This document shows positions 1 to 48,451 of a DNA stretch of 48,451 nucleotides, one piece after another. This stretch comes from Candidatus Endomicrobium neocapritermitis. Its GTDB lineage: Bacteria > Elusimicrobiota > Endomicrobiia > Endomicrobiales > Endomicrobiaceae. Under the pieces are notes generated by a model, which did no database searches, was not told the origin of the DNA, and saw only the letters and a list, made by a program, of their open reading frames with translations. The stretch is from assembly GCA_009778325.1 (NCBI GenBank), contig WRJZ01000034.1:1-48451 (forward strand), written 5' to 3'. The number at the start of each line of letters is the position of its first letter. Within the stretch, counting starts at the first letter, position 1. The position numbers were made by a program, and so were the translations under genes.

Positions 1-147
1 CCCTTGCGGGAGAGGGCGAGCGTCCGACGAATAAGGAGGACGTGTCTGCGAGCGGGCGCGAGACGGTGAGCGCCCCGGCTCTTGCGAAGAAAGAGGGTGA
101 GGGGTTTCCTTTGATTCGTAATTCGTCATTCGTAATTCGTAATTGCC
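1..147. repeat. Palindromic repeat family R1, right half (truncated by window edge)
   Basis: The 37-base arm at 111-147 matches, base for base over almost its whole length, the right arm of the complete copy at 10332-10368. The interior (about 1-110) is also clearly homologous to the interior of that copy, sharing the blocks around CGACGAATAAGGAG and GAGCGGGCGCGAGA. The left arm lies outside the window. The element runs directly into the signal peptide of batD, so the first codons of that gene are repeat sequence. Confidence 0.85.
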
Positions 148-1922
148 GTTTTAAAATTGTTTTATTATTGTTTATTTTTGCGATATCCTATTCGTTTGCC
201 GGGGAAATCAATTTCAGCGCAAGCGTTGACAAAAACCGGATGGCTTTAAACGAGTATCTGGGTTATTCACTTACGGTAAGCGGAGACGCGTCCGGTCTTC
301 CCGAACCTAAAATTGCGGATTTGGCGGATTTTAACATATACGGTACGGGAAAATCACAAAGCTTTTCTTTTGTTAACGGCAAAAGAAGCGGCAGTATAAC
401 CTACTCATATACGCTTTCTCCGAAAAAAACAGGAAAATTTACGATACCTTCGGCTAAGATAGAATATGAAAATAAAACTTATAAAACGGAACCGATAGAA
501 ATAGAAGTCACGGATGCCGCGGCGTATCCGCAAGCGCAGCAAACACGGACTTCTCAAACAAGACAAGCGGCGTCAGGCAGAACTTCAGATGCAAAAGCGC
601 AAGGCAATGTTTTTGTAAAAGCGGCAGTTAATAAAAATAAAGTTTATGTAAATGAAAAGCTGATTTACAAATTCGATTTTTATACTAATGTCGATTTAAT
701 GTCAAACCCGGAATATTCTCCGCCGGATTTTAAAGGTTTTTGGAATGATTCCTCAAAACCCGGCAGGCGTTATGAAAATATAGACGGCGTAAATTATATC
801 GTTAGCGACATTGAAACTACGCTTTACGCGATAGAGAGCGGTTCGGTGACAATCAGTCCGGCCAGGCTAAAAGTTAACGTTATGGATTTGTCTTCACAGG
901 CGTCTTTTGACGATATCTTCAGCATATTTTCAGGAATGGGTATTCGCGGACAGGAAAAAATACTTGAGACCGATTTGATAACCGTAGCCGTGCTTCCGCT
1001 TCCCGATAAAAACAGGCCTGCGGATTTTAAAGGGGCAGTCGGCAATTTTGAAATTTCAGCTTCTTTGGATACTGCGGAAGCATATACCGGAGATCTTGTA
1101 ACTCTTACCGTTAAAGTTACCGGCAAAGGAAATATGAAAAGCGTAAACGATGTCGGTTTTACGCCTTCAAAAGATTTTAAAGTTTATGATATTGTTTCTT
1201 CTTCAAATGACGCAGAAGATTCAAAAGAATTTAAAATCCTGTTAATGCCTCTGACGCCAGGGGAGAAAACAGTGCCGCCAGTAAGGCTTTCATTTTTTGA
1301 CCCTGACAAAGCCGCTTATTCTTATGCGGAAAGTTTACCTTTAAAGATTAGAGTTGAAGGGACAGCCGTCGCTAACACCGATAATAATCAAGGAAGACAC
1401 TCTAATATTATTAATGTACAAAACGACATAAATTACAATAAAGATTTGAAAAATTTGTGCTCTTACGGCGGATATTTTGTACGCAATAAGATATTTTGGA
1501 TGATTTTTTCCCTGTTTATTCTGCTTTTGATCTTAGCTGTTTTTTACAGAATACGGATATTAAGAAAAAATAATAACCCGGAGGCAAAATTGAAAGCTGA
1601 GGCTGACATTCTTTCAAAAAAATACATAGGCGAAGCTGCCGGTAAGCTGGATGTTAAAACCGGCCACGATTTTTACGAAGCGGTATATTCCGCGCTTCTG
1701 TACGGGATTATGGCAAAAACCGGAATACGTTCCGATAATTTGCACGCGGGTGAAATTATGGAGAATCTGAAAAAATCAGGGTTAAGCGAAGATATATCTA
1801 AGGAAATCCGGGACGTCATTAATCAGGTGAATTTCTACAGATTTACTTCGATTAAACCGGATGAAAAATCTATGCTGCGGATTTTGAATAAAGTAAAAGA
1901 AATATTGAATATACTGCGCTAA
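42..1922 (+). CDS. batD: BatD-like oxygen-tolerance/aerotolerance protein
   Basis: This is a membrane protein of the Bat (Bacteroides aerotolerance) family; its molecular role is not settled, but it is thought to work with BatA/BatB VWA proteins at the cell envelope. The frame shows a hydrophobic signal segment (about residues 39-53, ending SFA), BatD-type beta-rich repeats typified by the N-terminal INFSASVDKNRMALNEYLGY stretch, a low-complexity Gln/Thr/Arg linker near residues 165-190, and one C-terminal membrane helix (about 485-505) followed by a cytoplasmic helical tail. The start is unusual. No ATG lies near the signal peptide; a GTG at 42 has a good AAGGAGG ribosome site, but it and the next roughly 35 codons are R1 repeat sequence. 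TTG (111 or 168) or ATT (156) are alternative starts. batE follows after 57 bases. batA/batB would be expected just upstream, outside the window. Confidence 0.82.
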   Translation: MSASGRETVSAPALAKKEGEGFPLIRNSSFVIRNCRFKIVLLLFIFAISYSFAGEINFSASVDKNRMALNEYLGYSLTVSGDASGLPEPKIADLADFNIYGTGKSQSFSFVNGKRSGSITYSYTLSPKKTGKFTIPSAKIEYENKTYKTEPIEIEVTDAAAYPQAQQTRTSQTRQAASGRTSDAKAQGNVFVKAAVNKNKVYVNEKLIYKFDFYTNVDLMSNPEYSPPDFKGFWNDSSKPGRRYENIDGVNYIVSDIETTLYAIESGSVTISPARLKVNVMDLSSQASFDDIFSIFSGMGIRGQEKILETDLITVAVLPLPDKNRPADFKGAVGNFEISASLDTAEAYTGDLVTLTVKVTGKGNMKSVNDVGFTPSKDFKVYDIVSSSNDAEDSKEFKILLMPLTPGEKTVPPVRLSFFDPDKAAYSYAESLPLKIRVEGTAVANTDNNQGRHSNIINVQNDINYNKDLKNLCSYGGYFVRNKIFWMIFSLFILLLILAVFYRIRILRKNNNPEAKLKAEADILSKKYIGEAAGKLDVKTGHDFYEAVYSALLYGIMAKTGIRSDNLHAGEIMENLKKSGLSEDISKEIRDVINQVNFYRFTSIKPDEKSMLRILNKVKEILNILR

Positions 1923-1979
1923 CGCGCCATGTTGACGGCAAAGCCAGAAATTTACTAAATTTGTCGGAGAAAGAGTAAA

Positions 1980-2717
1980 ATGAAAAAAATAATGATTGCG
2001 CTTTTTTTATTTTTAGCGGCGATTCCGTGTTTTGGCGCCGATAAATATGTTGCGTTTATTGAAAGCGCGGAAAATAGTTTTGGCGCCGGCGATTATAAAC
2101 AAGCAATAGAAATTTATGAGTCTCTTATCCAGATTGAAAAAGTCAAAAATCCGTACTTATATTATAATTTATCAAACGCTTATTACAGAAGCGGCGAGCT
2201 CGGCAAAGCAATTGTAAATATTGAAAAAGCTTTTATTTTAAAACCCGCGGACAAAAATATCAGGCACAACAGGCTTTTTCTGCGCAATAAAGCAGGCGCT
2301 GGCGAGCCTGAAGATTTTTTTAGTAAAGTGACGGGGTTTTGTTCTTTAAATACTATAACGATTTTGTTTTCGGCTGCTGTGATTTTTATTTTATTGTCGG
2401 TTTCGCTGCGGCTGTTTGGAATAAAAAAAGCTTCAAAGCCTTTAATAATGGCGCCGCTGATTTTTTTATTTGTAATATCCTGCATAATTTTTGCTTTGAA
2501 GGTCAACGATGAAATTTTTACTTCAAAAGCCGCGTCTTTGTCCGCAGTGTCGGTACGAAGCGGTCCGGGAATAAATAACCCTGAAATTTTTAATCTGCCG
2601 GAAGGAAGGATAGTCACGGTTAAAAATACGAGCGGAGGGTGGAGCTATATAGAAGTTTCTCCGGAAGGTTTTTCAGGATGGGTGCAAGGCGGGGAGATCG
2701 AGGGAATAAATGAATAA
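1980..2717 (+). CDS. batE: BatE-like TPR/SH3 protein
   Basis: This is an envelope-associated TPR protein found with BatD in Bat operons; it probably acts as a scaffold rather than an enzyme. It has a signal peptide (residues 1-18, ending FGA), two or three TPR units (about 25-105, with YLYYNLSNAYYRSGELGKAI typical), two hydrophobic helices (about 128-146 and 154-170), and a C-terminal bacterial SH3 domain (about 182-245, with the VRSGPG turn and a GW near the end). The ATG at 1980 follows a GGAG-rich stretch. The 3' end overlaps nadD by 8 bases, so the two are probably translationally coupled. The TPR plus SH3 layout matches BatE rather than a pure TPR BatC. Confidence 0.78.
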   Translation: MKKIMIALFLFLAAIPCFGADKYVAFIESAENSFGAGDYKQAIEIYESLIQIEKVKNPYLYYNLSNAYYRSGELGKAIVNIEKAFILKPADKNIRHNRLFLRNKAGAGEPEDFFSKVTGFCSLNTITILFSAAVIFILLSVSLRLFGIKKASKPLIMAPLIFLFVISCIIFALKVNDEIFTSKAASLSAVSVRSGPGINNPEIFNLPEGRIVTVKNTSGGWSYIEVSPEGFSGWVQGGEIEGINE

Positions 2718-3288
2718 AATAGCGGTTTTTGGCGGTTCGTTTGATCCGGTGCACAAAGCTCATGCGGAGATGGCAAAAGAAACTCTTAAAATTCACGGCA
2801 TTGAAAAAATAATATTTGTACCGGCGTATATTCCTCCGCATAAAACAAAGCAATTCGCGAATATTGACGACAGGATTGCAATGCTGAGACTTGCCGTAAA
2901 TAATATTGAAAAAACCGAAATCAGTTTTTTTGAAGCGGAAAAACAGGAAGCGGTCTATTCATACCAGACTTTAGATTATTTCAGAACTCTTTATCCTGAC
3001 AGCGAAATTCTTATGCTTATAGGCTCGGATTCTCTCAGAGATTTGCATACATGGAAAAATATAGACTATCTTGTTTCCAATTACAGGTTTATAGTGGCCA
3101 AGAGGCCCGATGTTGTTATCGGTAAAAACGAAAAGTATGCCGGCAGATGTATTTTTCTTGACGTGCCAATACAAAATATATCTTCAACGCAAATACGAAA
3201 ACTTTTGGAGAAAAATGATGAGATGGTTAAAGATATGCTTGATAAAAATGTCTATGAGTATATAAAAAAGCGCGGATTATATAAATGA
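2710..3288 (+). CDS. nadD: Nicotinate-nucleotide adenylyltransferase
   Basis: Transfers AMP from ATP to nicotinate mononucleotide to make deamido-NAD, the penultimate step of NAD synthesis in the cytoplasm. The N-terminal GGSFDPVHKAH holds the nucleotidyltransferase GxFDPxHxxH signature, and the C-terminal ISSTQIRKLL is the second ATP-binding motif (ISSTxIR). The length of 192 residues is normal for NadD. The start overlaps batE by 8 bases and the TGA stop overlaps the ATG of yqeK (ATGA). The nadD-yqeK-LCP-rsfS order is widespread in bacteria and supports the call. Confidence 0.95.
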   Translation: MNKIAVFGGSFDPVHKAHAEMAKETLKIHGIEKIIFVPAYIPPHKTKQFANIDDRIAMLRLAVNNIEKTEISFFEAEKQEAVYSYQTLDYFRTLYPDSEILMLIGSDSLRDLHTWKNIDYLVSNYRFIVAKRPDVVIGKNEKYAGRCIFLDVPIQNISSTQIRKLLEKNDEMVKDMLDKNVYEYIKKRGLYK

Positions 3289-3863
3289 AAGATTTAGAAA
3301 AAAATATTTTCAAATACTTGTCCCGCAATCTCAGTCCGAAAAGATTTGAACATTCGTACAATGTTTCAAAACTGTCTGTCGCGTTGGCGGAACGGCATGG
3401 CGAAAGTATTTTAAAAGCCCAAACGGCGGCGCTTCTGCATGACTGCGCTAAAAATATGAGCGGCAGCGGGCTTGTGAAAACATGCACGCGCGCGAAGATA
3501 AAAGTAAAGTACTTCGATGAAATAAAAAGAAATGCGCCTCATCTTCTTCATTCGCATGTTTCGGCATATATTGCAAAAAAACATTTTCGTATAAAAGATA
3601 AAAATATTCTTGCGGCAATAGAAAACCATACTTTGGGCAGGCCAGATATGAGCGTTTTGGAAAAAATAATATTTATCGCTGATTACGCATCGTTAGACAG
3701 AAAACACAAACATGCCTCAAAAATAAGAAAAACGGCAATGGTAAATTTGGAAGAAGCTTTTATTCACACTGTTTCGGATGAAATAAAATATATAGTTGAC
3801 AAAGGTATTTGGCTGTGCATGCAGAGTGTCGACACATGGAATTATTATGCAAAGAAGGACTAA
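3285..3863 (+). CDS. yqeK: YqeK-type HD-domain hydrolase (symmetrical Ap4A hydrolase)
   Basis: YqeK-family HD proteins hydrolyse diadenosine tetraphosphate symmetrically to two ADP. Metal ligands of the HD fold are visible in order: H in RFEHSYNVSKL (about residue 25), the HD pair in LLHDCAKN (about 51-54), the histidines in HLLHSHVSAYIA, H in IENHTLG, and the late D in IIFIADYA. The size of 192 residues is typical. It shares an ATGA junction with nadD and overlaps the following LCP gene by 17 bases, so the five-gene run from batE to LCP is one translationally coupled unit. Confidence 0.92.
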   Translation: MKDLEKNIFKYLSRNLSPKRFEHSYNVSKLSVALAERHGESILKAQTAALLHDCAKNMSGSGLVKTCTRAKIKVKYFDEIKRNAPHLLHSHVSAYIAKKHFRIKDKNILAAIENHTLGRPDMSVLEKIIFIADYASLDRKHKHASKIRKTAMVNLEEAFIHTVSDEIKYIVDKGIWLCMQSVDTWNYYAKKD

Positions 3864-4932
3864 AAAGATTATTCTCATCGCAAATTTTGTACTCATAGCC
3901 GCTTTGATGGCGGTAGTTTTTCTTTTTGTTTATTTTTCTCTATCCGAACCGCTTACAAATAAACTTACGTCCGGAAAACCTGTAAAGTTTATGATTACAT
4001 TTTATGGAACCGAAAATCTGCATCCCGATATTTTGGAAGTTTTCTTTGTTTACTATGAAAGAGATTCGAATCTTTTAAAAGTCCTTTCCGTTAACACGGA
4101 TATCGTTGTTTTTAAGAAAAATGCGAGAGCAAGAAGCCTTAAATATTCATTTTTTAATTCCGCTACTAAAGATTTGCCGACGGCTTTGACAACTTTTTAT
4201 CAAAGTATTTTTGAAATGACGGACAACAGTTTTACGCCGGATTATTATATTACCGTAAGTTTTGAATCTCTGCTCCAGATGGCAGGACAAAACAGCGAGC
4301 TGAAAAACCTGATTACAAACAGGAATTTTGAAAACAGGGATTTAGAGTGTTTAAATCAGCTTGAATTTGCTCAAGCGGTGATGAAAGTTTTTAAAACCGG
4401 AATGTTTTCAAGCATAAAAAATATAAGAAAAAATTACGGTCTGCTTGATACAAACATATCGAAACTTGCTTTTATCAACATGATAATGTATTTTAAGATG
4501 TATGACGCCGAGATAGTGTTTTTTGATCTTCCGGCAAAGTACACAAAAACAAGAGTCGAGCCGGACAAAGATAATATTTTAGATTTTCTTTACACCATAT
4601 ATTATCCTTTGACCGACATGGATAAAAAAACGCTTAGCGGCATGATTGACGTCAGGAACGCTTCCGGAAAACCCCGCATGGCTGAAAAAGCAGCGTGGAA
4701 ACTCCGCGAAAGTAAATTTGATGTTTTAGAGTGGAGCAACTATAAGACGCGCTATGAAAAAACTTTGATAAAAGATTATAAAGGAAAATACGCAGCTTCA
4801 AAAGAAATAGCAAACGCTTTGGGATGCGGGAAGGTAATAATTTCTTATGATAACAAAAATCCTCTTTCCGCGAGAGTGTTTATAGGAAAAGATTGTGAAA
4901 TATATGATAAACTTGATAAAAAAACAGAGTGA
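3847..4932 (+). CDS. LytR-CpsA-Psr-like membrane protein with LytR_C domain
   Basis: A single N-terminal membrane helix (about residues 8-31) is followed by a divergent extracytoplasmic LCP-like region (VKFMITFYGTENLHPDILEV onward) and a C-terminal LytR_C domain (about 268-355, starting IDVRNASGKPRMAEKAAWKL). LCP proteins attach polymers to peptidoglycan in Gram-positives; in Gram-negatives with this gene order the role is unclear. The usual LCP arginine/aspartate signature is hard to see, so it may be non-catalytic. I prefer ATG 3847, which places a positively charged QRRTKK directly before the helix. A longer frame opens at 3796 but overlaps yqeK by 68 bases. rsfS follows 20 bases after the stop. 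Confidence 0.72.
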   Translation: MQRRTKKIILIANFVLIAALMAVVFLFVYFSLSEPLTNKLTSGKPVKFMITFYGTENLHPDILEVFFVYYERDSNLLKVLSVNTDIVVFKKNARARSLKYSFFNSATKDLPTALTTFYQSIFEMTDNSFTPDYYITVSFESLLQMAGQNSELKNLITNRNFENRDLECLNQLEFAQAVMKVFKTGMFSSIKNIRKNYGLLDTNISKLAFINMIMYFKMYDAEIVFFDLPAKYTKTRVEPDKDNILDFLYTIYYPLTDMDKKTLSGMIDVRNASGKPRMAEKAAWKLRESKFDVLEWSNYKTRYEKTLIKDYKGKYAASKEIANALGCGKVIISYDNKNPLSARVFIGKDCEIYDKLDKKTE

Positions 4933-4952
4933 AGAGTGAAAAGGAGTTGAAA

Positions 4953-5669
4953 ATGTCAAAAATTGATTTTCTCAAAATGGCTGAACAAGCCGCGAAAATT
5001 GCCGATGGCAAAAAGGCCGTAAGAACGGTTATTCTTGATGTGCGGGATCTGACGGCTATTGCGAATTATTTTGTCATAACTACGGCTGAATCCACTCCAC
5101 AGATTAATGCGATTTGCGGCGAAATAGAAAAGACGTTTAAAGAAAAAGGGATGCCTGTCGTAAGAAGGGAAGGCGTTTCATCAGCTTCATGGAGAGTTTT
5201 GGATTACGGCGGTCTTGTGGTGCACGTTATGTCTCCGCATGTAAGAGATTTATATAACCTCGAAAAACTTTGGAACGACGCCAAAATTATTAAAACCGAT
5301 ATTCCCGTCATTAAAATACAAAAGCCGGAGATAGTTGAAAAAATAGAAGAAAAGTTTAATGAAAGCGCCGAAAAAATAAAAAAAGCGGCTAAAAAAGCCG
5401 CGAGGGCGGCAAAAAAGAAAATTTTTAAGGAGAAAAAAGCAATGCAAAAGAAATATGCCAGAAAAATTAACAATGTGAAAAAAGACGCAGAAAAAAAGGC
5501 TGCAAGAACTTTAAAAAAAATTGAAAGAAAAGCCGATAAATCCGTAAAAGAAGTAAAAAAAAGCTTGAAAAAAGCCAATTCAAGAATAAGCCGCGTTAAG
5601 AGAACCGTAAAAGCCGTAGGCAAGGGCATTGAAGCTTTCGGAAAAACGCTGATTAAGAAAAGCAAATAA
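4953..5669 (+). CDS. rsfS: Ribosome silencing factor RsfS with lysine-rich C-terminal tail
   Basis: RsfS (RsfA/Iojap) binds ribosomal protein uL14 and blocks 30S-50S joining under starvation. Residues about 1-115 are a complete RsfS domain, with DVRDLTAIANYFVI, the GLVVHVMSP strand and the REGVSSASWRVLDYG block. It then continues for about 120 residues of almost uninterrupted Lys/Ala/Arg sequence predicted to be helical or coiled coil, like a histone-H1-type basic tail. Ordinary RsfS proteins stop at about 105-120 residues, so the gene is about twice the usual length. ATG 4953 is preceded by AAGGAG at 4941-4946, six bases away, and is preferred over the in-frame ATG at 4929. It is the last gene of the operon. 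Confidence 0.9.
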   Translation: MSKIDFLKMAEQAAKIADGKKAVRTVILDVRDLTAIANYFVITTAESTPQINAICGEIEKTFKEKGMPVVRREGVSSASWRVLDYGGLVVHVMSPHVRDLYNLEKLWNDAKIIKTDIPVIKIQKPEIVEKIEEKFNESAEKIKKAAKKAARAAKKKIFKEKKAMQKKYARKINNVKKDAEKKAARTLKKIERKADKSVKEVKKSLKKANSRISRVKRTVKAVGKGIEAFGKTLIKKSK

Positions 5670-5935
5670 TAAATAACATAAAAAAGAGAGCAGATAAAAA
5701 GACTATACATGCATATTAGCCGTACCGAGTGTCTTAATCGGGAATCAAAGTTAAAAAATAGATTCCGGCATTTCGGATTAAAATATTACGTGGTAGGCTC
5801 CACGGAATGGCAACTGATACAGCGCAGTCTTGTTGCGCGGAGGTTCGTCGTTTTACAATGTCAGAAGGCAACTTTACACATTCTATTTTACATAACTGCA
5901 TTCCGCTTCAACTTTTTGGCACTTTGAGAAAATAC
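5670..5935. other. Intergenic stretch with decayed repeat material
   Basis: No credible gene is seen. The segment 5722-5780 contains CCGAGTGT...TCGGGAATC and a facing GATTCCGG/GATTA, resembling the element at 21588-21667. Further right there is a small hairpin (CGTGG/CCACG, about 5790-5805) and facing GGAATG/CATTCC blocks near 5808 and 5902. A 72-codon open frame (5709-5927) has no ribosome site and no recognisable composition. The convergent genes on both sides must share termination here, but I see no clear T-tract hairpin. Confidence 0.45.
5722..5780. repeat. Probable degenerate copy of TGTCATNCCCGA-type repeat
   Basis: It shares the order CCGAGTGT, then a short spacer, TCGGGAATC, an AT-rich loop and GATTCC with the better copy at 21588-21667. 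GGAATC at 5741-5746 faces GATTCC at 5761-5766. The outer TGTCAT ends are missing, so this is a partial or eroded copy. Confidence 0.4.
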
Positions 5936-7117
5936 TTATTTAAACAAATCAACTTTACCGAGCAGAAAATCTTCTAATTTGGCGTTCGCGCTTCCCGCAG
6001 TTAAACTTAATGCCTGCGGATATAGCTTTTTAAATTCAATGCTTCCGCCGCTTTTTTTAATCCGTCCGCTTTTTACTTCTATGGCGGTGATTTTAGCGCC
6101 TTTTTGTATTACAAAATCAACCTCATCGCTTTTTTCTCTCCACCAAAAGACGTCAAAGCCTTCTTCTTTTCCTCTGGAAAGTAAATACGCGCCGACGGCA
6201 CTTTCAACCAAATGCCCTTTTGCATCGCTGTTTTCAAGCAAGCGTTTGCGGCTTGTGCCGTCAGAATATGTCATTAAAGACGTATCGTACACCATAAATC
6301 TTGGCGAACTCTGACGGACTCTGATTTTGTTTAATGAAAATTTCTGTAAACCGCACAATATATTTGCTCCTTCTAAAAGTTCTAAATAATGAGCAAGCGT
6401 AACGGTATTTCCGGCGTCTTGAAGCTGTCCTAGAATCTTGGTGTAAGACAATTCTTGTGCTGAATATACTGAGCCCAACTTAAAAAGAGAACGTAACAAT
6501 GCCGGTTTACGGACTTCTTCCATTAAAAAAATATCTTGAGAAATAGTAGGTTCTACGATAGAAGAACCTATATAGCGCGCCCAACGTTCTTCATCATTTT
6601 TTAAAGCCGCCGCTCCGGGATAGCCGCCAAAAAATATAAAATCATCAAGGGTATACTTAAAAGCTTTCTTACATTCGGCAAAGTTCCAATGAAGGCTGTA
6701 AAGAACTTCAAAACGACCCATGAGAGATTCTGTTAAACCTTTTTGTAACAGCAATGCGGATGAACCTGTAAGAATAACTTTAAGCGGCATACCGCTGCGG
6801 CTGTCTTCATCCCATAATTGTTTCACTGCTGCTGACCAGTCTGCAATCTTTTGAATTTCATCTATTACAAGAATGGTATCTTTTTTTGTGCGTTTTTGTA
6901 ATAACCGGGCTTGCTCCCACTCGTTGCTAAGCCACTCCTGTGAAAGAGCGCCGGCATCATCAGCACTGACAAAATATACAGGCAATTTTATTTTTTTAGT
7001 TGCCTGGGTTACGGCTGTAGTTTTACCGGTTTGGCGCGGCCCTATAACTATCTGTATAAAATGACGTTTTTCATTTACTCGCTGCACTAGCTGCTCAACT
7101 AGTCTTCTTTCAAACAT
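5936..7117 (-). CDS. AAA ATPase with DUF4143 domain
   Basis: A member of the large family of prokaryotic AAA ATPases with a C-terminal DUF4143 nuclease-like domain. Function is generally unknown; many are strain-variable and thought to be selfish or defence-associated. Walker A is GPRQTGKTT (about residues 26-34), Walker B is ILVIDEIQK (about 82-90), and a sensor-type LTGSSALLL follows. The C-terminus carries SDEVDFVIQKG and AIEVKSG, the E/D...ExK layout of a PD-(D/E)XK-like fold. The length of 393 residues is normal. It stands alone with its own promoter region, which contains a palindromic operator (7141-7168). A paralogue of the same family lies at 15979-17268. Confidence 0.85.
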   Translation of the reverse strand: MFERRLVEQLVQRVNEKRHFIQIVIGPRQTGKTTAVTQATKKIKLPVYFVSADDAGALSQEWLSNEWEQARLLQKRTKKDTILVIDEIQKIADWSAAVKQLWDEDSRSGMPLKVILTGSSALLLQKGLTESLMGRFEVLYSLHWNFAECKKAFKYTLDDFIFFGGYPGAAALKNDEERWARYIGSSIVEPTISQDIFLMEEVRKPALLRSLFKLGSVYSAQELSYTKILGQLQDAGNTVTLAHYLELLEGANILCGLQKFSLNKIRVRQSSPRFMVYDTSLMTYSDGTSRKRLLENSDAKGHLVESAVGAYLLSRGKEEGFDVFWWREKSDEVDFVIQKGAKITAIEVKSGRIKKSGGSIEFKKLYPQALSLTAGSANAKLEDFLLGKVDLFK

Positions 7118-7140
7118 AGTCCCCTCCTCTTGTTAAATAA

Positions 7141-7168
7141 ATTACTCAGTATAGTGAGTAATTTACTC
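7141..7168 (-). promoter_or_regulatory. Overlapping palindromic operator upstream of the DUF4143 ATPase
   Basis: ATTACTCA (7141-7148) faces TGAGTAAT (7155-7162) with a six-base spacer. A second perfect palindrome, GAGTAATTTACTC (7156-7168), shares the middle arm. On the minus strand a TATACT -10 candidate sits inside the arrangement. The site is about 24-51 bases before the start codon, which suggests autoregulation or control by a small repressor. Confidence 0.55.
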
Positions 7169-7422
7169 ATAATACAGTTTAAAAATAAAAAAGTCAAGAT
7201 TATGGCATGCAAAACGCATGAAAGAAAAGTTTCCAGAGAGTAAGACCATCACAAACATATCGCAGCATATCGACAGCTGCTTAACGGATCTATTCAAGCA
7301 ATTTCCGCCACTCAACTGCCTGCTGAATTTTTAATTGTACCGAATTCGGTATATTTCAAAATTGGATTAAATAGCGCTTCTCATTTACCTATGTATTCAT
7401 ATGTATCTTGATAGCAGTTTAG
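7169..7422. other. Intergenic stretch without a supported gene
   Basis: This precedes the structured repeat. It holds a small hairpin (CATGC/GCATG, about 7206-7220) and the 12-base palindrome ACCGAATTCGGT near 7338. Frames stay open for about 50 codons but lack plausible starts and ribosome sites. I see nothing else. Confidence 0.5.
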
Positions 7423-7697
7423 CTAGGGTGTGTCGACATATATAACGCGCTTGCGTTTGGTCAAAAAAGAGCCAACTCCGTTGTTGCGGCTCCTATCAAT
7501 AGGCGCCGCTATTGCTTCGTCTCCGCGCCTAGGATTTGGCTCTTTTTTGACCAAACCCTTCGGGCTGCGCCAGCTTTTTGGTAAATTTTAACTTTTTTAT
7601 TCCTTACATAGTTTCGGCTATGCGCGTCATAAAAAAGTTAAAATTTCCTCAAAAATCTGAGCAGCGCAAGTGCGTTATATATGTCGACACACCCTAG
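7423..7697. mobile_element. MITE-like structured inverted-repeat element (family T1), 275 bp
   Basis: Terminal inverted repeats of 33 bases (7423-7455 and 7665-7697, one mismatch) begin CTAGGGTGTGTCGACA. TA sits at both ends immediately before the GGGTGTG, as expected for insertion at TA dinucleotides (IS630/Tc1-type MITEs). The interior contains two further long inverted repeats: TTTGGTCAAAAAAGAGCCA facing its complement around a GC-rich loop, and AAATTTTAACTTTTTTAT facing its complement. The whole element could fold into a three-way-junction RNA or cruciform. There is no coding capacity. Short look-alike ends occur at 29540-29556 and 31849-31869. Confidence 0.75.
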
Positions 7698-7719
7698 AAC
7701 AGTTAAGGCAGATAGTCAT

Positions 7720-9399
7720 TTACTTTACGCCCAAGATAGTTCTTTTCTGTTTTTGTTTATTATTTCTATCTTTTTCTACGAATAATTTATTGCCGGACAA
7801 ATCTTTCTCACAGTAGTATATCATTGTGGCGACTGTCGAAGGGGTGGGGGTAAATATCTGTACCTGTTCAGGGTTAATTTTTAAGTTTCTGCCTATAAAA
7901 CGCTGAAGATTAAACATTTCTTTTTCGCCGCATCCGGGATAAGCCGCTATAAAATAATAAGTTAAGAAAGGCAATGAGGAATTTTCTTTTGAGTTTTTAA
8001 ACATTTCTAAGAATTGTTTCAAAACAGCAGAACTTGGTTTGCCCATTAACGCTAAAACTTTATCATCGCAATGTTCAGGCGCGATTTTCATTTGTCCGGA
8101 GATATGTTTTTCCAGTAAATTATCAAGATAATTTTGTCCGTTTTCCGAGTCCGCGCAGATAATATCGTATCTTATTCCGGAAGATATAAAAACTTTTTTA
8201 ACTCCTTCAATTCTGCTTACCTTCTCCAGAAGTTCAAGCTGTTTATTGTGTCCGGGAATAAGATTTTTGCACGTTTCGGGAAACAGGCAGCGTTTGTTTT
8301 CACACACTCCTGCGTTTTTATTTGTACGGCATTTTGCGGCGTACATATTTGCCGTAGGTCCGCCGAGGTCGGTTATATATCCTTTAAAATCTTTAAGTTT
8401 TGTGATTTTTTCAGCTTCGGCAATAACTGATTTTTCGCTTCTTGAAACAACTTCTTTTCCCTGATGAACCGCTATTGAGCAAAAATTACATTCGCCGAAA
8501 CAGCCGCGGTGCGTTGTGATTGAAAATTTTATTGTGTCCTGGGCTTTAACTTTTCCCAGTTTTGCGTAATAAGGGTGAACTTCGCGCGTGTAATCCAAAT
8601 CATATATCGCGTCCAGTTCTTCCGTAGTTAAAACCTGCTGCCGGGGATTTTGTACCAAATATCTTTCGGCATGTTTTTGGCATAAAACTTTAGGTTCTCT
8701 CGCAGTTTCATTTTTATAAAAAGAGGAAAACGCCTCAAAGAATTTATCTTTATCGTCGGCGCATTCTTCATACGACGGGATTTCAAAAGAGTTTTCAGGT
8801 TTTTCTTTTGATATATAACATAACCCTCTGATATTTCTCCATTCCGTACCGTTTTTTAAAGCTTTGGCAAGTTCAAGAGAGCTTTGTTCAGTCATTCCGT
8901 AAGTTAATATGTCGGCTTTGGCGTCAAAAAGAATTGAACGGCGCAGAGCATTATCTTTAAAATCATAATGAACAATTCTTCTGAGGCTTGCTTCCACGCC
9001 TCCCAAAACTATCGGCTTAGTGTTTTTGAAATATTTTCTTATTAAATTAGTATAGACCATACAGGCTCTGTCAGGACGTTTGTTATTGACGCCGCCGGGC
9101 GTTAAATCGTCGTCATTTCTGAATTTATTTAAAGCCGTATAATTTGAAACAAAAGAATCCATTGCCCCGGCAGAAACGCCCCAAAAAAGAGACGGTTCGC
9201 CAAGACGCGCTATATCATCATTATTTATGTCCGGCTGCGCTATTACGGCGACTTTGAAACCATGAGCGGTAAGCCAATTGCCTATCACGGCTGTCCCGAT
9301 AAAAGGGCTGTCGATATAAGTGTCTCCGGATATTAAAATAATATCCGGTTTATCCCAGCCGAATTTTTGGATTTCTTCTTTTGTCACAGGTAAAAACAT
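7720..9399 (-). CDS. ygiQ: YgiQ family radical SAM protein
   Basis: A radical-SAM enzyme of the YgiQ (UPF0313) family; the substrate is unknown. The N-terminal part is a B12-binding-like Rossmann region (DIILISGDTYIDSPFIGTAV; LGGVEASLRRIVHYDF), and the radical SAM core carries the iron-sulfur ligands in HRGCFGECNFCSIAVHQG (C-x3-C-x2-C, about residues 299-306). A second Cys cluster (CENKRCLFPETC) lies further on. The 559-residue length is within the family range, although some members have a longer C-terminus. AAGGAG lies 10 bases before ATG 9399. The gene follows the Crp/Fnr gene by 21 bases, so the two are probably co-transcribed. Confidence 0.93.
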   Translation of the reverse strand: MFLPVTKEEIQKFGWDKPDIILISGDTYIDSPFIGTAVIGNWLTAHGFKVAVIAQPDINNDDIARLGEPSLFWGVSAGAMDSFVSNYTALNKFRNDDDLTPGGVNNKRPDRACMVYTNLIRKYFKNTKPIVLGGVEASLRRIVHYDFKDNALRRSILFDAKADILTYGMTEQSSLELAKALKNGTEWRNIRGLCYISKEKPENSFEIPSYEECADDKDKFFEAFSSFYKNETAREPKVLCQKHAERYLVQNPRQQVLTTEELDAIYDLDYTREVHPYYAKLGKVKAQDTIKFSITTHRGCFGECNFCSIAVHQGKEVVSRSEKSVIAEAEKITKLKDFKGYITDLGGPTANMYAAKCRTNKNAGVCENKRCLFPETCKNLIPGHNKQLELLEKVSRIEGVKKVFISSGIRYDIICADSENGQNYLDNLLEKHISGQMKIAPEHCDDKVLALMGKPSSAVLKQFLEMFKNSKENSSLPFLTYYFIAAYPGCGEKEMFNLQRFIGRNLKINPEQVQIFTPTPSTVATMIYYCEKDLSGNKLFVEKDRNNKQKQKRTILGVK

Positions 9400-9420
9400 G
9401 TAAACTAAGCTCCTTAAATT

Positions 9421-10083
9421 TTACTTTTTTAATATGAAACGGTTTTTATCGAATTCTATAATACAGTCATCTCTCATTTTGCAAAGCTCTCTGGACATTG
9501 CGCTTCTGTCAATGAAGAGAAAATCAGCAAGCTCACTTCTGTCAAAAGGTATGTCGAATTTTTTATTTCCGGCTTTTCTGCTCTGCTCATTCAGATAAGA
9601 AATGAGCTTCTCTCTTATGGTTCTTTTGCTTAGATGTTCTATTTTCGCGTTAAGAAAAATATTTTTTTGCGCGAGAATTTTGAGCATATTGGAAATAATT
9701 TTTGAATGAAACCGGCACGATTCGGAACAAAATCCGGTAATTTTACTAAAAGGTATAAATATTATTTCACAGTCAGTTGCCGCGGCGGCAGTCACCGGAC
9801 TTTTCCGCGCCTGCGCGCAGGCAAGCGCTTCGGCAAATATTTCGGATGGATAAAATTGCGCTATTATGGCTCTGTTTCCTTCAATATCTTCCTGCAGAAT
9901 CTGCACGCTGCCGTTTAGAAGCAAAGCTATATCTTTGACAGGTTCGCCGGCGTCAATTATAATATCGCCTTTTTTAAACTTAACCGTTTTTTTACCGAGA
10001 CAGTTTAGAGCCGCTTCTATCTCTTTTTCAGCCAGCCCTTCAAACAGTTTTGTTTTTTTCAGTATGCGGAAATACTTGCGCAT
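9421..10083 (-). CDS. Crp/Fnr family transcriptional regulator (paralogue A)
   Basis: It has an N-terminal cyclic-nucleotide-binding-like beta-roll (about residues 15-120, KKGDIIIDAGEPVKDIALLL typical) and a C-terminal winged helix with the recognition segment FIDRSAMSRELCKM. It lacks the N-terminal Cys cluster of Fnr, so it is not an obvious Fe-S oxygen sensor. An in-frame start exists at 10125, but ATG 10083 is better: CAAAGGAAT lies just before it and homology begins there. A perfect palindrome GTTGCATTTGCAAC is 12 bases upstream, suggesting autoregulation. It is divergent from a 4Fe-4S protein, an arrangement seen with HcpR-type nitrosative-stress regulators, but no hcp gene is present. 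It is closely similar to the regulator at 31884-32549. Confidence 0.88.
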   Translation of the reverse strand: MRKYFRILKKTKLFEGLAEKEIEAALNCLGKKTVKFKKGDIIIDAGEPVKDIALLLNGSVQILQEDIEGNRAIIAQFYPSEIFAEALACAQARKSPVTAAAATDCEIIFIPFSKITGFCSESCRFHSKIISNMLKILAQKNIFLNAKIEHLSKRTIREKLISYLNEQSRKAGNKKFDIPFDRSELADFLFIDRSAMSRELCKMRDDCIIEFDKNRFILKK

Positions 10084-10094
10084 ATTATTCCTTT

Positions 10095-10108
10095 GTTGCA
10101 TTTGCAAC
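10095..10108. promoter_or_regulatory. Palindromic Crp/Fnr-type operator candidate
   Basis: GTTGCA and TGCAAC are separated by TT in a perfect inverted repeat directly upstream of the ribosome site of the Crp/Fnr gene. The position, between the TATAAT-like sequence (about 10125-10136, minus strand) and the start codon, suits a repressive autoregulatory site. It aligns with the motifs at 32603-32617 and 41187-41201. Confidence 0.55.
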
Positions 10109-10139
10109 GTAATATTTTCTAACATTATATTATACTAAA

Positions 10140-10368
10140 GACAATTACGAATTACGAATGACGAATTACGAATCAAAGACAAAAAAGACAAAGATGCATT
10201 TTCCCTCGCCCCTTGCGGGGCGAGTGTGCGACGAATAAGGAGCACGAGTCATGAGCGGGCGCGAGATGTGAGCGCCGAGGAAGTAGCTTGACTACTTGGG
10301 ACTTGCGAAGCAAGAGGGTTAGGGGTTGCCGTTGATTCGTAATTCGTCATTCGTAATTAGTAATTGTC
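10140..10368. repeat. Palindromic repeat family R1, complete copy (229 bp)
   Basis: Inverted arms of 37 bases at 10140-10176 and 10332-10368 differ at one position and are built from tandem ATTACGA units. The interior holds GC-rich hairpin-forming blocks (CCCCTTGCGGGG; CTCTTGC/GCAAGAG-like) and a ribosome-site-like AATAAGGAGCACG followed by an ATG. The interior is homologous to 1-110. It separates the divergent Crp/Fnr and 4Fe-4S genes, so it may affect both promoters. Confidence 0.85.
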
Positions 10369-10386
10369 GTTAAAAGGGGGAATAAA

Positions 10387-11166
10387 ATGAAAAGGCAGAT
10401 AATAAAAATAGACGAGGAAAAATGCATCGGATGCGAAAAATGCGTAAGCGCGTGCCATGAAGGCGCTATAGGAATGGTCAACGGCAAGGCAAAACTTTTA
10501 AGGGATGATTATTGCGACGGTTTGGGAAACTGTCTGCCCGCCTGTCCGACAGGAGCGATTTCTTTTGAAGAGCGCGAAGCAAAACCTTTTGACGCGCAAA
10601 CAGTTAAGAAAAGAATGGAAAGACTTTTAAATATGGATATAAAAGATGAACCTGATACACACGATCAAGAAACTGTTGATGAAGAAGCGAATATACCCTG
10701 CGGCTGCCCTGGCAGCAATGCCAAAACCATTGAATTAAATAACAGCAGGGCAAAAGAAAATGAGATCTGTAATAATAATGGAAACAAAGTTTCCAAAGTT
10801 CCGAGCTTTACTCCCTCGCAGCTTAGGCAGTGGCCTGTGCAGATAAAGCTTGTTCCCGTGAACGCCCCTTATTTTGAAAATGCGGATTTGCTTGTAGCGG
10901 CAGACTGCAGCGCTTATTCATGCGGCGATTTTCATAATAAATATATGAAAGGCAAAGTTGTGATTATAGGATGCCCTAAGCTTGATAATATTGATTATAC
11001 GGAGAAGCTTGCCGCAATAATAAAAAATAATAATATAAAAAGTTTAACTGTCGTAAGGATGGAAGTTCCGTGCTGCGCCGGGATCGTTTTTGCGGCACAG
11101 GAAGCTGTAAAACTGTCCGGGAAAGAAATAAAAACAGAGATCGTGACTTTAAAAATAGGAAACTGA
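10387..11166 (+). CDS. 4Fe-4S dicluster ferredoxin-like protein
   Basis: The N-terminal ferredoxin domain carries two 4Fe-4S motifs: CIGCEKCVSACHEG (about residues 13-24) and CDGLGNCLPACPTG (about 46-57); the second has a longer first spacing, C-x4-NC-x3-C. A linker with CGCPGS (about 104-109) is followed by a C-terminal alpha/beta domain with further cysteines (ADCSAYSCGDF, IIGCPKL, VPCCAGIV). This architecture is common in strict anaerobes, often beside Crp/Fnr regulators or hybrid-cluster protein genes. The exact electron-transfer partner is unknown. GGGGG lies just before ATG 10387. It is divergent from the Crp/Fnr gene across the R1 element. Confidence 0.85.
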   Translation: MKRQIIKIDEEKCIGCEKCVSACHEGAIGMVNGKAKLLRDDYCDGLGNCLPACPTGAISFEEREAKPFDAQTVKKRMERLLNMDIKDEPDTHDQETVDEEANIPCGCPGSNAKTIELNNSRAKENEICNNNGNKVSKVPSFTPSQLRQWPVQIKLVPVNAPYFENADLLVAADCSAYSCGDFHNKYMKGKVVIIGCPKLDNIDYTEKLAAIIKNNNIKSLTVVRMEVPCCAGIVFAAQEAVKLSGKEIKTEIVTLKIGN

Positions 11167-11212
11167 AATAAAATTTGCATAATTTGCTATCATATTTTCG
11201 GAGGGTAAAATT

Positions 11213-11713
11213 ATGAAAATTTCATCGGTTTTAAAAAATGCTGTTGCGGCGGCTGTAGTTTGCGGTTCATTGTTTGTTGCCGCCTGCGCGACAACAGGCA
11301 AAGTTTCGAATGAATCTAATGAACCTCAGTATTTCAGCTTTGTAAAAGGCAAAGTTTGGCAGCTTGTAAAAGTGGTTGATCCGTCGGGAACGGTAACTTT
11401 TGACAGTTCAAAACTGGATAAAACAAAATTCGGCGATGTTTATACTATGCAGTTTAACGATTCTATTGCTTCGGGCAAAGCCGCTCCAAACAGATATAGC
11501 GCGCCTTACGCATTGGGAGAAGGAAACGCAATCTCATTTAAACAAGCCGCAAGCACTTTGATGTTTGGCATATTTACTCCAGACGGTTTAAGCGAAACGG
11601 AGTTTTTTAGTCTTTTGACGGATGTGTCCCGCTGGGATTTAAAAGATAATATTTTTTCACTTCACACTTCCAACGGCAATGTTTTAATTTTTAACGAATT
11701 CGATTACAGATAA
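11213..11713 (+). CDS. META/HslJ-like lipoprotein
   Basis: A 166-residue predicted lipoprotein: the n-region and hydrophobic stretch end in LFVAAC, with Cys about residue 26 as the lipidation site. The mature part shows KGKVWQLVKVVD, a central GNAISFKQAASTLMFG, and a final FFSLLTDVSRWDLKDNIFSL then NVLIFNEF, in the order of a META (HslJ-type) domain. Such proteins are poorly understood outer-membrane lipoproteins. GGAGGG lies seven bases before the ATG. It is monocistronic, followed by a strong hairpin terminator. The META assignment is by eye and tentative. Confidence 0.6.
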   Translation: MKISSVLKNAVAAAVVCGSLFVAACATTGKVSNESNEPQYFSFVKGKVWQLVKVVDPSGTVTFDSSKLDKTKFGDVYTMQFNDSIASGKAAPNRYSAPYALGEGNAISFKQAASTLMFGIFTPDGLSETEFFSLLTDVSRWDLKDNIFSLHTSNGNVLIFNEFDYR

Positions 11714-11743
11714 TATATCTGCCGTTAAAGACGGCAATGCAAT

Positions 11744-11787
11744 AAAAAACGCGCATAATACGTTTGTATATTTTATGCGCGTTTTTT
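11744..11787 (+). terminator. Rho-independent terminator
   Basis: A perfect 15-bp stem (11744-11758 with 11773-11787, AAAAAACGCGCATAA arm) with a 14-base loop ends in a T-run. The A-run on the 5' side makes it potentially bidirectional. It closes the lipoprotein gene. Confidence 0.88.
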
Positions 11788-11870
11788 ATTTTATGGCATT
11801 TTTAACACAATTCTAACAATAATTAGATATAATAGTTATCAATATAATTTTAAAACAAACGGAGATTTCT

Positions 11871-14800
11871 ATGAATTTAGCAAGTCTTGCAATCAAGCGT
11901 CCCACCTTTGTTTTTTCAATACTTGTGGCCATGATAGTAATCGGCCTCATTTTTATGAGCAGAATGCAGGTCAGAATGATGCCTGACGTGGAATTTCCGT
12001 ATGTCCAGATTTCCATAACTTATCCCGGAGCCGGTCCGGTAGAAATAGAAAACAGGATAAGCAACAGAGTTGAAAACGCCATGAGCGCCATTTCCGGGCT
12101 AAAACATATAACTTCCATAAGCCAGGACGCGATTTCGACAACTTATCTGGAATTTGAATTAACAAAAAATCCTGAAGTCGCATTGCAGGAAGTAAAAGAT
12201 AAAATAGCTGAAATCCGCAGAGGTTTTCCGGATGACATTCAGGAACCCGTAGTATTAAAAATCGATCCGGAATCTGCGCCGGTGATGACCATAAGCATGA
12301 AAGCGGATCTTGATCCGAAAGAATTATTTGATTTTGCCGACGAAAATTTCAGAAAGGAAATGTTAAGAGTTGACGGCGTATCGAGGATCTGGATGGCAGG
12401 CGGCACAAGAAGGGAAATCCATGTTTCGGTTGACCGTGAAAAGCTCAATAAATTCGATACGACGCTTACCGCGGTTTCAAACGCCATAGCAAATAACAGC
12501 ATGAACGTTCCGATCGGCAGAATTTCAGTGGGATTTGAAGATGTTTCTTTTCGGTCGCTCGGCGAATACAGGACTATCCAGTCTATTGAAGACGTTGTCG
12601 TAAACTTTCACGGCAACGAAGTCCCGATAACCGTCGGCGACCTTGCGATAGTCAAAGATACGATAATGGAACGTTTCACAATGGGCAGAATAAACATTAA
12701 AGAAGACGGCGAATGGGTAAGAGAACAGTCTCTTCTTTTCAGGATTTTTAAACAGTCAAAAGCCAATGAAGTCAATATTTCAAACGGCATTCTGCAAAAA
12801 GTGGACGAACTTAACGCCAGATACAAGGGTACGAAAGGCAATCCCAGGCTTACCGTGGTCACGGATAACGCGAAAGCCATAAGGGATAATATAAATGACG
12901 TGAGAAATACTATTTTTGAAGGAATTTTTCTTGCGATAGTCGTAGTGTATTTCTTTCTGGGAAGCTGGCGCTCGACGTTTATCACGGCATTGGCGCTTCC
13001 GAACAGCCTTATAGGCGCGTTCATATTTATGTATTTGTTTGATTTCAGCATAAATATTCTTTCCCTGATGTCTTTGTCGCTTGCCGTGGGCCTTTTAATT
13101 GACGACGCCATAGTCGTGCGCGAAAACATTTACAGGCATTACGAGGAAGGAGAAGCTCCGGATGTCGCCGCGCAAAAAGGAACGGACGAAGTGGCGCTTG
13201 CCGTTGTTGCCGTGACCGCGTCGGTTATAGCCGTATTTTTGCCCGTAGGATTTATGAGCGGCATTATCGGACAATTTTTCAGGGAGTTCGGGCTGACTGT
13301 TGTTTTTGCAATGATTATATCCCTTTTGGACGCCTTGACAATAGCGCCGCTGCTTTCGGCTTATATAATTCCTACGCATGAAGAAGCAAAAAAACGCCGT
13401 CCCGGGAAATTCGTGCAGGCGTCAAGCAAAATTATAAGAACGCTGACCGTAGTATGGTTTGAAAAAGTTTATGAAATACTTTTATCCGTTTATGTAAAGA
13501 CGATAAAATTTATCATCGGAAATAAGATAAAAATTTTGTTTCTGTCCGTGCTGATTTTTGCCGCTTCGCTTCTGCCTTTGTACTTTGGCAAAATTCCTAT
13601 GAATTTTATGCCTGCTTCGGAAGCGGGAGAGTTCAGAATTGCGATAGAAGCTTCTCCCGGAGCTTCGCTTGCAAAAACCGACGCCATTTGTTTGCAGATA
13701 GAAGATATAGTAAGAGAAATTCCCGAAGCGGAGTTTCTTGTCACAACCATAGGCAATAACAGCAGAGAGTTAAATATTGCCGACATTTATGTGCGTTTGG
13801 TAAATTACAGACATAGAAGCTTGTCAACCGAAGACGTTAAAGACGTTCTCAGAAAAAAAATTGCCGGAGAAATTGATCCGTCGGTAATAATCTCGCTCAA
13901 CAACACGGGCAACACAGTGGCAGGCGGCGGGCAAAAGCCTTTCTCTCTTATGATATTCGCAAGAGATTTAAAGCAGCTTTCAACTCTTGCCGACCAGCTT
14001 ATGGTAAAATTCAGAGATATTCCGGGTCTCGTGGATTTAAGCACGAATTTCCGTTCGGGAAAACCGGAATGGCAGATAGACATTGACCCTGCTCAGGCAA
14101 AGCTTTTCGGCATAAATTCGGTTTCCGTAGGCGAAGAGTTAAGGGCAATGGTCGAAGGCAACCTTCCCGCGGTTTTCAGGGCAAATAATCTTGAGTACGA
14201 CATAAGAGTCCAGCTTAAAGACGGGCAGAGAGACATAATGAACTCTTTCGAAAATCTTTACGTTTTCAACAGGAACAACAAAAGAATTAAACTCTCAAGA
14301 GTCGCAACGTTAAGGCAGGCGGAAGGTCCGACAAAAATTTTCAGACGCGACAGAATAAGATTTATTGAAATCGGCGGAAATTTAAGCAAAGGCGCGTCGC
14401 TCGGCCCCATACAGGCGGAAGTTCAAAAAATTATTAACGAGCACAAAAGCAATCCGAAAAATAAAGAAATTTGGCAGGGCGCAAGCCATCAATACGGCGG
14501 CAACATTGAGGAAATGCAAAAACTGCGCACAAGCATAGCTATGGCTGCGCTTCTTTCCATAATGTTTATTTTTATGGTTCTCGCAAGTCTCTATGAGTCG
14601 GTAATAACGCCTTTTACGATAATGGTTGCGCTTCCTTTTGCCGTTGTAGGCGGGGTAGCCGCACTTTTTATGACAAACAACGCTTTGGATATGTTTACGA
14701 TGATAGGGTTTATAATGCTGCTGGGCATAGTCGCCAAAAATTCGATTATTCTCGTGGATTATATACAGCAGCTTATGAGGCGCGGCAGAAAAATCGAAGA

Positions 14801-15101
14801 CGCCATAGTGGAAGCCGGAAAAGTCAGGCTGCGCCCGATTTTGATGACGTCTTTTGCTCTTGCGGCAGGCATGCTTCCGACAGCTTTGGCTTTAAGCGAA
14901 GTCGGAAAATTCAGGCAGAGCATGGGCATAGTTATAATCGGCGGCATTATCAGTTCCACGTTTCTCACGCTTCTTGTAATTCCGGCGATTTTTGAATATA
15001 TGGAATCTTTAAGAGTGTGGACGAGAAAGAAACTGGGAAGACCGGCTAAAAGAAAAATTGACTTAGATTTTGACAAAGAAGCGAAAACTGCGGAAGAATA
15101 G
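11871..15101 (+). CDS. RND-family (AcrB/HAE1-like) efflux permease
   Basis: A 1076-residue inner-membrane proton-driven transporter. The first helix (about 14-31) is followed by the porter-domain sequence PDVEFPYVQISITYPGAGPV. TM4 holds SLAVGLLIDDAIVVREN with the paired aspartates of the proton relay, and TM10 has IGFIMLLGIVAKNSIILVDY with the conserved lysine. Two internal repeats give 12 helices, the second half restarting near residue 545. No membrane-fusion protein or TolC-like gene is next to it, so it must pair with components elsewhere. A TATAAT lies at 11828-11833 and CGGAG before the ATG. A short R2 palindrome begins directly at its stop codon. Confidence 0.94.
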   Translation: MNLASLAIKRPTFVFSILVAMIVIGLIFMSRMQVRMMPDVEFPYVQISITYPGAGPVEIENRISNRVENAMSAISGLKHITSISQDAISTTYLEFELTKNPEVALQEVKDKIAEIRRGFPDDIQEPVVLKIDPESAPVMTISMKADLDPKELFDFADENFRKEMLRVDGVSRIWMAGGTRREIHVSVDREKLNKFDTTLTAVSNAIANNSMNVPIGRISVGFEDVSFRSLGEYRTIQSIEDVVVNFHGNEVPITVGDLAIVKDTIMERFTMGRINIKEDGEWVREQSLLFRIFKQSKANEVNISNGILQKVDELNARYKGTKGNPRLTVVTDNAKAIRDNINDVRNTIFEGIFLAIVVVYFFLGSWRSTFITALALPNSLIGAFIFMYLFDFSINILSLMSLSLAVGLLIDDAIVVRENIYRHYEEGEAPDVAAQKGTDEVALAVVAVTASVIAVFLPVGFMSGIIGQFFREFGLTVVFAMIISLLDALTIAPLLSAYIIPTHEEAKKRRPGKFVQASSKIIRTLTVVWFEKVYEILLSVYVKTIKFIIGNKIKILFLSVLIFAASLLPLYFGKIPMNFMPASEAGEFRIAIEASPGASLAKTDAICLQIEDIVREIPEAEFLVTTIGNNSRELNIADIYVRLVNYRHRSLSTEDVKDVLRKKIAGEIDPSVIISLNNTGNTVAGGGQKPFSLMIFARDLKQLSTLADQLMVKFRDIPGLVDLSTNFRSGKPEWQIDIDPAQAKLFGINSVSVGEELRAMVEGNLPAVFRANNLEYDIRVQLKDGQRDIMNSFENLYVFNRNNKRIKLSRVATLRQAEGPTKIFRRDRIRFIEIGGNLSKGASLGPIQAEVQKIINEHKSNPKNKEIWQGASHQYGGNIEEMQKLRTSIAMAALLSIMFIFMVLASLYESVITPFTIMVALPFAVVGGVAALFMTNNALDMFTMIGFIMLLGIVAKNSIILVDYIQQLMRRGRKIEDAIVEAGKVRLRPILMTSFALAAGMLPTALALSEVGKFRQSMGIVIIGGIISSTFLTLLVIPAIFEYMESLRVWTRKKLGRPAKRKIDLDFDKEAKTAEE

Positions 15102-15188
15102 AAGTTCGGCAGCTCAGCAGCTCAGAGAAGCTTTGGTCGCTTTGTCTTTATTTTTTGCCGTTGCCGAGCTGCTGAGCTGCCGAACTTC
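15101..15188. repeat. Palindromic repeat family R2, copy 1
   Basis: A perfect 23-base inverted repeat (15101-15123 with 15166-15188, arm starting GAAGTTCGGCAGCTCAGCAG) encloses a 42-base loop. It fills the space between the convergent RND and purC genes, starting at the last base of the RND stop codon, and could act as a bidirectional terminator or RNA-processing hairpin. It is homologous to the in-gene copy at 22797-22890. Confidence 0.85.
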
Positions 15189-15205
15189 CGAGCTTCTGCC
15201 TTTCT

Positions 15206-15886
15206 TTAACTTCCTAAAACAATCTTACCAAGATTCAGCGGCTCAACGATTTTTCCGTCTTTGTAAACGCGCATATTTCCGGCCGAAAGTTCGTCAATCA
15301 ATATAACCTGCCCGTTATTTCTTCCAAACTCAAGTTTGATATCATAAAGCTCGCAGCCGTATTTTGCAAGTTCGTCTTTTATCATTTTGCAAATTGTTTG
15401 GGTTTGGCTTTTAAGCGATTCATATTCGTCGTTATTTAAAATGTTCAAAAGCGCAAGCGCGTCTTTAATAATAAGCGGATCGCCGCGTTCGTCGTCTTTG
15501 AGCGTTACTTCCACGTAAGCGTTTAAGTCTTGTCCTTCTTTCGCGTACATTCCGTAGCGGCGCATGAAACTTCCGACGGCTTTGAAACGGCAGATAACTT
15601 CTATGCCTTTGCCGAAAGCCGTTGCAGGCAAAACTTCCATCGTATTGTTTTCAATGTCGGATTTTACATAATGGGTTTTTATGCCGCTTTTGGCAAGGAG
15701 TTCAAAAAAATACGTTGAAAGCCTCAAACCGGCTTTGCCCATTCCTTCAATGGAAAGCCCGACAGTGTTTGCTCCGGGGTCAAAAACGCCGTCGGTTCCG
15801 GTTACGTCGTCTTTAAACTTTAAAAGATAATTGCCGTTTTCAAGCGCGAAAACATCTTTGGTCTTACCTTCATAAACTCGTTTCAT
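15206..15886 (-). CDS. purC: Phosphoribosylaminoimidazole-succinocarboxamide synthase
   Basis: SAICAR synthetase joins aspartate to CAIR with ATP in de novo purine synthesis. The N-terminus [12 protein letters not shown] is the ATP-binding signature, followed by the [10 protein letters not shown] and DDERGDPLI blocks, and ending with [25 protein letters not shown], which holds the conserved metal/substrate-binding Asp-Glu. The length of 226 residues is typical of single-domain PurC. A GGGGAG-type ribosome site precedes ATG 15886. It is monocistronic here, with no other pur gene in the window. Confidence 0.95.
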
Positions 15887-15978
15887 GACAAACTTTCTCC
15901 CCTGGTATATAGATTTACTTCTTAATTATTCGTTAGATTTTATCAAATTTTTTTGAAAGAAAAAATAAGAACAAAGCC

Positions 15979-17268
15979 CTATTGAAACCAACTTCTAAAA
16001 GCATAAATAGGCAGATCTATAATATTATCTGAAACTTTATAATTTGCCTGCGATACTCTTAACGCTATTGAAGGTTTAAATTTTTCGATATACGTCTTTA
16101 AACTTTTAGCCTGTAAATTTATTCCGCTTTTAACCTCTATAGGAATAACTTTATCGTCACGCTGAATTAAAAAATCAATTTCTGCCTGAGAATTTTCAAC
16201 AGACCAATAAAAAGGTTCTTCGCCAAGAGTCAATAGTTCCTGGCATATCAATTGCTCAACCAATGCGCCTTTAAATTCCTTAAATATGCTGTTTGCTTCT
16301 AAAATAAGTTTATCGCTGACTCCGCTCATTGCGCAAAGAAGCCCGATATCATGCAAAAACATCTTAAACATTCCGAATTCTTCATATGATTTAAGCGGCA
16401 GCGAAGGGTTTGATATCCGCCCGACTTTATAAATTAAAGAACTGTCGGCAAGCCACTGTATCGCTACTTCAAAGTCTCTGGCTCGCGCGCCTGTTTTAAC
16501 GGCGCCGTATAAAAATTTTTTATTTTCTCTTGCGAGCTGCGCGGGAATTGATTTCCATAACAAACCAAGTTTTACGGCCATTTCAACATTTGTATATTTT
16601 GAAAAATCTTTTTCATATGACGTTAAGATTTTTTTTTGAATATTACGAGTTTCGCCGAATCCTTTGGTTCTTACAAATTCAGACACAACTTCCGGCATTC
16701 CTTCTACAATCATATATTGCTTTACAAGTCCCAGCAGTTTTTCGTGGAAACTATCTAATAAGACATAATTTTTTGTTTCTATCGCGGTACGCAATTGAGT
16801 TTCGGATATAGCGTCTAAAAACTCTGCAAAAGACATAGGGTGCAGCGTCATAAATTCAACTTTACCTACGGGAAAAGATACTCCGTTATGCAAACTCACG
16901 CCAAGCGTTGAACCTGCGGCAATAATTGCAATATCGGGACGTTCTTCAAAAAAGTATTTCAAGGCTGTCAAAGCTTTTGGAACTTCTTGAACTTCGTCGA
17001 AAATAACCAATGTTTCAGAATCTATTTCTATACCGGCTTCAGCATTTAAAAACGGCAATAACTCATTTGGGCGAACGGAATTTTCAAATAGATTTTTCAT
17101 ATTCGTGTTATTGTCAAAAGAAATATAGGCGCTTTTTTTAAAATTTTTAGCGCCGAATTCCTTCATAGCCCAAGTTTTACCTACTTGTCTTGCTCCTGTC
17201 AGAATTAAAGGCTGCCGGTTTTTCTTATTTTTCCAATCAAAAAATTTACTTATTATGTCTCTTTTCAT
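15979..17268 (-). CDS. AAA ATPase with DUF4143 domain (second copy of the family)
   Basis: This belongs to the same broad family as 5936-7117 but is only distantly similar to it. Walker A is LTGARQVGKTWAM (about residues 23-35), Walker B is LVIFDEVQEVP (about 86-96), and IIAAGSTLG is the sensor-type strand. The C-terminal part contains SQAEIDFLIQRDDKVIPIEV followed by KSG, the PD-(D/E)XK-like core. The 429-residue length is normal. Its upstream region contains the degenerate 32-33-base direct repeats at 17326-17413. The ribosome site is weak (TTGGGGTA). Function is unknown; this family is often accessory DNA. Confidence 0.85.
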   Translation of the reverse strand: MKRDIISKFFDWKNKKNRQPLILTGARQVGKTWAMKEFGAKNFKKSAYISFDNNTNMKNLFENSVRPNELLPFLNAEAGIEIDSETLVIFDEVQEVPKALTALKYFFEERPDIAIIAAGSTLGVSLHNGVSFPVGKVEFMTLHPMSFAEFLDAISETQLRTAIETKNYVLLDSFHEKLLGLVKQYMIVEGMPEVVSEFVRTKGFGETRNIQKKILTSYEKDFSKYTNVEMAVKLGLLWKSIPAQLARENKKFLYGAVKTGARARDFEVAIQWLADSSLIYKVGRISNPSLPLKSYEEFGMFKMFLHDIGLLCAMSGVSDKLILEANSIFKEFKGALVEQLICQELLTLGEEPFYWSVENSQAEIDFLIQRDDKVIPIEVKSGINLQAKSLKTYIEKFKPSIALRVSQANYKVSDNIIDLPIYAFRSWFQ

Positions 17269-17325
17269 ATTAAATACCCCAAGTAAATTTTAACTCTTTT
17301 ACTTATACATTGTCAACTCTTGTTG

Positions 17326-17413
17326 CACGTTTTCGTGACCACTTTTTGGCTTAACAACACATTTTATTGATGACTTTTAAAGATTGTAAACACATTTTCA
17401 TGACCACTTTTAA
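17326..17413. repeat. Three degenerate direct repeats, possible IS21-type end remnant
   Basis: Units starting at 17326, 17358 and 17391 share CAC(G/A)TTTT..TGA..ACTTTT, spaced 32 and 33 bases apart. Copies 1 and 3 match in nearly every position over 21 bases. Repeated subterminal transposase sites like this are a feature of IS21-family ends, but no transposase is nearby, so this could equally be an operator array for the adjacent ATPase gene. Confidence 0.5.
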
Positions 17414-17470
17414 ATCATAATTTAGTCGTTTTAGTGATTTTTTGAAGAATTGCCTCATATTTTTTAAAAT

Positions 17471-17512
17471 AAAAAAAATCGGATAACATGCAATTCCGAT
17501 GCATATTATCCG
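17471..17512 (-). terminator. Rho-independent terminator of the fimbrial operon
   Basis: A 13-base stem (17480-17492 with 17500-17512, CGGATAA core, one mismatch) with a seven-base loop is followed on the minus strand by a long T-run. It lies about 50 bases past the stop of the OmpA lipoprotein gene. Confidence 0.85.
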
Positions 17513-17558
17513 AATGCTGCAAATAGATGTGGAAAGGGATTAACTGCGGCAGGTTTCT

Positions 17559-18146
17559 CTACTCTACGAATATTTCGACTCTTCTGTTGTTGGCTCTTCC
17601 GGCTGCCGTGGCATTGGTATCTATAGGCAATTCCGAGCCGAATCCTATATACCTCATCCTTTGCCGGTCTATTCCGTGCCGGGCAAATTCGTTATACACG
17701 GCTCTTGCCCTTTCTTTTGACAATCTCATGTTCAGGCTCGCGCTTCCGGTCGAGTCCGTGTGCCCCTCTATAGTTATAGAGTTATATTTATATTGTTTTA
17801 TTTTTTCGGCCATGGCTTGTATGTCGGCTCTCGCGCTTGCGGTCAAATTTGCCGAGCCTACCGCAAAAGTCGCGGCAGTCATTTCAAATTTTTCCATCAT
17901 CTCGCGCGTTCTTCTTGCCAGCGCTTCGATCCTTTCCTTTTTAATATCGTCTTCCTCGGCAGCTTTGGCGGCAAGTTTGGGATTTGGAAAGATAAGCAGG
18001 CCGGTCGAAATCGGTCTTACAGGCTGCTGCAGTTCCTCTTCATGCCTGGCTATAACCATTTGTTTAAAATCATTAGGAACGCAGGCAGGCAGCAGCAAAG
18101 CCGTCGCTATACAAAACAATAAAAAAAGTTTTCCGTTTTTTTTCAT
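17559..18146 (-). CDS. OmpA-family peptidoglycan-associated lipoprotein
   Basis: A 195-residue Pal-like protein. The signal peptide ends in the lipobox LLPAC (Cys about residue 22). An Ala/Glu-rich helical linker (about 58-92) leads to an OmpA C-terminal domain (about 93-195) with the peptidoglycan-binding motif EGHTDSTGSASLNMRLSKER followed by ARAV. It is the last gene of the fimbrial operon, eight bases after the usher stop, with AAGGA before its ATG. I infer that it anchors or stabilises the usher at the cell wall; OmpA-like genes next to chaperone-usher genes are known in some alpha-type fimbrial operons. Confidence 0.88.
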   Translation of the reverse strand: MKKNGKLFLLFCIATALLLPACVPNDFKQMVIARHEEELQQPVRPISTGLLIFPNPKLAAKAAEEDDIKKERIEALARRTREMMEKFEMTAATFAVGSANLTASARADIQAMAEKIKQYKYNSITIEGHTDSTGSASLNMRLSKERARAVYNEFARHGIDRQRMRYIGFGSELPIDTNATAAGRANNRRVEIFVE

Positions 18147-18154
18147 AAAAATCC

Positions 18155-20791
18155 TTAAATCTCCAAAGGCTTGGTTATAGTATAAATTATATCATCGACA
18201 TTAATTTCGCGCGTTATTGCCACTGTTCCGTCATATCTTAAAACAACTATTTTATAATGCCCGAACGGCACCGCTTCAAGAATAAAATAGCCTTCATTGT
18301 CGGTATATGTCTGGGCAGCTACTTTGCCGTCTGAGCCTATCACCTGCACGGCATGTCCTATAAGCGCGCCGCGTTTATTGGCATCCGCTTTTTTAAATTT
18401 TATCTGTCCTTCGATTTCTCCTTTATGTATAAATGTCATCTCAAGAGGATAAACGGTGCCTGGGCGGAAAACATGCTTATAAGTATCTTTTTCCGGCGTA
18501 AGAGAAATTTCATCTCCTCCGCCCGCCATTATAGACGCTCTGGCATACGTCGGAACATTAAACAAAATAGCCGTGCCGTGTTTATCGGTTGTCATGGGCA
18601 TTCCTCCGGAGCGTATATTTACTCCGCTTACCGACTCGCCGAATTCGTCAACGGCTAACACGCCGACAACGGCGCGTCCGGCAAGCCTTGCATCGGGAGA
18701 CACAAAAATAGCCGCTCTATGCGGGTTTTTACCGAAGCTTATGCTGTAAGTAAGCGAAGCTGCAAAGGTGTTGTTAGAACTATGCGACGCGCTCATGGTA
18801 AGCGTGCCGAAAGGTAAAAGCGTTCCGCAATAAGCCGTGTAGGTTTGAAGATTTTTTATCGTTCGGTTATAGTTGCTGGCGATAAAGCTGAGATAAGTTC
18901 TTCTGCCGGCGCGGTAGTTGAGCCTCGCGTTGACTTCGCGCCAGTCCGTATCCGGCATTGTTTCAACAAAGGCGCCGGCGCCCAGGGATATGACTCCGAG
19001 CGCTCTGGACATATTAAAAGTAATATTGTTGCGTTCCGTTTGGCCGCCGCCAGCATAAGAAGAAAGATCATAGAAGTTTTCTATATTGAAAAAGTATTTG
19101 TTATAACTGGGCGACAGACGCGCGCTTATGCTTTTGTAATTATTTCCGTCATTTGTATTCGTATCTCTGTACGATAAAGACCACGGAAGAGGAAAACGGG
19201 GGGCTATACGCATACTGCCCGTTAATCTTGCTTCAAACAAATCTTTCGCGTAAGAACTGCCGTTATAAGAAACCGGCAATAATAAATCGCCGTAATATTG
19301 ATATCGGGCAAATATATCCGCAAAATAGAGATTTCCCTGCGCGGAAATATTGTGCCCCAGCGCTTCATTTTTAAATCCGTATTGCGCGTTATACTGCAGC
19401 TGCATGCCCTGCGTGACATACATGGCGCCGACCGTTCCGTATTGGCCCATGGAATTTGAATATCCGGCGTCATCCGCCGTTCTTGTAAAACCGGAAAGAA
19501 GCGTGAGCCCTTCGCTTAAACCGTAGTAAAACATAGAATCAAAAGTTACGTCTTCGGAATCGCTCGCGCTCGGTTCGTTAGCTTCAACTAAATAGCGGTT
19601 GGCCTGATAAGCGGATATATTGTATCCGAACTCTCCCTTGGCTACGGGCGAACGTCCGGAATAATAACGTCTGTCCTGAAATCTTATTTCTCCCGCGGGT
19701 CCGTATAAAACAACTCTGAAATTGTTTAATCCGAAACTTACGGGAATATCGGGAAACTCATAACGCCCGGCAACGCTGGGCTGGCGGAAACTTATAAGCT
19801 GGTTATTCAAATAAAGTTCCGCTTCCCAGCCTTCGGGCAAATCGCCCGCTATGGTAATAGTTCTGTCCGCCGACGTGACAATATCTTTAAACGAACTCGC
19901 CGTTAATCCGCGCCCGTTGGATGAGCCGGTAAAAAAGCCGCCGCCTATGCCGGAAATGTCGCCCGCCTGAATTTTTACGAGATTAAGAAAATTCGGCTCG
20001 TCTCCCAAAAAAACGCGCGACATAAGAAATCTGGCTGTGGGATCGCGGTCGGAACTGCCGGACATAAAAGCTCTTGTATCCATGCCTAAAAAGAGCATTC
20101 CCAAATCAAGCGCGTAAGAATCTCTTGTCGCGGTGTTTCCGTCTATTATGCTCAAACCGTAGCCGAGCGTTACATCCAAAACCGGCCAGGCAAATAATCT
20201 TTCGTCAAAAGTAAATTCCTTAAAACTTTCTCTCTGGCGCAGCGGCGTTACGCGGCCGGCTCTTCTGCGAAGCTCTCGCGCTTCGGTAAAAGGAAGCTGC
20301 TCATCCGCGTCAAGGGTCATTAACATCTGCCTTTGGTCGAATTCCACGCGCACGGTGGGAAATAATTCGCGGTAAAACTCCGCGCTGAAATAATATTGTC
20401 CGTCGATTTCTCTGATAAAACGGGGGTCTATGGTTATTGAAGATTTGCCGTTAAATTTGGCTGTGGCGTTTTGAACGTCTATGGCGAATTTTCTTGAAGG
20501 AGTTCCCCAGAATCCGCTCAGACTGCTTTCCATAGTCAAACCCGCGGCTTGGGCAAACTGCTGAGGCGAAATGAAAACGCCGCCGCCTAAAAGCATGGCG
20601 TAAACATACTCGTCCGTATAGTATCCCTGCACGATAGTCGCGAAAGCCGCCATATCGTCATCATTTTCTAAATCTGAATTTTGCGCGTATAAATCAGGAC
20701 TTGAAAAAAAATGCAGGTTAAAAGAAAGTATTAAACCCGCGCATATGCAAAAACGTAAAAGTTTATGATTAAAGAGTGAACTCAGCCTCAC
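18155..20791 (-). CDS. Outer-membrane fimbrial usher
   Basis: An 878-residue usher-like pore that would assemble pilins across the outer membrane. After a signal peptide (ending LYAQN, about residue 37) comes a domain of about 150 residues with AGLTMESSLSGFWG, then a long beta-barrel with alternating aromatic strands. A plug-type segment follows (ADRTITIAGDLPEGWEAELY, NNQLISFRQPSVAGRYEFPD), with FGLNNFRVVLYGPAGE typical of ushers. Two C-terminal Ig-like or carboxypeptidase-regulatory-like beta-sandwich domains end the protein (about 700-878). The GTG start at 20791 overlaps the chaperone gene by 23 bases, with AGAGG before it. It is divergent from PapC-type ushers and closer in layout to CS1/alpha-type ones. 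Confidence 0.8.
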   Translation of the reverse strand: MRLSSLFNHKLLRFCICAGLILSFNLHFFSSPDLYAQNSDLENDDDMAAFATIVQGYYTDEYVYAMLLGGGVFISPQQFAQAAGLTMESSLSGFWGTPSRKFAIDVQNATAKFNGKSSITIDPRFIREIDGQYYFSAEFYRELFPTVRVEFDQRQMLMTLDADEQLPFTEARELRRRAGRVTPLRQRESFKEFTFDERLFAWPVLDVTLGYGLSIIDGNTATRDSYALDLGMLFLGMDTRAFMSGSSDRDPTARFLMSRVFLGDEPNFLNLVKIQAGDISGIGGGFFTGSSNGRGLTASSFKDIVTSADRTITIAGDLPEGWEAELYLNNQLISFRQPSVAGRYEFPDIPVSFGLNNFRVVLYGPAGEIRFQDRRYYSGRSPVAKGEFGYNISAYQANRYLVEANEPSASDSEDVTFDSMFYYGLSEGLTLLSGFTRTADDAGYSNSMGQYGTVGAMYVTQGMQLQYNAQYGFKNEALGHNISAQGNLYFADIFARYQYYGDLLLPVSYNGSSYAKDLFEARLTGSMRIAPRFPLPWSLSYRDTNTNDGNNYKSISARLSPSYNKYFFNIENFYDLSSYAGGGQTERNNITFNMSRALGVISLGAGAFVETMPDTDWREVNARLNYRAGRRTYLSFIASNYNRTIKNLQTYTAYCGTLLPFGTLTMSASHSSNNTFAASLTYSISFGKNPHRAAIFVSPDARLAGRAVVGVLAVDEFGESVSGVNIRSGGMPMTTDKHGTAILFNVPTYARASIMAGGGDEISLTPEKDTYKHVFRPGTVYPLEMTFIHKGEIEGQIKFKKADANKRGALIGHAVQVIGSDGKVAAQTYTDNEGYFILEAVPFGHYKIVVLRYDGTVAITREINVDDIIYTITKPLEI

Positions 20792-21572
20792 TGAAAACCT
20801 CTTTCTTTTTGTCCGTATCCGTGTCGGATTGATAGATAATCTTTACTTTCTTGCCGGCTAAATCCGTTACGCCTTTGTTTAACGGCAGAAAAATTATTCT
20901 TTCATGGCTTTCAGGGTATAGGCGCATATTTTTCATTTCGCTTACGATATTTTTATTCACTGTGGCAATTATTTTGCCGCGGAAATATTTCAGTCCTTCT
21001 TCTCTTGTTAAAGTTATCGAGATATATTGCTGCCCGTTTCTTTCTTCAAGCTTCGCCGCGGATATGCTTACGCGGCCTTCGGTTTTGCCGCTCCTTATAT
21101 ATATAGGAATAGTTATGCTGTATTTAAACTTCAGAACCGCCGAAATCCCCTCGCTGTCAGTCGCTTCCTTCGGCATAGGCGTATCCACTTCCTGTATTTT
21201 AAGATGCGATGTGTACTCTCCCGTGGGCGCGTTTAACATGGGCTTACGGCTGATATTTACCGTTTGAAATTCTCCGGGACCAAGTGTGAACTGTTTAGGG
21301 GAAAACGCAATGAAAGGAGCGGCTGAAAACTCCGGTCTTTTGTCCGACGGTATTTCTTTAAAGCCTCCGGTTATGCCTTGCTTCATATCGATAACGCTTA
21401 CCCTGTAAGTTTTTCTTTCATTGCTGGGATTGCTCACGCTTATCGACACTACGCGCTTTTTTGACGAAGCGTCAAAATCTACGGCATAAGGATATATCGA
21501 AATATTCCCGTAAACTTTCACTGCGCAAAAACACAAAGAGAATAATAAGACCGACAAAGTAATTTTTTTCAT
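20769..21572 (-). CDS. Periplasmic fimbrial chaperone-like protein
   Basis: A 267-residue secreted protein with a signal peptide (ending VYGN, about residue 22) and two Ig-like halves. The N-terminal strand ISIYPYAVDFDASSKKRVVS and the SVSNPSNERKTYRVSV block look like the G1-strand and edge-strand region of pilus chaperones. FTLGPGEFQTVNISRKP corresponds to the conserved hydrophobic G1 motif. Its position between adhesin and usher and the 23-base overlap with the usher support the role. The length fits alpha-type chaperones. AAAGGTAG precedes the ATG. A palindromic repeat lies just before it. Confidence 0.78.
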   Translation of the reverse strand: MKKITLSVLLFSLCFCAVKVYGNISIYPYAVDFDASSKKRVVSISVSNPSNERKTYRVSVIDMKQGITGGFKEIPSDKRPEFSAAPFIAFSPKQFTLGPGEFQTVNISRKPMLNAPTGEYTSHLKIQEVDTPMPKEATDSEGISAVLKFKYSITIPIYIRSGKTEGRVSISAAKLEERNGQQYISITLTREEGLKYFRGKIIATVNKNIVSEMKNMRLYPESHERIIFLPLNKGVTDLAGKKVKIIYQSDTDTDKKKEVFSEAEFTL

Positions 21573-21587
21573 TTTCTACCTTTTTTT

Positions 21588-21667
21588 TGTCATACCCGAG
21601 TGTATCTATCGGGTATCCGTTTTTATTTTCAAATGCGGATTCCCGATAACAAAATTCGGGAATGACA
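21588..21667. repeat. Double-hairpin repeat with TGTCATNCCCGA ends
   Basis: Outer arms are TGTCATACCCGAG (21588-21600) and TTCGGGAATGACA (21655-21667). Inner arms are 21607-21619 and 21636-21648 (TATCGGGTATCCG type, one mismatch). TGTCATTCCCG-ended palindromes are widespread in Gram-negative genomes. It sits between the adhesin stop and chaperone start, so it would be transcribed within the operon. Confidence 0.8.
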
Positions 21668-21675
21668 AATATAAA

Positions 21676-22923
21676 TTAAAAATTAATCGTTACCGGCAGT
21701 TCTCCGGTGTAAAGCCCGGGTGTCACACTGCTTTCATCCGGCACAATCAATTTACCGCCTATTGTAAATTGTAATTCTCCGCCGTCTCCGCTTGAGTCCG
21801 TAAAGCCAACCCATACCTGTCCGGTAGAATCCCATACAAGCGGCGCAGCCGTAAATTCTTCCACGGCTACTTTCAAATTGATGTCATTGGTGTTGGCAAG
21901 ATCTATTGAGTTGGGAAACGAAACCCTGATCTCGGTATTGGCCGAACCCCAAACACGGATTTTCGCTATGCTGGGCTGCGGGTTTCTGTTGTCATAAATA
22001 AACGCTGTGCCGGACCTGCCGCTAACAGGGTCGATCAATACATATGATTGGTATGGTCTGGCGCCAATCGTGCCGAAATGAAGCGGCGCTAATTGGCTGA
22101 CTTCTAAAAACCCTAAAAATGTAAAAGAAAGTATAATCCTATCCGGGGTGCCTACCCATGGAAGATTAGTGCCTGTGGGGCCGCCTTGAGTCGAATTCAT
22201 TTGAGCGACTATAAACGTGGTTGTATATGTCCCCGGTCTGTAATTTCCGGGAATATTTAGCGTAATACTCATGCCCACTGATGCGGCAGCGCCGACAGAG
22301 GTCATAGCATATTTTGTCGGAGAAGGAGTAGCGTTAGCGTATCCAAGCACAATAGGATTGGAATTATTAGTAATGCTGCCGGCCCCGCTCAAAGTACTGT
22401 TAGTCAAATATATAGTAGTGGCCGGATTTGGGGGCCCCAGTCCAGGTATAGGCTGTCCGTTAATATCAAGCCCCGGAGGCGGATTTTGATCAACTTGCCA
22501 GACAGGCTGCGCCAAAATAGATGCGTTTATACCGCCGCCCGGAATAGTCACAGCAGAGTAAGAGTAAACGCCTCCCTGCGGAGGTATCTCAAATCTTATA
22601 TTACCGGACGCGCTGTATGATGTGCTGCCGTCCGCTAAAGACGTTACCGTAATCCACGCCGGCTGCAAATCTGTTTTATAAAAACTGCCCGCGCTGGGCT
22701 GCTGCGTAGCTATGCCAGTAAGAGTCCCTACTTGCTGCCCCATGACAGCATAAGGAATAAGCAATAATGTAATTACCGCGCAGGCAATACAGTATAGAAG
22801 TTCAGCAGCTTGGAAGTTCGGCGGCTCAGCAAATACAAAAGATTTGTTGTTGCCGTTACCAAGCTGCTGAGCTGCCGAACTTCCGAGCTGCCGCCTTTCC
22901 GGCATTATACGAAAAAGTTTCAT
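21676..22923 (-). CDS. Fimbrial adhesin or tip protein (DUF4402-like C-terminus)
   Basis: A 415-residue secreted protein. The C-terminal part (about 275-415, from LEVSQLAPLHFGTIGARPYQ) has the LxFGxI...VxIDPxxG layout of DUF4402-like pilins, while residues 65-270 form an extra Pro/Gly-rich beta domain, suggesting a tip adhesin. The N-terminus is remarkable: residues about 8-41 (QLGSSAAQQLG and following) are encoded by an R2 palindrome inserted in frame, so the charged start MKLFRIMPERR is separated from the hydrophobic core LLYCIACAVITLLLIPYAVM. AGGA lies before ATG 22923. A strong hairpin lies between it and the upstream pilin gene. Confidence 0.72.
   Translation of the reverse strand: MKLFRIMPERRQLGSSAAQQLGNGNNKSFVFAEPPNFQAAELLYCIACAVITLLLIPYAVMGQQVGTLTGIATQQPSAGSFYKTDLQPAWITVTSLADGSTSYSASGNIRFEIPPQGGVYSYSAVTIPGGGINASILAQPVWQVDQNPPPGLDINGQPIPGLGPPNPATTIYLTNSTLSGAGSITNNSNPIVLGYANATPSPTKYAMTSVGAAASVGMSITLNIPGNYRPGTYTTTFIVAQMNSTQGGPTGTNLPWVGTPDRIILSFTFLGFLEVSQLAPLHFGTIGARPYQSYVLIDPVSGRSGTAFIYDNRNPQPSIAKIRVWGSANTEIRVSFPNSIDLANTNDINLKVAVEEFTAAPLVWDSTGQVWVGFTDSSGDGGELQFTIGGKLIVPDESSVTPGLYTGELPVTINF
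22797..22890. repeat. Palindromic repeat family R2, copy 2, inside the adhesin gene
   Basis: Facing arms CAGCAGCTT (22803-22811) / AAGCTGCTG (22861-22869) and 22812-22830 / 22866-22884 (one mismatch) match the R2 copy at 15101-15188. The whole element stays open in the adhesin frame, adding about 31 residues to the signal-peptide n-region. Confidence 0.85.
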
Positions 22924-22956
22924 AAAATATTCCTGGAATTTACAAGATTTACAAAG

Positions 22957-22991
22957 CTGTCGCGCGGAACCGCCAAAGGCCCGCGCGACAG
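22957..22991 (-). promoter_or_regulatory. Strong intercistronic hairpin between pilin and adhesin genes
   Basis: A perfect 11-base GC-rich stem (CTGTCGCGCGG, 22957-22967, with 22981-22991) encloses a 13-base loop, with no clear T-run on the minus strand. It lies 33 bases after the pilin stop. Such hairpins commonly stabilise major-pilin mRNA or cause partial termination so that pilin is made in excess. Confidence 0.65.
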
Positions 22992-23024
22992 ATAATATAT
23001 ACCATATCTTAACATCTTAGCTGC

Positions 23025-23651
23025 TTACCAGCTTACCATAACGTAAAGGTTAGCCGGGTTCTTTCCGTCATTACTATCGGTATAGCTGTCTGCAGGCTGT
23101 GATGCGTTAATCTCGATATCCGCTCCGATTGTTATAAAAAATTGGCCTGAATCGTCCAATACTATACTCCACTCAGTCGGATCGGCCGTAGGTGTAGCCG
23201 AAGAACCGTCTCCGGCGGTATATCCGTCCAGGTTGCTGATAAAATTACTGACCGGCATCTCGTTAGGAAAAGCGCCGAGATTATAAGTATAACCCGAGCC
23301 TAAAGCGGTTATTGTTACATCTACCGGCTGATTCTTGTCGCCGTTGATTGAAAACTGCGCCGCGCTCGGAGCCTCGTATCCGGTAATGGTGGAACCCACT
23401 TCATCTATAACGGAAGTATTGCTCGCCGTCGCCGCGCCTGTAAGGTCAACACTAATTGTCACATTAGCCGTAGGCGAATACCACGAGCCGAAATGAAGAG
23501 GCGTGTCGCCGTTAATCGATACTTGCTCTACAATGTTTACCCTTGTATCCACACTGGCGATGTCGCTGCCGGCAAACAATCCCTGCGCCGTAAAAGCCGT
23601 CAACATTATTGCAGCTGCAAAACTGCATACTTTTCTTAAAATGGTTTTCAT
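23025..23651 (-). CDS. Major fimbrial subunit candidate (DUF4402-like pilin)
   Basis: A 208-residue secreted beta-rich protein and the first gene of the operon. The signal peptide is residues 1-27 (ending LFAG). Mature features are an N-terminal SDIASVDTRVNIVEQVSING stretch (possible donor strand), PLHFGSWYSPTANVTISVDL (the LxFG...V.V motif of DUF4402), AQFSINGDKNQPVDVTI, and a final PANLYVMVSW strand. The DUF4402 assignment is by pattern. It has its own strong promoter (23719-23747) and is followed by a stabilising-type hairpin, as expected for the abundant shaft subunit. Confidence 0.75.
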   Translation of the reverse strand: MKTILRKVCSFAAAIMLTAFTAQGLFAGSDIASVDTRVNIVEQVSINGDTPLHFGSWYSPTANVTISVDLTGAATASNTSVIDEVGSTITGYEAPSAAQFSINGDKNQPVDVTITALGSGYTYNLGAFPNEMPVSNFISNLDGYTAGDGSSATPTADPTEWSIVLDDSGQFFITIGADIEINASQPADSYTDSNDGKNPANLYVMVSW

Positions 23652-23718
23652 AACTTCCCCCTTTGATTAAATCCGCTTTTTTGTTTGTAAAATATAGTAA
23701 GTTTCATTAAGCACGCAC

Positions 23719-23747
23719 ATTATAGTATTGTTCAAAAATAATTACAA
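23719..23747 (-). promoter_or_regulatory. Sigma-70-type promoter of the fimbrial operon
   Basis: On the minus strand TTGTAA (23742-23747) and TATAAT (23719-23724) are separated by exactly 17 bases. The predicted start is about 60 bases upstream of the pilin ATG. Confidence 0.72.
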
Positions 23748-23820
23748 TGCTTTTGTGAAATATTTGAAAAAACTTGCCAATTTCAATTTATATAATTGCA
23801 TCAATTATATAGTATCGCCA

Positions 23821-26487
23821 TTAACGGTTTTTGCAAAATTTATTTTCTTTACATTTTTCAACAAGCTGTGAAAAACCTTTCCACACTTCAACAAACACAA
23901 GAGGGAAAACAGATAACAATATCGCGATAATCCAGTGCGTTAAACTTATCTTAACAAGATAGAAAATATCCGTTACGGATTCTATCAAAACTACTCCGAC
24001 CATTATTGCTACCGAAAACATTGCGCTCCAAAACAACGGTTTATTTGAGAACCAGCCGATTTGAAAAATGGATTTCTTAGCGCTTCTGACATTAAAAACG
24101 TGCACAACCGAAGAAAGCCCCAAAATCAAAAATGCCATAGTTTGTCCTACTCTGTGGGACGGCTCTATGCCTCCGGCGTTTATAGTAACGAATTTACCTA
24201 TATAAAAACCCACAAACACTACAATACTGCATACTGCGGACATTACGCCTATTCTTAGGGCATAGCCGTCCGCGAAGACACTGCTTTTTATGGGCATGGG
24301 CTTTTTATCCATTATATCGTCTTCGCCTTCTTCGCGGCTAAGCATGAACCCGGGTATGCCGTCCGCCACGGTGTTAACAAATAGCAAATGTATCGCGGCT
24401 AAGGGAATTCCCCAATGAAGAGCAAAAGCGGTAATCATTACTATTATTTCGGAAATGTTGCAGGTTAAAAGAAAGTAAACAGTTTTTCTTATATTATCAT
24501 AAGCTTTTCTTCCTTCTTTTACCGCAGCGACAATAGTGGAGAAATTATCATCCGTCAAAACTATCGACGCCGCGCTTTTGGCAACATCAGTGCCGGTTAT
24601 GCCCATAGCAGTGCCGACATCCGCGGCTTTCAGGGCAGGAGCGTCATTGACGCCGTCTCCTGTCATTGCTACAACTTCGTTATTAGCCTGCCATGCCTGA
24701 ACAATCCTTATTTTATCTTCAGGGCTGACTCTGGCATATACCGCGTACTGTCTGACGTTTTGTTTAAGTTCTTCATCCGTTAAAACGCTGAGTTCTTCTC
24801 CGGTTATGGTTTTGTCGCCTTCTTCAAGTATTCCTATTTCGGCGGCAATGGCAGACGCGGTTATAGCATGGTCGCCCGTTATCATGACTGTTTTTATTCC
24901 TGCGTTTTTCGCGTAAGCTACGGATTGAACGCTTTCCGGCCTTGGCGGATCTATCATTCCTATAAGCCCCGCAAACTGCAGGTCTTTTTCCAATTCATCG
25001 ACATCCAAATCTTTAGGAAGCTTGTCATAATATTTTTCGGCAACGGCTATAACTCTTAACGCCTGTCCCGCAAACTCGTCATGAACTTTTGCTATAGCGT
25101 CTTTTTTCACCGCGCCTTTTTTTATCGAGATTCTGTCTATAGCGCCTTTGGTTATTGAAACATATCCGCCGGTTTCAAGATGATGAACCGTAGTCATCAA
25201 TTTTCTTTCGGAATCAAACGGTATTTCAAAAACTCTCGGAAACTTTGCCAGCAGTTCTTCTTTGCTTATGCCTTTTTCAAGCAAAAGGCGTATTATCGCG
25301 GTTTCAGTAGGGTCTCCGATGGCTTTTTCATGACCTTCGTCATCTATTTCTACGGTGGCGTTATTGGCAAGGCTTAATAATGAGAGAAGATGATGTTCGG
25401 CCTTGTCAAAATCCTCATCGGCTTTTTTAGGCTCATGCCCGGCAGCCCAAACGGCTTTTATGGTCATTTTATTTTGTGTCAGAGTGCCGGTTTTATCCGA
25501 ACATATAACCGAAGTATTGCCAAGAGTTTCCACGGCGTTTATTTTACGCACAACGGCGTTTCTTCTTGCCATTTTTTGAATGCTGTACACCAAAGTTATG
25601 GTAACTATAATCATTAATGTTTCGGGAACTGCCGCGACAGCCAAAGCAACCGCGAGCATAAACATATCCATAAGCTTTTCGCCGCGCATAACGCCTATAA
25701 CAAAAAATACCGCTGCGGACAATAAAGCGACAACCGTCATCAATTTGCCGATATATAACAGCCTTTTTTGCAAAGGAGTTTTAGATTTTTTCGTTTGATT
25801 TAAAAGGCCGGCTATCTTTCCGACTTCGGTTTCCATTCCGGTGCCGACTACAACGGCAGCGGTTCTGCCGTTTGTTATAAGACAGCCTGAAAACAGCATA
25901 TTAAGTCTGTCCCCGAGAGGCGCGTGTTCGTCAACTTTTGCGTCCGCGTCTTTTTCAACGGGCACGCTTTCGCCGGTTAAAATCGATTCGTCAACTTTCA
26001 AACCGGCGCTTGTTATTATTCTCGCGTCAGCCGGGATTTTATCTCCGGCTTCCAATACGAGTATATCTCCCGGAACAAGCTGCTTTACGTCAATTTTTTC
26101 TTTAACGCCGTTTCTTATTACGACCGTTACGTCGGCATTCATGTTCTTGAGAGCTTCAAGAGCTTTTTCAGCCCCGAGTTCCTGGCGCAGGCTCAGTATG
26201 GAGTTTATTATGACAATAGCTAAAATTATTATGGGTTCCGCGTAGCCGTGCCCCTCTTTTAAGGCTAAAAAACCGGAAATAACCACGGCTATTAAAAGTA
26301 TTATTATAGGCAGGTCCGAAATGGTGCGTAATATTTTTACAAAAATACTTTCTTTTTCTTCTTCTTCAAACTCATTTAAGCCTTTTACTCCCTGAATTTC
26401 CGCCGCCTGGTTGCTTGTAAGCCCTTTGTGAGGGTCTGTGTACAAAGCTTTAAAAATGTCTTCAAGTTTTTCCTGAGTCCATTTCAT
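23821..26487 (-). CDS. P-type (type II, Ca2+-ATPase-like) cation transporter, paralogue 1
   Basis: An inner-membrane ATP-driven cation pump of about 888 residues. In order: the N-terminal cation-ATPase domain (MKWTQEKLEDIFKALYTD), TM1-2, actuator TGESVPVEKDA, TM4 with AAVPETLMIIVT, the phosphorylation site CSDKTGTLTQNKM (about residue 330), nucleotide-binding GDPTETA and KGA, and hinge MTGDGVNDAPALKAADVG. TM4 reads PETLM instead of PEGLP. TM5 keeps the N..E pair (CNISEII) and TM6 keeps the acidic residue in NTVADGIPG, with Ala where SERCA has Thr. The start is ATG 26487, with AGAGGTGG upstream; three extra codons from a GTG are possible. Its leader contains a hairpin with T-run right after a promoter. 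The real ion is unproven. Confidence 0.92.
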   Translation of the reverse strand: MKWTQEKLEDIFKALYTDPHKGLTSNQAAEIQGVKGLNEFEEEEKESIFVKILRTISDLPIIILLIAVVISGFLALKEGHGYAEPIIILAIVIINSILSLRQELGAEKALEALKNMNADVTVVIRNGVKEKIDVKQLVPGDILVLEAGDKIPADARIITSAGLKVDESILTGESVPVEKDADAKVDEHAPLGDRLNMLFSGCLITNGRTAAVVVGTGMETEVGKIAGLLNQTKKSKTPLQKRLLYIGKLMTVVALLSAAVFFVIGVMRGEKLMDMFMLAVALAVAAVPETLMIIVTITLVYSIQKMARRNAVVRKINAVETLGNTSVICSDKTGTLTQNKMTIKAVWAAGHEPKKADEDFDKAEHHLLSLLSLANNATVEIDDEGHEKAIGDPTETAIIRLLLEKGISKEELLAKFPRVFEIPFDSERKLMTTVHHLETGGYVSITKGAIDRISIKKGAVKKDAIAKVHDEFAGQALRVIAVAEKYYDKLPKDLDVDELEKDLQFAGLIGMIDPPRPESVQSVAYAKNAGIKTVMITGDHAITASAIAAEIGILEEGDKTITGEELSVLTDEELKQNVRQYAVYARVSPEDKIRIVQAWQANNEVVAMTGDGVNDAPALKAADVGTAMGITGTDVAKSAASIVLTDDNFSTIVAAVKEGRKAYDNIRKTVYFLLTCNISEIIVMITAFALHWGIPLAAIHLLFVNTVADGIPGFMLSREEGEDDIMDKKPMPIKSSVFADGYALRIGVMSAVCSIVVFVGFYIGKFVTINAGGIEPSHRVGQTMAFLILGLSSVVHVFNVRSAKKSIFQIGWFSNKPLFWSAMFSVAIMVGVVLIESVTDIFYLVKISLTHWIIAILLSVFPLVFVEVWKGFSQLVEKCKENKFCKNR

Positions 26488-26539
26488 CTGAGCCACCTCT
26501 CTATATTAATTATGAATGATTGCTGTTGGAAAAGGCAAA

Positions 26540-26578
26540 ATAAAAAACGGAGTAAGCAGCTGCTGTACTTACCGTTTT
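26540..26578 (-). terminator. Hairpin with T-run at the 5' leader of ATPase 1 (terminator or attenuator)
   Basis: The minus strand reads AAAACGG-TAAGTA, a CAGCAGCTG loop, TTACT-CCG, then a T-run. The hairpin lies just downstream of the promoter at 26586-26615 and about 55 bases before the ATPase 1 start, so it is in that gene's leader. It could also end transcripts from ATPase 2, whose stop is about 145 bases upstream. Confidence 0.7.
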
Positions 26579-26585
26579 GGCCGTG

Positions 26586-26615
26586 ATTATAGCATATATC
26601 ATGAAAAACTGCGAA
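26586..26615 (-). promoter_or_regulatory. Extended -10 promoter for ATPase 1
   Basis: On the minus strand TTCGCA (26610-26615), an 18-base spacer ending TGC, and TATAAT (26586-26591). The TGN directly before TATAAT makes an extended -10. Predicted transcription begins about 7 bases further, at the hairpin. Confidence 0.65.
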
Positions 26616-26722
26616 TATAATAGCACAATTTCATATTTACACCGCGAATATGGAGGATAATAGATAAAATGTAAAAGGTAAAACCTGTTTCCTTGCCTGT
26701 AGTTAAGCCGTTGCCGTACCTA

Positions 26723-29380
26723 TTATTTGTTACTTATTACTTGTTCCTTTCCGGTTCCGCGCAGAAAATATTTTTCAATCTCAGCTGCAATTATAGCGAA
26801 AAAAGATAAGATTATTACTATAATCCAATGCGCCGGGCTTATTTGGGTAAGGTAAAACATTTCCGCTACGGGCTTTATAAGAGCTACCGCGAACAATATC
26901 GCGAACGTAAGCATCGCGCTCCAAAACAGCGGCGGGTTTGACATCCATCCGAGTTTAAAAATTGATTTCTTAATACTTCTTACATTAAAAATGTGCAAAA
27001 TCGCGGAAAAGCCTAAAACTAAAAACGCCATGGTTTTTCCTACTTGCGCGGACGGCATTATGCCGCCTGCTTCAATGGTTACAAACCTGCCTATATAAAA
27101 ACCTATAAGCGTTATAACGGTAAACGTCAGGGTCATAACCGTTAATTTTACGCCAAATCCGTCCGCGAAAACGCTTGAGCCTGCCGGAACGGGCTTTCTG
27201 TTCATCAGGTCGTCTTCGGCAAGCTCCCTGCTTAGCGCAAAGCCCGGCACTCCGTTTGCCACCGTGTTAATAAATAACAGCTGCAATGCCGTTAACGGAA
27301 CGCCCCAGCCTATGGCAAACCCCAAAATCATTATCAGTATTTCCGAAATATTGGTGCTTAAAAGAAAATAAACCGTTTTTCTTATATTGTCATAAGCTTT
27401 TCTTCCTTCTTTTACGGCCGCGACTATGGTGGCGAAATTGTCGTCCGTCAAAATCATTTCCGCGGCATTTTTTGACACATCCGTGCCTGTTATGCCCATA
27501 GCTGTGCCGACGTTCGCGGCTTTAAGGGCGGGCGCGTCGTTTACTCCGTCTCCGGTCATCGCCACTACTTCGTTATTAGCCTGCCACGCTTTAACTATTC
27601 TTATTTTATCTTCGGGGCTGACTCTCGCGTAAACCGCGTACTGCCTTATATTGTTTGCCAGTTCTTCGTCGGTTATATTGCTAAGATCGGTTCCCGTTAC
27701 GGTTTTATCGCCTTCTTCAAGTATTCCTATTTCTTTGGCGATTGCCGCTGCGGTTACGGCGTGGTCGCCGGTTATCATTACTGTTTTTATTCCGGCATTT
27801 TTTGCTTCGGCCACGGACAAAATGCTTTCCTCTCTGGGAGGATCTATCATGCCTATAAGTCCGACAAAGTGCAGATCTTTTTCCAATTCGTCAACGTCTA
27901 AATCTTTAGGGAGCTCGTCATAATGTTTCTCGGCAACGGCAATAACCCTTAAAGCTTGTCCGGCAAACCGGTCGTGAATTTGCAGTATCTCTTCTTTGGA
28001 GACGCCTTTTGTAACCGGAATTCTGTCAACCGCGCCTTTGGTTATTGAAATGTATCCTCCGCTTTCAAGATGATGAACGGTAGTCATTAATTTTCTTTCG
28101 GAATCAAACGGTATTTCAAAAACTTTCGGATATTTTGCCGTCAAATCTTTTTTATTTATTCCTTTATCATGCAAAAGGCGTATTATCGCGGTTTCGGTAG
28201 GGTCGCCTATGGCTTTTTCCTCGCCGTCATCTTCATTTTTTTCTATAACGGCGTTATTTGCAAGGCTTAATATCGTAAGAAGGTGCAGTTCCGCTTCGTC
28301 AAAACCGTCTTCCGCTTTTTTAGGTTCATGCCCGGCAGCCCAAACGGCTTTTATGGTCATTTTGTTTTGCGTAAGAGTGCCGGTTTTATCGGAACATATA
28401 ACCGACGTATTTCCAAGAGTTTCAACGGCGTTTATTCTGCGCACAACGGCATGTTTGGCCGCCATATTTTGAATGCCGTACACCAAAGTTAAAGTAACGA
28501 TAATCATTAACGTTTCAGGCACCGCGGCAACAGCCAAAGCGACCGCGAGCATAAGCATATCCATAACCTGTTCGCCGCGCCTAAGACCCATAACAAAAAA
28601 CAGCGCCGCTGAAAATAAAGCAGCCACCGTCATTACCTTGCCGATGGTAAAAAGTCTTTTTTGTAAAGGCGTTTTATCTTTTTTTGTATTGTTTAAAAGT
28701 CCCGCGATTTTGCCGACTTCGGTTTCCATCCCCGTATTAACGACAACAGCCAACGCCCTGCCGTTTGTTATAAGGCAGCTTGAAAACAGCATATTCAGCC
28801 TGTCGCCAAGAGGAGCGTCCGCGTCAACTTTAGCGTCCGCGTCTTTTTCAACGGGCACGCTTTCGCCAGTTAAAACGGCTTCGTCGACTTTTAAAGCGGC
28901 GCTTTCTACCAGTCTTGCGTCAGCCGGAATTTTATCGCCCGCTTTTAATACAAGAATGTCTCCGGGCACAAGCTGTTTTACGTCAACTTCTTCCTGAATT
29001 CCGTTTCTTATTACAACGGTCGTATCGGCATTCATTTTTCTTAAAGCTTCCAGCGCTCTTTCGGCGCCTATTTCCTGACGCAGGCTCAATACGGAATTTA
29101 TTATGACGATAGCCATAATCACTATCGGTTCAATCCATCCTTCGTTCGTTTTTAATGCCAGAAAACCGGAAATTACGACGGCTGATAAAAGTATTATTGT
29201 CGTTAAGTCCGATAAGGAACGCAGTATTTTTATAAAAAAGCTCTCTTTTTTCTCTTCTTCAAATTCATTTAAGCCTTTTATTTCCTGCGTTTCAGTCACC
29301 TGGTTGCTTGTAAGACCTTTGTGACTATCGGTGTATAAAGCTTTTAAAATATCTTCCGGTTTTTCCTGTGTCCATTTCAT
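26723..29380 (-). CDS. P-type (type II, Ca2+-ATPase-like) cation transporter, paralogue 2
   Basis: About 885 residues, clearly a duplicate of the neighbouring pump, with the same MKWTQEK start, TGESVPVEKDADAKVD, CSDKTGTLTQNKM and MTGDGVNDAPALKAANVG motifs, and the same PETLM in TM4. The key difference is in TM6: NTVANGVPG, so the acidic ligand (Asp800 in SERCA, GAC in paralogue 1) is Asn (AAC, complement of 27254-27256). The TM5 NISE pair is kept. This suggests a different ion or reduced ion binding. ATG 29380 is preferred because it matches the paralogue and follows AAAGG; the frame extends seven codons upstream. A divergent promoter region separates it from the GGDEF/EAL gene. Confidence 0.92.
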   Translation of the reverse strand: MKWTQEKPEDILKALYTDSHKGLTSNQVTETQEIKGLNEFEEEKKESFFIKILRSLSDLTTIILLSAVVISGFLALKTNEGWIEPIVIMAIVIINSVLSLRQEIGAERALEALRKMNADTTVVIRNGIQEEVDVKQLVPGDILVLKAGDKIPADARLVESAALKVDEAVLTGESVPVEKDADAKVDADAPLGDRLNMLFSSCLITNGRALAVVVNTGMETEVGKIAGLLNNTKKDKTPLQKRLFTIGKVMTVAALFSAALFFVMGLRRGEQVMDMLMLAVALAVAAVPETLMIIVTLTLVYGIQNMAAKHAVVRRINAVETLGNTSVICSDKTGTLTQNKMTIKAVWAAGHEPKKAEDGFDEAELHLLTILSLANNAVIEKNEDDGEEKAIGDPTETAIIRLLHDKGINKKDLTAKYPKVFEIPFDSERKLMTTVHHLESGGYISITKGAVDRIPVTKGVSKEEILQIHDRFAGQALRVIAVAEKHYDELPKDLDVDELEKDLHFVGLIGMIDPPREESILSVAEAKNAGIKTVMITGDHAVTAAAIAKEIGILEEGDKTVTGTDLSNITDEELANNIRQYAVYARVSPEDKIRIVKAWQANNEVVAMTGDGVNDAPALKAANVGTAMGITGTDVSKNAAEMILTDDNFATIVAAVKEGRKAYDNIRKTVYFLLSTNISEILIMILGFAIGWGVPLTALQLLFINTVANGVPGFALSRELAEDDLMNRKPVPAGSSVFADGFGVKLTVMTLTFTVITLIGFYIGRFVTIEAGGIMPSAQVGKTMAFLVLGFSAILHIFNVRSIKKSIFKLGWMSNPPLFWSAMLTFAILFAVALIKPVAEMFYLTQISPAHWIIVIILSFFAIIAAEIEKYFLRGTGKEQVISNK

Positions 29381-29475
29381 TGGCGCCGCCTTTAAAAACA
29401 TTTTAATTTAAAACAATAATCAGCTTACTTTTAGCAAAAATAGAAAGATAAGTACAATTTAAAATTCACAAAAAA

Positions 29476-29504
29476 TTCACAAAACGTTTTAAAAATATTA
29501 TAAT
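29476..29504 (+). promoter_or_regulatory. Sigma-70-type promoter of the GGDEF/EAL gene
   Basis: TTCACA (29476-29481), a 17-base spacer and a perfect TATAAT (29499-29504) lie about 77 bases before the start codon. The -35 is part of an 11-base direct repeat (ATTCACAAAAA at 29464 and 29475), possibly a regulator site. Confidence 0.7.
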
Positions 29505-29539
29505 TTTATATAATTACAGCTGATTCCGGCGAAATGCAG

Positions 29540-29556
29540 TCTTGAGCTAGGGTGTG
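29540..29556 (+). repeat. T1-like element end upstream of the GGDEF/EAL gene
   Basis: GTCTTGAGCTAGGGTGTG resembles the left boundary of the 275-bp element at 7423 (AGTTTAGCTAGGGTGTG) and the block before the Crp gene at 31849. Only the end is present; no second arm is seen nearby. It lies in the 5' leader just before the ribosome site. Confidence 0.5.
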
Positions 29557-29580
29557 TTAATACACTATAAAAGGAGTTGC

Positions 29581-31803
29581 ATGTATAAAATATCAGGTTT
29601 CAAGCACATCTTCGTATTGATTTTAATTGCGGCCGTTTTAGTATCGTTAAGCGCCGTTATGTATTGGAAATATCTGGACTCCGCGCTGATACAGAAAGAA
29701 AGCGCGAACTTATTTTCCGTAAGCCGCAACCTCGCAAAAAACTTTGACTACCAGATGGGCGCTAAACTTAAAGTTTTGGCTTCAGTAGGGGAATCGCTGG
29801 AAGGACTGCCTCGTATAGAAGACAAAAAAGGGCTTATGCTTTATCTTGCCCGCCAAAATCAGCGCGGCAATTTTGAGATGATGGGATTTCAGTTCCCGGA
29901 TGGCCGGGCTTATTTTTCTGACGGTTCCGTACGGCAGGATTTTCTCTCGGCCAAAGAGACGGCGGATACTTATGAGAATAACTACTATATCTCCGCGCCA
30001 AGGGATATGTCGGACCGCGGAAAAAGCATTATAACGGCTGTGCCGGTATATAGGAACGGCGCTAAAGCGGGAGTATTATTCGCGTCTCAGCCTGCCGTCT
30101 TTTACGAACAGCTCCTAAACTGCGAACTGCCTTTTGGGAATACCCAGTGGTTTATCTTAGGGCAGGACGGAGAAGTCATACTGGAACATTTTGACGCGAT
30201 GTATAATATATTGTATGGAACCAAATCCGCTGATATTTTTGACCTTAAATATTTATTGCAGGACACAGACCAAAAACGCGAAGGCATAGCGCAGCACTCT
30301 TTATACGGCGAAAATTATCTTGTATCGCATGTTCCTCTTGCATATAATAACTGGCGCTTGCTGTCATTGCGTTCCATGGATACCTTAGTCAACAGACCTC
30401 AAAAGCAATTGATGACTGCATTGTTTATGAGCGTGTCGATTATTATCGTATTATGTCTTTTGCTGCTGTTTATCATACACGGTTACAGGCAGCACAGCCT
30501 CGCCCTGTACCGCACCGGTTTTGTTGACCGGCTTACCGGTTTAGGCAACCACAATTATTTTCAGGTTAATTTCACTAAATCCGCAGACGCTTTCAGAAAA
30601 AGCGGGACGCCCTTTACGCTTACGGTAATAAATATAAGCAGATTCAAAGCCATTAATGATATTTACGGTTTTGAGCAGGGCGACATAATTTTAAAGCACG
30701 CGGCGCAAATTATGCGCGGAGAAGTCAAAGAAAACGAACTCCTGTGCCGTTCATCCGCGGACAGGTTTTTATTGCTGCTTTCATGCGGGAACCGCGATGA
30801 GTTTAAACTTCGCGTAGAAAAGATTTTGTCGGATATAAGGCATTTTTGCGAGAATGAAAAATTATGTTTTGAAATACCGATAAACGCCGGCGTATATATG
30901 GCCGACGAAGACATTCCGTTTTACATAATGATTGACCGCGCAAATATGGCTCTGAAGTCAGCCCGCCGCGCCGGGCAGACGTTTTCATTTTATAATGATG
31001 ATTACCGCAAACAGATTGATAACATAGCCGACATCGAAAGCAAAATGAACGCGGCTTTTGACGCTAAACAGTTTAAATTATTTTTACAGCCTAAATATAA
31101 TTTCAAAACCGGCCGCATTGAAAGCGCCGAAGCGCTGGCGCGCTGGCAGGATCCGCAGAAAGGGCTTATCACGCCCGATAAATTTATTCCGGTATTTGAA
31201 AAGAACGGTTTTGTGCTTAAGCTGGACATGTATATTCTGGAAGAAACGGTTAAACTGCTTGCGCGCAGAATAAGCGAGGGCCGGCGCGTGGTGCCTGTGG
31301 GGGTTAATTTTTCGCGTTTGCATTTGGAAGATCCGCGTTTTATAGATTCGCTAACGGAAATCGTAGACAGCTACAGCCTGCCTCATGAATTTATAGAACT
31401 TGAAATTACGGAAAGCATTGCTTTTGATAAATGGAAAACCATGCGTAATGTCGTCGACGAACTTCATGCGCGCGGATTTTCCGTGGCCATGGATGATTTC
31501 GGCTCGGGATATTCGTCTCTTAACACGCTTAAAGATTTGTATTTTGACTGCGTAAAACTGGACAAAGAGTTTCTTAACCGCGGAGAAAGCAGCGAGCGTA
31601 TGCGCCAAATTATAAGCAGCACCGTTGAAATGATTAAAAAGCTCGGCTGCCTTATTGTTACCGAAGGGGTTGAAACAAAAGAGCAGGCTGAATTTTTAAA
31701 AAATATCGGCTGCGACCAGGCCCAGGGATATATTTTCTCACGCCCTCTTCCTCCGGAAGATTTTGAAAAGCTTTTGGATGATGACATCGCAAAAACGGAA
31801 TAA
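29581..31803 (+). CDS. Membrane GGDEF/EAL protein, probable c-di-GMP phosphodiesterase
   Basis: Two membrane helices (about residues 7-27 and 280-300) flank a periplasmic Cache-like sensor of about 250 residues. The cytoplasmic GGDEF domain (about 325-480) is degenerate: SSADRF (30751-30768) replaces GGDEF, so cyclase activity is unlikely, though GTP could still bind. The EAL domain (about 490-740) keeps EALARW, the Asn in VNFSRL, ELEITES, DDFGSGYSS, KLDK, EGVET and GYIFSRP, so phosphodiesterase activity is likely. ATG 29581 follows AAGGAG by four bases; a longer frame from a GTG at 29554 lies in the leader repeat and is rejected. Placed between fimbrial and autotransporter genes, it probably tunes adhesion through c-di-GMP. 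Confidence 0.92.
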   Translation: MYKISGFKHIFVLILIAAVLVSLSAVMYWKYLDSALIQKESANLFSVSRNLAKNFDYQMGAKLKVLASVGESLEGLPRIEDKKGLMLYLARQNQRGNFEMMGFQFPDGRAYFSDGSVRQDFLSAKETADTYENNYYISAPRDMSDRGKSIITAVPVYRNGAKAGVLFASQPAVFYEQLLNCELPFGNTQWFILGQDGEVILEHFDAMYNILYGTKSADIFDLKYLLQDTDQKREGIAQHSLYGENYLVSHVPLAYNNWRLLSLRSMDTLVNRPQKQLMTALFMSVSIIIVLCLLLLFIIHGYRQHSLALYRTGFVDRLTGLGNHNYFQVNFTKSADAFRKSGTPFTLTVINISRFKAINDIYGFEQGDIILKHAAQIMRGEVKENELLCRSSADRFLLLLSCGNRDEFKLRVEKILSDIRHFCENEKLCFEIPINAGVYMADEDIPFYIMIDRANMALKSARRAGQTFSFYNDDYRKQIDNIADIESKMNAAFDAKQFKLFLQPKYNFKTGRIESAEALARWQDPQKGLITPDKFIPVFEKNGFVLKLDMYILEETVKLLARRISEGRRVVPVGVNFSRLHLEDPRFIDSLTEIVDSYSLPHEFIELEITESIAFDKWKTMRNVVDELHARGFSVAMDDFGSGYSSLNTLKDLYFDCVKLDKEFLNRGESSERMRQIISSTVEMIKKLGCLIVTEGVETKEQAEFLKNIGCDQAQGYIFSRPLPPEDFEKLLDDDIAKTE

Positions 31804-31848
31804 AAAGAGAAAAAACGCGCTTCTTTTTAAAAACATGCCTGCGCGGAT

Positions 31849-31869
31849 GCCGTCTTGAACCAGGGTGTG
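31849..31869 (+). repeat. T1-like element end upstream of the second Crp/Fnr gene
   Basis: CCGTCTTGAACCAGGGTGTG matches the block at 29540-29556 in 17 or so positions and the outer end of the 7423-7697 element. It lies 14 bases before the Crp/Fnr start codon. Confidence 0.5.
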
Positions 31870-31883
31870 CCGGCATAATTATA

Positions 31884-32549
31884 ATGAATATGAAAGAACA
31901 CATAGAAACAATAGCAAAGTGCCGCATTTTTGAAGGGATCTCTAAGTCAGAGATGGAGTCTCTGCTGCCTTACCTTAAACCTGATATTCGGAGATATAAA
32001 AAGGGCGAATATATAATAATGGCGGGTGACAAAGTTACGGATATATTCATCCTTTTGCGAGGCTGCGTGCAAATAATAAAAGAAGATATTTTAGGAGAAC
32101 GTACATTAATAGCGCAGTATCTGACCGGAGATTCTTTTTGCGAACCTTCCGTTAATTTGCCAAAATCCTCCGTCAACATCTGCGCCAGCGTTAATAGTGT
32201 CGTAATGGCTGTCCCTTTTGAAAATATTATAAATATGCATCCGTTTCTAATGCGCTTCCATTCAAAAATACTCAGAAACATAATTTCAATACTTTCATAT
32301 ATAGTCTTTAATGAAGTCGCGAAGCTTGACCATGTAAGCAAGCATAATATCAGAAAAAAGATATTTTCTTATCTTCTGGATGTAAAAAATAAAGCCGGCA
32401 ACAATGAATTTTTTATACCTTTCAGTAAAACGGATTTGTCGGATTACCTTTTTATAAACAGAAGCGCGATGACAAGAGAACTTTCCGCCATGAGAAAAGA
32501 TAAACTTATAAATTTTAAAGGAAGAAAGTTTACAATTAATATAGACTGA
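31884..32549 (+). CDS. Crp/Fnr family transcriptional regulator (paralogue B)
   Basis: 221 residues: an N-terminal cNMP-binding-like beta-roll (RRYKKGEYIIMAGDKVTDIF, about 33-52), a dimerisation helix, and a winged helix with the recognition segment FINRSAMTRELSAM (about 190-203). It has no Fnr-type Cys cluster. It resembles paralogue A (9421-10083) along the whole length, most strongly in the recognition helix. There is no clear ribosome site before ATG 31884; a second ATG two codons on is possible, and a TATAAT overlaps the start, so the message may be nearly leaderless. It sits directly upstream of the autotransporter cassette in the same direction and is its most likely regulator. Confidence 0.87.
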   Translation: MNMKEHIETIAKCRIFEGISKSEMESLLPYLKPDIRRYKKGEYIIMAGDKVTDIFILLRGCVQIIKEDILGERTLIAQYLTGDSFCEPSVNLPKSSVNICASVNSVVMAVPFENIINMHPFLMRFHSKILRNIISILSYIVFNEVAKLDHVSKHNIRKKIFSYLLDVKNKAGNNEFFIPFSKTDLSDYLFINRSAMTRELSAMRKDKLINFKGRKFTINID

Positions 32550-32602
32550 TAATATTACGTACAACGCATTTGCCGGAAAACGGTTGCCGTATTTCTTGTT
32601 TT

Positions 32603-32617
32603 GGTGCATACGCATCA
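32603..32617. promoter_or_regulatory. Operator candidate upstream of autotransporter 1
   Basis: GGTGCATACGCATCA is a near-palindrome that differs at one base from the site before autotransporter 2 (41187-41201) and aligns with the palindrome before Crp/Fnr paralogue A (10095-10108). A weaker related block, GGTGCATTCTCATGA, lies at 32659-32673. Confidence 0.55.
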
Positions 32618-32694
32618 TTTTTTTTGTTTTCAATTTAATTGAATATATTTTTAAAGTCGGTGCATTCTCATGACAAAATCGGGGAGAGGTAAAA

Positions 32695-35600
32695 ATGAAA
32701 AAAACAAAGCTGGCAAGGTTGGCGACGGTTTTTTTTACCGCCGTGTGTATGGTTTTAAACACATTTTCCGCTTATGCGGTTAATGTGGTAACATCAGCTG
32801 ATTTCGCGTCTAACTGGAACAGCGGTATATCTCCGATAATAGTGATAGGCGCGCAGCTTGACGCGGCCGGCAATTACGGAATATCCATGGCAAACTCCTT
32901 AAACGCGTTCGGCGGAGCGGACATGTCGCTTGACAGCTACAGCGGAACGCCCGACGGCACTGCTCTGTTAATGAATCAATATACCCTGGCTTTCTCACCC
33001 GGCTGGAATAACGACATGAGCGCGAGCATATCTAACTTAAGCATTTACGCCGCGACAAACGGTGCGGTCTCGTTTTTGGGAAACGGCGTCGGAGCCCACA
33101 TTTTTACAATTGACGGAACTTACTTCTACGGCAATATCACCGCCGGCTCTACAGGCGGAGCCGTTAATATTCAGTCCCAAATGCAAAGTGCTTCCACAAA
33201 CTCTTATACGCTCACCGATAATGATTTTATAAGCAATCAAGCGATGAACGGCGGCGGCGCGGTTTATATGGCTTCTAATAATTCTTATTATTCGGGCGGC
33301 AGCCCAAACGTTTTTTCCGTCATAGACGACACAGGGTCAAACAGCCATTACATATCGCTGAATCAGGCAGGCGGCGGAGTCACGGATAGCGGTAAAGGCA
33401 ACAGCGGTCAAAATTCCGGTAATGACGCGAGCAAAAAGATGACTATTGCCAACGGCGGCGGCATATATTTCATGGCTAATAATGCCGACGGCGGCAATGT
33501 AATAAATGAATTCACCGCGCAAGGCTATACATATTATCAGAACTACGCCACAGGCATGGGCGGCGCGATTTATAACGGCGTCCTTAACGGCAATAATCCG
33601 GCAGTAAACAATTTTAATATAACAAGCGGTACATTTGCTCAAAATCAGGCGGGCAGCGGCGGAGGCGGAGCGATAGCTAATGAAATAAACGGCGGCAACA
33701 CTACGGTAAATTTTAATATAAACGGAAGTTTTTATTCCAATTTAACATCAGGCAACGGCGGAGCGATAGCTAATCTTGTGGGCGGCCAGTATTCCCCTTA
33801 CGGCGGCACAATCACTTTTAATATAGAAGGGCCGTTTGACAGCAATAAAGCGGCAAACGGCGGAGCGATATACAATAATATACAAGCCGGACAGGCAAAC
33901 GTGGTAATAAATATCAGCAGCAGCATTACAAACAATTACGCAAGCGGCAACGGCGGAGCGATTTATAATACTGCGGGCAACAACAATCCGGGCACGGCGG
34001 CGGTTAATATAGCGGACGGCACAAATTTTTACGGCAACGGCGCCAATTACGGAGGCGCGATTTATAATGCCGGCAACGGCGTGATAAATTTTAACACCGT
34101 TAACAGTTCATCCGGCGGTTTCGGCATAAGTTTTCAAAACAACTACGCCGGCGCTTCCACTCAGGGGCCGGATATTTACCAAAGCTCTCCTACGGCCGTT
34201 ATAAACATAGCCGGCGACGGACAGGTTAATATTTTCGGCGGCTTCGGCGGCACGGGTACAATTAACCAGGCGGCCGGCACCACTCTGTATTTGGACGGCG
34301 CAAGCGAAAGCTTTGGTTACACAGGCGTATTTAACCAGGCGTTCGGCGCAACGCTGGACTCCAGCGGGCAGATGTTTGGCGGGGCAAATAATTTCGGCGG
34401 CACTGCCAATATAACAAGTATCGCGGTTAATTTTTATTTTAACGCGAATATGCTTGACAACTCCGTAATGAACTATACGGCTAACTCCGTGGGGCGCACA
34501 TCCGTAGGCGCGGCGACCGGCGCAGGTACGCCCGGTATAAGTTTTGCCGGCACCGGAGCGACTATAAACTTTGGCACCAATCAGCTGCAGGGTTTGTATT
34601 TGCTGCAAAACGACATAAGCAACGGGCAGGCAAATACTATTAACTTCGGAAACAGCGATGTTACCTTCGGTTCCACGGATTATACCGGCGGCACCACTTA
34701 CAATTTTTTTAATAATTCCGTGTTAGACCTTGCTAATTCTGCGCCCAATGTTAATGAATACAACCAATATACTTTCGGCAGCCTGAACGCTCCCGACGGC
34801 ACAACGCTGCTCAGCTTTAAAATAGGCAATGACCTGACTTCTACGCAGACCGATACCATTAATGTTCTGACCGGAAGCGGCGCCGTAGGCTTAGGCAAAA
34901 TATATGTTAACGACTCAAACGGCGTTATAACCGGCCAATACCGCATTATTTACGGCAATGCGGTAGATTGGACGGCAAACGGCCTTACGCAATACGTGGC
35001 TACAAGCACAGGCACTTATACTTTAACGACAATAAGCGACCAGTACATAAATTTCAGCAGCATAGGCGTCGGCATTTCGACCGGCACGACGTCAACGGTT
35101 GATCCCGGCGGCGGCACAACCACGACGACGGACAACCCCAGCGGCGGCACAACCACGACAACAACCGACCCTAACGGCGGCGCGACCACTACGACTGATG
35201 ACGGCAGCGGCAATTCTACCACTACAACGACAAATCCCGATGGCGGTTCCAGCACTACCAATTCGGGTTCCGGCGGAACTACCAGCAGCAGCACTACGGA
35301 TCCGAACGGCGGCACAACAACAACTATAACAAATCCTGGCGGCGACACAACCACGACAACGACCAATCCCGACGGCAGCACATCGGTTACCAATACGGAC
35401 CCCGGCAGCAATACGACAGGCAGCAGCACGACAGATCCGAACGGCGGTACAACAACGACCATAACAAATCCCGGCGGCGACACAACTACCACAACGACCA
35501 GCCCCGACGGCGGCACGTCAGTGACCAACTCGGGTTCCGGCGGCAATACAACCAGCACTACAACAACAAATCCTGACGGGAGTACGACAACTACAATTAT

Positions 35601-38600
35601 TGATTCGGACGGCAGTACGGCTTCCAATACTACCAATGCCAACGGCTCTACCAATACTACATATAACGATAATAACGGCAGCGGTACAATAACAGTTACG
35701 ACTAATCCGGACGGCAGCACAACAATTTCGTCAACGGACCCGAATGTTCCGTCGGGTACTATATCGCCGGGCGGAAGCGGCAGTTATACCACTGAAGACG
35801 GAGGCACTATAACCATAGCTCCGGGTGCCGGCGGCAGCATCACGACGACGGTTACGACGCCGGATGGCGGTTCAAGCACCGTTACTTCAAATCCGGGCAC
35901 GGGCGGTTCAAGCAGTTCAACCACGGATTCTTCAGGCAATACCATAGATACTACAACCGGTTCCGACGGAAGTTCAACAACAACAGGCACGCCGGCGGGC
36001 GGAGGTTCTACCACCACAACTACACCTGCCGGAGGCACGGGCGGTTCAAGCAGTTCAACTACGGATTCTTCAGGCAATACCATAGATACTACAACCGGTT
36101 CCGACGGAAGCTCAACGACAACAGGCACGCCGGCGGGCGGAGGTTCTACCACCACAACAACCACTCCGGGCGGCACGGGCGGTTCAAGCAGTTCAAGTAC
36201 TGATTCCGGCGGCAATACCATTGATACGTCAACCGGGTCCGGCAGCTCTACGACAACCGTCACTACGCCCGGAGGCGGTTCAACCACCACCACTACGCCG
36301 GGAGACGGCAGCGGCAATACGACAACTACCGTAACTACGCCTGACGGCAGCGGCGGCAGTTCAACCACGACAACAACTACTAATCCTGACGGCAGCGGTT
36401 CAAGCGTGACAAATCCCAACGGCAGCACGGCCGGCACAACGGTGAACAACGGCGGCGCGACGGGTACGGTTACGACTCCGCCTCCAACCACCCCTACGGT
36501 TCTTGTATTGAATGACGTCAATGACATTGACAGCGCCGCGATTTCCGTCGGTATATCTTCCGCTACGCCGCGCGCTTACCAAATCGGCGCGGGCGAAATT
36601 TATTATAACGATATGGACCTCAGCGTTATGGCGGAAGGCGTATTCTCCGTCTATGGCGCGGATAAAACAACGTCAACATTAAGCGGGCTGAACCTGTCCG
36701 ACGTGGCAGCCGGCTCAAGCACCGTAAGGCATCAATCTCTTTTTAATATAGCCAATAGCAGTCCGACATTCTTTACATTGGAAGATTTAACCATACAGGA
36801 CGCGTACTCAGCGGTCGGCGGCGCAGTTATTAATATGAGCAACCCGAACTCAACGGTCTCGGTTACAAAACTGCTTGTTCAGAATAACCACTCCGACGGT
36901 GACGGCGGCGTGTTTAACGTAACGGCAGGCGTTATGACAGGCTGGGGCATTGATTATGACCATAACACCTCCTCAGGCAACGGCGGAGCGGTTTATAATA
37001 CAAGTTCCATAACTAAACACGGCGGCTCGTTTACAAATAACTACGCTGCAGGCAACGGCGGCGCGGTTTATAATGACGCGCAAGACCCAAATAATATGCT
37101 GACAATATGCGCCGGCGCCGGAGGAGATTATGTTACTCCTTTGGGCACTTTCAGCGGTATGCTGATTACCGGTAATAAAGCAGGCGGTCTGGGCGGCGCT
37201 ATTTACAATGCCGCTGGAAGCTATATGTCTATGGCTTCGATTACGGGCGCGGATGTGGTACTTGACGAAAATTACTCTAACTGGGACAGCACCGCCGGCA
37301 CAGGCACGCGCAACGACATTTATAATGAAGGCATACTTGATTTCACCAGCACGGGCGGCAGTTGGTATGTCGGCGGCGGTTTCGCGGGCAGCGGCACGAT
37401 AAACAAGTACAGCCCTGTTGTGCTGCACTTTGCCGCTACCAGCGACAATTCAAACTTTACCGGCGATTTTAACCAATACAACGGTATTGTAAATGTTAAC
37501 GCGCCGTTTTTCGGCGGAAAAAGCACAATAGCAAGCGGCATATTGAACTGGAACGCAGGCGCCGTAAGACCTGCTGCGGCATTACTTCAGGTAATAAGCG
37601 GCACGATCAATATATACGGCAGTCTAATCCTAAACCATCAGTATGATATTATAGGTCCGGCTTCAACTCTTAATTTGTTCCCGGGCGGCTATTACGAGAT
37701 AGCCGGGGGGACGGTTTTTCTTAATACTACGGATATGCTTGTAACCCCGCAGGGAACTTACGGCACTGCAAGCATGAGCGACGGTTATCTTGTTATTGGC
37801 GGCGCCGATATGCTTGTTTATTCCGGCGCGTTTGAGCAGACCGGCGGCGTAATCCGCGTGGAAAACCAGGCTACGGCCCATCTTAACTATAATCTTCCCG
37901 GAAGCGGCATTTTCGGCGGAGATATTGTCCTGACAAACGCCACGCTGTACGCGCAAAATTATATTATTGATTACGGCCCGGGCATTCACAGCGACGGCAG
38001 CGGGACAGTTCAGACGAGCGGTTCGCTAGCGATGGGCGACAATGCGATTTTTAATTCCATAGACGGCGCTATACAAACGCATAACTTCGCTGGATGTTTT
38101 GGTTTGTTCTCCGTAATGTCCAGTTCCGTGCAGACTACTGCCAACTTTATGGTGGATGTGGACGCGCGGGCATGCAAATCCGATACTCTTGTATTCGCGC
38201 AAGGATCGGCCGTTATCGGCAGTACTGCCCCTTTCATATATGGCAACGGCGTTAATGATCCGTCCCACCCAGAATTTACCGTGAACGACGTTTACGCGAC
38301 CGGCGGTTTTATTATGCTTGAGGATATAAACCTTCTAAATACGCCAAGGACCGCGGTTGTCCCTTTCACTATTATAGACCCGCCAGTGTCGCCTTTTAGC
38401 GACCCGCGGCTTATCTTTGTAGCTACGGACAAAAAATATGACACGGCGGTAGGCACGTACGGGCTTTATTCTACTGGGATTGGCAATTATGAGCTGCGTT
38501 TGTTGGGAATTAATCCCGCGGCTCTTCGCGGACAAGCGGCGTTGTTTGCAATGCTTGAAGGACAGTTTACCGCAAACAGCGTTTTGTTTGACCACGTATT

Positions 38601-39450
38601 TTTTGACAGCAATCAAATGCTTGTCGATGAATATAAGTACGAATATAAATTTTTGCCGAGACAATTTTTCAAGGAAAACAGAGAAAAATCTTATTGGGTA
38701 AAAACCTATTACGAATACGAGAGATTGCCTGTTGCGGATAATACGGATTTGAAAAACAATCTTTACGGCGCGATTTTCGGGCTTGATTTTGCGGCAAAAG
38801 ACATCGGCGATAATTCATATTTTATGCCGAGTTTGTTTGTCGGTTATACCGGCCAGTCGCAAAGCCTCGCTTCGGCGACAATGAATCAAAACGCCGTAAG
38901 AGCCGGCTTTATGGCTTCGGTAATGGTTAATGATGTTTATACGGCGTCGGCGCTGGTTTACGGCGGCGGATACCGCAATAATATGGAAGTCAGCGGAAGC
39001 GGAGAAGACCTTTACGGCTTTTTTACGGGAGCTGCCGTTAAAAACGCTTACAATATGTATATGAATAATTTTGTTTTACAGCCTTTTGCCATGGCGTCTT
39101 ATAATTTTTACGGCGCGCAAAGCTGGACATCTTCTTACGGCAACATAGAAATGGAAACGGATTGTCTGAACGGCTTTAATCTTTCGCCGGGCGCCAACCT
39201 CATTTACGCGCTGGACACATGGAACTTTTTAGCCGGCGGAGCATATGTTTATAATCTGGGAGACAGAGCCACCGGAAGGATCGGGAGTATAGAACTTCCG
39301 GCTTTTAACACGGGAATAGGCTACTTTGAATGGACTGCAGGCGCGTCAAAAATATTTTCGAAAAAACTGAGTGTTTGGCTTAAAGGCGTTTATAAAACCA
39401 ACCGCGATTCGGATATAGGCGTAAAAGCCGGCGCAGGATGGAGGTTCTAA
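32695..39450 (+). CDS. Giant Pmp-like autotransporter adhesin 1 with Thr/Ser-rich stalk
   Basis: 2251 residues. The signal peptide is 1-28 (ending SAYA). The first passenger block (about 30-790) contains many paired FxxN and GGAI(Y/A)N units, as in Chlamydia polymorphic membrane proteins (right-handed beta-helix). Residues about 797-1262 are a low-complexity Thr/Ser/Gly/Asp/Pro/Asn segment with two sets of tandem repeats (45- and 46-residue units). A second GGA(V/I)YN block follows (about 1265-1930). The C-terminal autotransporter barrel (about 1985-2251) ends in GAGWRF, with the terminal aromatic typical of outer-membrane proteins. It probably acts as a surface adhesin; the Thr/Ser stalk may be glycosylated. 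GGGGAGAGG lies 7 bases before the ATG. Its stop is one base from the start of the barrel-OmpA gene. Confidence 0.9.
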   Translation: MKKTKLARLATVFFTAVCMVLNTFSAYAVNVVTSADFASNWNSGISPIIVIGAQLDAAGNYGISMANSLNAFGGADMSLDSYSGTPDGTALLMNQYTLAFSPGWNNDMSASISNLSIYAATNGAVSFLGNGVGAHIFTIDGTYFYGNITAGSTGGAVNIQSQMQSASTNSYTLTDNDFISNQAMNGGGAVYMASNNSYYSGGSPNVFSVIDDTGSNSHYISLNQAGGGVTDSGKGNSGQNSGNDASKKMTIANGGGIYFMANNADGGNVINEFTAQGYTYYQNYATGMGGAIYNGVLNGNNPAVNNFNITSGTFAQNQAGSGGGGAIANEINGGNTTVNFNINGSFYSNLTSGNGGAIANLVGGQYSPYGGTITFNIEGPFDSNKAANGGAIYNNIQAGQANVVINISSSITNNYASGNGGAIYNTAGNNNPGTAAVNIADGTNFYGNGANYGGAIYNAGNGVINFNTVNSSSGGFGISFQNNYAGASTQGPDIYQSSPTAVINIAGDGQVNIFGGFGGTGTINQAAGTTLYLDGASESFGYTGVFNQAFGATLDSSGQMFGGANNFGGTANITSIAVNFYFNANMLDNSVMNYTANSVGRTSVGAATGAGTPGISFAGTGATINFGTNQLQGLYLLQNDISNGQANTINFGNSDVTFGSTDYTGGTTYNFFNNSVLDLANSAPNVNEYNQYTFGSLNAPDGTTLLSFKIGNDLTSTQTDTINVLTGSGAVGLGKIYVNDSNGVITGQYRIIYGNAVDWTANGLTQYVATSTGTYTLTTISDQYINFSSIGVGISTGTTSTVDPGGGTTTTTDNPSGGTTTTTTDPNGGATTTTDDGSGNSTTTTTNPDGGSSTTNSGSGGTTSSSTTDPNGGTTTTITNPGGDTTTTTTNPDGSTSVTNTDPGSNTTGSSTTDPNGGTTTTITNPGGDTTTTTTSPDGGTSVTNSGSGGNTTSTTTTNPDGSTTTTIIDSDGSTASNTTNANGSTNTTYNDNNGSGTITVTTNPDGSTTISSTDPNVPSGTISPGGSGSYTTEDGGTITIAPGAGGSITTTVTTPDGGSSTVTSNPGTGGSSSSTTDSSGNTIDTTTGSDGSSTTTGTPAGGGSTTTTTPAGGTGGSSSSTTDSSGNTIDTTTGSDGSSTTTGTPAGGGSTTTTTTPGGTGGSSSSSTDSGGNTIDTSTGSGSSTTTVTTPGGGSTTTTTPGDGSGNTTTTVTTPDGSGGSSTTTTTTNPDGSGSSVTNPNGSTAGTTVNNGGATGTVTTPPPTTPTVLVLNDVNDIDSAAISVGISSATPRAYQIGAGEIYYNDMDLSVMAEGVFSVYGADKTTSTLSGLNLSDVAAGSSTVRHQSLFNIANSSPTFFTLEDLTIQDAYSAVGGAVINMSNPNSTVSVTKLLVQNNHSDGDGGVFNVTAGVMTGWGIDYDHNTSSGNGGAVYNTSSITKHGGSFTNNYAAGNGGAVYNDAQDPNNMLTICAGAGGDYVTPLGTFSGMLITGNKAGGLGGAIYNAAGSYMSMASITGADVVLDENYSNWDSTAGTGTRNDIYNEGILDFTSTGGSWYVGGGFAGSGTINKYSPVVLHFAATSDNSNFTGDFNQYNGIVNVNAPFFGGKSTIASGILNWNAGAVRPAAALLQVISGTINIYGSLILNHQYDIIGPASTLNLFPGGYYEIAGGTVFLNTTDMLVTPQGTYGTASMSDGYLVIGGADMLVYSGAFEQTGGVIRVENQATAHLNYNLPGSGIFGGDIVLTNATLYAQNYIIDYGPGIHSDGSGTVQTSGSLAMGDNAIFNSIDGAIQTHNFAGCFGLFSVMSSSVQTTANFMVDVDARACKSDTLVFAQGSAVIGSTAPFIYGNGVNDPSHPEFTVNDVYATGGFIMLEDINLLNTPRTAVVPFTIIDPPVSPFSDPRLIFVATDKKYDTAVGTYGLYSTGIGNYELRLLGINPAALRGQAALFAMLEGQFTANSVLFDHVFFDSNQMLVDEYKYEYKFLPRQFFKENREKSYWVKTYYEYERLPVADNTDLKNNLYGAIFGLDFAAKDIGDNSYFMPSLFVGYTGQSQSLASATMNQNAVRAGFMASVMVNDVYTASALVYGGGYRNNMEVSGSGEDLYGFFTGAAVKNAYNMYMNNFVLQPFAMASYNFYGAQSWTSSYGNIEMETDCLNGFNLSPGANLIYALDTWNFLAGGAYVYNLGDRATGRIGSIELPAFNTGIGYFEWTAGASKIFSKKLSVWLKGVYKTNRDSDIGVKAGAGWRF
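35086..36480 (+). repeat. Low-complexity Thr/Ser/Gly coding region with tandem repeats
   Basis: Two tandem sets are visible: 135-base units starting at 35296 and 35431, and 138-base units starting at 35896, 36034 and 36172 (the third diverges). Codons for Thr are varied (ACA, ACC, ACG, ACT), so this is old or selected protein repetition, not simple microsatellite slippage. The paralogue at 41308-46653 lacks the whole segment. Confidence 0.85.
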
Positions 39451-39451
39451 T

Positions 39452-41023
39452 ATGAGAAAATTACAAATTACGAATTACGAATTACGAATCAACGGCAAAA
39501 GCATTGAAAAGAGCGCCGTAAACGCGGCGAAGAAAACCAAAGCAGTAAGCATTGCTGTGCTTATTGCAATAATGTTTGTTTTTTGTGTCTCTCAAGCGCA
39601 GGCTGTTAATAATCCGTTTTCTGTTTCTGCGTTAAATTCCGCGGTGCTTAAAGCGGGTACAAATTCGCTTAACAAAAGGCTGGGCGATTTGAGAAGAACG
39701 GAAGAAGAAATAAAAAGCGCTGTTTGGATGAGGGGCTATTATAACGAACTCTCAAAATACGGCGGGATTGATTTGGACGCGAATATTTCAGGCGTTGAAG
39801 CGGGCGTTGATTTTCGCGTCTTAAAAGACAGCCCCAGCAGAATTTACGCGGGCGTTTTGGCAGGATATATAGGAGCGGACAATTTCGGCCGGACAAATAA
39901 CATTAAATCCGGCGCGCCCTTAATCGGCTTATACGAAACCTGGCTTAACCCCGACGGCTGGTTTATTGACGCCGCTGTCAGGTATTTTTTCTATAGCGCG
40001 CAGGACGTTTTGTCCGGGCAAAAAACGGACTTTGGAATGTTTTCCGTAAGCGTTGAAGGGGGAAGAGAATTCAAATTTCCGGCAAACGCTTCAAACTTTT
40101 TTATGGTTGAGCCGAAGATTAAAGGAACATTCGGACATATCAGGGGAGCAACGCTGAATTCTATTGAATACGACGCGGCGCATACTTTAATTGTCCGTCC
40201 GGCGGTTTTTGCCGGATATTCGGCGGCGCTAACCAACGGCGCTATAGTGGAGCCGTATATTGAAGGCGGATATAATCAGGATTTATCGTCCGATATGAAA
40301 ATAAGCGGATACGGTTCCCGCGGAATTTCCGGCGGAAGTTTTGACATAGGCGGCGGATTCAACGCGATAATAACAAAAATTCTTTCGATTTACACATACG
40401 CCGGATATGAAAAAGGCGATAAAATTGAAAACTTGTCCGTCAACGCGGGATTTAGAATAGCATTGACAGGAATAAAACGTAAAGAGAATTACGACAAGAA
40501 AAAAGAAGCGGAAGCCGAGGCTGCGGCTGAAGAGAAAGCGGATTCGGTATTCCCTGACGATTCAAAAAAGAATTCAAGTTCATCTTTAAGTTCCGGCGGA
40601 ACTATAAAGATTGTCAAGAATACGGGCCCTGCCGGATTATCCGATAGCAAGGCTAAAGGAAAAACTAATGTTGACGACGCGGTTGCAAACGCGGTTTCAG
40701 AGCATCCCGTTCATTTCGCTTTTGACAAATATACCATAACTCCGGAAGAAGACGACTATCTTAAAGGCGTCGCGGAATATATAAAAAAGTCGGGAGAAAG
40801 CTTTGAAATAGACGGATATGCCGACAGAATAGGACAGCCCAATTATAACCGCACTTTGTCCGAACGCCGCGCGAAAGCGGTTTACGACAGGCTTATAGAA
40901 TTAGGAGTGCCTGCAGAAAAACTTACGTATAAAGGTTTTGGCTCCACACATCAAATGAACCCGGATAAAACCAAAGAAGCAGATGAGGAAAACAGAAGAG
41001 TTGAAATTAATCCCGTAGAATAA
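39452..41023 (+). CDS. Beta-barrel/OmpA fusion outer-membrane protein 1
   Basis: 523 residues. An unusually long signal peptide (1-51, cleavage after AQA) has residues about 4-14 (LQITNYELRIN) encoded by half of an R1 repeat arm. The mature protein starts VNNPFSVSALNSAV, then an autotransporter-type barrel without passenger (about 80-335, starting SAVWMRGYYNELSKYGG), an Ala/Glu/Lys/Ser linker (about 345-415), and an OmpA C-terminal domain (about 420-523) with YADRIGQPNYNRTLSERRAK for peptidoglycan binding. GGAGG (39440-39444) overlaps the end of the autotransporter gene, seven bases from the ATG, so translation is coupled. I infer a cell-wall-anchored companion of the autotransporter. The paralogue is at 46655. 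Confidence 0.87.
   Translation: MRKLQITNYELRINGKSIEKSAVNAAKKTKAVSIAVLIAIMFVFCVSQAQAVNNPFSVSALNSAVLKAGTNSLNKRLGDLRRTEEEIKSAVWMRGYYNELSKYGGIDLDANISGVEAGVDFRVLKDSPSRIYAGVLAGYIGADNFGRTNNIKSGAPLIGLYETWLNPDGWFIDAAVRYFFYSAQDVLSGQKTDFGMFSVSVEGGREFKFPANASNFFMVEPKIKGTFGHIRGATLNSIEYDAAHTLIVRPAVFAGYSAALTNGAIVEPYIEGGYNQDLSSDMKISGYGSRGISGGSFDIGGGFNAIITKILSIYTYAGYEKGDKIENLSVNAGFRIALTGIKRKENYDKKKEAEAEAAAEEKADSVFPDDSKKNSSSSLSSGGTIKIVKNTGPAGLSDSKAKGKTNVDDAVANAVSEHPVHFAFDKYTITPEEDDYLKGVAEYIKKSGESFEIDGYADRIGQPNYNRTLSERRAKAVYDRLIELGVPAEKLTYKGFGSTHQMNPDKTKEADEENRRVEINPVE
39461..39494. repeat. R1 repeat half-arm inside the barrel-OmpA 1 signal peptide
   Basis: Tandem AATTACGA units ending ATCAA match the arm of the complete R1 element (10140-10176) with a six-base deletion. 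It is read in frame as part of the n-region. Confidence 0.8.
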
Positions 41024-41055
41024 AACAAACCGATTATTTTTGCGCTTTATAACCG

Positions 41056-41094
41056 CCAAAAGCCTCCCGTTTAACTCGGGAGGCTTTTGGTTTA
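41056..41094 (+). terminator. Rho-independent terminator after cassette 1
   Basis: A perfect 14-base stem (CCAAAAGCCTCCCG, 41056-41069, with 41077-41090) has a seven-base loop and is followed by TTTA. It ends the first autotransporter/barrel-OmpA transcript. Confidence 0.88.
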
Positions 41095-41148
41095 TACATA
41101 GAATCCCAATACTTTTTAATATCGAATCTATTGAACTTGTAAAATATT

Positions 41149-41176
41149 TGTAAAATATTTATTATTTTGATACTAT
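41149..41176 (+). promoter_or_regulatory. Promoter candidate for autotransporter 2
   Basis: TTGTAA (41149-41154), a 16-base spacer and TACTAT (41171-41176). The -35 is within a direct repeat of TTGTAAAATAT (41138 and 41149). The operator-like palindrome at 41187-41201 lies just downstream, near the expected start of transcription. Confidence 0.45.
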
Positions 41177-41186
41177 CAAAAAAGAT

Positions 41187-41201
41187 GGTGCATATGCATC
41201 A
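41187..41201. promoter_or_regulatory. Operator candidate upstream of autotransporter 2
   Basis: GGTGCATATGCATCA, whose core TGCATATGCA is a perfect palindrome, differs at one base from the site at 32603-32617. It lies 106 bases before the start codon. Confidence 0.55.
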
Positions 41202-41307
41202 AAAAATATGCTCATATGAGAGGGTGTTGAATAGGTTAGGGAATACTTAAAAATTAAATGGTATTAAAAAACAGGCCGGTATAGAAGTCTAAAAAGAGAG
41301 GAATGGG

Positions 41308-44300
41308 ATGAAAAAATTTCTTGCTTGCACAGTTGTGTTTTATTTTTTTACAAGCAGTTTGTATGCCGCAGGCGCGGGAAGTTCGCAGGCTTTTTACCAG
41401 CATTGGATTAACGAGAATATCCCGCTGATAGATTTGCAGCAGGATATAAATTTAACGAATACTCTTGGCGTTCCCCGTTCCGTTGATCTTACTATTGACG
41501 GCTTGGGCCACACTCTTACCCTTAATAATAATACGCTTATCTTTTTGCCTAACTGGAATGACGGCCTTAACGCTACGATACAAAACATTACTATTAACGG
41601 CGCAAGCGCAGGCGCGGTTGAGTTTAACGGCGACGGGCAAAATAATCATGCTTATAACGTAACAAATTCAACTTTTACCGGCAACTCGTTTTCTTCAAAC
41701 GGCGGCGCGATTTACAGCCACGCCCAGGCTCAGGTAGCCGGAAGCGCAAGAACATATACATTTACGGATAACGTTTTTACGTATAACTCAGCCCAAAACG
41801 GCGGTGCGTTGTATAATGCTTCAAATAATTCGCAGCTGCCGGTATATTTTTTAATAACCGGCGGATCTTTTATTTCAAATTCCGCGGCAAGCGGTTCCGG
41901 CGGAGCTATTTACAATGTTTCTAATTATGGGAGCGGCGCGAGTTTGGATAACAGTTTTGTAATAGGTTCGTCTTTAAGCCCCATATCTTTTATAAACAAC
42001 TCCGCGGCAAACGGTTACGGCGGCGCAATCTACAATTTTTCAAACAATCCGGCAAGCTCGGGAATAAGCCAATTTTCAATAAACGGAACTTTCTCGGGAA
42101 ACAGCGCGCAAAACGGCGGAGCTCTTGTCAACCAGATTGAGGGCGGCAACGGCATAAGCACATTTACCGTCACGGGCTCTTTCACCGGCAACAAGGCCTT
42201 GCAAAACGGCGGAGCTGCGGCAAACTATGTCGGGCTTTCGGGAAACAGCCCTTACGGCGGCGCTGCTGTTTTTGATTTTAGCGGAGTTGCGTCTTTTACA
42301 AATAACACGGCGGCAAGCGGTTCCGGCGGCGCGATTTACAACCTTGTAAATCGCGGGCAGTCGGTATCTTATACAAATGTCGGCGGAACATTTTCCGGAA
42401 ACAGCGCGAGACAAAACGGCGGAGCGATTTATAACAGCGCAAACGCCGCAAACACTCCTCTTAACATCGCCGACGGATCGGTTTTTTCAAACAACAAAGC
42501 TATCAGAGGTTATGCAATTTATAACGATAATTTCGGCCATATTACAATCAACGCCGACTCGGCCGGAATAAAATTTACAGGCAACACAAACTTCAATCCT
42601 TTTGATTCCGCCACCAACGATATTTACCAGGCGTCTGCCAACGGTATAATTGATATTATAACAACCGGCAACGGCGGGCAGGTTTATCTTGACGGCGGCT
42701 TTGCGGGTTTGGGCACTATAAATATGCACGGAGCCAAAGTGGCAGCCGGGGACCTTTATCTTGCCGCAAGTTCCGACAATTTAGGTTTTACGGGCGTTTT
42801 TAATCAGACGTTCGGCATAACAAACGTTTACGGCACAATGTTCGGCGGAACAAACAATATACAAAATACCGGCAGCATTACGGTTACAGACAGCGTGCTA
42901 AACGTTTATTCAAATCAAAATTCCGTATATTATAATGCAAACCTTTATTCAAACGTGGAGCTTAACCACGCTTCTCTGACGTCGGACATTGTGACAATTA
43001 CCCAGGCTGCCGGCGATTCCGCGCCGGGAATTCAGTTTAATGGAAGCGGCGCCGTAGCGCTGTTTTCCAACGGAAATACAAACGGCGTCATGTCTAAATT
43101 TTTGGTACAAGACCGCATCGGCAACGGACAGAGCAATCAAATAGGTTTTTTCAACAGCGTTGTTTCTTTTGGCACGACAGATTATGTTGGCACAGCCGGA
43201 TCGGCTGACTACGGCGGGCTTACCAGATATATTTTCGACGGGTCAGTAATAGACTTGGCAAATTCTTCATTATCGACTCAACAGTACAAATTCGGCATGA
43301 TAGACGTGATAAACTCGCTTACCAATAACTCATACATCAATATTAAAGCCATAGGCACCGGCGCGGCAGGCCCTGACAATTACACGGCGGATTCGATGTC
43401 TTTTGATTCGTCCATCCCGGGCAGGACTTTGGAGCTTGGAAAAATATATATAAGTAATGACGAAACATACGCGCTTAGCGGAACGCAGCAGGTTTTGTTA
43501 AATAACAGCGGGACTGATGACCTGCAATTATATTTGGGGAATGACACATATGTTGTCGCTAACAGCTCAACTATCTATACTCTTAGTCTGGCTACTACAA
43601 CGACTGCAAACGACAGTATTGAGTTCAATTCCCAATCCAATGTAAATCCCGGTTTCCCGGACATAGGTATACCTCTTATTGACTTAAACGACGTGACAGC
43701 GCTGACGTCGGTCGCGGTTTCGACTTTTAATATTGGCGCTAACAGAGGCTGGCAGATATATTCCGGAAGAACTTATTACGACTTTGACCCGGACCCCAAC
43801 GGCTCAATCGTTACAACCGGACTTAACGACATGGCAAGCGGGACGCTCAACGTTTACGGTTCCGTTCAAAACGACGTAACTTCCGTGTTAAGCGGAAAAT
43901 TCGTTGATATTGCTAGCGGAACATACAGCGGTCCGCGCTCTTTATTTAATATGGTAAATGCCAGCACGACGTTTAATTTGAGCGATTTAACAATCCAAGA
44001 CACTTATTTAGGCACTGACGGCGGTGCGGTTCTGAGGCTAAACGACGCGGCTTCTACGGCAAATTTGAGCTGGCTTTTGGTGCAGTACAGCACGTCTGTG
44101 GGCAACGGCGGAGCCGTTAATCTTACGACCGGCACTTTGAATATGAATTTTGTGAATTTGTCTAACAATAAATCGATGGCGGGCAACTCGCAGAACGGCG
44201 ACGGCGGAGCGATTAACGTAAACGGCGGCGTGCTGAACTTATCGGGATATATTAACAGCGTGCCTGACAGCATAGTCGACGGCATTTCCGGAAACAGCGC

Positions 44301-46653
44301 TGACGGCGACGGCGGAGCGATAAGCATAAGCGGCGGAGACGTTCTGATTAAAAACACTTATATAGGATACAATACGGCGCAAAACGGCGGCGCTATAAGC
44401 CATACCGGCGGAACTCTGACGCTGTCTTCAGACTGGCTTTTCGGCACCATCTTCGGGACCAACGAAGCAGTGCGCAACGGCGGAGCGATATATAACAATA
44501 CGGCGGATTTTACAATAAACGGCAACGTAGGCTTTCTTCTTAATACGGCTGCCGAGGGCGGCGCTATTTACAACGATGCTTCCGGCGTGCTTACCTTTGA
44601 CTCTACATCGGGGAATATCGTATTTACCCAAAATACCGTTACGGGCGGCGCAAGCAACGATATTTATAACGACGGCATAATCAATTTTACCGGTAACGGA
44701 AACATGGTGCGCATAGACGGCGGCATAAGCGGTTCTGTCGGCGGAGCCCAAATCAGCCAAAGCGGCGGCGGCGCGGTTATCCTTAATTACGGCAGCGACA
44801 GTTCCGGTTATTTGGGAACTTTTACCCAAAGTTCGGGCACAGTGACAAACGGCGGCGTTTTCTTTGGCGGCGCAAGCAATATTTCAGGCGGAAATCTTTA
44901 CTGGATGAATAGCAGTTCCGGCAGCGCGTCCAAAACGAATACTTCGTCTGTGAATATAAACTCTTCGGCGTCTCTTTTCGTACAGGGAGGGGCTGACTTT
45001 ACGCTTAACAATGCCGCTGACATAATCGGCCAAAGCGCAATGATATATCTTGACGCGGATTCCACAATAAGCGTTGAGGCAAGCGGCGCGCAATTATATC
45101 TTTCAACGCAGGATACCTGGCTGGGACACATCAAAATGAGCAACGGAACCACTACGATGGACGGTCTTAAAAATCTTTATAACAGCGATTATTCGCAGGA
45201 CGGAGGAACGCTGGTTCTCATAAATTCCGTTCTTACAATGGGCGGAAAGTCCGTAGTTACGGACGGCGAAATTTCGCTTGATAACTCGGTTATAGTTACC
45301 AACGGCGTAGGAATCAGCCTTGCGGGAATAAACGGCAGCGGCAATTTATCCATGAGCAATAATTCTTTGGTGGATGGAAAAAACGGAGTCATACTCATTG
45401 ATTATTTTGCCGGCAGTCTGTATGTAAATAACAGTACGGCAAATTTTACGGTTGACCTTGACCCGAAACAGAAAGTCAGCGACCAATTTGTTTTCGGCGG
45501 AACAATAGATCCGGGCGTTATAAATATATCCGATTTTGGTCTGTTGAGCGCGCCTGCCGATAAAGAAATACCTTTCCAGATTTTTGTAGCGAGTTCAATT
45601 ACCGGCATAACTTTTGCGACCGACAAAACGCAGGTGCAAACAGCTATCGGGATATATGATTTTGCGCCCATAGCCGGGCAAGACGGCTGGTATATGTTAA
45701 GCCTTGCTTCTTTAAACCCCGGCACCGGCGGGGGGCAGGCGTCGGTTTTGGCTATGCTTGGAGCGCGGCTTCTTGCAAATAATGTTTTGTTTGACCACGT
45801 ATTTTTTGACAGCAACCAAATGCTTGTAAGAGAGGATAAAAGCGATTACCGCTTTTTGCCTTCGCAGTTTCTCAAAGAAAACAGGGGGAAAAATTACTGG
45901 GTAAAAAGTTATTATGAAAGCGAAAAGTTAACTACTACTTCTAATATGGAGCTCAAAAATGACATTTACGGCGCTATTTTAGGACTTGATTTTAGAGCAA
46001 GCGATATAGGCGAAAATTCATATTTTTTACCTACTCTGTTTGCGGAATATACGGGCGCGGCTCAGACGTTCGCCGGAGCAACTATGCGCCAAAACTCGGC
46101 TCAGGCGGGTTTTATGGCTTCGGCGATGGTTAATGACGTTTACACCGTATCGGCAATGGCTTACGGCGGCGGTTATAAAAATAATATAGAAATCGAAGGA
46201 ATGGGAGATGATGTTTATAACTGGTTTGTAGGCGCGGGCGTCAAAAACGCTTATAATATGTATTTCGATAATTTTATTTTGCAGCCTTTCGCGCAGATTT
46301 CTTATAATCTTTTCGGCAAACAAAAATGGGATTCTTCTTATGGCGATATCGGTATGGAAACAGAATACCTGAACGGCCTTAACGCTTCTCCCGGAGCCAA
46401 CCTTATTTACGGGTTAGAAACGTGGAACTTTTTGATTGGCGGCTCGTACGTATATAATCTAGGCAATAAAGTTGAGGGAAAAGCGGGAAATATCGATCTT
46501 CCGGAATTAAAAACCGAAATCGGTTATTTTGAATATACGGCAGGCGCGTCAAAAAGGTTTGCCGAAAGATTAAATGTCTGGGTTAAGGGCGTTTATAAAA
46601 CCAACAGAGACAGCGATATCGGCGTAAGAGCCGGCGCAGGATGGAGGTTATAA
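41308..46653 (+). CDS. Giant Pmp-like autotransporter adhesin 2
   Basis: 1781 residues, a paralogue of 32695-39450. The signal peptide is 1-20 (ending SLYA). The first passenger block has very regular FxxN...GGA(I/L)YN units (FTGNSFSSNGGAIYS, FISNSAASGSGGAIYN and so on). A short junction (about 780-800, NVNPGFPDIGIPLIDLND) sits where the paralogue has its 466-residue Thr/Ser stalk. A second GGAI block follows (about 930-1130), then the barrel (about 1515-1781) ending GAGWRL. The barrels of the two paralogues are very alike while the passengers differ widely. GAGAGGAA precedes the ATG. It is coupled to the second barrel-OmpA gene by the same overlapping GGAGG. Confidence 0.9.
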   Translation: MKKFLACTVVFYFFTSSLYAAGAGSSQAFYQHWINENIPLIDLQQDINLTNTLGVPRSVDLTIDGLGHTLTLNNNTLIFLPNWNDGLNATIQNITINGASAGAVEFNGDGQNNHAYNVTNSTFTGNSFSSNGGAIYSHAQAQVAGSARTYTFTDNVFTYNSAQNGGALYNASNNSQLPVYFLITGGSFISNSAASGSGGAIYNVSNYGSGASLDNSFVIGSSLSPISFINNSAANGYGGAIYNFSNNPASSGISQFSINGTFSGNSAQNGGALVNQIEGGNGISTFTVTGSFTGNKALQNGGAAANYVGLSGNSPYGGAAVFDFSGVASFTNNTAASGSGGAIYNLVNRGQSVSYTNVGGTFSGNSARQNGGAIYNSANAANTPLNIADGSVFSNNKAIRGYAIYNDNFGHITINADSAGIKFTGNTNFNPFDSATNDIYQASANGIIDIITTGNGGQVYLDGGFAGLGTINMHGAKVAAGDLYLAASSDNLGFTGVFNQTFGITNVYGTMFGGTNNIQNTGSITVTDSVLNVYSNQNSVYYNANLYSNVELNHASLTSDIVTITQAAGDSAPGIQFNGSGAVALFSNGNTNGVMSKFLVQDRIGNGQSNQIGFFNSVVSFGTTDYVGTAGSADYGGLTRYIFDGSVIDLANSSLSTQQYKFGMIDVINSLTNNSYINIKAIGTGAAGPDNYTADSMSFDSSIPGRTLELGKIYISNDETYALSGTQQVLLNNSGTDDLQLYLGNDTYVVANSSTIYTLSLATTTTANDSIEFNSQSNVNPGFPDIGIPLIDLNDVTALTSVAVSTFNIGANRGWQIYSGRTYYDFDPDPNGSIVTTGLNDMASGTLNVYGSVQNDVTSVLSGKFVDIASGTYSGPRSLFNMVNASTTFNLSDLTIQDTYLGTDGGAVLRLNDAASTANLSWLLVQYSTSVGNGGAVNLTTGTLNMNFVNLSNNKSMAGNSQNGDGGAINVNGGVLNLSGYINSVPDSIVDGISGNSADGDGGAISISGGDVLIKNTYIGYNTAQNGGAISHTGGTLTLSSDWLFGTIFGTNEAVRNGGAIYNNTADFTINGNVGFLLNTAAEGGAIYNDASGVLTFDSTSGNIVFTQNTVTGGASNDIYNDGIINFTGNGNMVRIDGGISGSVGGAQISQSGGGAVILNYGSDSSGYLGTFTQSSGTVTNGGVFFGGASNISGGNLYWMNSSSGSASKTNTSSVNINSSASLFVQGGADFTLNNAADIIGQSAMIYLDADSTISVEASGAQLYLSTQDTWLGHIKMSNGTTTMDGLKNLYNSDYSQDGGTLVLINSVLTMGGKSVVTDGEISLDNSVIVTNGVGISLAGINGSGNLSMSNNSLVDGKNGVILIDYFAGSLYVNNSTANFTVDLDPKQKVSDQFVFGGTIDPGVINISDFGLLSAPADKEIPFQIFVASSITGITFATDKTQVQTAIGIYDFAPIAGQDGWYMLSLASLNPGTGGGQASVLAMLGARLLANNVLFDHVFFDSNQMLVREDKSDYRFLPSQFLKENRGKNYWVKSYYESEKLTTTSNMELKNDIYGAILGLDFRASDIGENSYFLPTLFAEYTGAAQTFAGATMRQNSAQAGFMASAMVNDVYTVSAMAYGGGYKNNIEIEGMGDDVYNWFVGAGVKNAYNMYFDNFILQPFAQISYNLFGKQKWDSSYGDIGMETEYLNGLNASPGANLIYGLETWNFLIGGSYVYNLGNKVEGKAGNIDLPELKTEIGYFEYTAGASKRFAERLNVWVKGVYKTNRDSDIGVRAGAGWRL

Positions 46654-46654
46654 T

Positions 46655-48268
46655 ATGAGAAAATTACAAATTACGAATTACGAATTACGAATCAACGGCG
46701 AAAGTATTAAAAGCAGCGCCGTAAACGCGGCGAAGAAATCCAGAGTTGTAAGCATTGTTGTGCTTATTGCAATAATGTTTGTTTTTTCTGTCTCTCAAGC
46801 TCAGGCTGTTAATAATCCGTTTTCTGTTTCGGCGTTAAATTCCGCGGTGCTTAAAGCGGGTACAAATTCGCTTAACAAAAGGCTGGGCGATTTGAGAAGA
46901 ACGGAAGAAGAAGTGACTAGCGCAGTCTGGATGAGGGGCTATTATAACGAACTCTCAAAATACGGCGGGATTGATTTGGACGCGAACATTTCAGGAGTGG
47001 AAGCCGGCGTTGATTTTCGCATTTTAAAAGACAGCCCAAACAGGACGTATATCGGCGTTTTGGCAGGCTATGTAGGAGCGGAAAATTTCGATCAGGCAAA
47101 TAACGTTAAATCCGGCGCGCCCTTAATCGGCTTATACAAAACCTGGCTTAACCCCGACGGCTGGTTTATAGACGCTGTTGCCAGATATTTTTTCTATAGC
47201 GCGCAGGATGTTGTGTCCGGTCAAGAAACGGACTTCGGAATGTTTGCCGTAAACGTTGAAGGGGGGAAAGAATTCAAATTTCCGACAAACGCTTCAAACT
47301 TTTTTATGGTTGAGCCGAAGATTAAAGGAACATTCGGTCATATTGGCGGAGCAACGCTGAATTCCGTTAAGTACGACTCGGCGAATACTTTTATTGTCCG
47401 CCCCGCGGTTTTTGCCGGATATTCGGCAACGCTTAACAACGGCGCTATAGTGGAGCCGTATATTGAAGGCGGATATAATCAGGATTTATCGTCCGATATG
47501 AAAATAAGCGGATATGATTCCCGCGGAATTTCCGGCGGAAGCTTTGACATAGGCGGCGGATTCAACGCTATTGTCACAAAAATCCTTTCGATTTACACAT
47601 ATGCCGGATATGAAAAAGGCGACAAAATTGAAAATTTGTCCGTCAACGCTGGATTTAGAATAGCATTGACAAGAGCAAAACGTACAGAGAACTACGACAA
47701 GAAAAAAGAAGAGAAAGCGGAAGTTAAAGCCGGGGAGAAATCAGACACGGAAAGAAATAATGTTACCGATGTAAATGAAGTAAATAGCGCTGAAGCGTCG
47801 AATGAGTCATCGGCAAGCCAGACAGAGAGCGGGAATAAAGGGGCAGAAGCAGCGGAAATTTTGCAGGACAATAGAGAGACAGTTTCTAAAAATGAGCAGG
47901 ATTCTGGTATAGACTCAGGCGAAGAAATGTGGTCAATCCACATGCGCAATGTGCACTTTGCTTTTGACAAATACAATATCACTCCTGAATATGCGGAATT
48001 TCTTAAGAAAGAAGTAGTAAATAAAATAAAGAATTCAAAAAGGCAAATTGAAATAGACGGACATACGGACAGAATCGGCACTGAAGAATATAATCAGGGT
48101 TTGTCTGAACGCCGGGCAAAAGCGGTTTACGATAAACTTATAGAATTAGGCGTGCCGGCAAATAAACTTACATATAAAGGTTTCAGTTTCAACCGTATGA
48201 TAAACCTGGAAGAAACCCCGGAAGCCGATGCTGAAAACAGAAGGGTAGAAATCCATACCGTAGAATAA
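46655..48268 (+). CDS. Beta-barrel/OmpA fusion outer-membrane protein 2
   Basis: 537 residues, a paralogue of 39452-41023 with nearly identical sequence through the signal peptide (including the repeat-derived LQITNYELRIN) and barrel (about 1-340). The linker (about 345-425) is unrelated in sequence and richer in Glu/Ser/Asn. The OmpA domain (about 430-537) keeps HTDRIGTEEYNQGLSERRAK for peptidoglycan binding. GGAGG (46643-46647) is seven bases from the ATG and inside the preceding gene's last codons. Strong conservation of barrel and signal, against a free linker, points to recent duplication or gene conversion of the 5' two thirds. Confidence 0.87.
   Translation: MRKLQITNYELRINGESIKSSAVNAAKKSRVVSIVVLIAIMFVFSVSQAQAVNNPFSVSALNSAVLKAGTNSLNKRLGDLRRTEEEVTSAVWMRGYYNELSKYGGIDLDANISGVEAGVDFRILKDSPNRTYIGVLAGYVGAENFDQANNVKSGAPLIGLYKTWLNPDGWFIDAVARYFFYSAQDVVSGQETDFGMFAVNVEGGKEFKFPTNASNFFMVEPKIKGTFGHIGGATLNSVKYDSANTFIVRPAVFAGYSATLNNGAIVEPYIEGGYNQDLSSDMKISGYDSRGISGGSFDIGGGFNAIVTKILSIYTYAGYEKGDKIENLSVNAGFRIALTRAKRTENYDKKKEEKAEVKAGEKSDTERNNVTDVNEVNSAEASNESSASQTESGNKGAEAAEILQDNRETVSKNEQDSGIDSGEEMWSIHMRNVHFAFDKYNITPEYAEFLKKEVVNKIKNSKRQIEIDGHTDRIGTEEYNQGLSERRAKAVYDKLIELGVPANKLTYKGFSFNRMINLEETPEADAENRRVEIHTVE
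46664..46697. repeat. R1 repeat half-arm inside the barrel-OmpA 2 signal peptide
   Basis: The same in-frame ATTACGA-unit stretch as at 39461-39494, present because the cassette was duplicated after the repeat had been captured. Confidence 0.8.
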
Positions 48269-48301
48269 AACAATCCTATTAATTTTACGCGTTATAAATA
48301 A

Positions 48302-48334
48302 CAAGAGTCTCCCGGGTTAAACGGGAGACTCTTG
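48302..48334. terminator. Hairpin terminator after cassette 2 (possibly bidirectional)
   Basis: A perfect 13-base stem (CAAGAGTCTCCCG, 48302-48314, with 48322-48334) has a seven-base loop. It is similar in layout to the terminator after cassette 1 but lacks a T-run on the plus strand; the minus strand has TTGTTATTT after it. It lies between convergent genes. Confidence 0.7.
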
Positions 48335-48355
48335 GACAATCAATACCGATTAAAA

Positions 48356-48451
48356 TTATCTTCTGGCTCTAATGTAATATCTGAAAACAGGCAATACTTG
48401 TTTTGTAAGCATTGACCGTTTCGGCGCGGATTCAATATACGGACGCTCCGC
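48356..48451 (-). CDS. Possible 3' end of a minus-strand gene (cut by window edge)
   Basis: One minus-strand frame is open from the window edge to a TAA at 48356-48358 and reads 31 residues ending VFRYYIRARR. The composition looks protein-like and it would converge on the hairpin at 48302-48334, which suits the gene layout. It is too short to identify. Confidence 0.35.
   Translation of the reverse strand, partial: AERPYIESAPKRSMLTKQVLPVFRYYIRARR

Follow-up and report, generated by a model that had tools for sequence, protein, structure and literature searches.

A PMP-type autotransporter directly followed by a barrel–OmpA protein in Endomicrobiaceae: a possible wall-tethered partner for a surface adhesin

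Organization of the locus

The window, that is, the whole stretch of DNA analyzed here, is contig WRJZ01000034.1 (48,451 bases; G000:C34) of a 2.38-Mb genome from the Endomicrobiaceae, a family of the Elusimicrobiota that includes gut commensals and protist endosymbionts (PMC11257099). Two cassettes lie in tandem between positions 32695 and 48268, with all four genes on the + strand, and each consists of an autotransporter gene, P, and a second gene, Q.

31884..32549, +, CRP/FNR-family regulator gene, directly upstream, candidate regulator
32602..32617, +, palindrome TGGTGCATACGCATCA, possible operator, 5′ of P1
32695..39450, +, P1, PMP-type autotransporter, 2251 aa, orthologous to proteins of G023 and G014
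39452..41023, +, Q1, signal peptide, passenger-less autotransporter barrel, linker and OmpA domain, 523 aa
41055..41091, +, terminator-like hairpin 3′ of Q1, −28.6 kcal/mol, z −7.1
41186..41201, +, palindrome TGGTGCATATGCATCA, possible operator, 5′ of P2
41308..46653, +, P2, PMP-type autotransporter, 1781 aa, orthologous to a protein of G031
46655..48268, +, Q2, autotransporter barrel and OmpA domain, 537 aa
48302..48334, +, terminator-like hairpin 3′ of Q2, −25.8 kcal/mol, z −7.2

The initial annotation had described this cassette, an autotransporter and a barrel–OmpA protein with one base between stop and start, in two copies, and the coordinates, together with matches to PF03797, PF00691 and Chlam_PMP, bear it out. 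P1 and P2 are 40% identical across their C-terminal halves, and Q1 and Q2 are 77% identical. Since a strong hairpin follows each Q, each cassette appears to form a two-gene unit of its own.

The P autotransporters

P1 is made up of a signal peptide, a β-helix passenger, a linker of some 467 aa that is rich in Thr, Gly, and Ser, and a C-terminal barrel ending in GAGWRF. The passengers of the P proteins exceed the cut-off of the Pfam Chlam_PMP model, and they contain 12 and 15 GGA[ILV] motifs versus about 0.5 in shuffled sequences. With a signal peptide, a PMP passenger, and a terminal GAGWRF/L, P is type Va-like. It is like the chlamydial Pmp proteins in its GGA[ILV]/FxxN β-helix passenger and C-terminal barrel; one review places these proteins in autotransporter Group 7, and the passages of it that were searched mention no barrel–OmpA partner for them (PMC9289746).

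Unlike that of chlamydial Pmp, the P barrel is not recognized directly by Pfam or PDB profiles, the latter tried with 5 and with 14 sequences. Its homologue in G028, however, passes PF03797 (28.9 bits, cut-off 26), and the profiles of the P and Q barrels align with each other over about 240 columns (hhalign probability 79%, E = 1.6e-5). The AlphaFold model of the P barrel has a pLDDT of 29. Two-partner secretion (type Vb) was considered for the pair and rejected, since P has its own barrel and no POTRA is found among the listed Pfam and NCBIfam matches of Q.

The Q barrel–OmpA proteins

In Q, a signal peptide is followed by an autotransporter linker helix, a barrel, and, after some 75 residues of low-complexity linker, an OmpA domain. 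The barrel is that of an autotransporter translocator domain: Q1 matches PF03797 at 8e-17 (62 bits, cut-off 26), Q1 and Q2 both pass the autotransporter barrel model TIGR01414 (107 bits, cut-off 16), and the barrels of Q and BrkA (PDB 3qq2) can be aligned over their entire length (E = 2e-19). No passenger lies N-terminal to this barrel, and Q is in this respect not a complete autotransporter. It is under purifying selection, with a dN/dS of about 0.13 for the barrel in comparison with G023. The AlphaFold model of Q, made with 4 sequences, has a mean pLDDT of 32.

The OmpA domain is recognized in Q1 by PF00691 at 3e-21.

40715..40996, +, OmpA domain of Q1, with Asp458 and Arg473
47957..48241, +, OmpA domain of Q2

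In OmpA of Acinetobacter baumannii, two residues, an Asp and an Arg, bind diaminopimelate (PMC12108004). Asp458 and Arg473 of Q1 are in the equivalent positions, by our reading of the alignment, and both are kept in all six Q proteins described below. With its PF00691 match and these two residues, the domain has the features of an OmpA-like peptidoglycan-binding domain, and we predict that Q binds the wall. The combination resembles OmpA/OprF-type porins, which also have an N-terminal barrel and a C-terminal wall-binding OmpA domain; those porins, however, have the small OmpA barrel, and Q has an autotransporter-type one (TIGR01414, BrkA).

Conservation of the pair

Profiles of Q and of the P barrel were used to search 341 Elusimicrobiota genomes, 77 of which are of the same family. 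Full-length Q was found six times, in five genomes belonging to two families: two copies in the window and one each in G014 (presumably E. proavitum), G023 (Ca. Endomicrobium labiotermitis), G031 (Ca. E. embiratermitis), and G189. The first three of these are of the same family as the source, and G189 is of another Elusimicrobiota family. A separate contig scan returned only two close relatives of Q. In every one of the six cases a P-type gene lies directly 5′ of Q on the same strand, at a gap of 0–2 nt; the P of G189 is truncated by the contig end. Thus, the search of other genomes proposed in the initial annotation did recover the pair. The genes next to the pair vary among the four Endomicrobiaceae genomes, with a lipoprotein and antiporter subunits, a different lipoprotein, or a helicase 3′ of Q, and the P–Q link is therefore not explained by general gene order. 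The pairing is conserved and old.

The reverse does not hold. P is found without Q in close relatives (G012, G180) and in distant ones (G068, G084, G028), so that Q is not needed for P to exist; in G082 and G065, P is broken. In G180 an ATG immediately follows the P stop codon and opens a frame of 20 codons, after which the sequence is unrelated; this could be the scar of a lost Q, although it is suggestive only. In G028, a second full autotransporter starts 45 bp after the P gene.

The P–Q junction

One base separates the stop codon of P from the start of Q in both cassettes of the window, and the ribosome site for Q lies within the coding sequence of P.

39440..39444, +, GGAGG ribosome site for Q1, in the terminal Trp-Arg codons of P1, 7 nt 5′ of the Q1 ATG
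46643..46647, +, GGAGG ribosome site for Q2, in the last codons of P2

The six junctions read TGGAGGTTCTAATATG, TGGAGGTTATAATATG, TGGAGGTTCTAATATG, TGGAGGTTCTAACAATG, TGGAGGTTCTAAAATG, and TGGAGGTTTTAAATG, with stop-to-start distances of 1, 1, 1, 2, 1, and 0 nt, respectively. GGAGG is present inside the last Trp-Arg codons of P at each of them, and the Arg codon is AGG each time, although AGG makes up 13% of the Arg codons in P genes. For fully independent copies, the chance of AGG at all six would be about 5e-6; the copies are only partly independent. In P-only relatives, with one exception, the matching end is AGA, AAG, CGG, or another residue. Since the ribosome site for Q is within the last codons of P, we propose that Q is made whenever P is made. 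The initial annotation went further and derived a fixed production ratio from the overlapping site; the overlap supports coupled translation, but it does not in itself show a fixed ratio.

History of the two cassettes

In a tree of P barrels, P1 groups with G023 and G014 (98/97), and P2 groups with G031 (85/81). The cassettes therefore diverged before these genomes split, and a recent local tandem duplication is ruled out. The Q genes have a further history of their own. Between the cassettes, dS is 0.09 for the Q signal peptide and 0.24 for the Q barrel versus 1.19 for the P barrels and 1.12 for the OmpA domains, and third-position identity jumps at the start of Q and drops at the end of its barrel. 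Such a pattern is the signature of gene conversion, here confined to the 5′-terminal two thirds of Q.

39452..40501 (Q1) and about 46655–47704 (Q2), +, gene-conversion tract common to Q1 and Q2, covering signal peptide and barrel, from dS

The P1 and P2 barrels have meanwhile remained 33% different, while the Q barrels are nearly alike. Homogenized Q barrels beside diverged P barrels argue against a copy-specific pairing of P and Q, and suggest a Q barrel that has one task common to both cassettes and is not fitted to a particular P.

Other links between autotransporters and OmpA domains

Five genomes were found to encode 89 autotransporter barrels, 42 of which are in the same open reading frame as an OmpA domain. 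Five of these are Q; among the 37 others, a few are cut by contig ends. Single-chain proteins with passenger, barrel, and OmpA domain are exemplified by L045, L050, and L052. These Endomicrobiaceae proteins have the same order of barrel and OmpA domain as Q, with the passenger in the same chain; in P–Q it sits on a separate barrel. The closest relatives of Q outside the pair are the barrels of such single-chain proteins, which are its probable source. In other genera, an autotransporter (L112, L114, L115) is followed at about 25–110 nt by a gene whose product has a lipoprotein signal and an OmpA domain, and the same kind of gene follows a passenger-less barrel protein of 339 aa (L113) at a like distance. 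Elusimicrobiota thus have three layouts that tie an autotransporter to an OmpA domain: in one chain, as an adjacent lipoprotein, and as an adjacent barrel–OmpA protein.

Two complete passenger-less barrel–OmpA proteins are solitary, L166 (G016, 595 aa) and L168 (G009, 576 aa). They are 42% identical to each other, resemble Q in the OmpA domain only, and are not Q orthologues. It follows that the barrel–OmpA layout itself needs no adjoining autotransporter, and that only the orthologue group of Q is tied to one. This divides the outcome for a prediction of the initial annotation, that barrel–OmpA homologues occurring mostly apart from autotransporters would speak against a partnership: every Q orthologue adjoins an autotransporter, but most barrel–OmpA homologues carry a passenger of their own, and solitary ones do exist.

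A proposed role for Q

Large adhesins must resist being pulled out of a loosely held outer membrane. A separate partner with such a role is known for AtaA, a trimeric adhesin of Acinetobacter sp. Tol 5, which reportedly was first described with its partner TpgA in Mol Microbiol 2016, 101:394. AtaA is anchored by the peptidoglycan-binding TpgA, which in simulations about doubles the force needed to pull AtaA from the membrane, and TpgA-like pairs are reported from several proteobacterial genera (PMC13082670). P–Q is similar in that a surface autotransporter is accompanied by a separate protein with a peptidoglycan-binding domain, the binding by Q being a prediction. It differs in that AtaA is a type Vc trimeric autotransporter and P is PMP-type and type Va-like, and in that TpgA is a soluble periplasmic protein and Q an integral barrel. 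Nor is Q a TpgA by NCBIfam NF047726: Q1 scores 52.6 bits against a cut-off of 350, and the match covers positions 146–250 of the 268 of the model, which is the OmpA part only. A second comparison is with the inverse autotransporters intimin and YeeJ, which carry LysM in cis (PMC5595812). Here, too, the adhesin barrel is tied to peptidoglycan, but by a LysM that is N-terminal and in the same chain.

The view that no autotransporter with a dedicated wall-anchored partner had been described is therefore too strong, given AtaA–TpgA, though TpgA is not a barrel. A dedicated wall-binding partner is known; the unusual feature of P–Q is a partner that is a barrel in its own right, and a limited literature search found no barrel acting as a wall-anchored autotransporter partner.

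Our preferred reading, to which we give about an even chance, is that Q is a wall-tethered anchor partner that braces P, and that the pair is the two-chain counterpart of the single-chain passenger–barrel–OmpA autotransporters. Each cassette would make a PMP-type adhesin, P, and an outer-membrane companion, Q, the latter translated from a site within the last codons of P and hence co-produced with it. Q would insert in the outer membrane while its periplasmic OmpA domain binds peptidoglycan, and it would thereby tether the patch of membrane that holds P, most likely through lateral contact with the P barrel. Such tethering would brace the large adhesin against pull-out, and Q would then act on P as TpgA does on AtaA, but as a neighbor in the membrane. 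Given the recurring link of autotransporters to OmpA domains and the conserved Asp and Arg, wall anchoring of the adhesin is the simplest reading. This role, one of those raised in the initial annotation, agrees with the conservation of the diaminopimelate-binding residues and with the large number of relatives that have the OmpA domain in cis. More doubtful is the stricter version, in which the two different barrels of P and Q associate in a defined complex, with Q as a dedicated wall-anchored subunit of the adhesin. We know of no two-barrel autotransporter architecture elsewhere.

Because barrel–OmpA proteins do occur alone, as L166 and L168, a serious rival, which we nonetheless consider somewhat improbable, is that Q is a general OmpA-like tether between membrane and wall, co-transcribed with P, for example to compensate for the burden that a giant adhesin places on the outer membrane, and makes no contact with P. 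The homogenization of the Q barrels between the cassettes is what one would expect of a shared part, and P exists without Q. Yet all six Q orthologues have stayed directly behind P while the neighbors changed, the ribosome site inside P has been kept, and the two solitary proteins, matching Q in the OmpA domain only, are not its orthologues.

Two other explanations appear much less probable. An autotransporter linker helix and barrel with no passenger could be taken for what is left of a second autotransporter after loss of its passenger, with no important function any more; the nearest relatives outside the pair are indeed barrels of single-chain proteins, and in G028 a second full autotransporter does lie behind P. 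Such a derivation may describe how Q originated. As an account of its function we reject it, as the strong purifying selection on the barrel and the conservation of the wall-binding residues and the ribosome site across two families speak against it. Hardly more probable is that Q assists the assembly of P, in insertion or passenger export, or serves at the surface as receptor for the passenger of P once this is released. Co-translation and a translocator-type barrel would suit these roles, but P has its own barrel and persists without Q in relatives, the linker helix that plugs barrels of this kind is retained in Q, and the OmpA domain would be left unexplained.

If Q does brace P, the pair extends the idea behind AtaA–TpgA beyond the trimeric adhesins of proteobacteria. 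The six pairs, the P-only relatives, and the single-chain versions make up a comparative set on wall anchoring and adhesin retention.

A heptanucleotide repeat at the start of Q

In both cassettes a heptanucleotide repeat falls in the n-region of the Q signal peptide.

39459..39489, +, (AATTACG)4.4 repeat in the Q1 signal-peptide n-region (ITNYELRI)
46662..46692, +, (AATTACG)4.4 repeat in the Q2 n-region

The repeat is dispersed, with 231 matches to a 21-nt pattern in the source genome, and it is missing at the start of Q in three of the six Q genes. Therefore, it is not part of the P–Q system, and phase variation through it was rejected as a feature of that system. Where it is present, it could cause slippage in the Q signal peptide.

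Sequence Shared by the Two Cassettes

Gene conversion between Q1 and Q2, the passenger-less autotransporter barrels carrying an OmpA domain, is limited to the signal peptide and barrel (39452-40501 and 46655-47704); dS between the copies is 0.09 in the signal peptide and 0.24 in the barrel, against about 1.1-1.2 in the OmpA domain and in the barrel of P, the partner autotransporter. The Q signal peptide incorporates a dispersed heptanucleotide repeat, (AATTACG)n, read as ITNYELRI and frequently found in inverted pairs. Its sites in the window are:

117-144
10143-10358
39459-39489
46662-46692

A 21-nt pattern of this repeat has 231 matches in the window's genome, 46 in G023 and 3 in G031, both of the same family, and none in G014 and G189, which also carry a P-Q pair.

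A 16-bp palindrome, TGGTGCATAYGCATCA, lies 5′ of both P genes (32602-32617 and 41186-41201). At up to two mismatches the window holds no further site, with a shuffle mean of 0.10 for a pattern that was derived from these same two sites; G023 has a copy with two mismatches 275 nt 5′ of its P (L040:2554). We regard the palindrome as a candidate operator, with two nearby genes as candidate regulators:

29554-31803, GGDEF-EAL gene
31884-32549, CRP/FNR-family gene

P-Type Genes and OmpA Domains in Other Arrangements

In G180, the P stop is followed immediately by an ATG with a 20-codon frame and then by unrelated DNA (L149:8500-8520), possibly the scar of a lost Q. The P-type reading frames of G082 (L108) and G065 (L110) are broken, and Q is absent here; their genus, g8, strongly reduced in genome, is probably the endosymbiont genus Endomicrobiellum. 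G028 has another PMP autotransporter 45 bp 3′ of the P-type one; this second protein carries a passenger of its own (L109:1-12027).

In genus g10, an OmpA-domain lipoprotein gene lies directly 3′ of an autotransporter or, at L113, of a 339-aa passenger-less barrel protein, an order resembling the AtaA-TpgA layout:

L112:7723-11405
L113:3413-5144
L114:8912-11925
L115:1043-5083

Barrel and OmpA domain share one chain in an AIDA-type autotransporter of G014 (L043:8220-13850). An ADP-ribosyltransferase-like domain (ART-PolyVal, 3e-11) is placed between them and is therefore probably periplasmic. Solitary passenger-less autotransporter-barrel-OmpA proteins, sharing 42% identity with each other, occur at L166:3856-5643 and L168:2806-4536, both lacking an autotransporter neighbor.

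A further OmpA protein of the window, whose signal is lipoprotein-like, belongs to what looks like an alternate chaperone-usher cluster:

17559-23651, minus strand, row of two DUF4402 proteins, an fn3-like (chaperone-like) protein, an 878-aa carboxypeptidase-regulatory-like-domain protein and the OmpA protein

Two P-type cation ATPases of similar size (891 and 892 aa) stand side by side at 23821-29401, minus strand.
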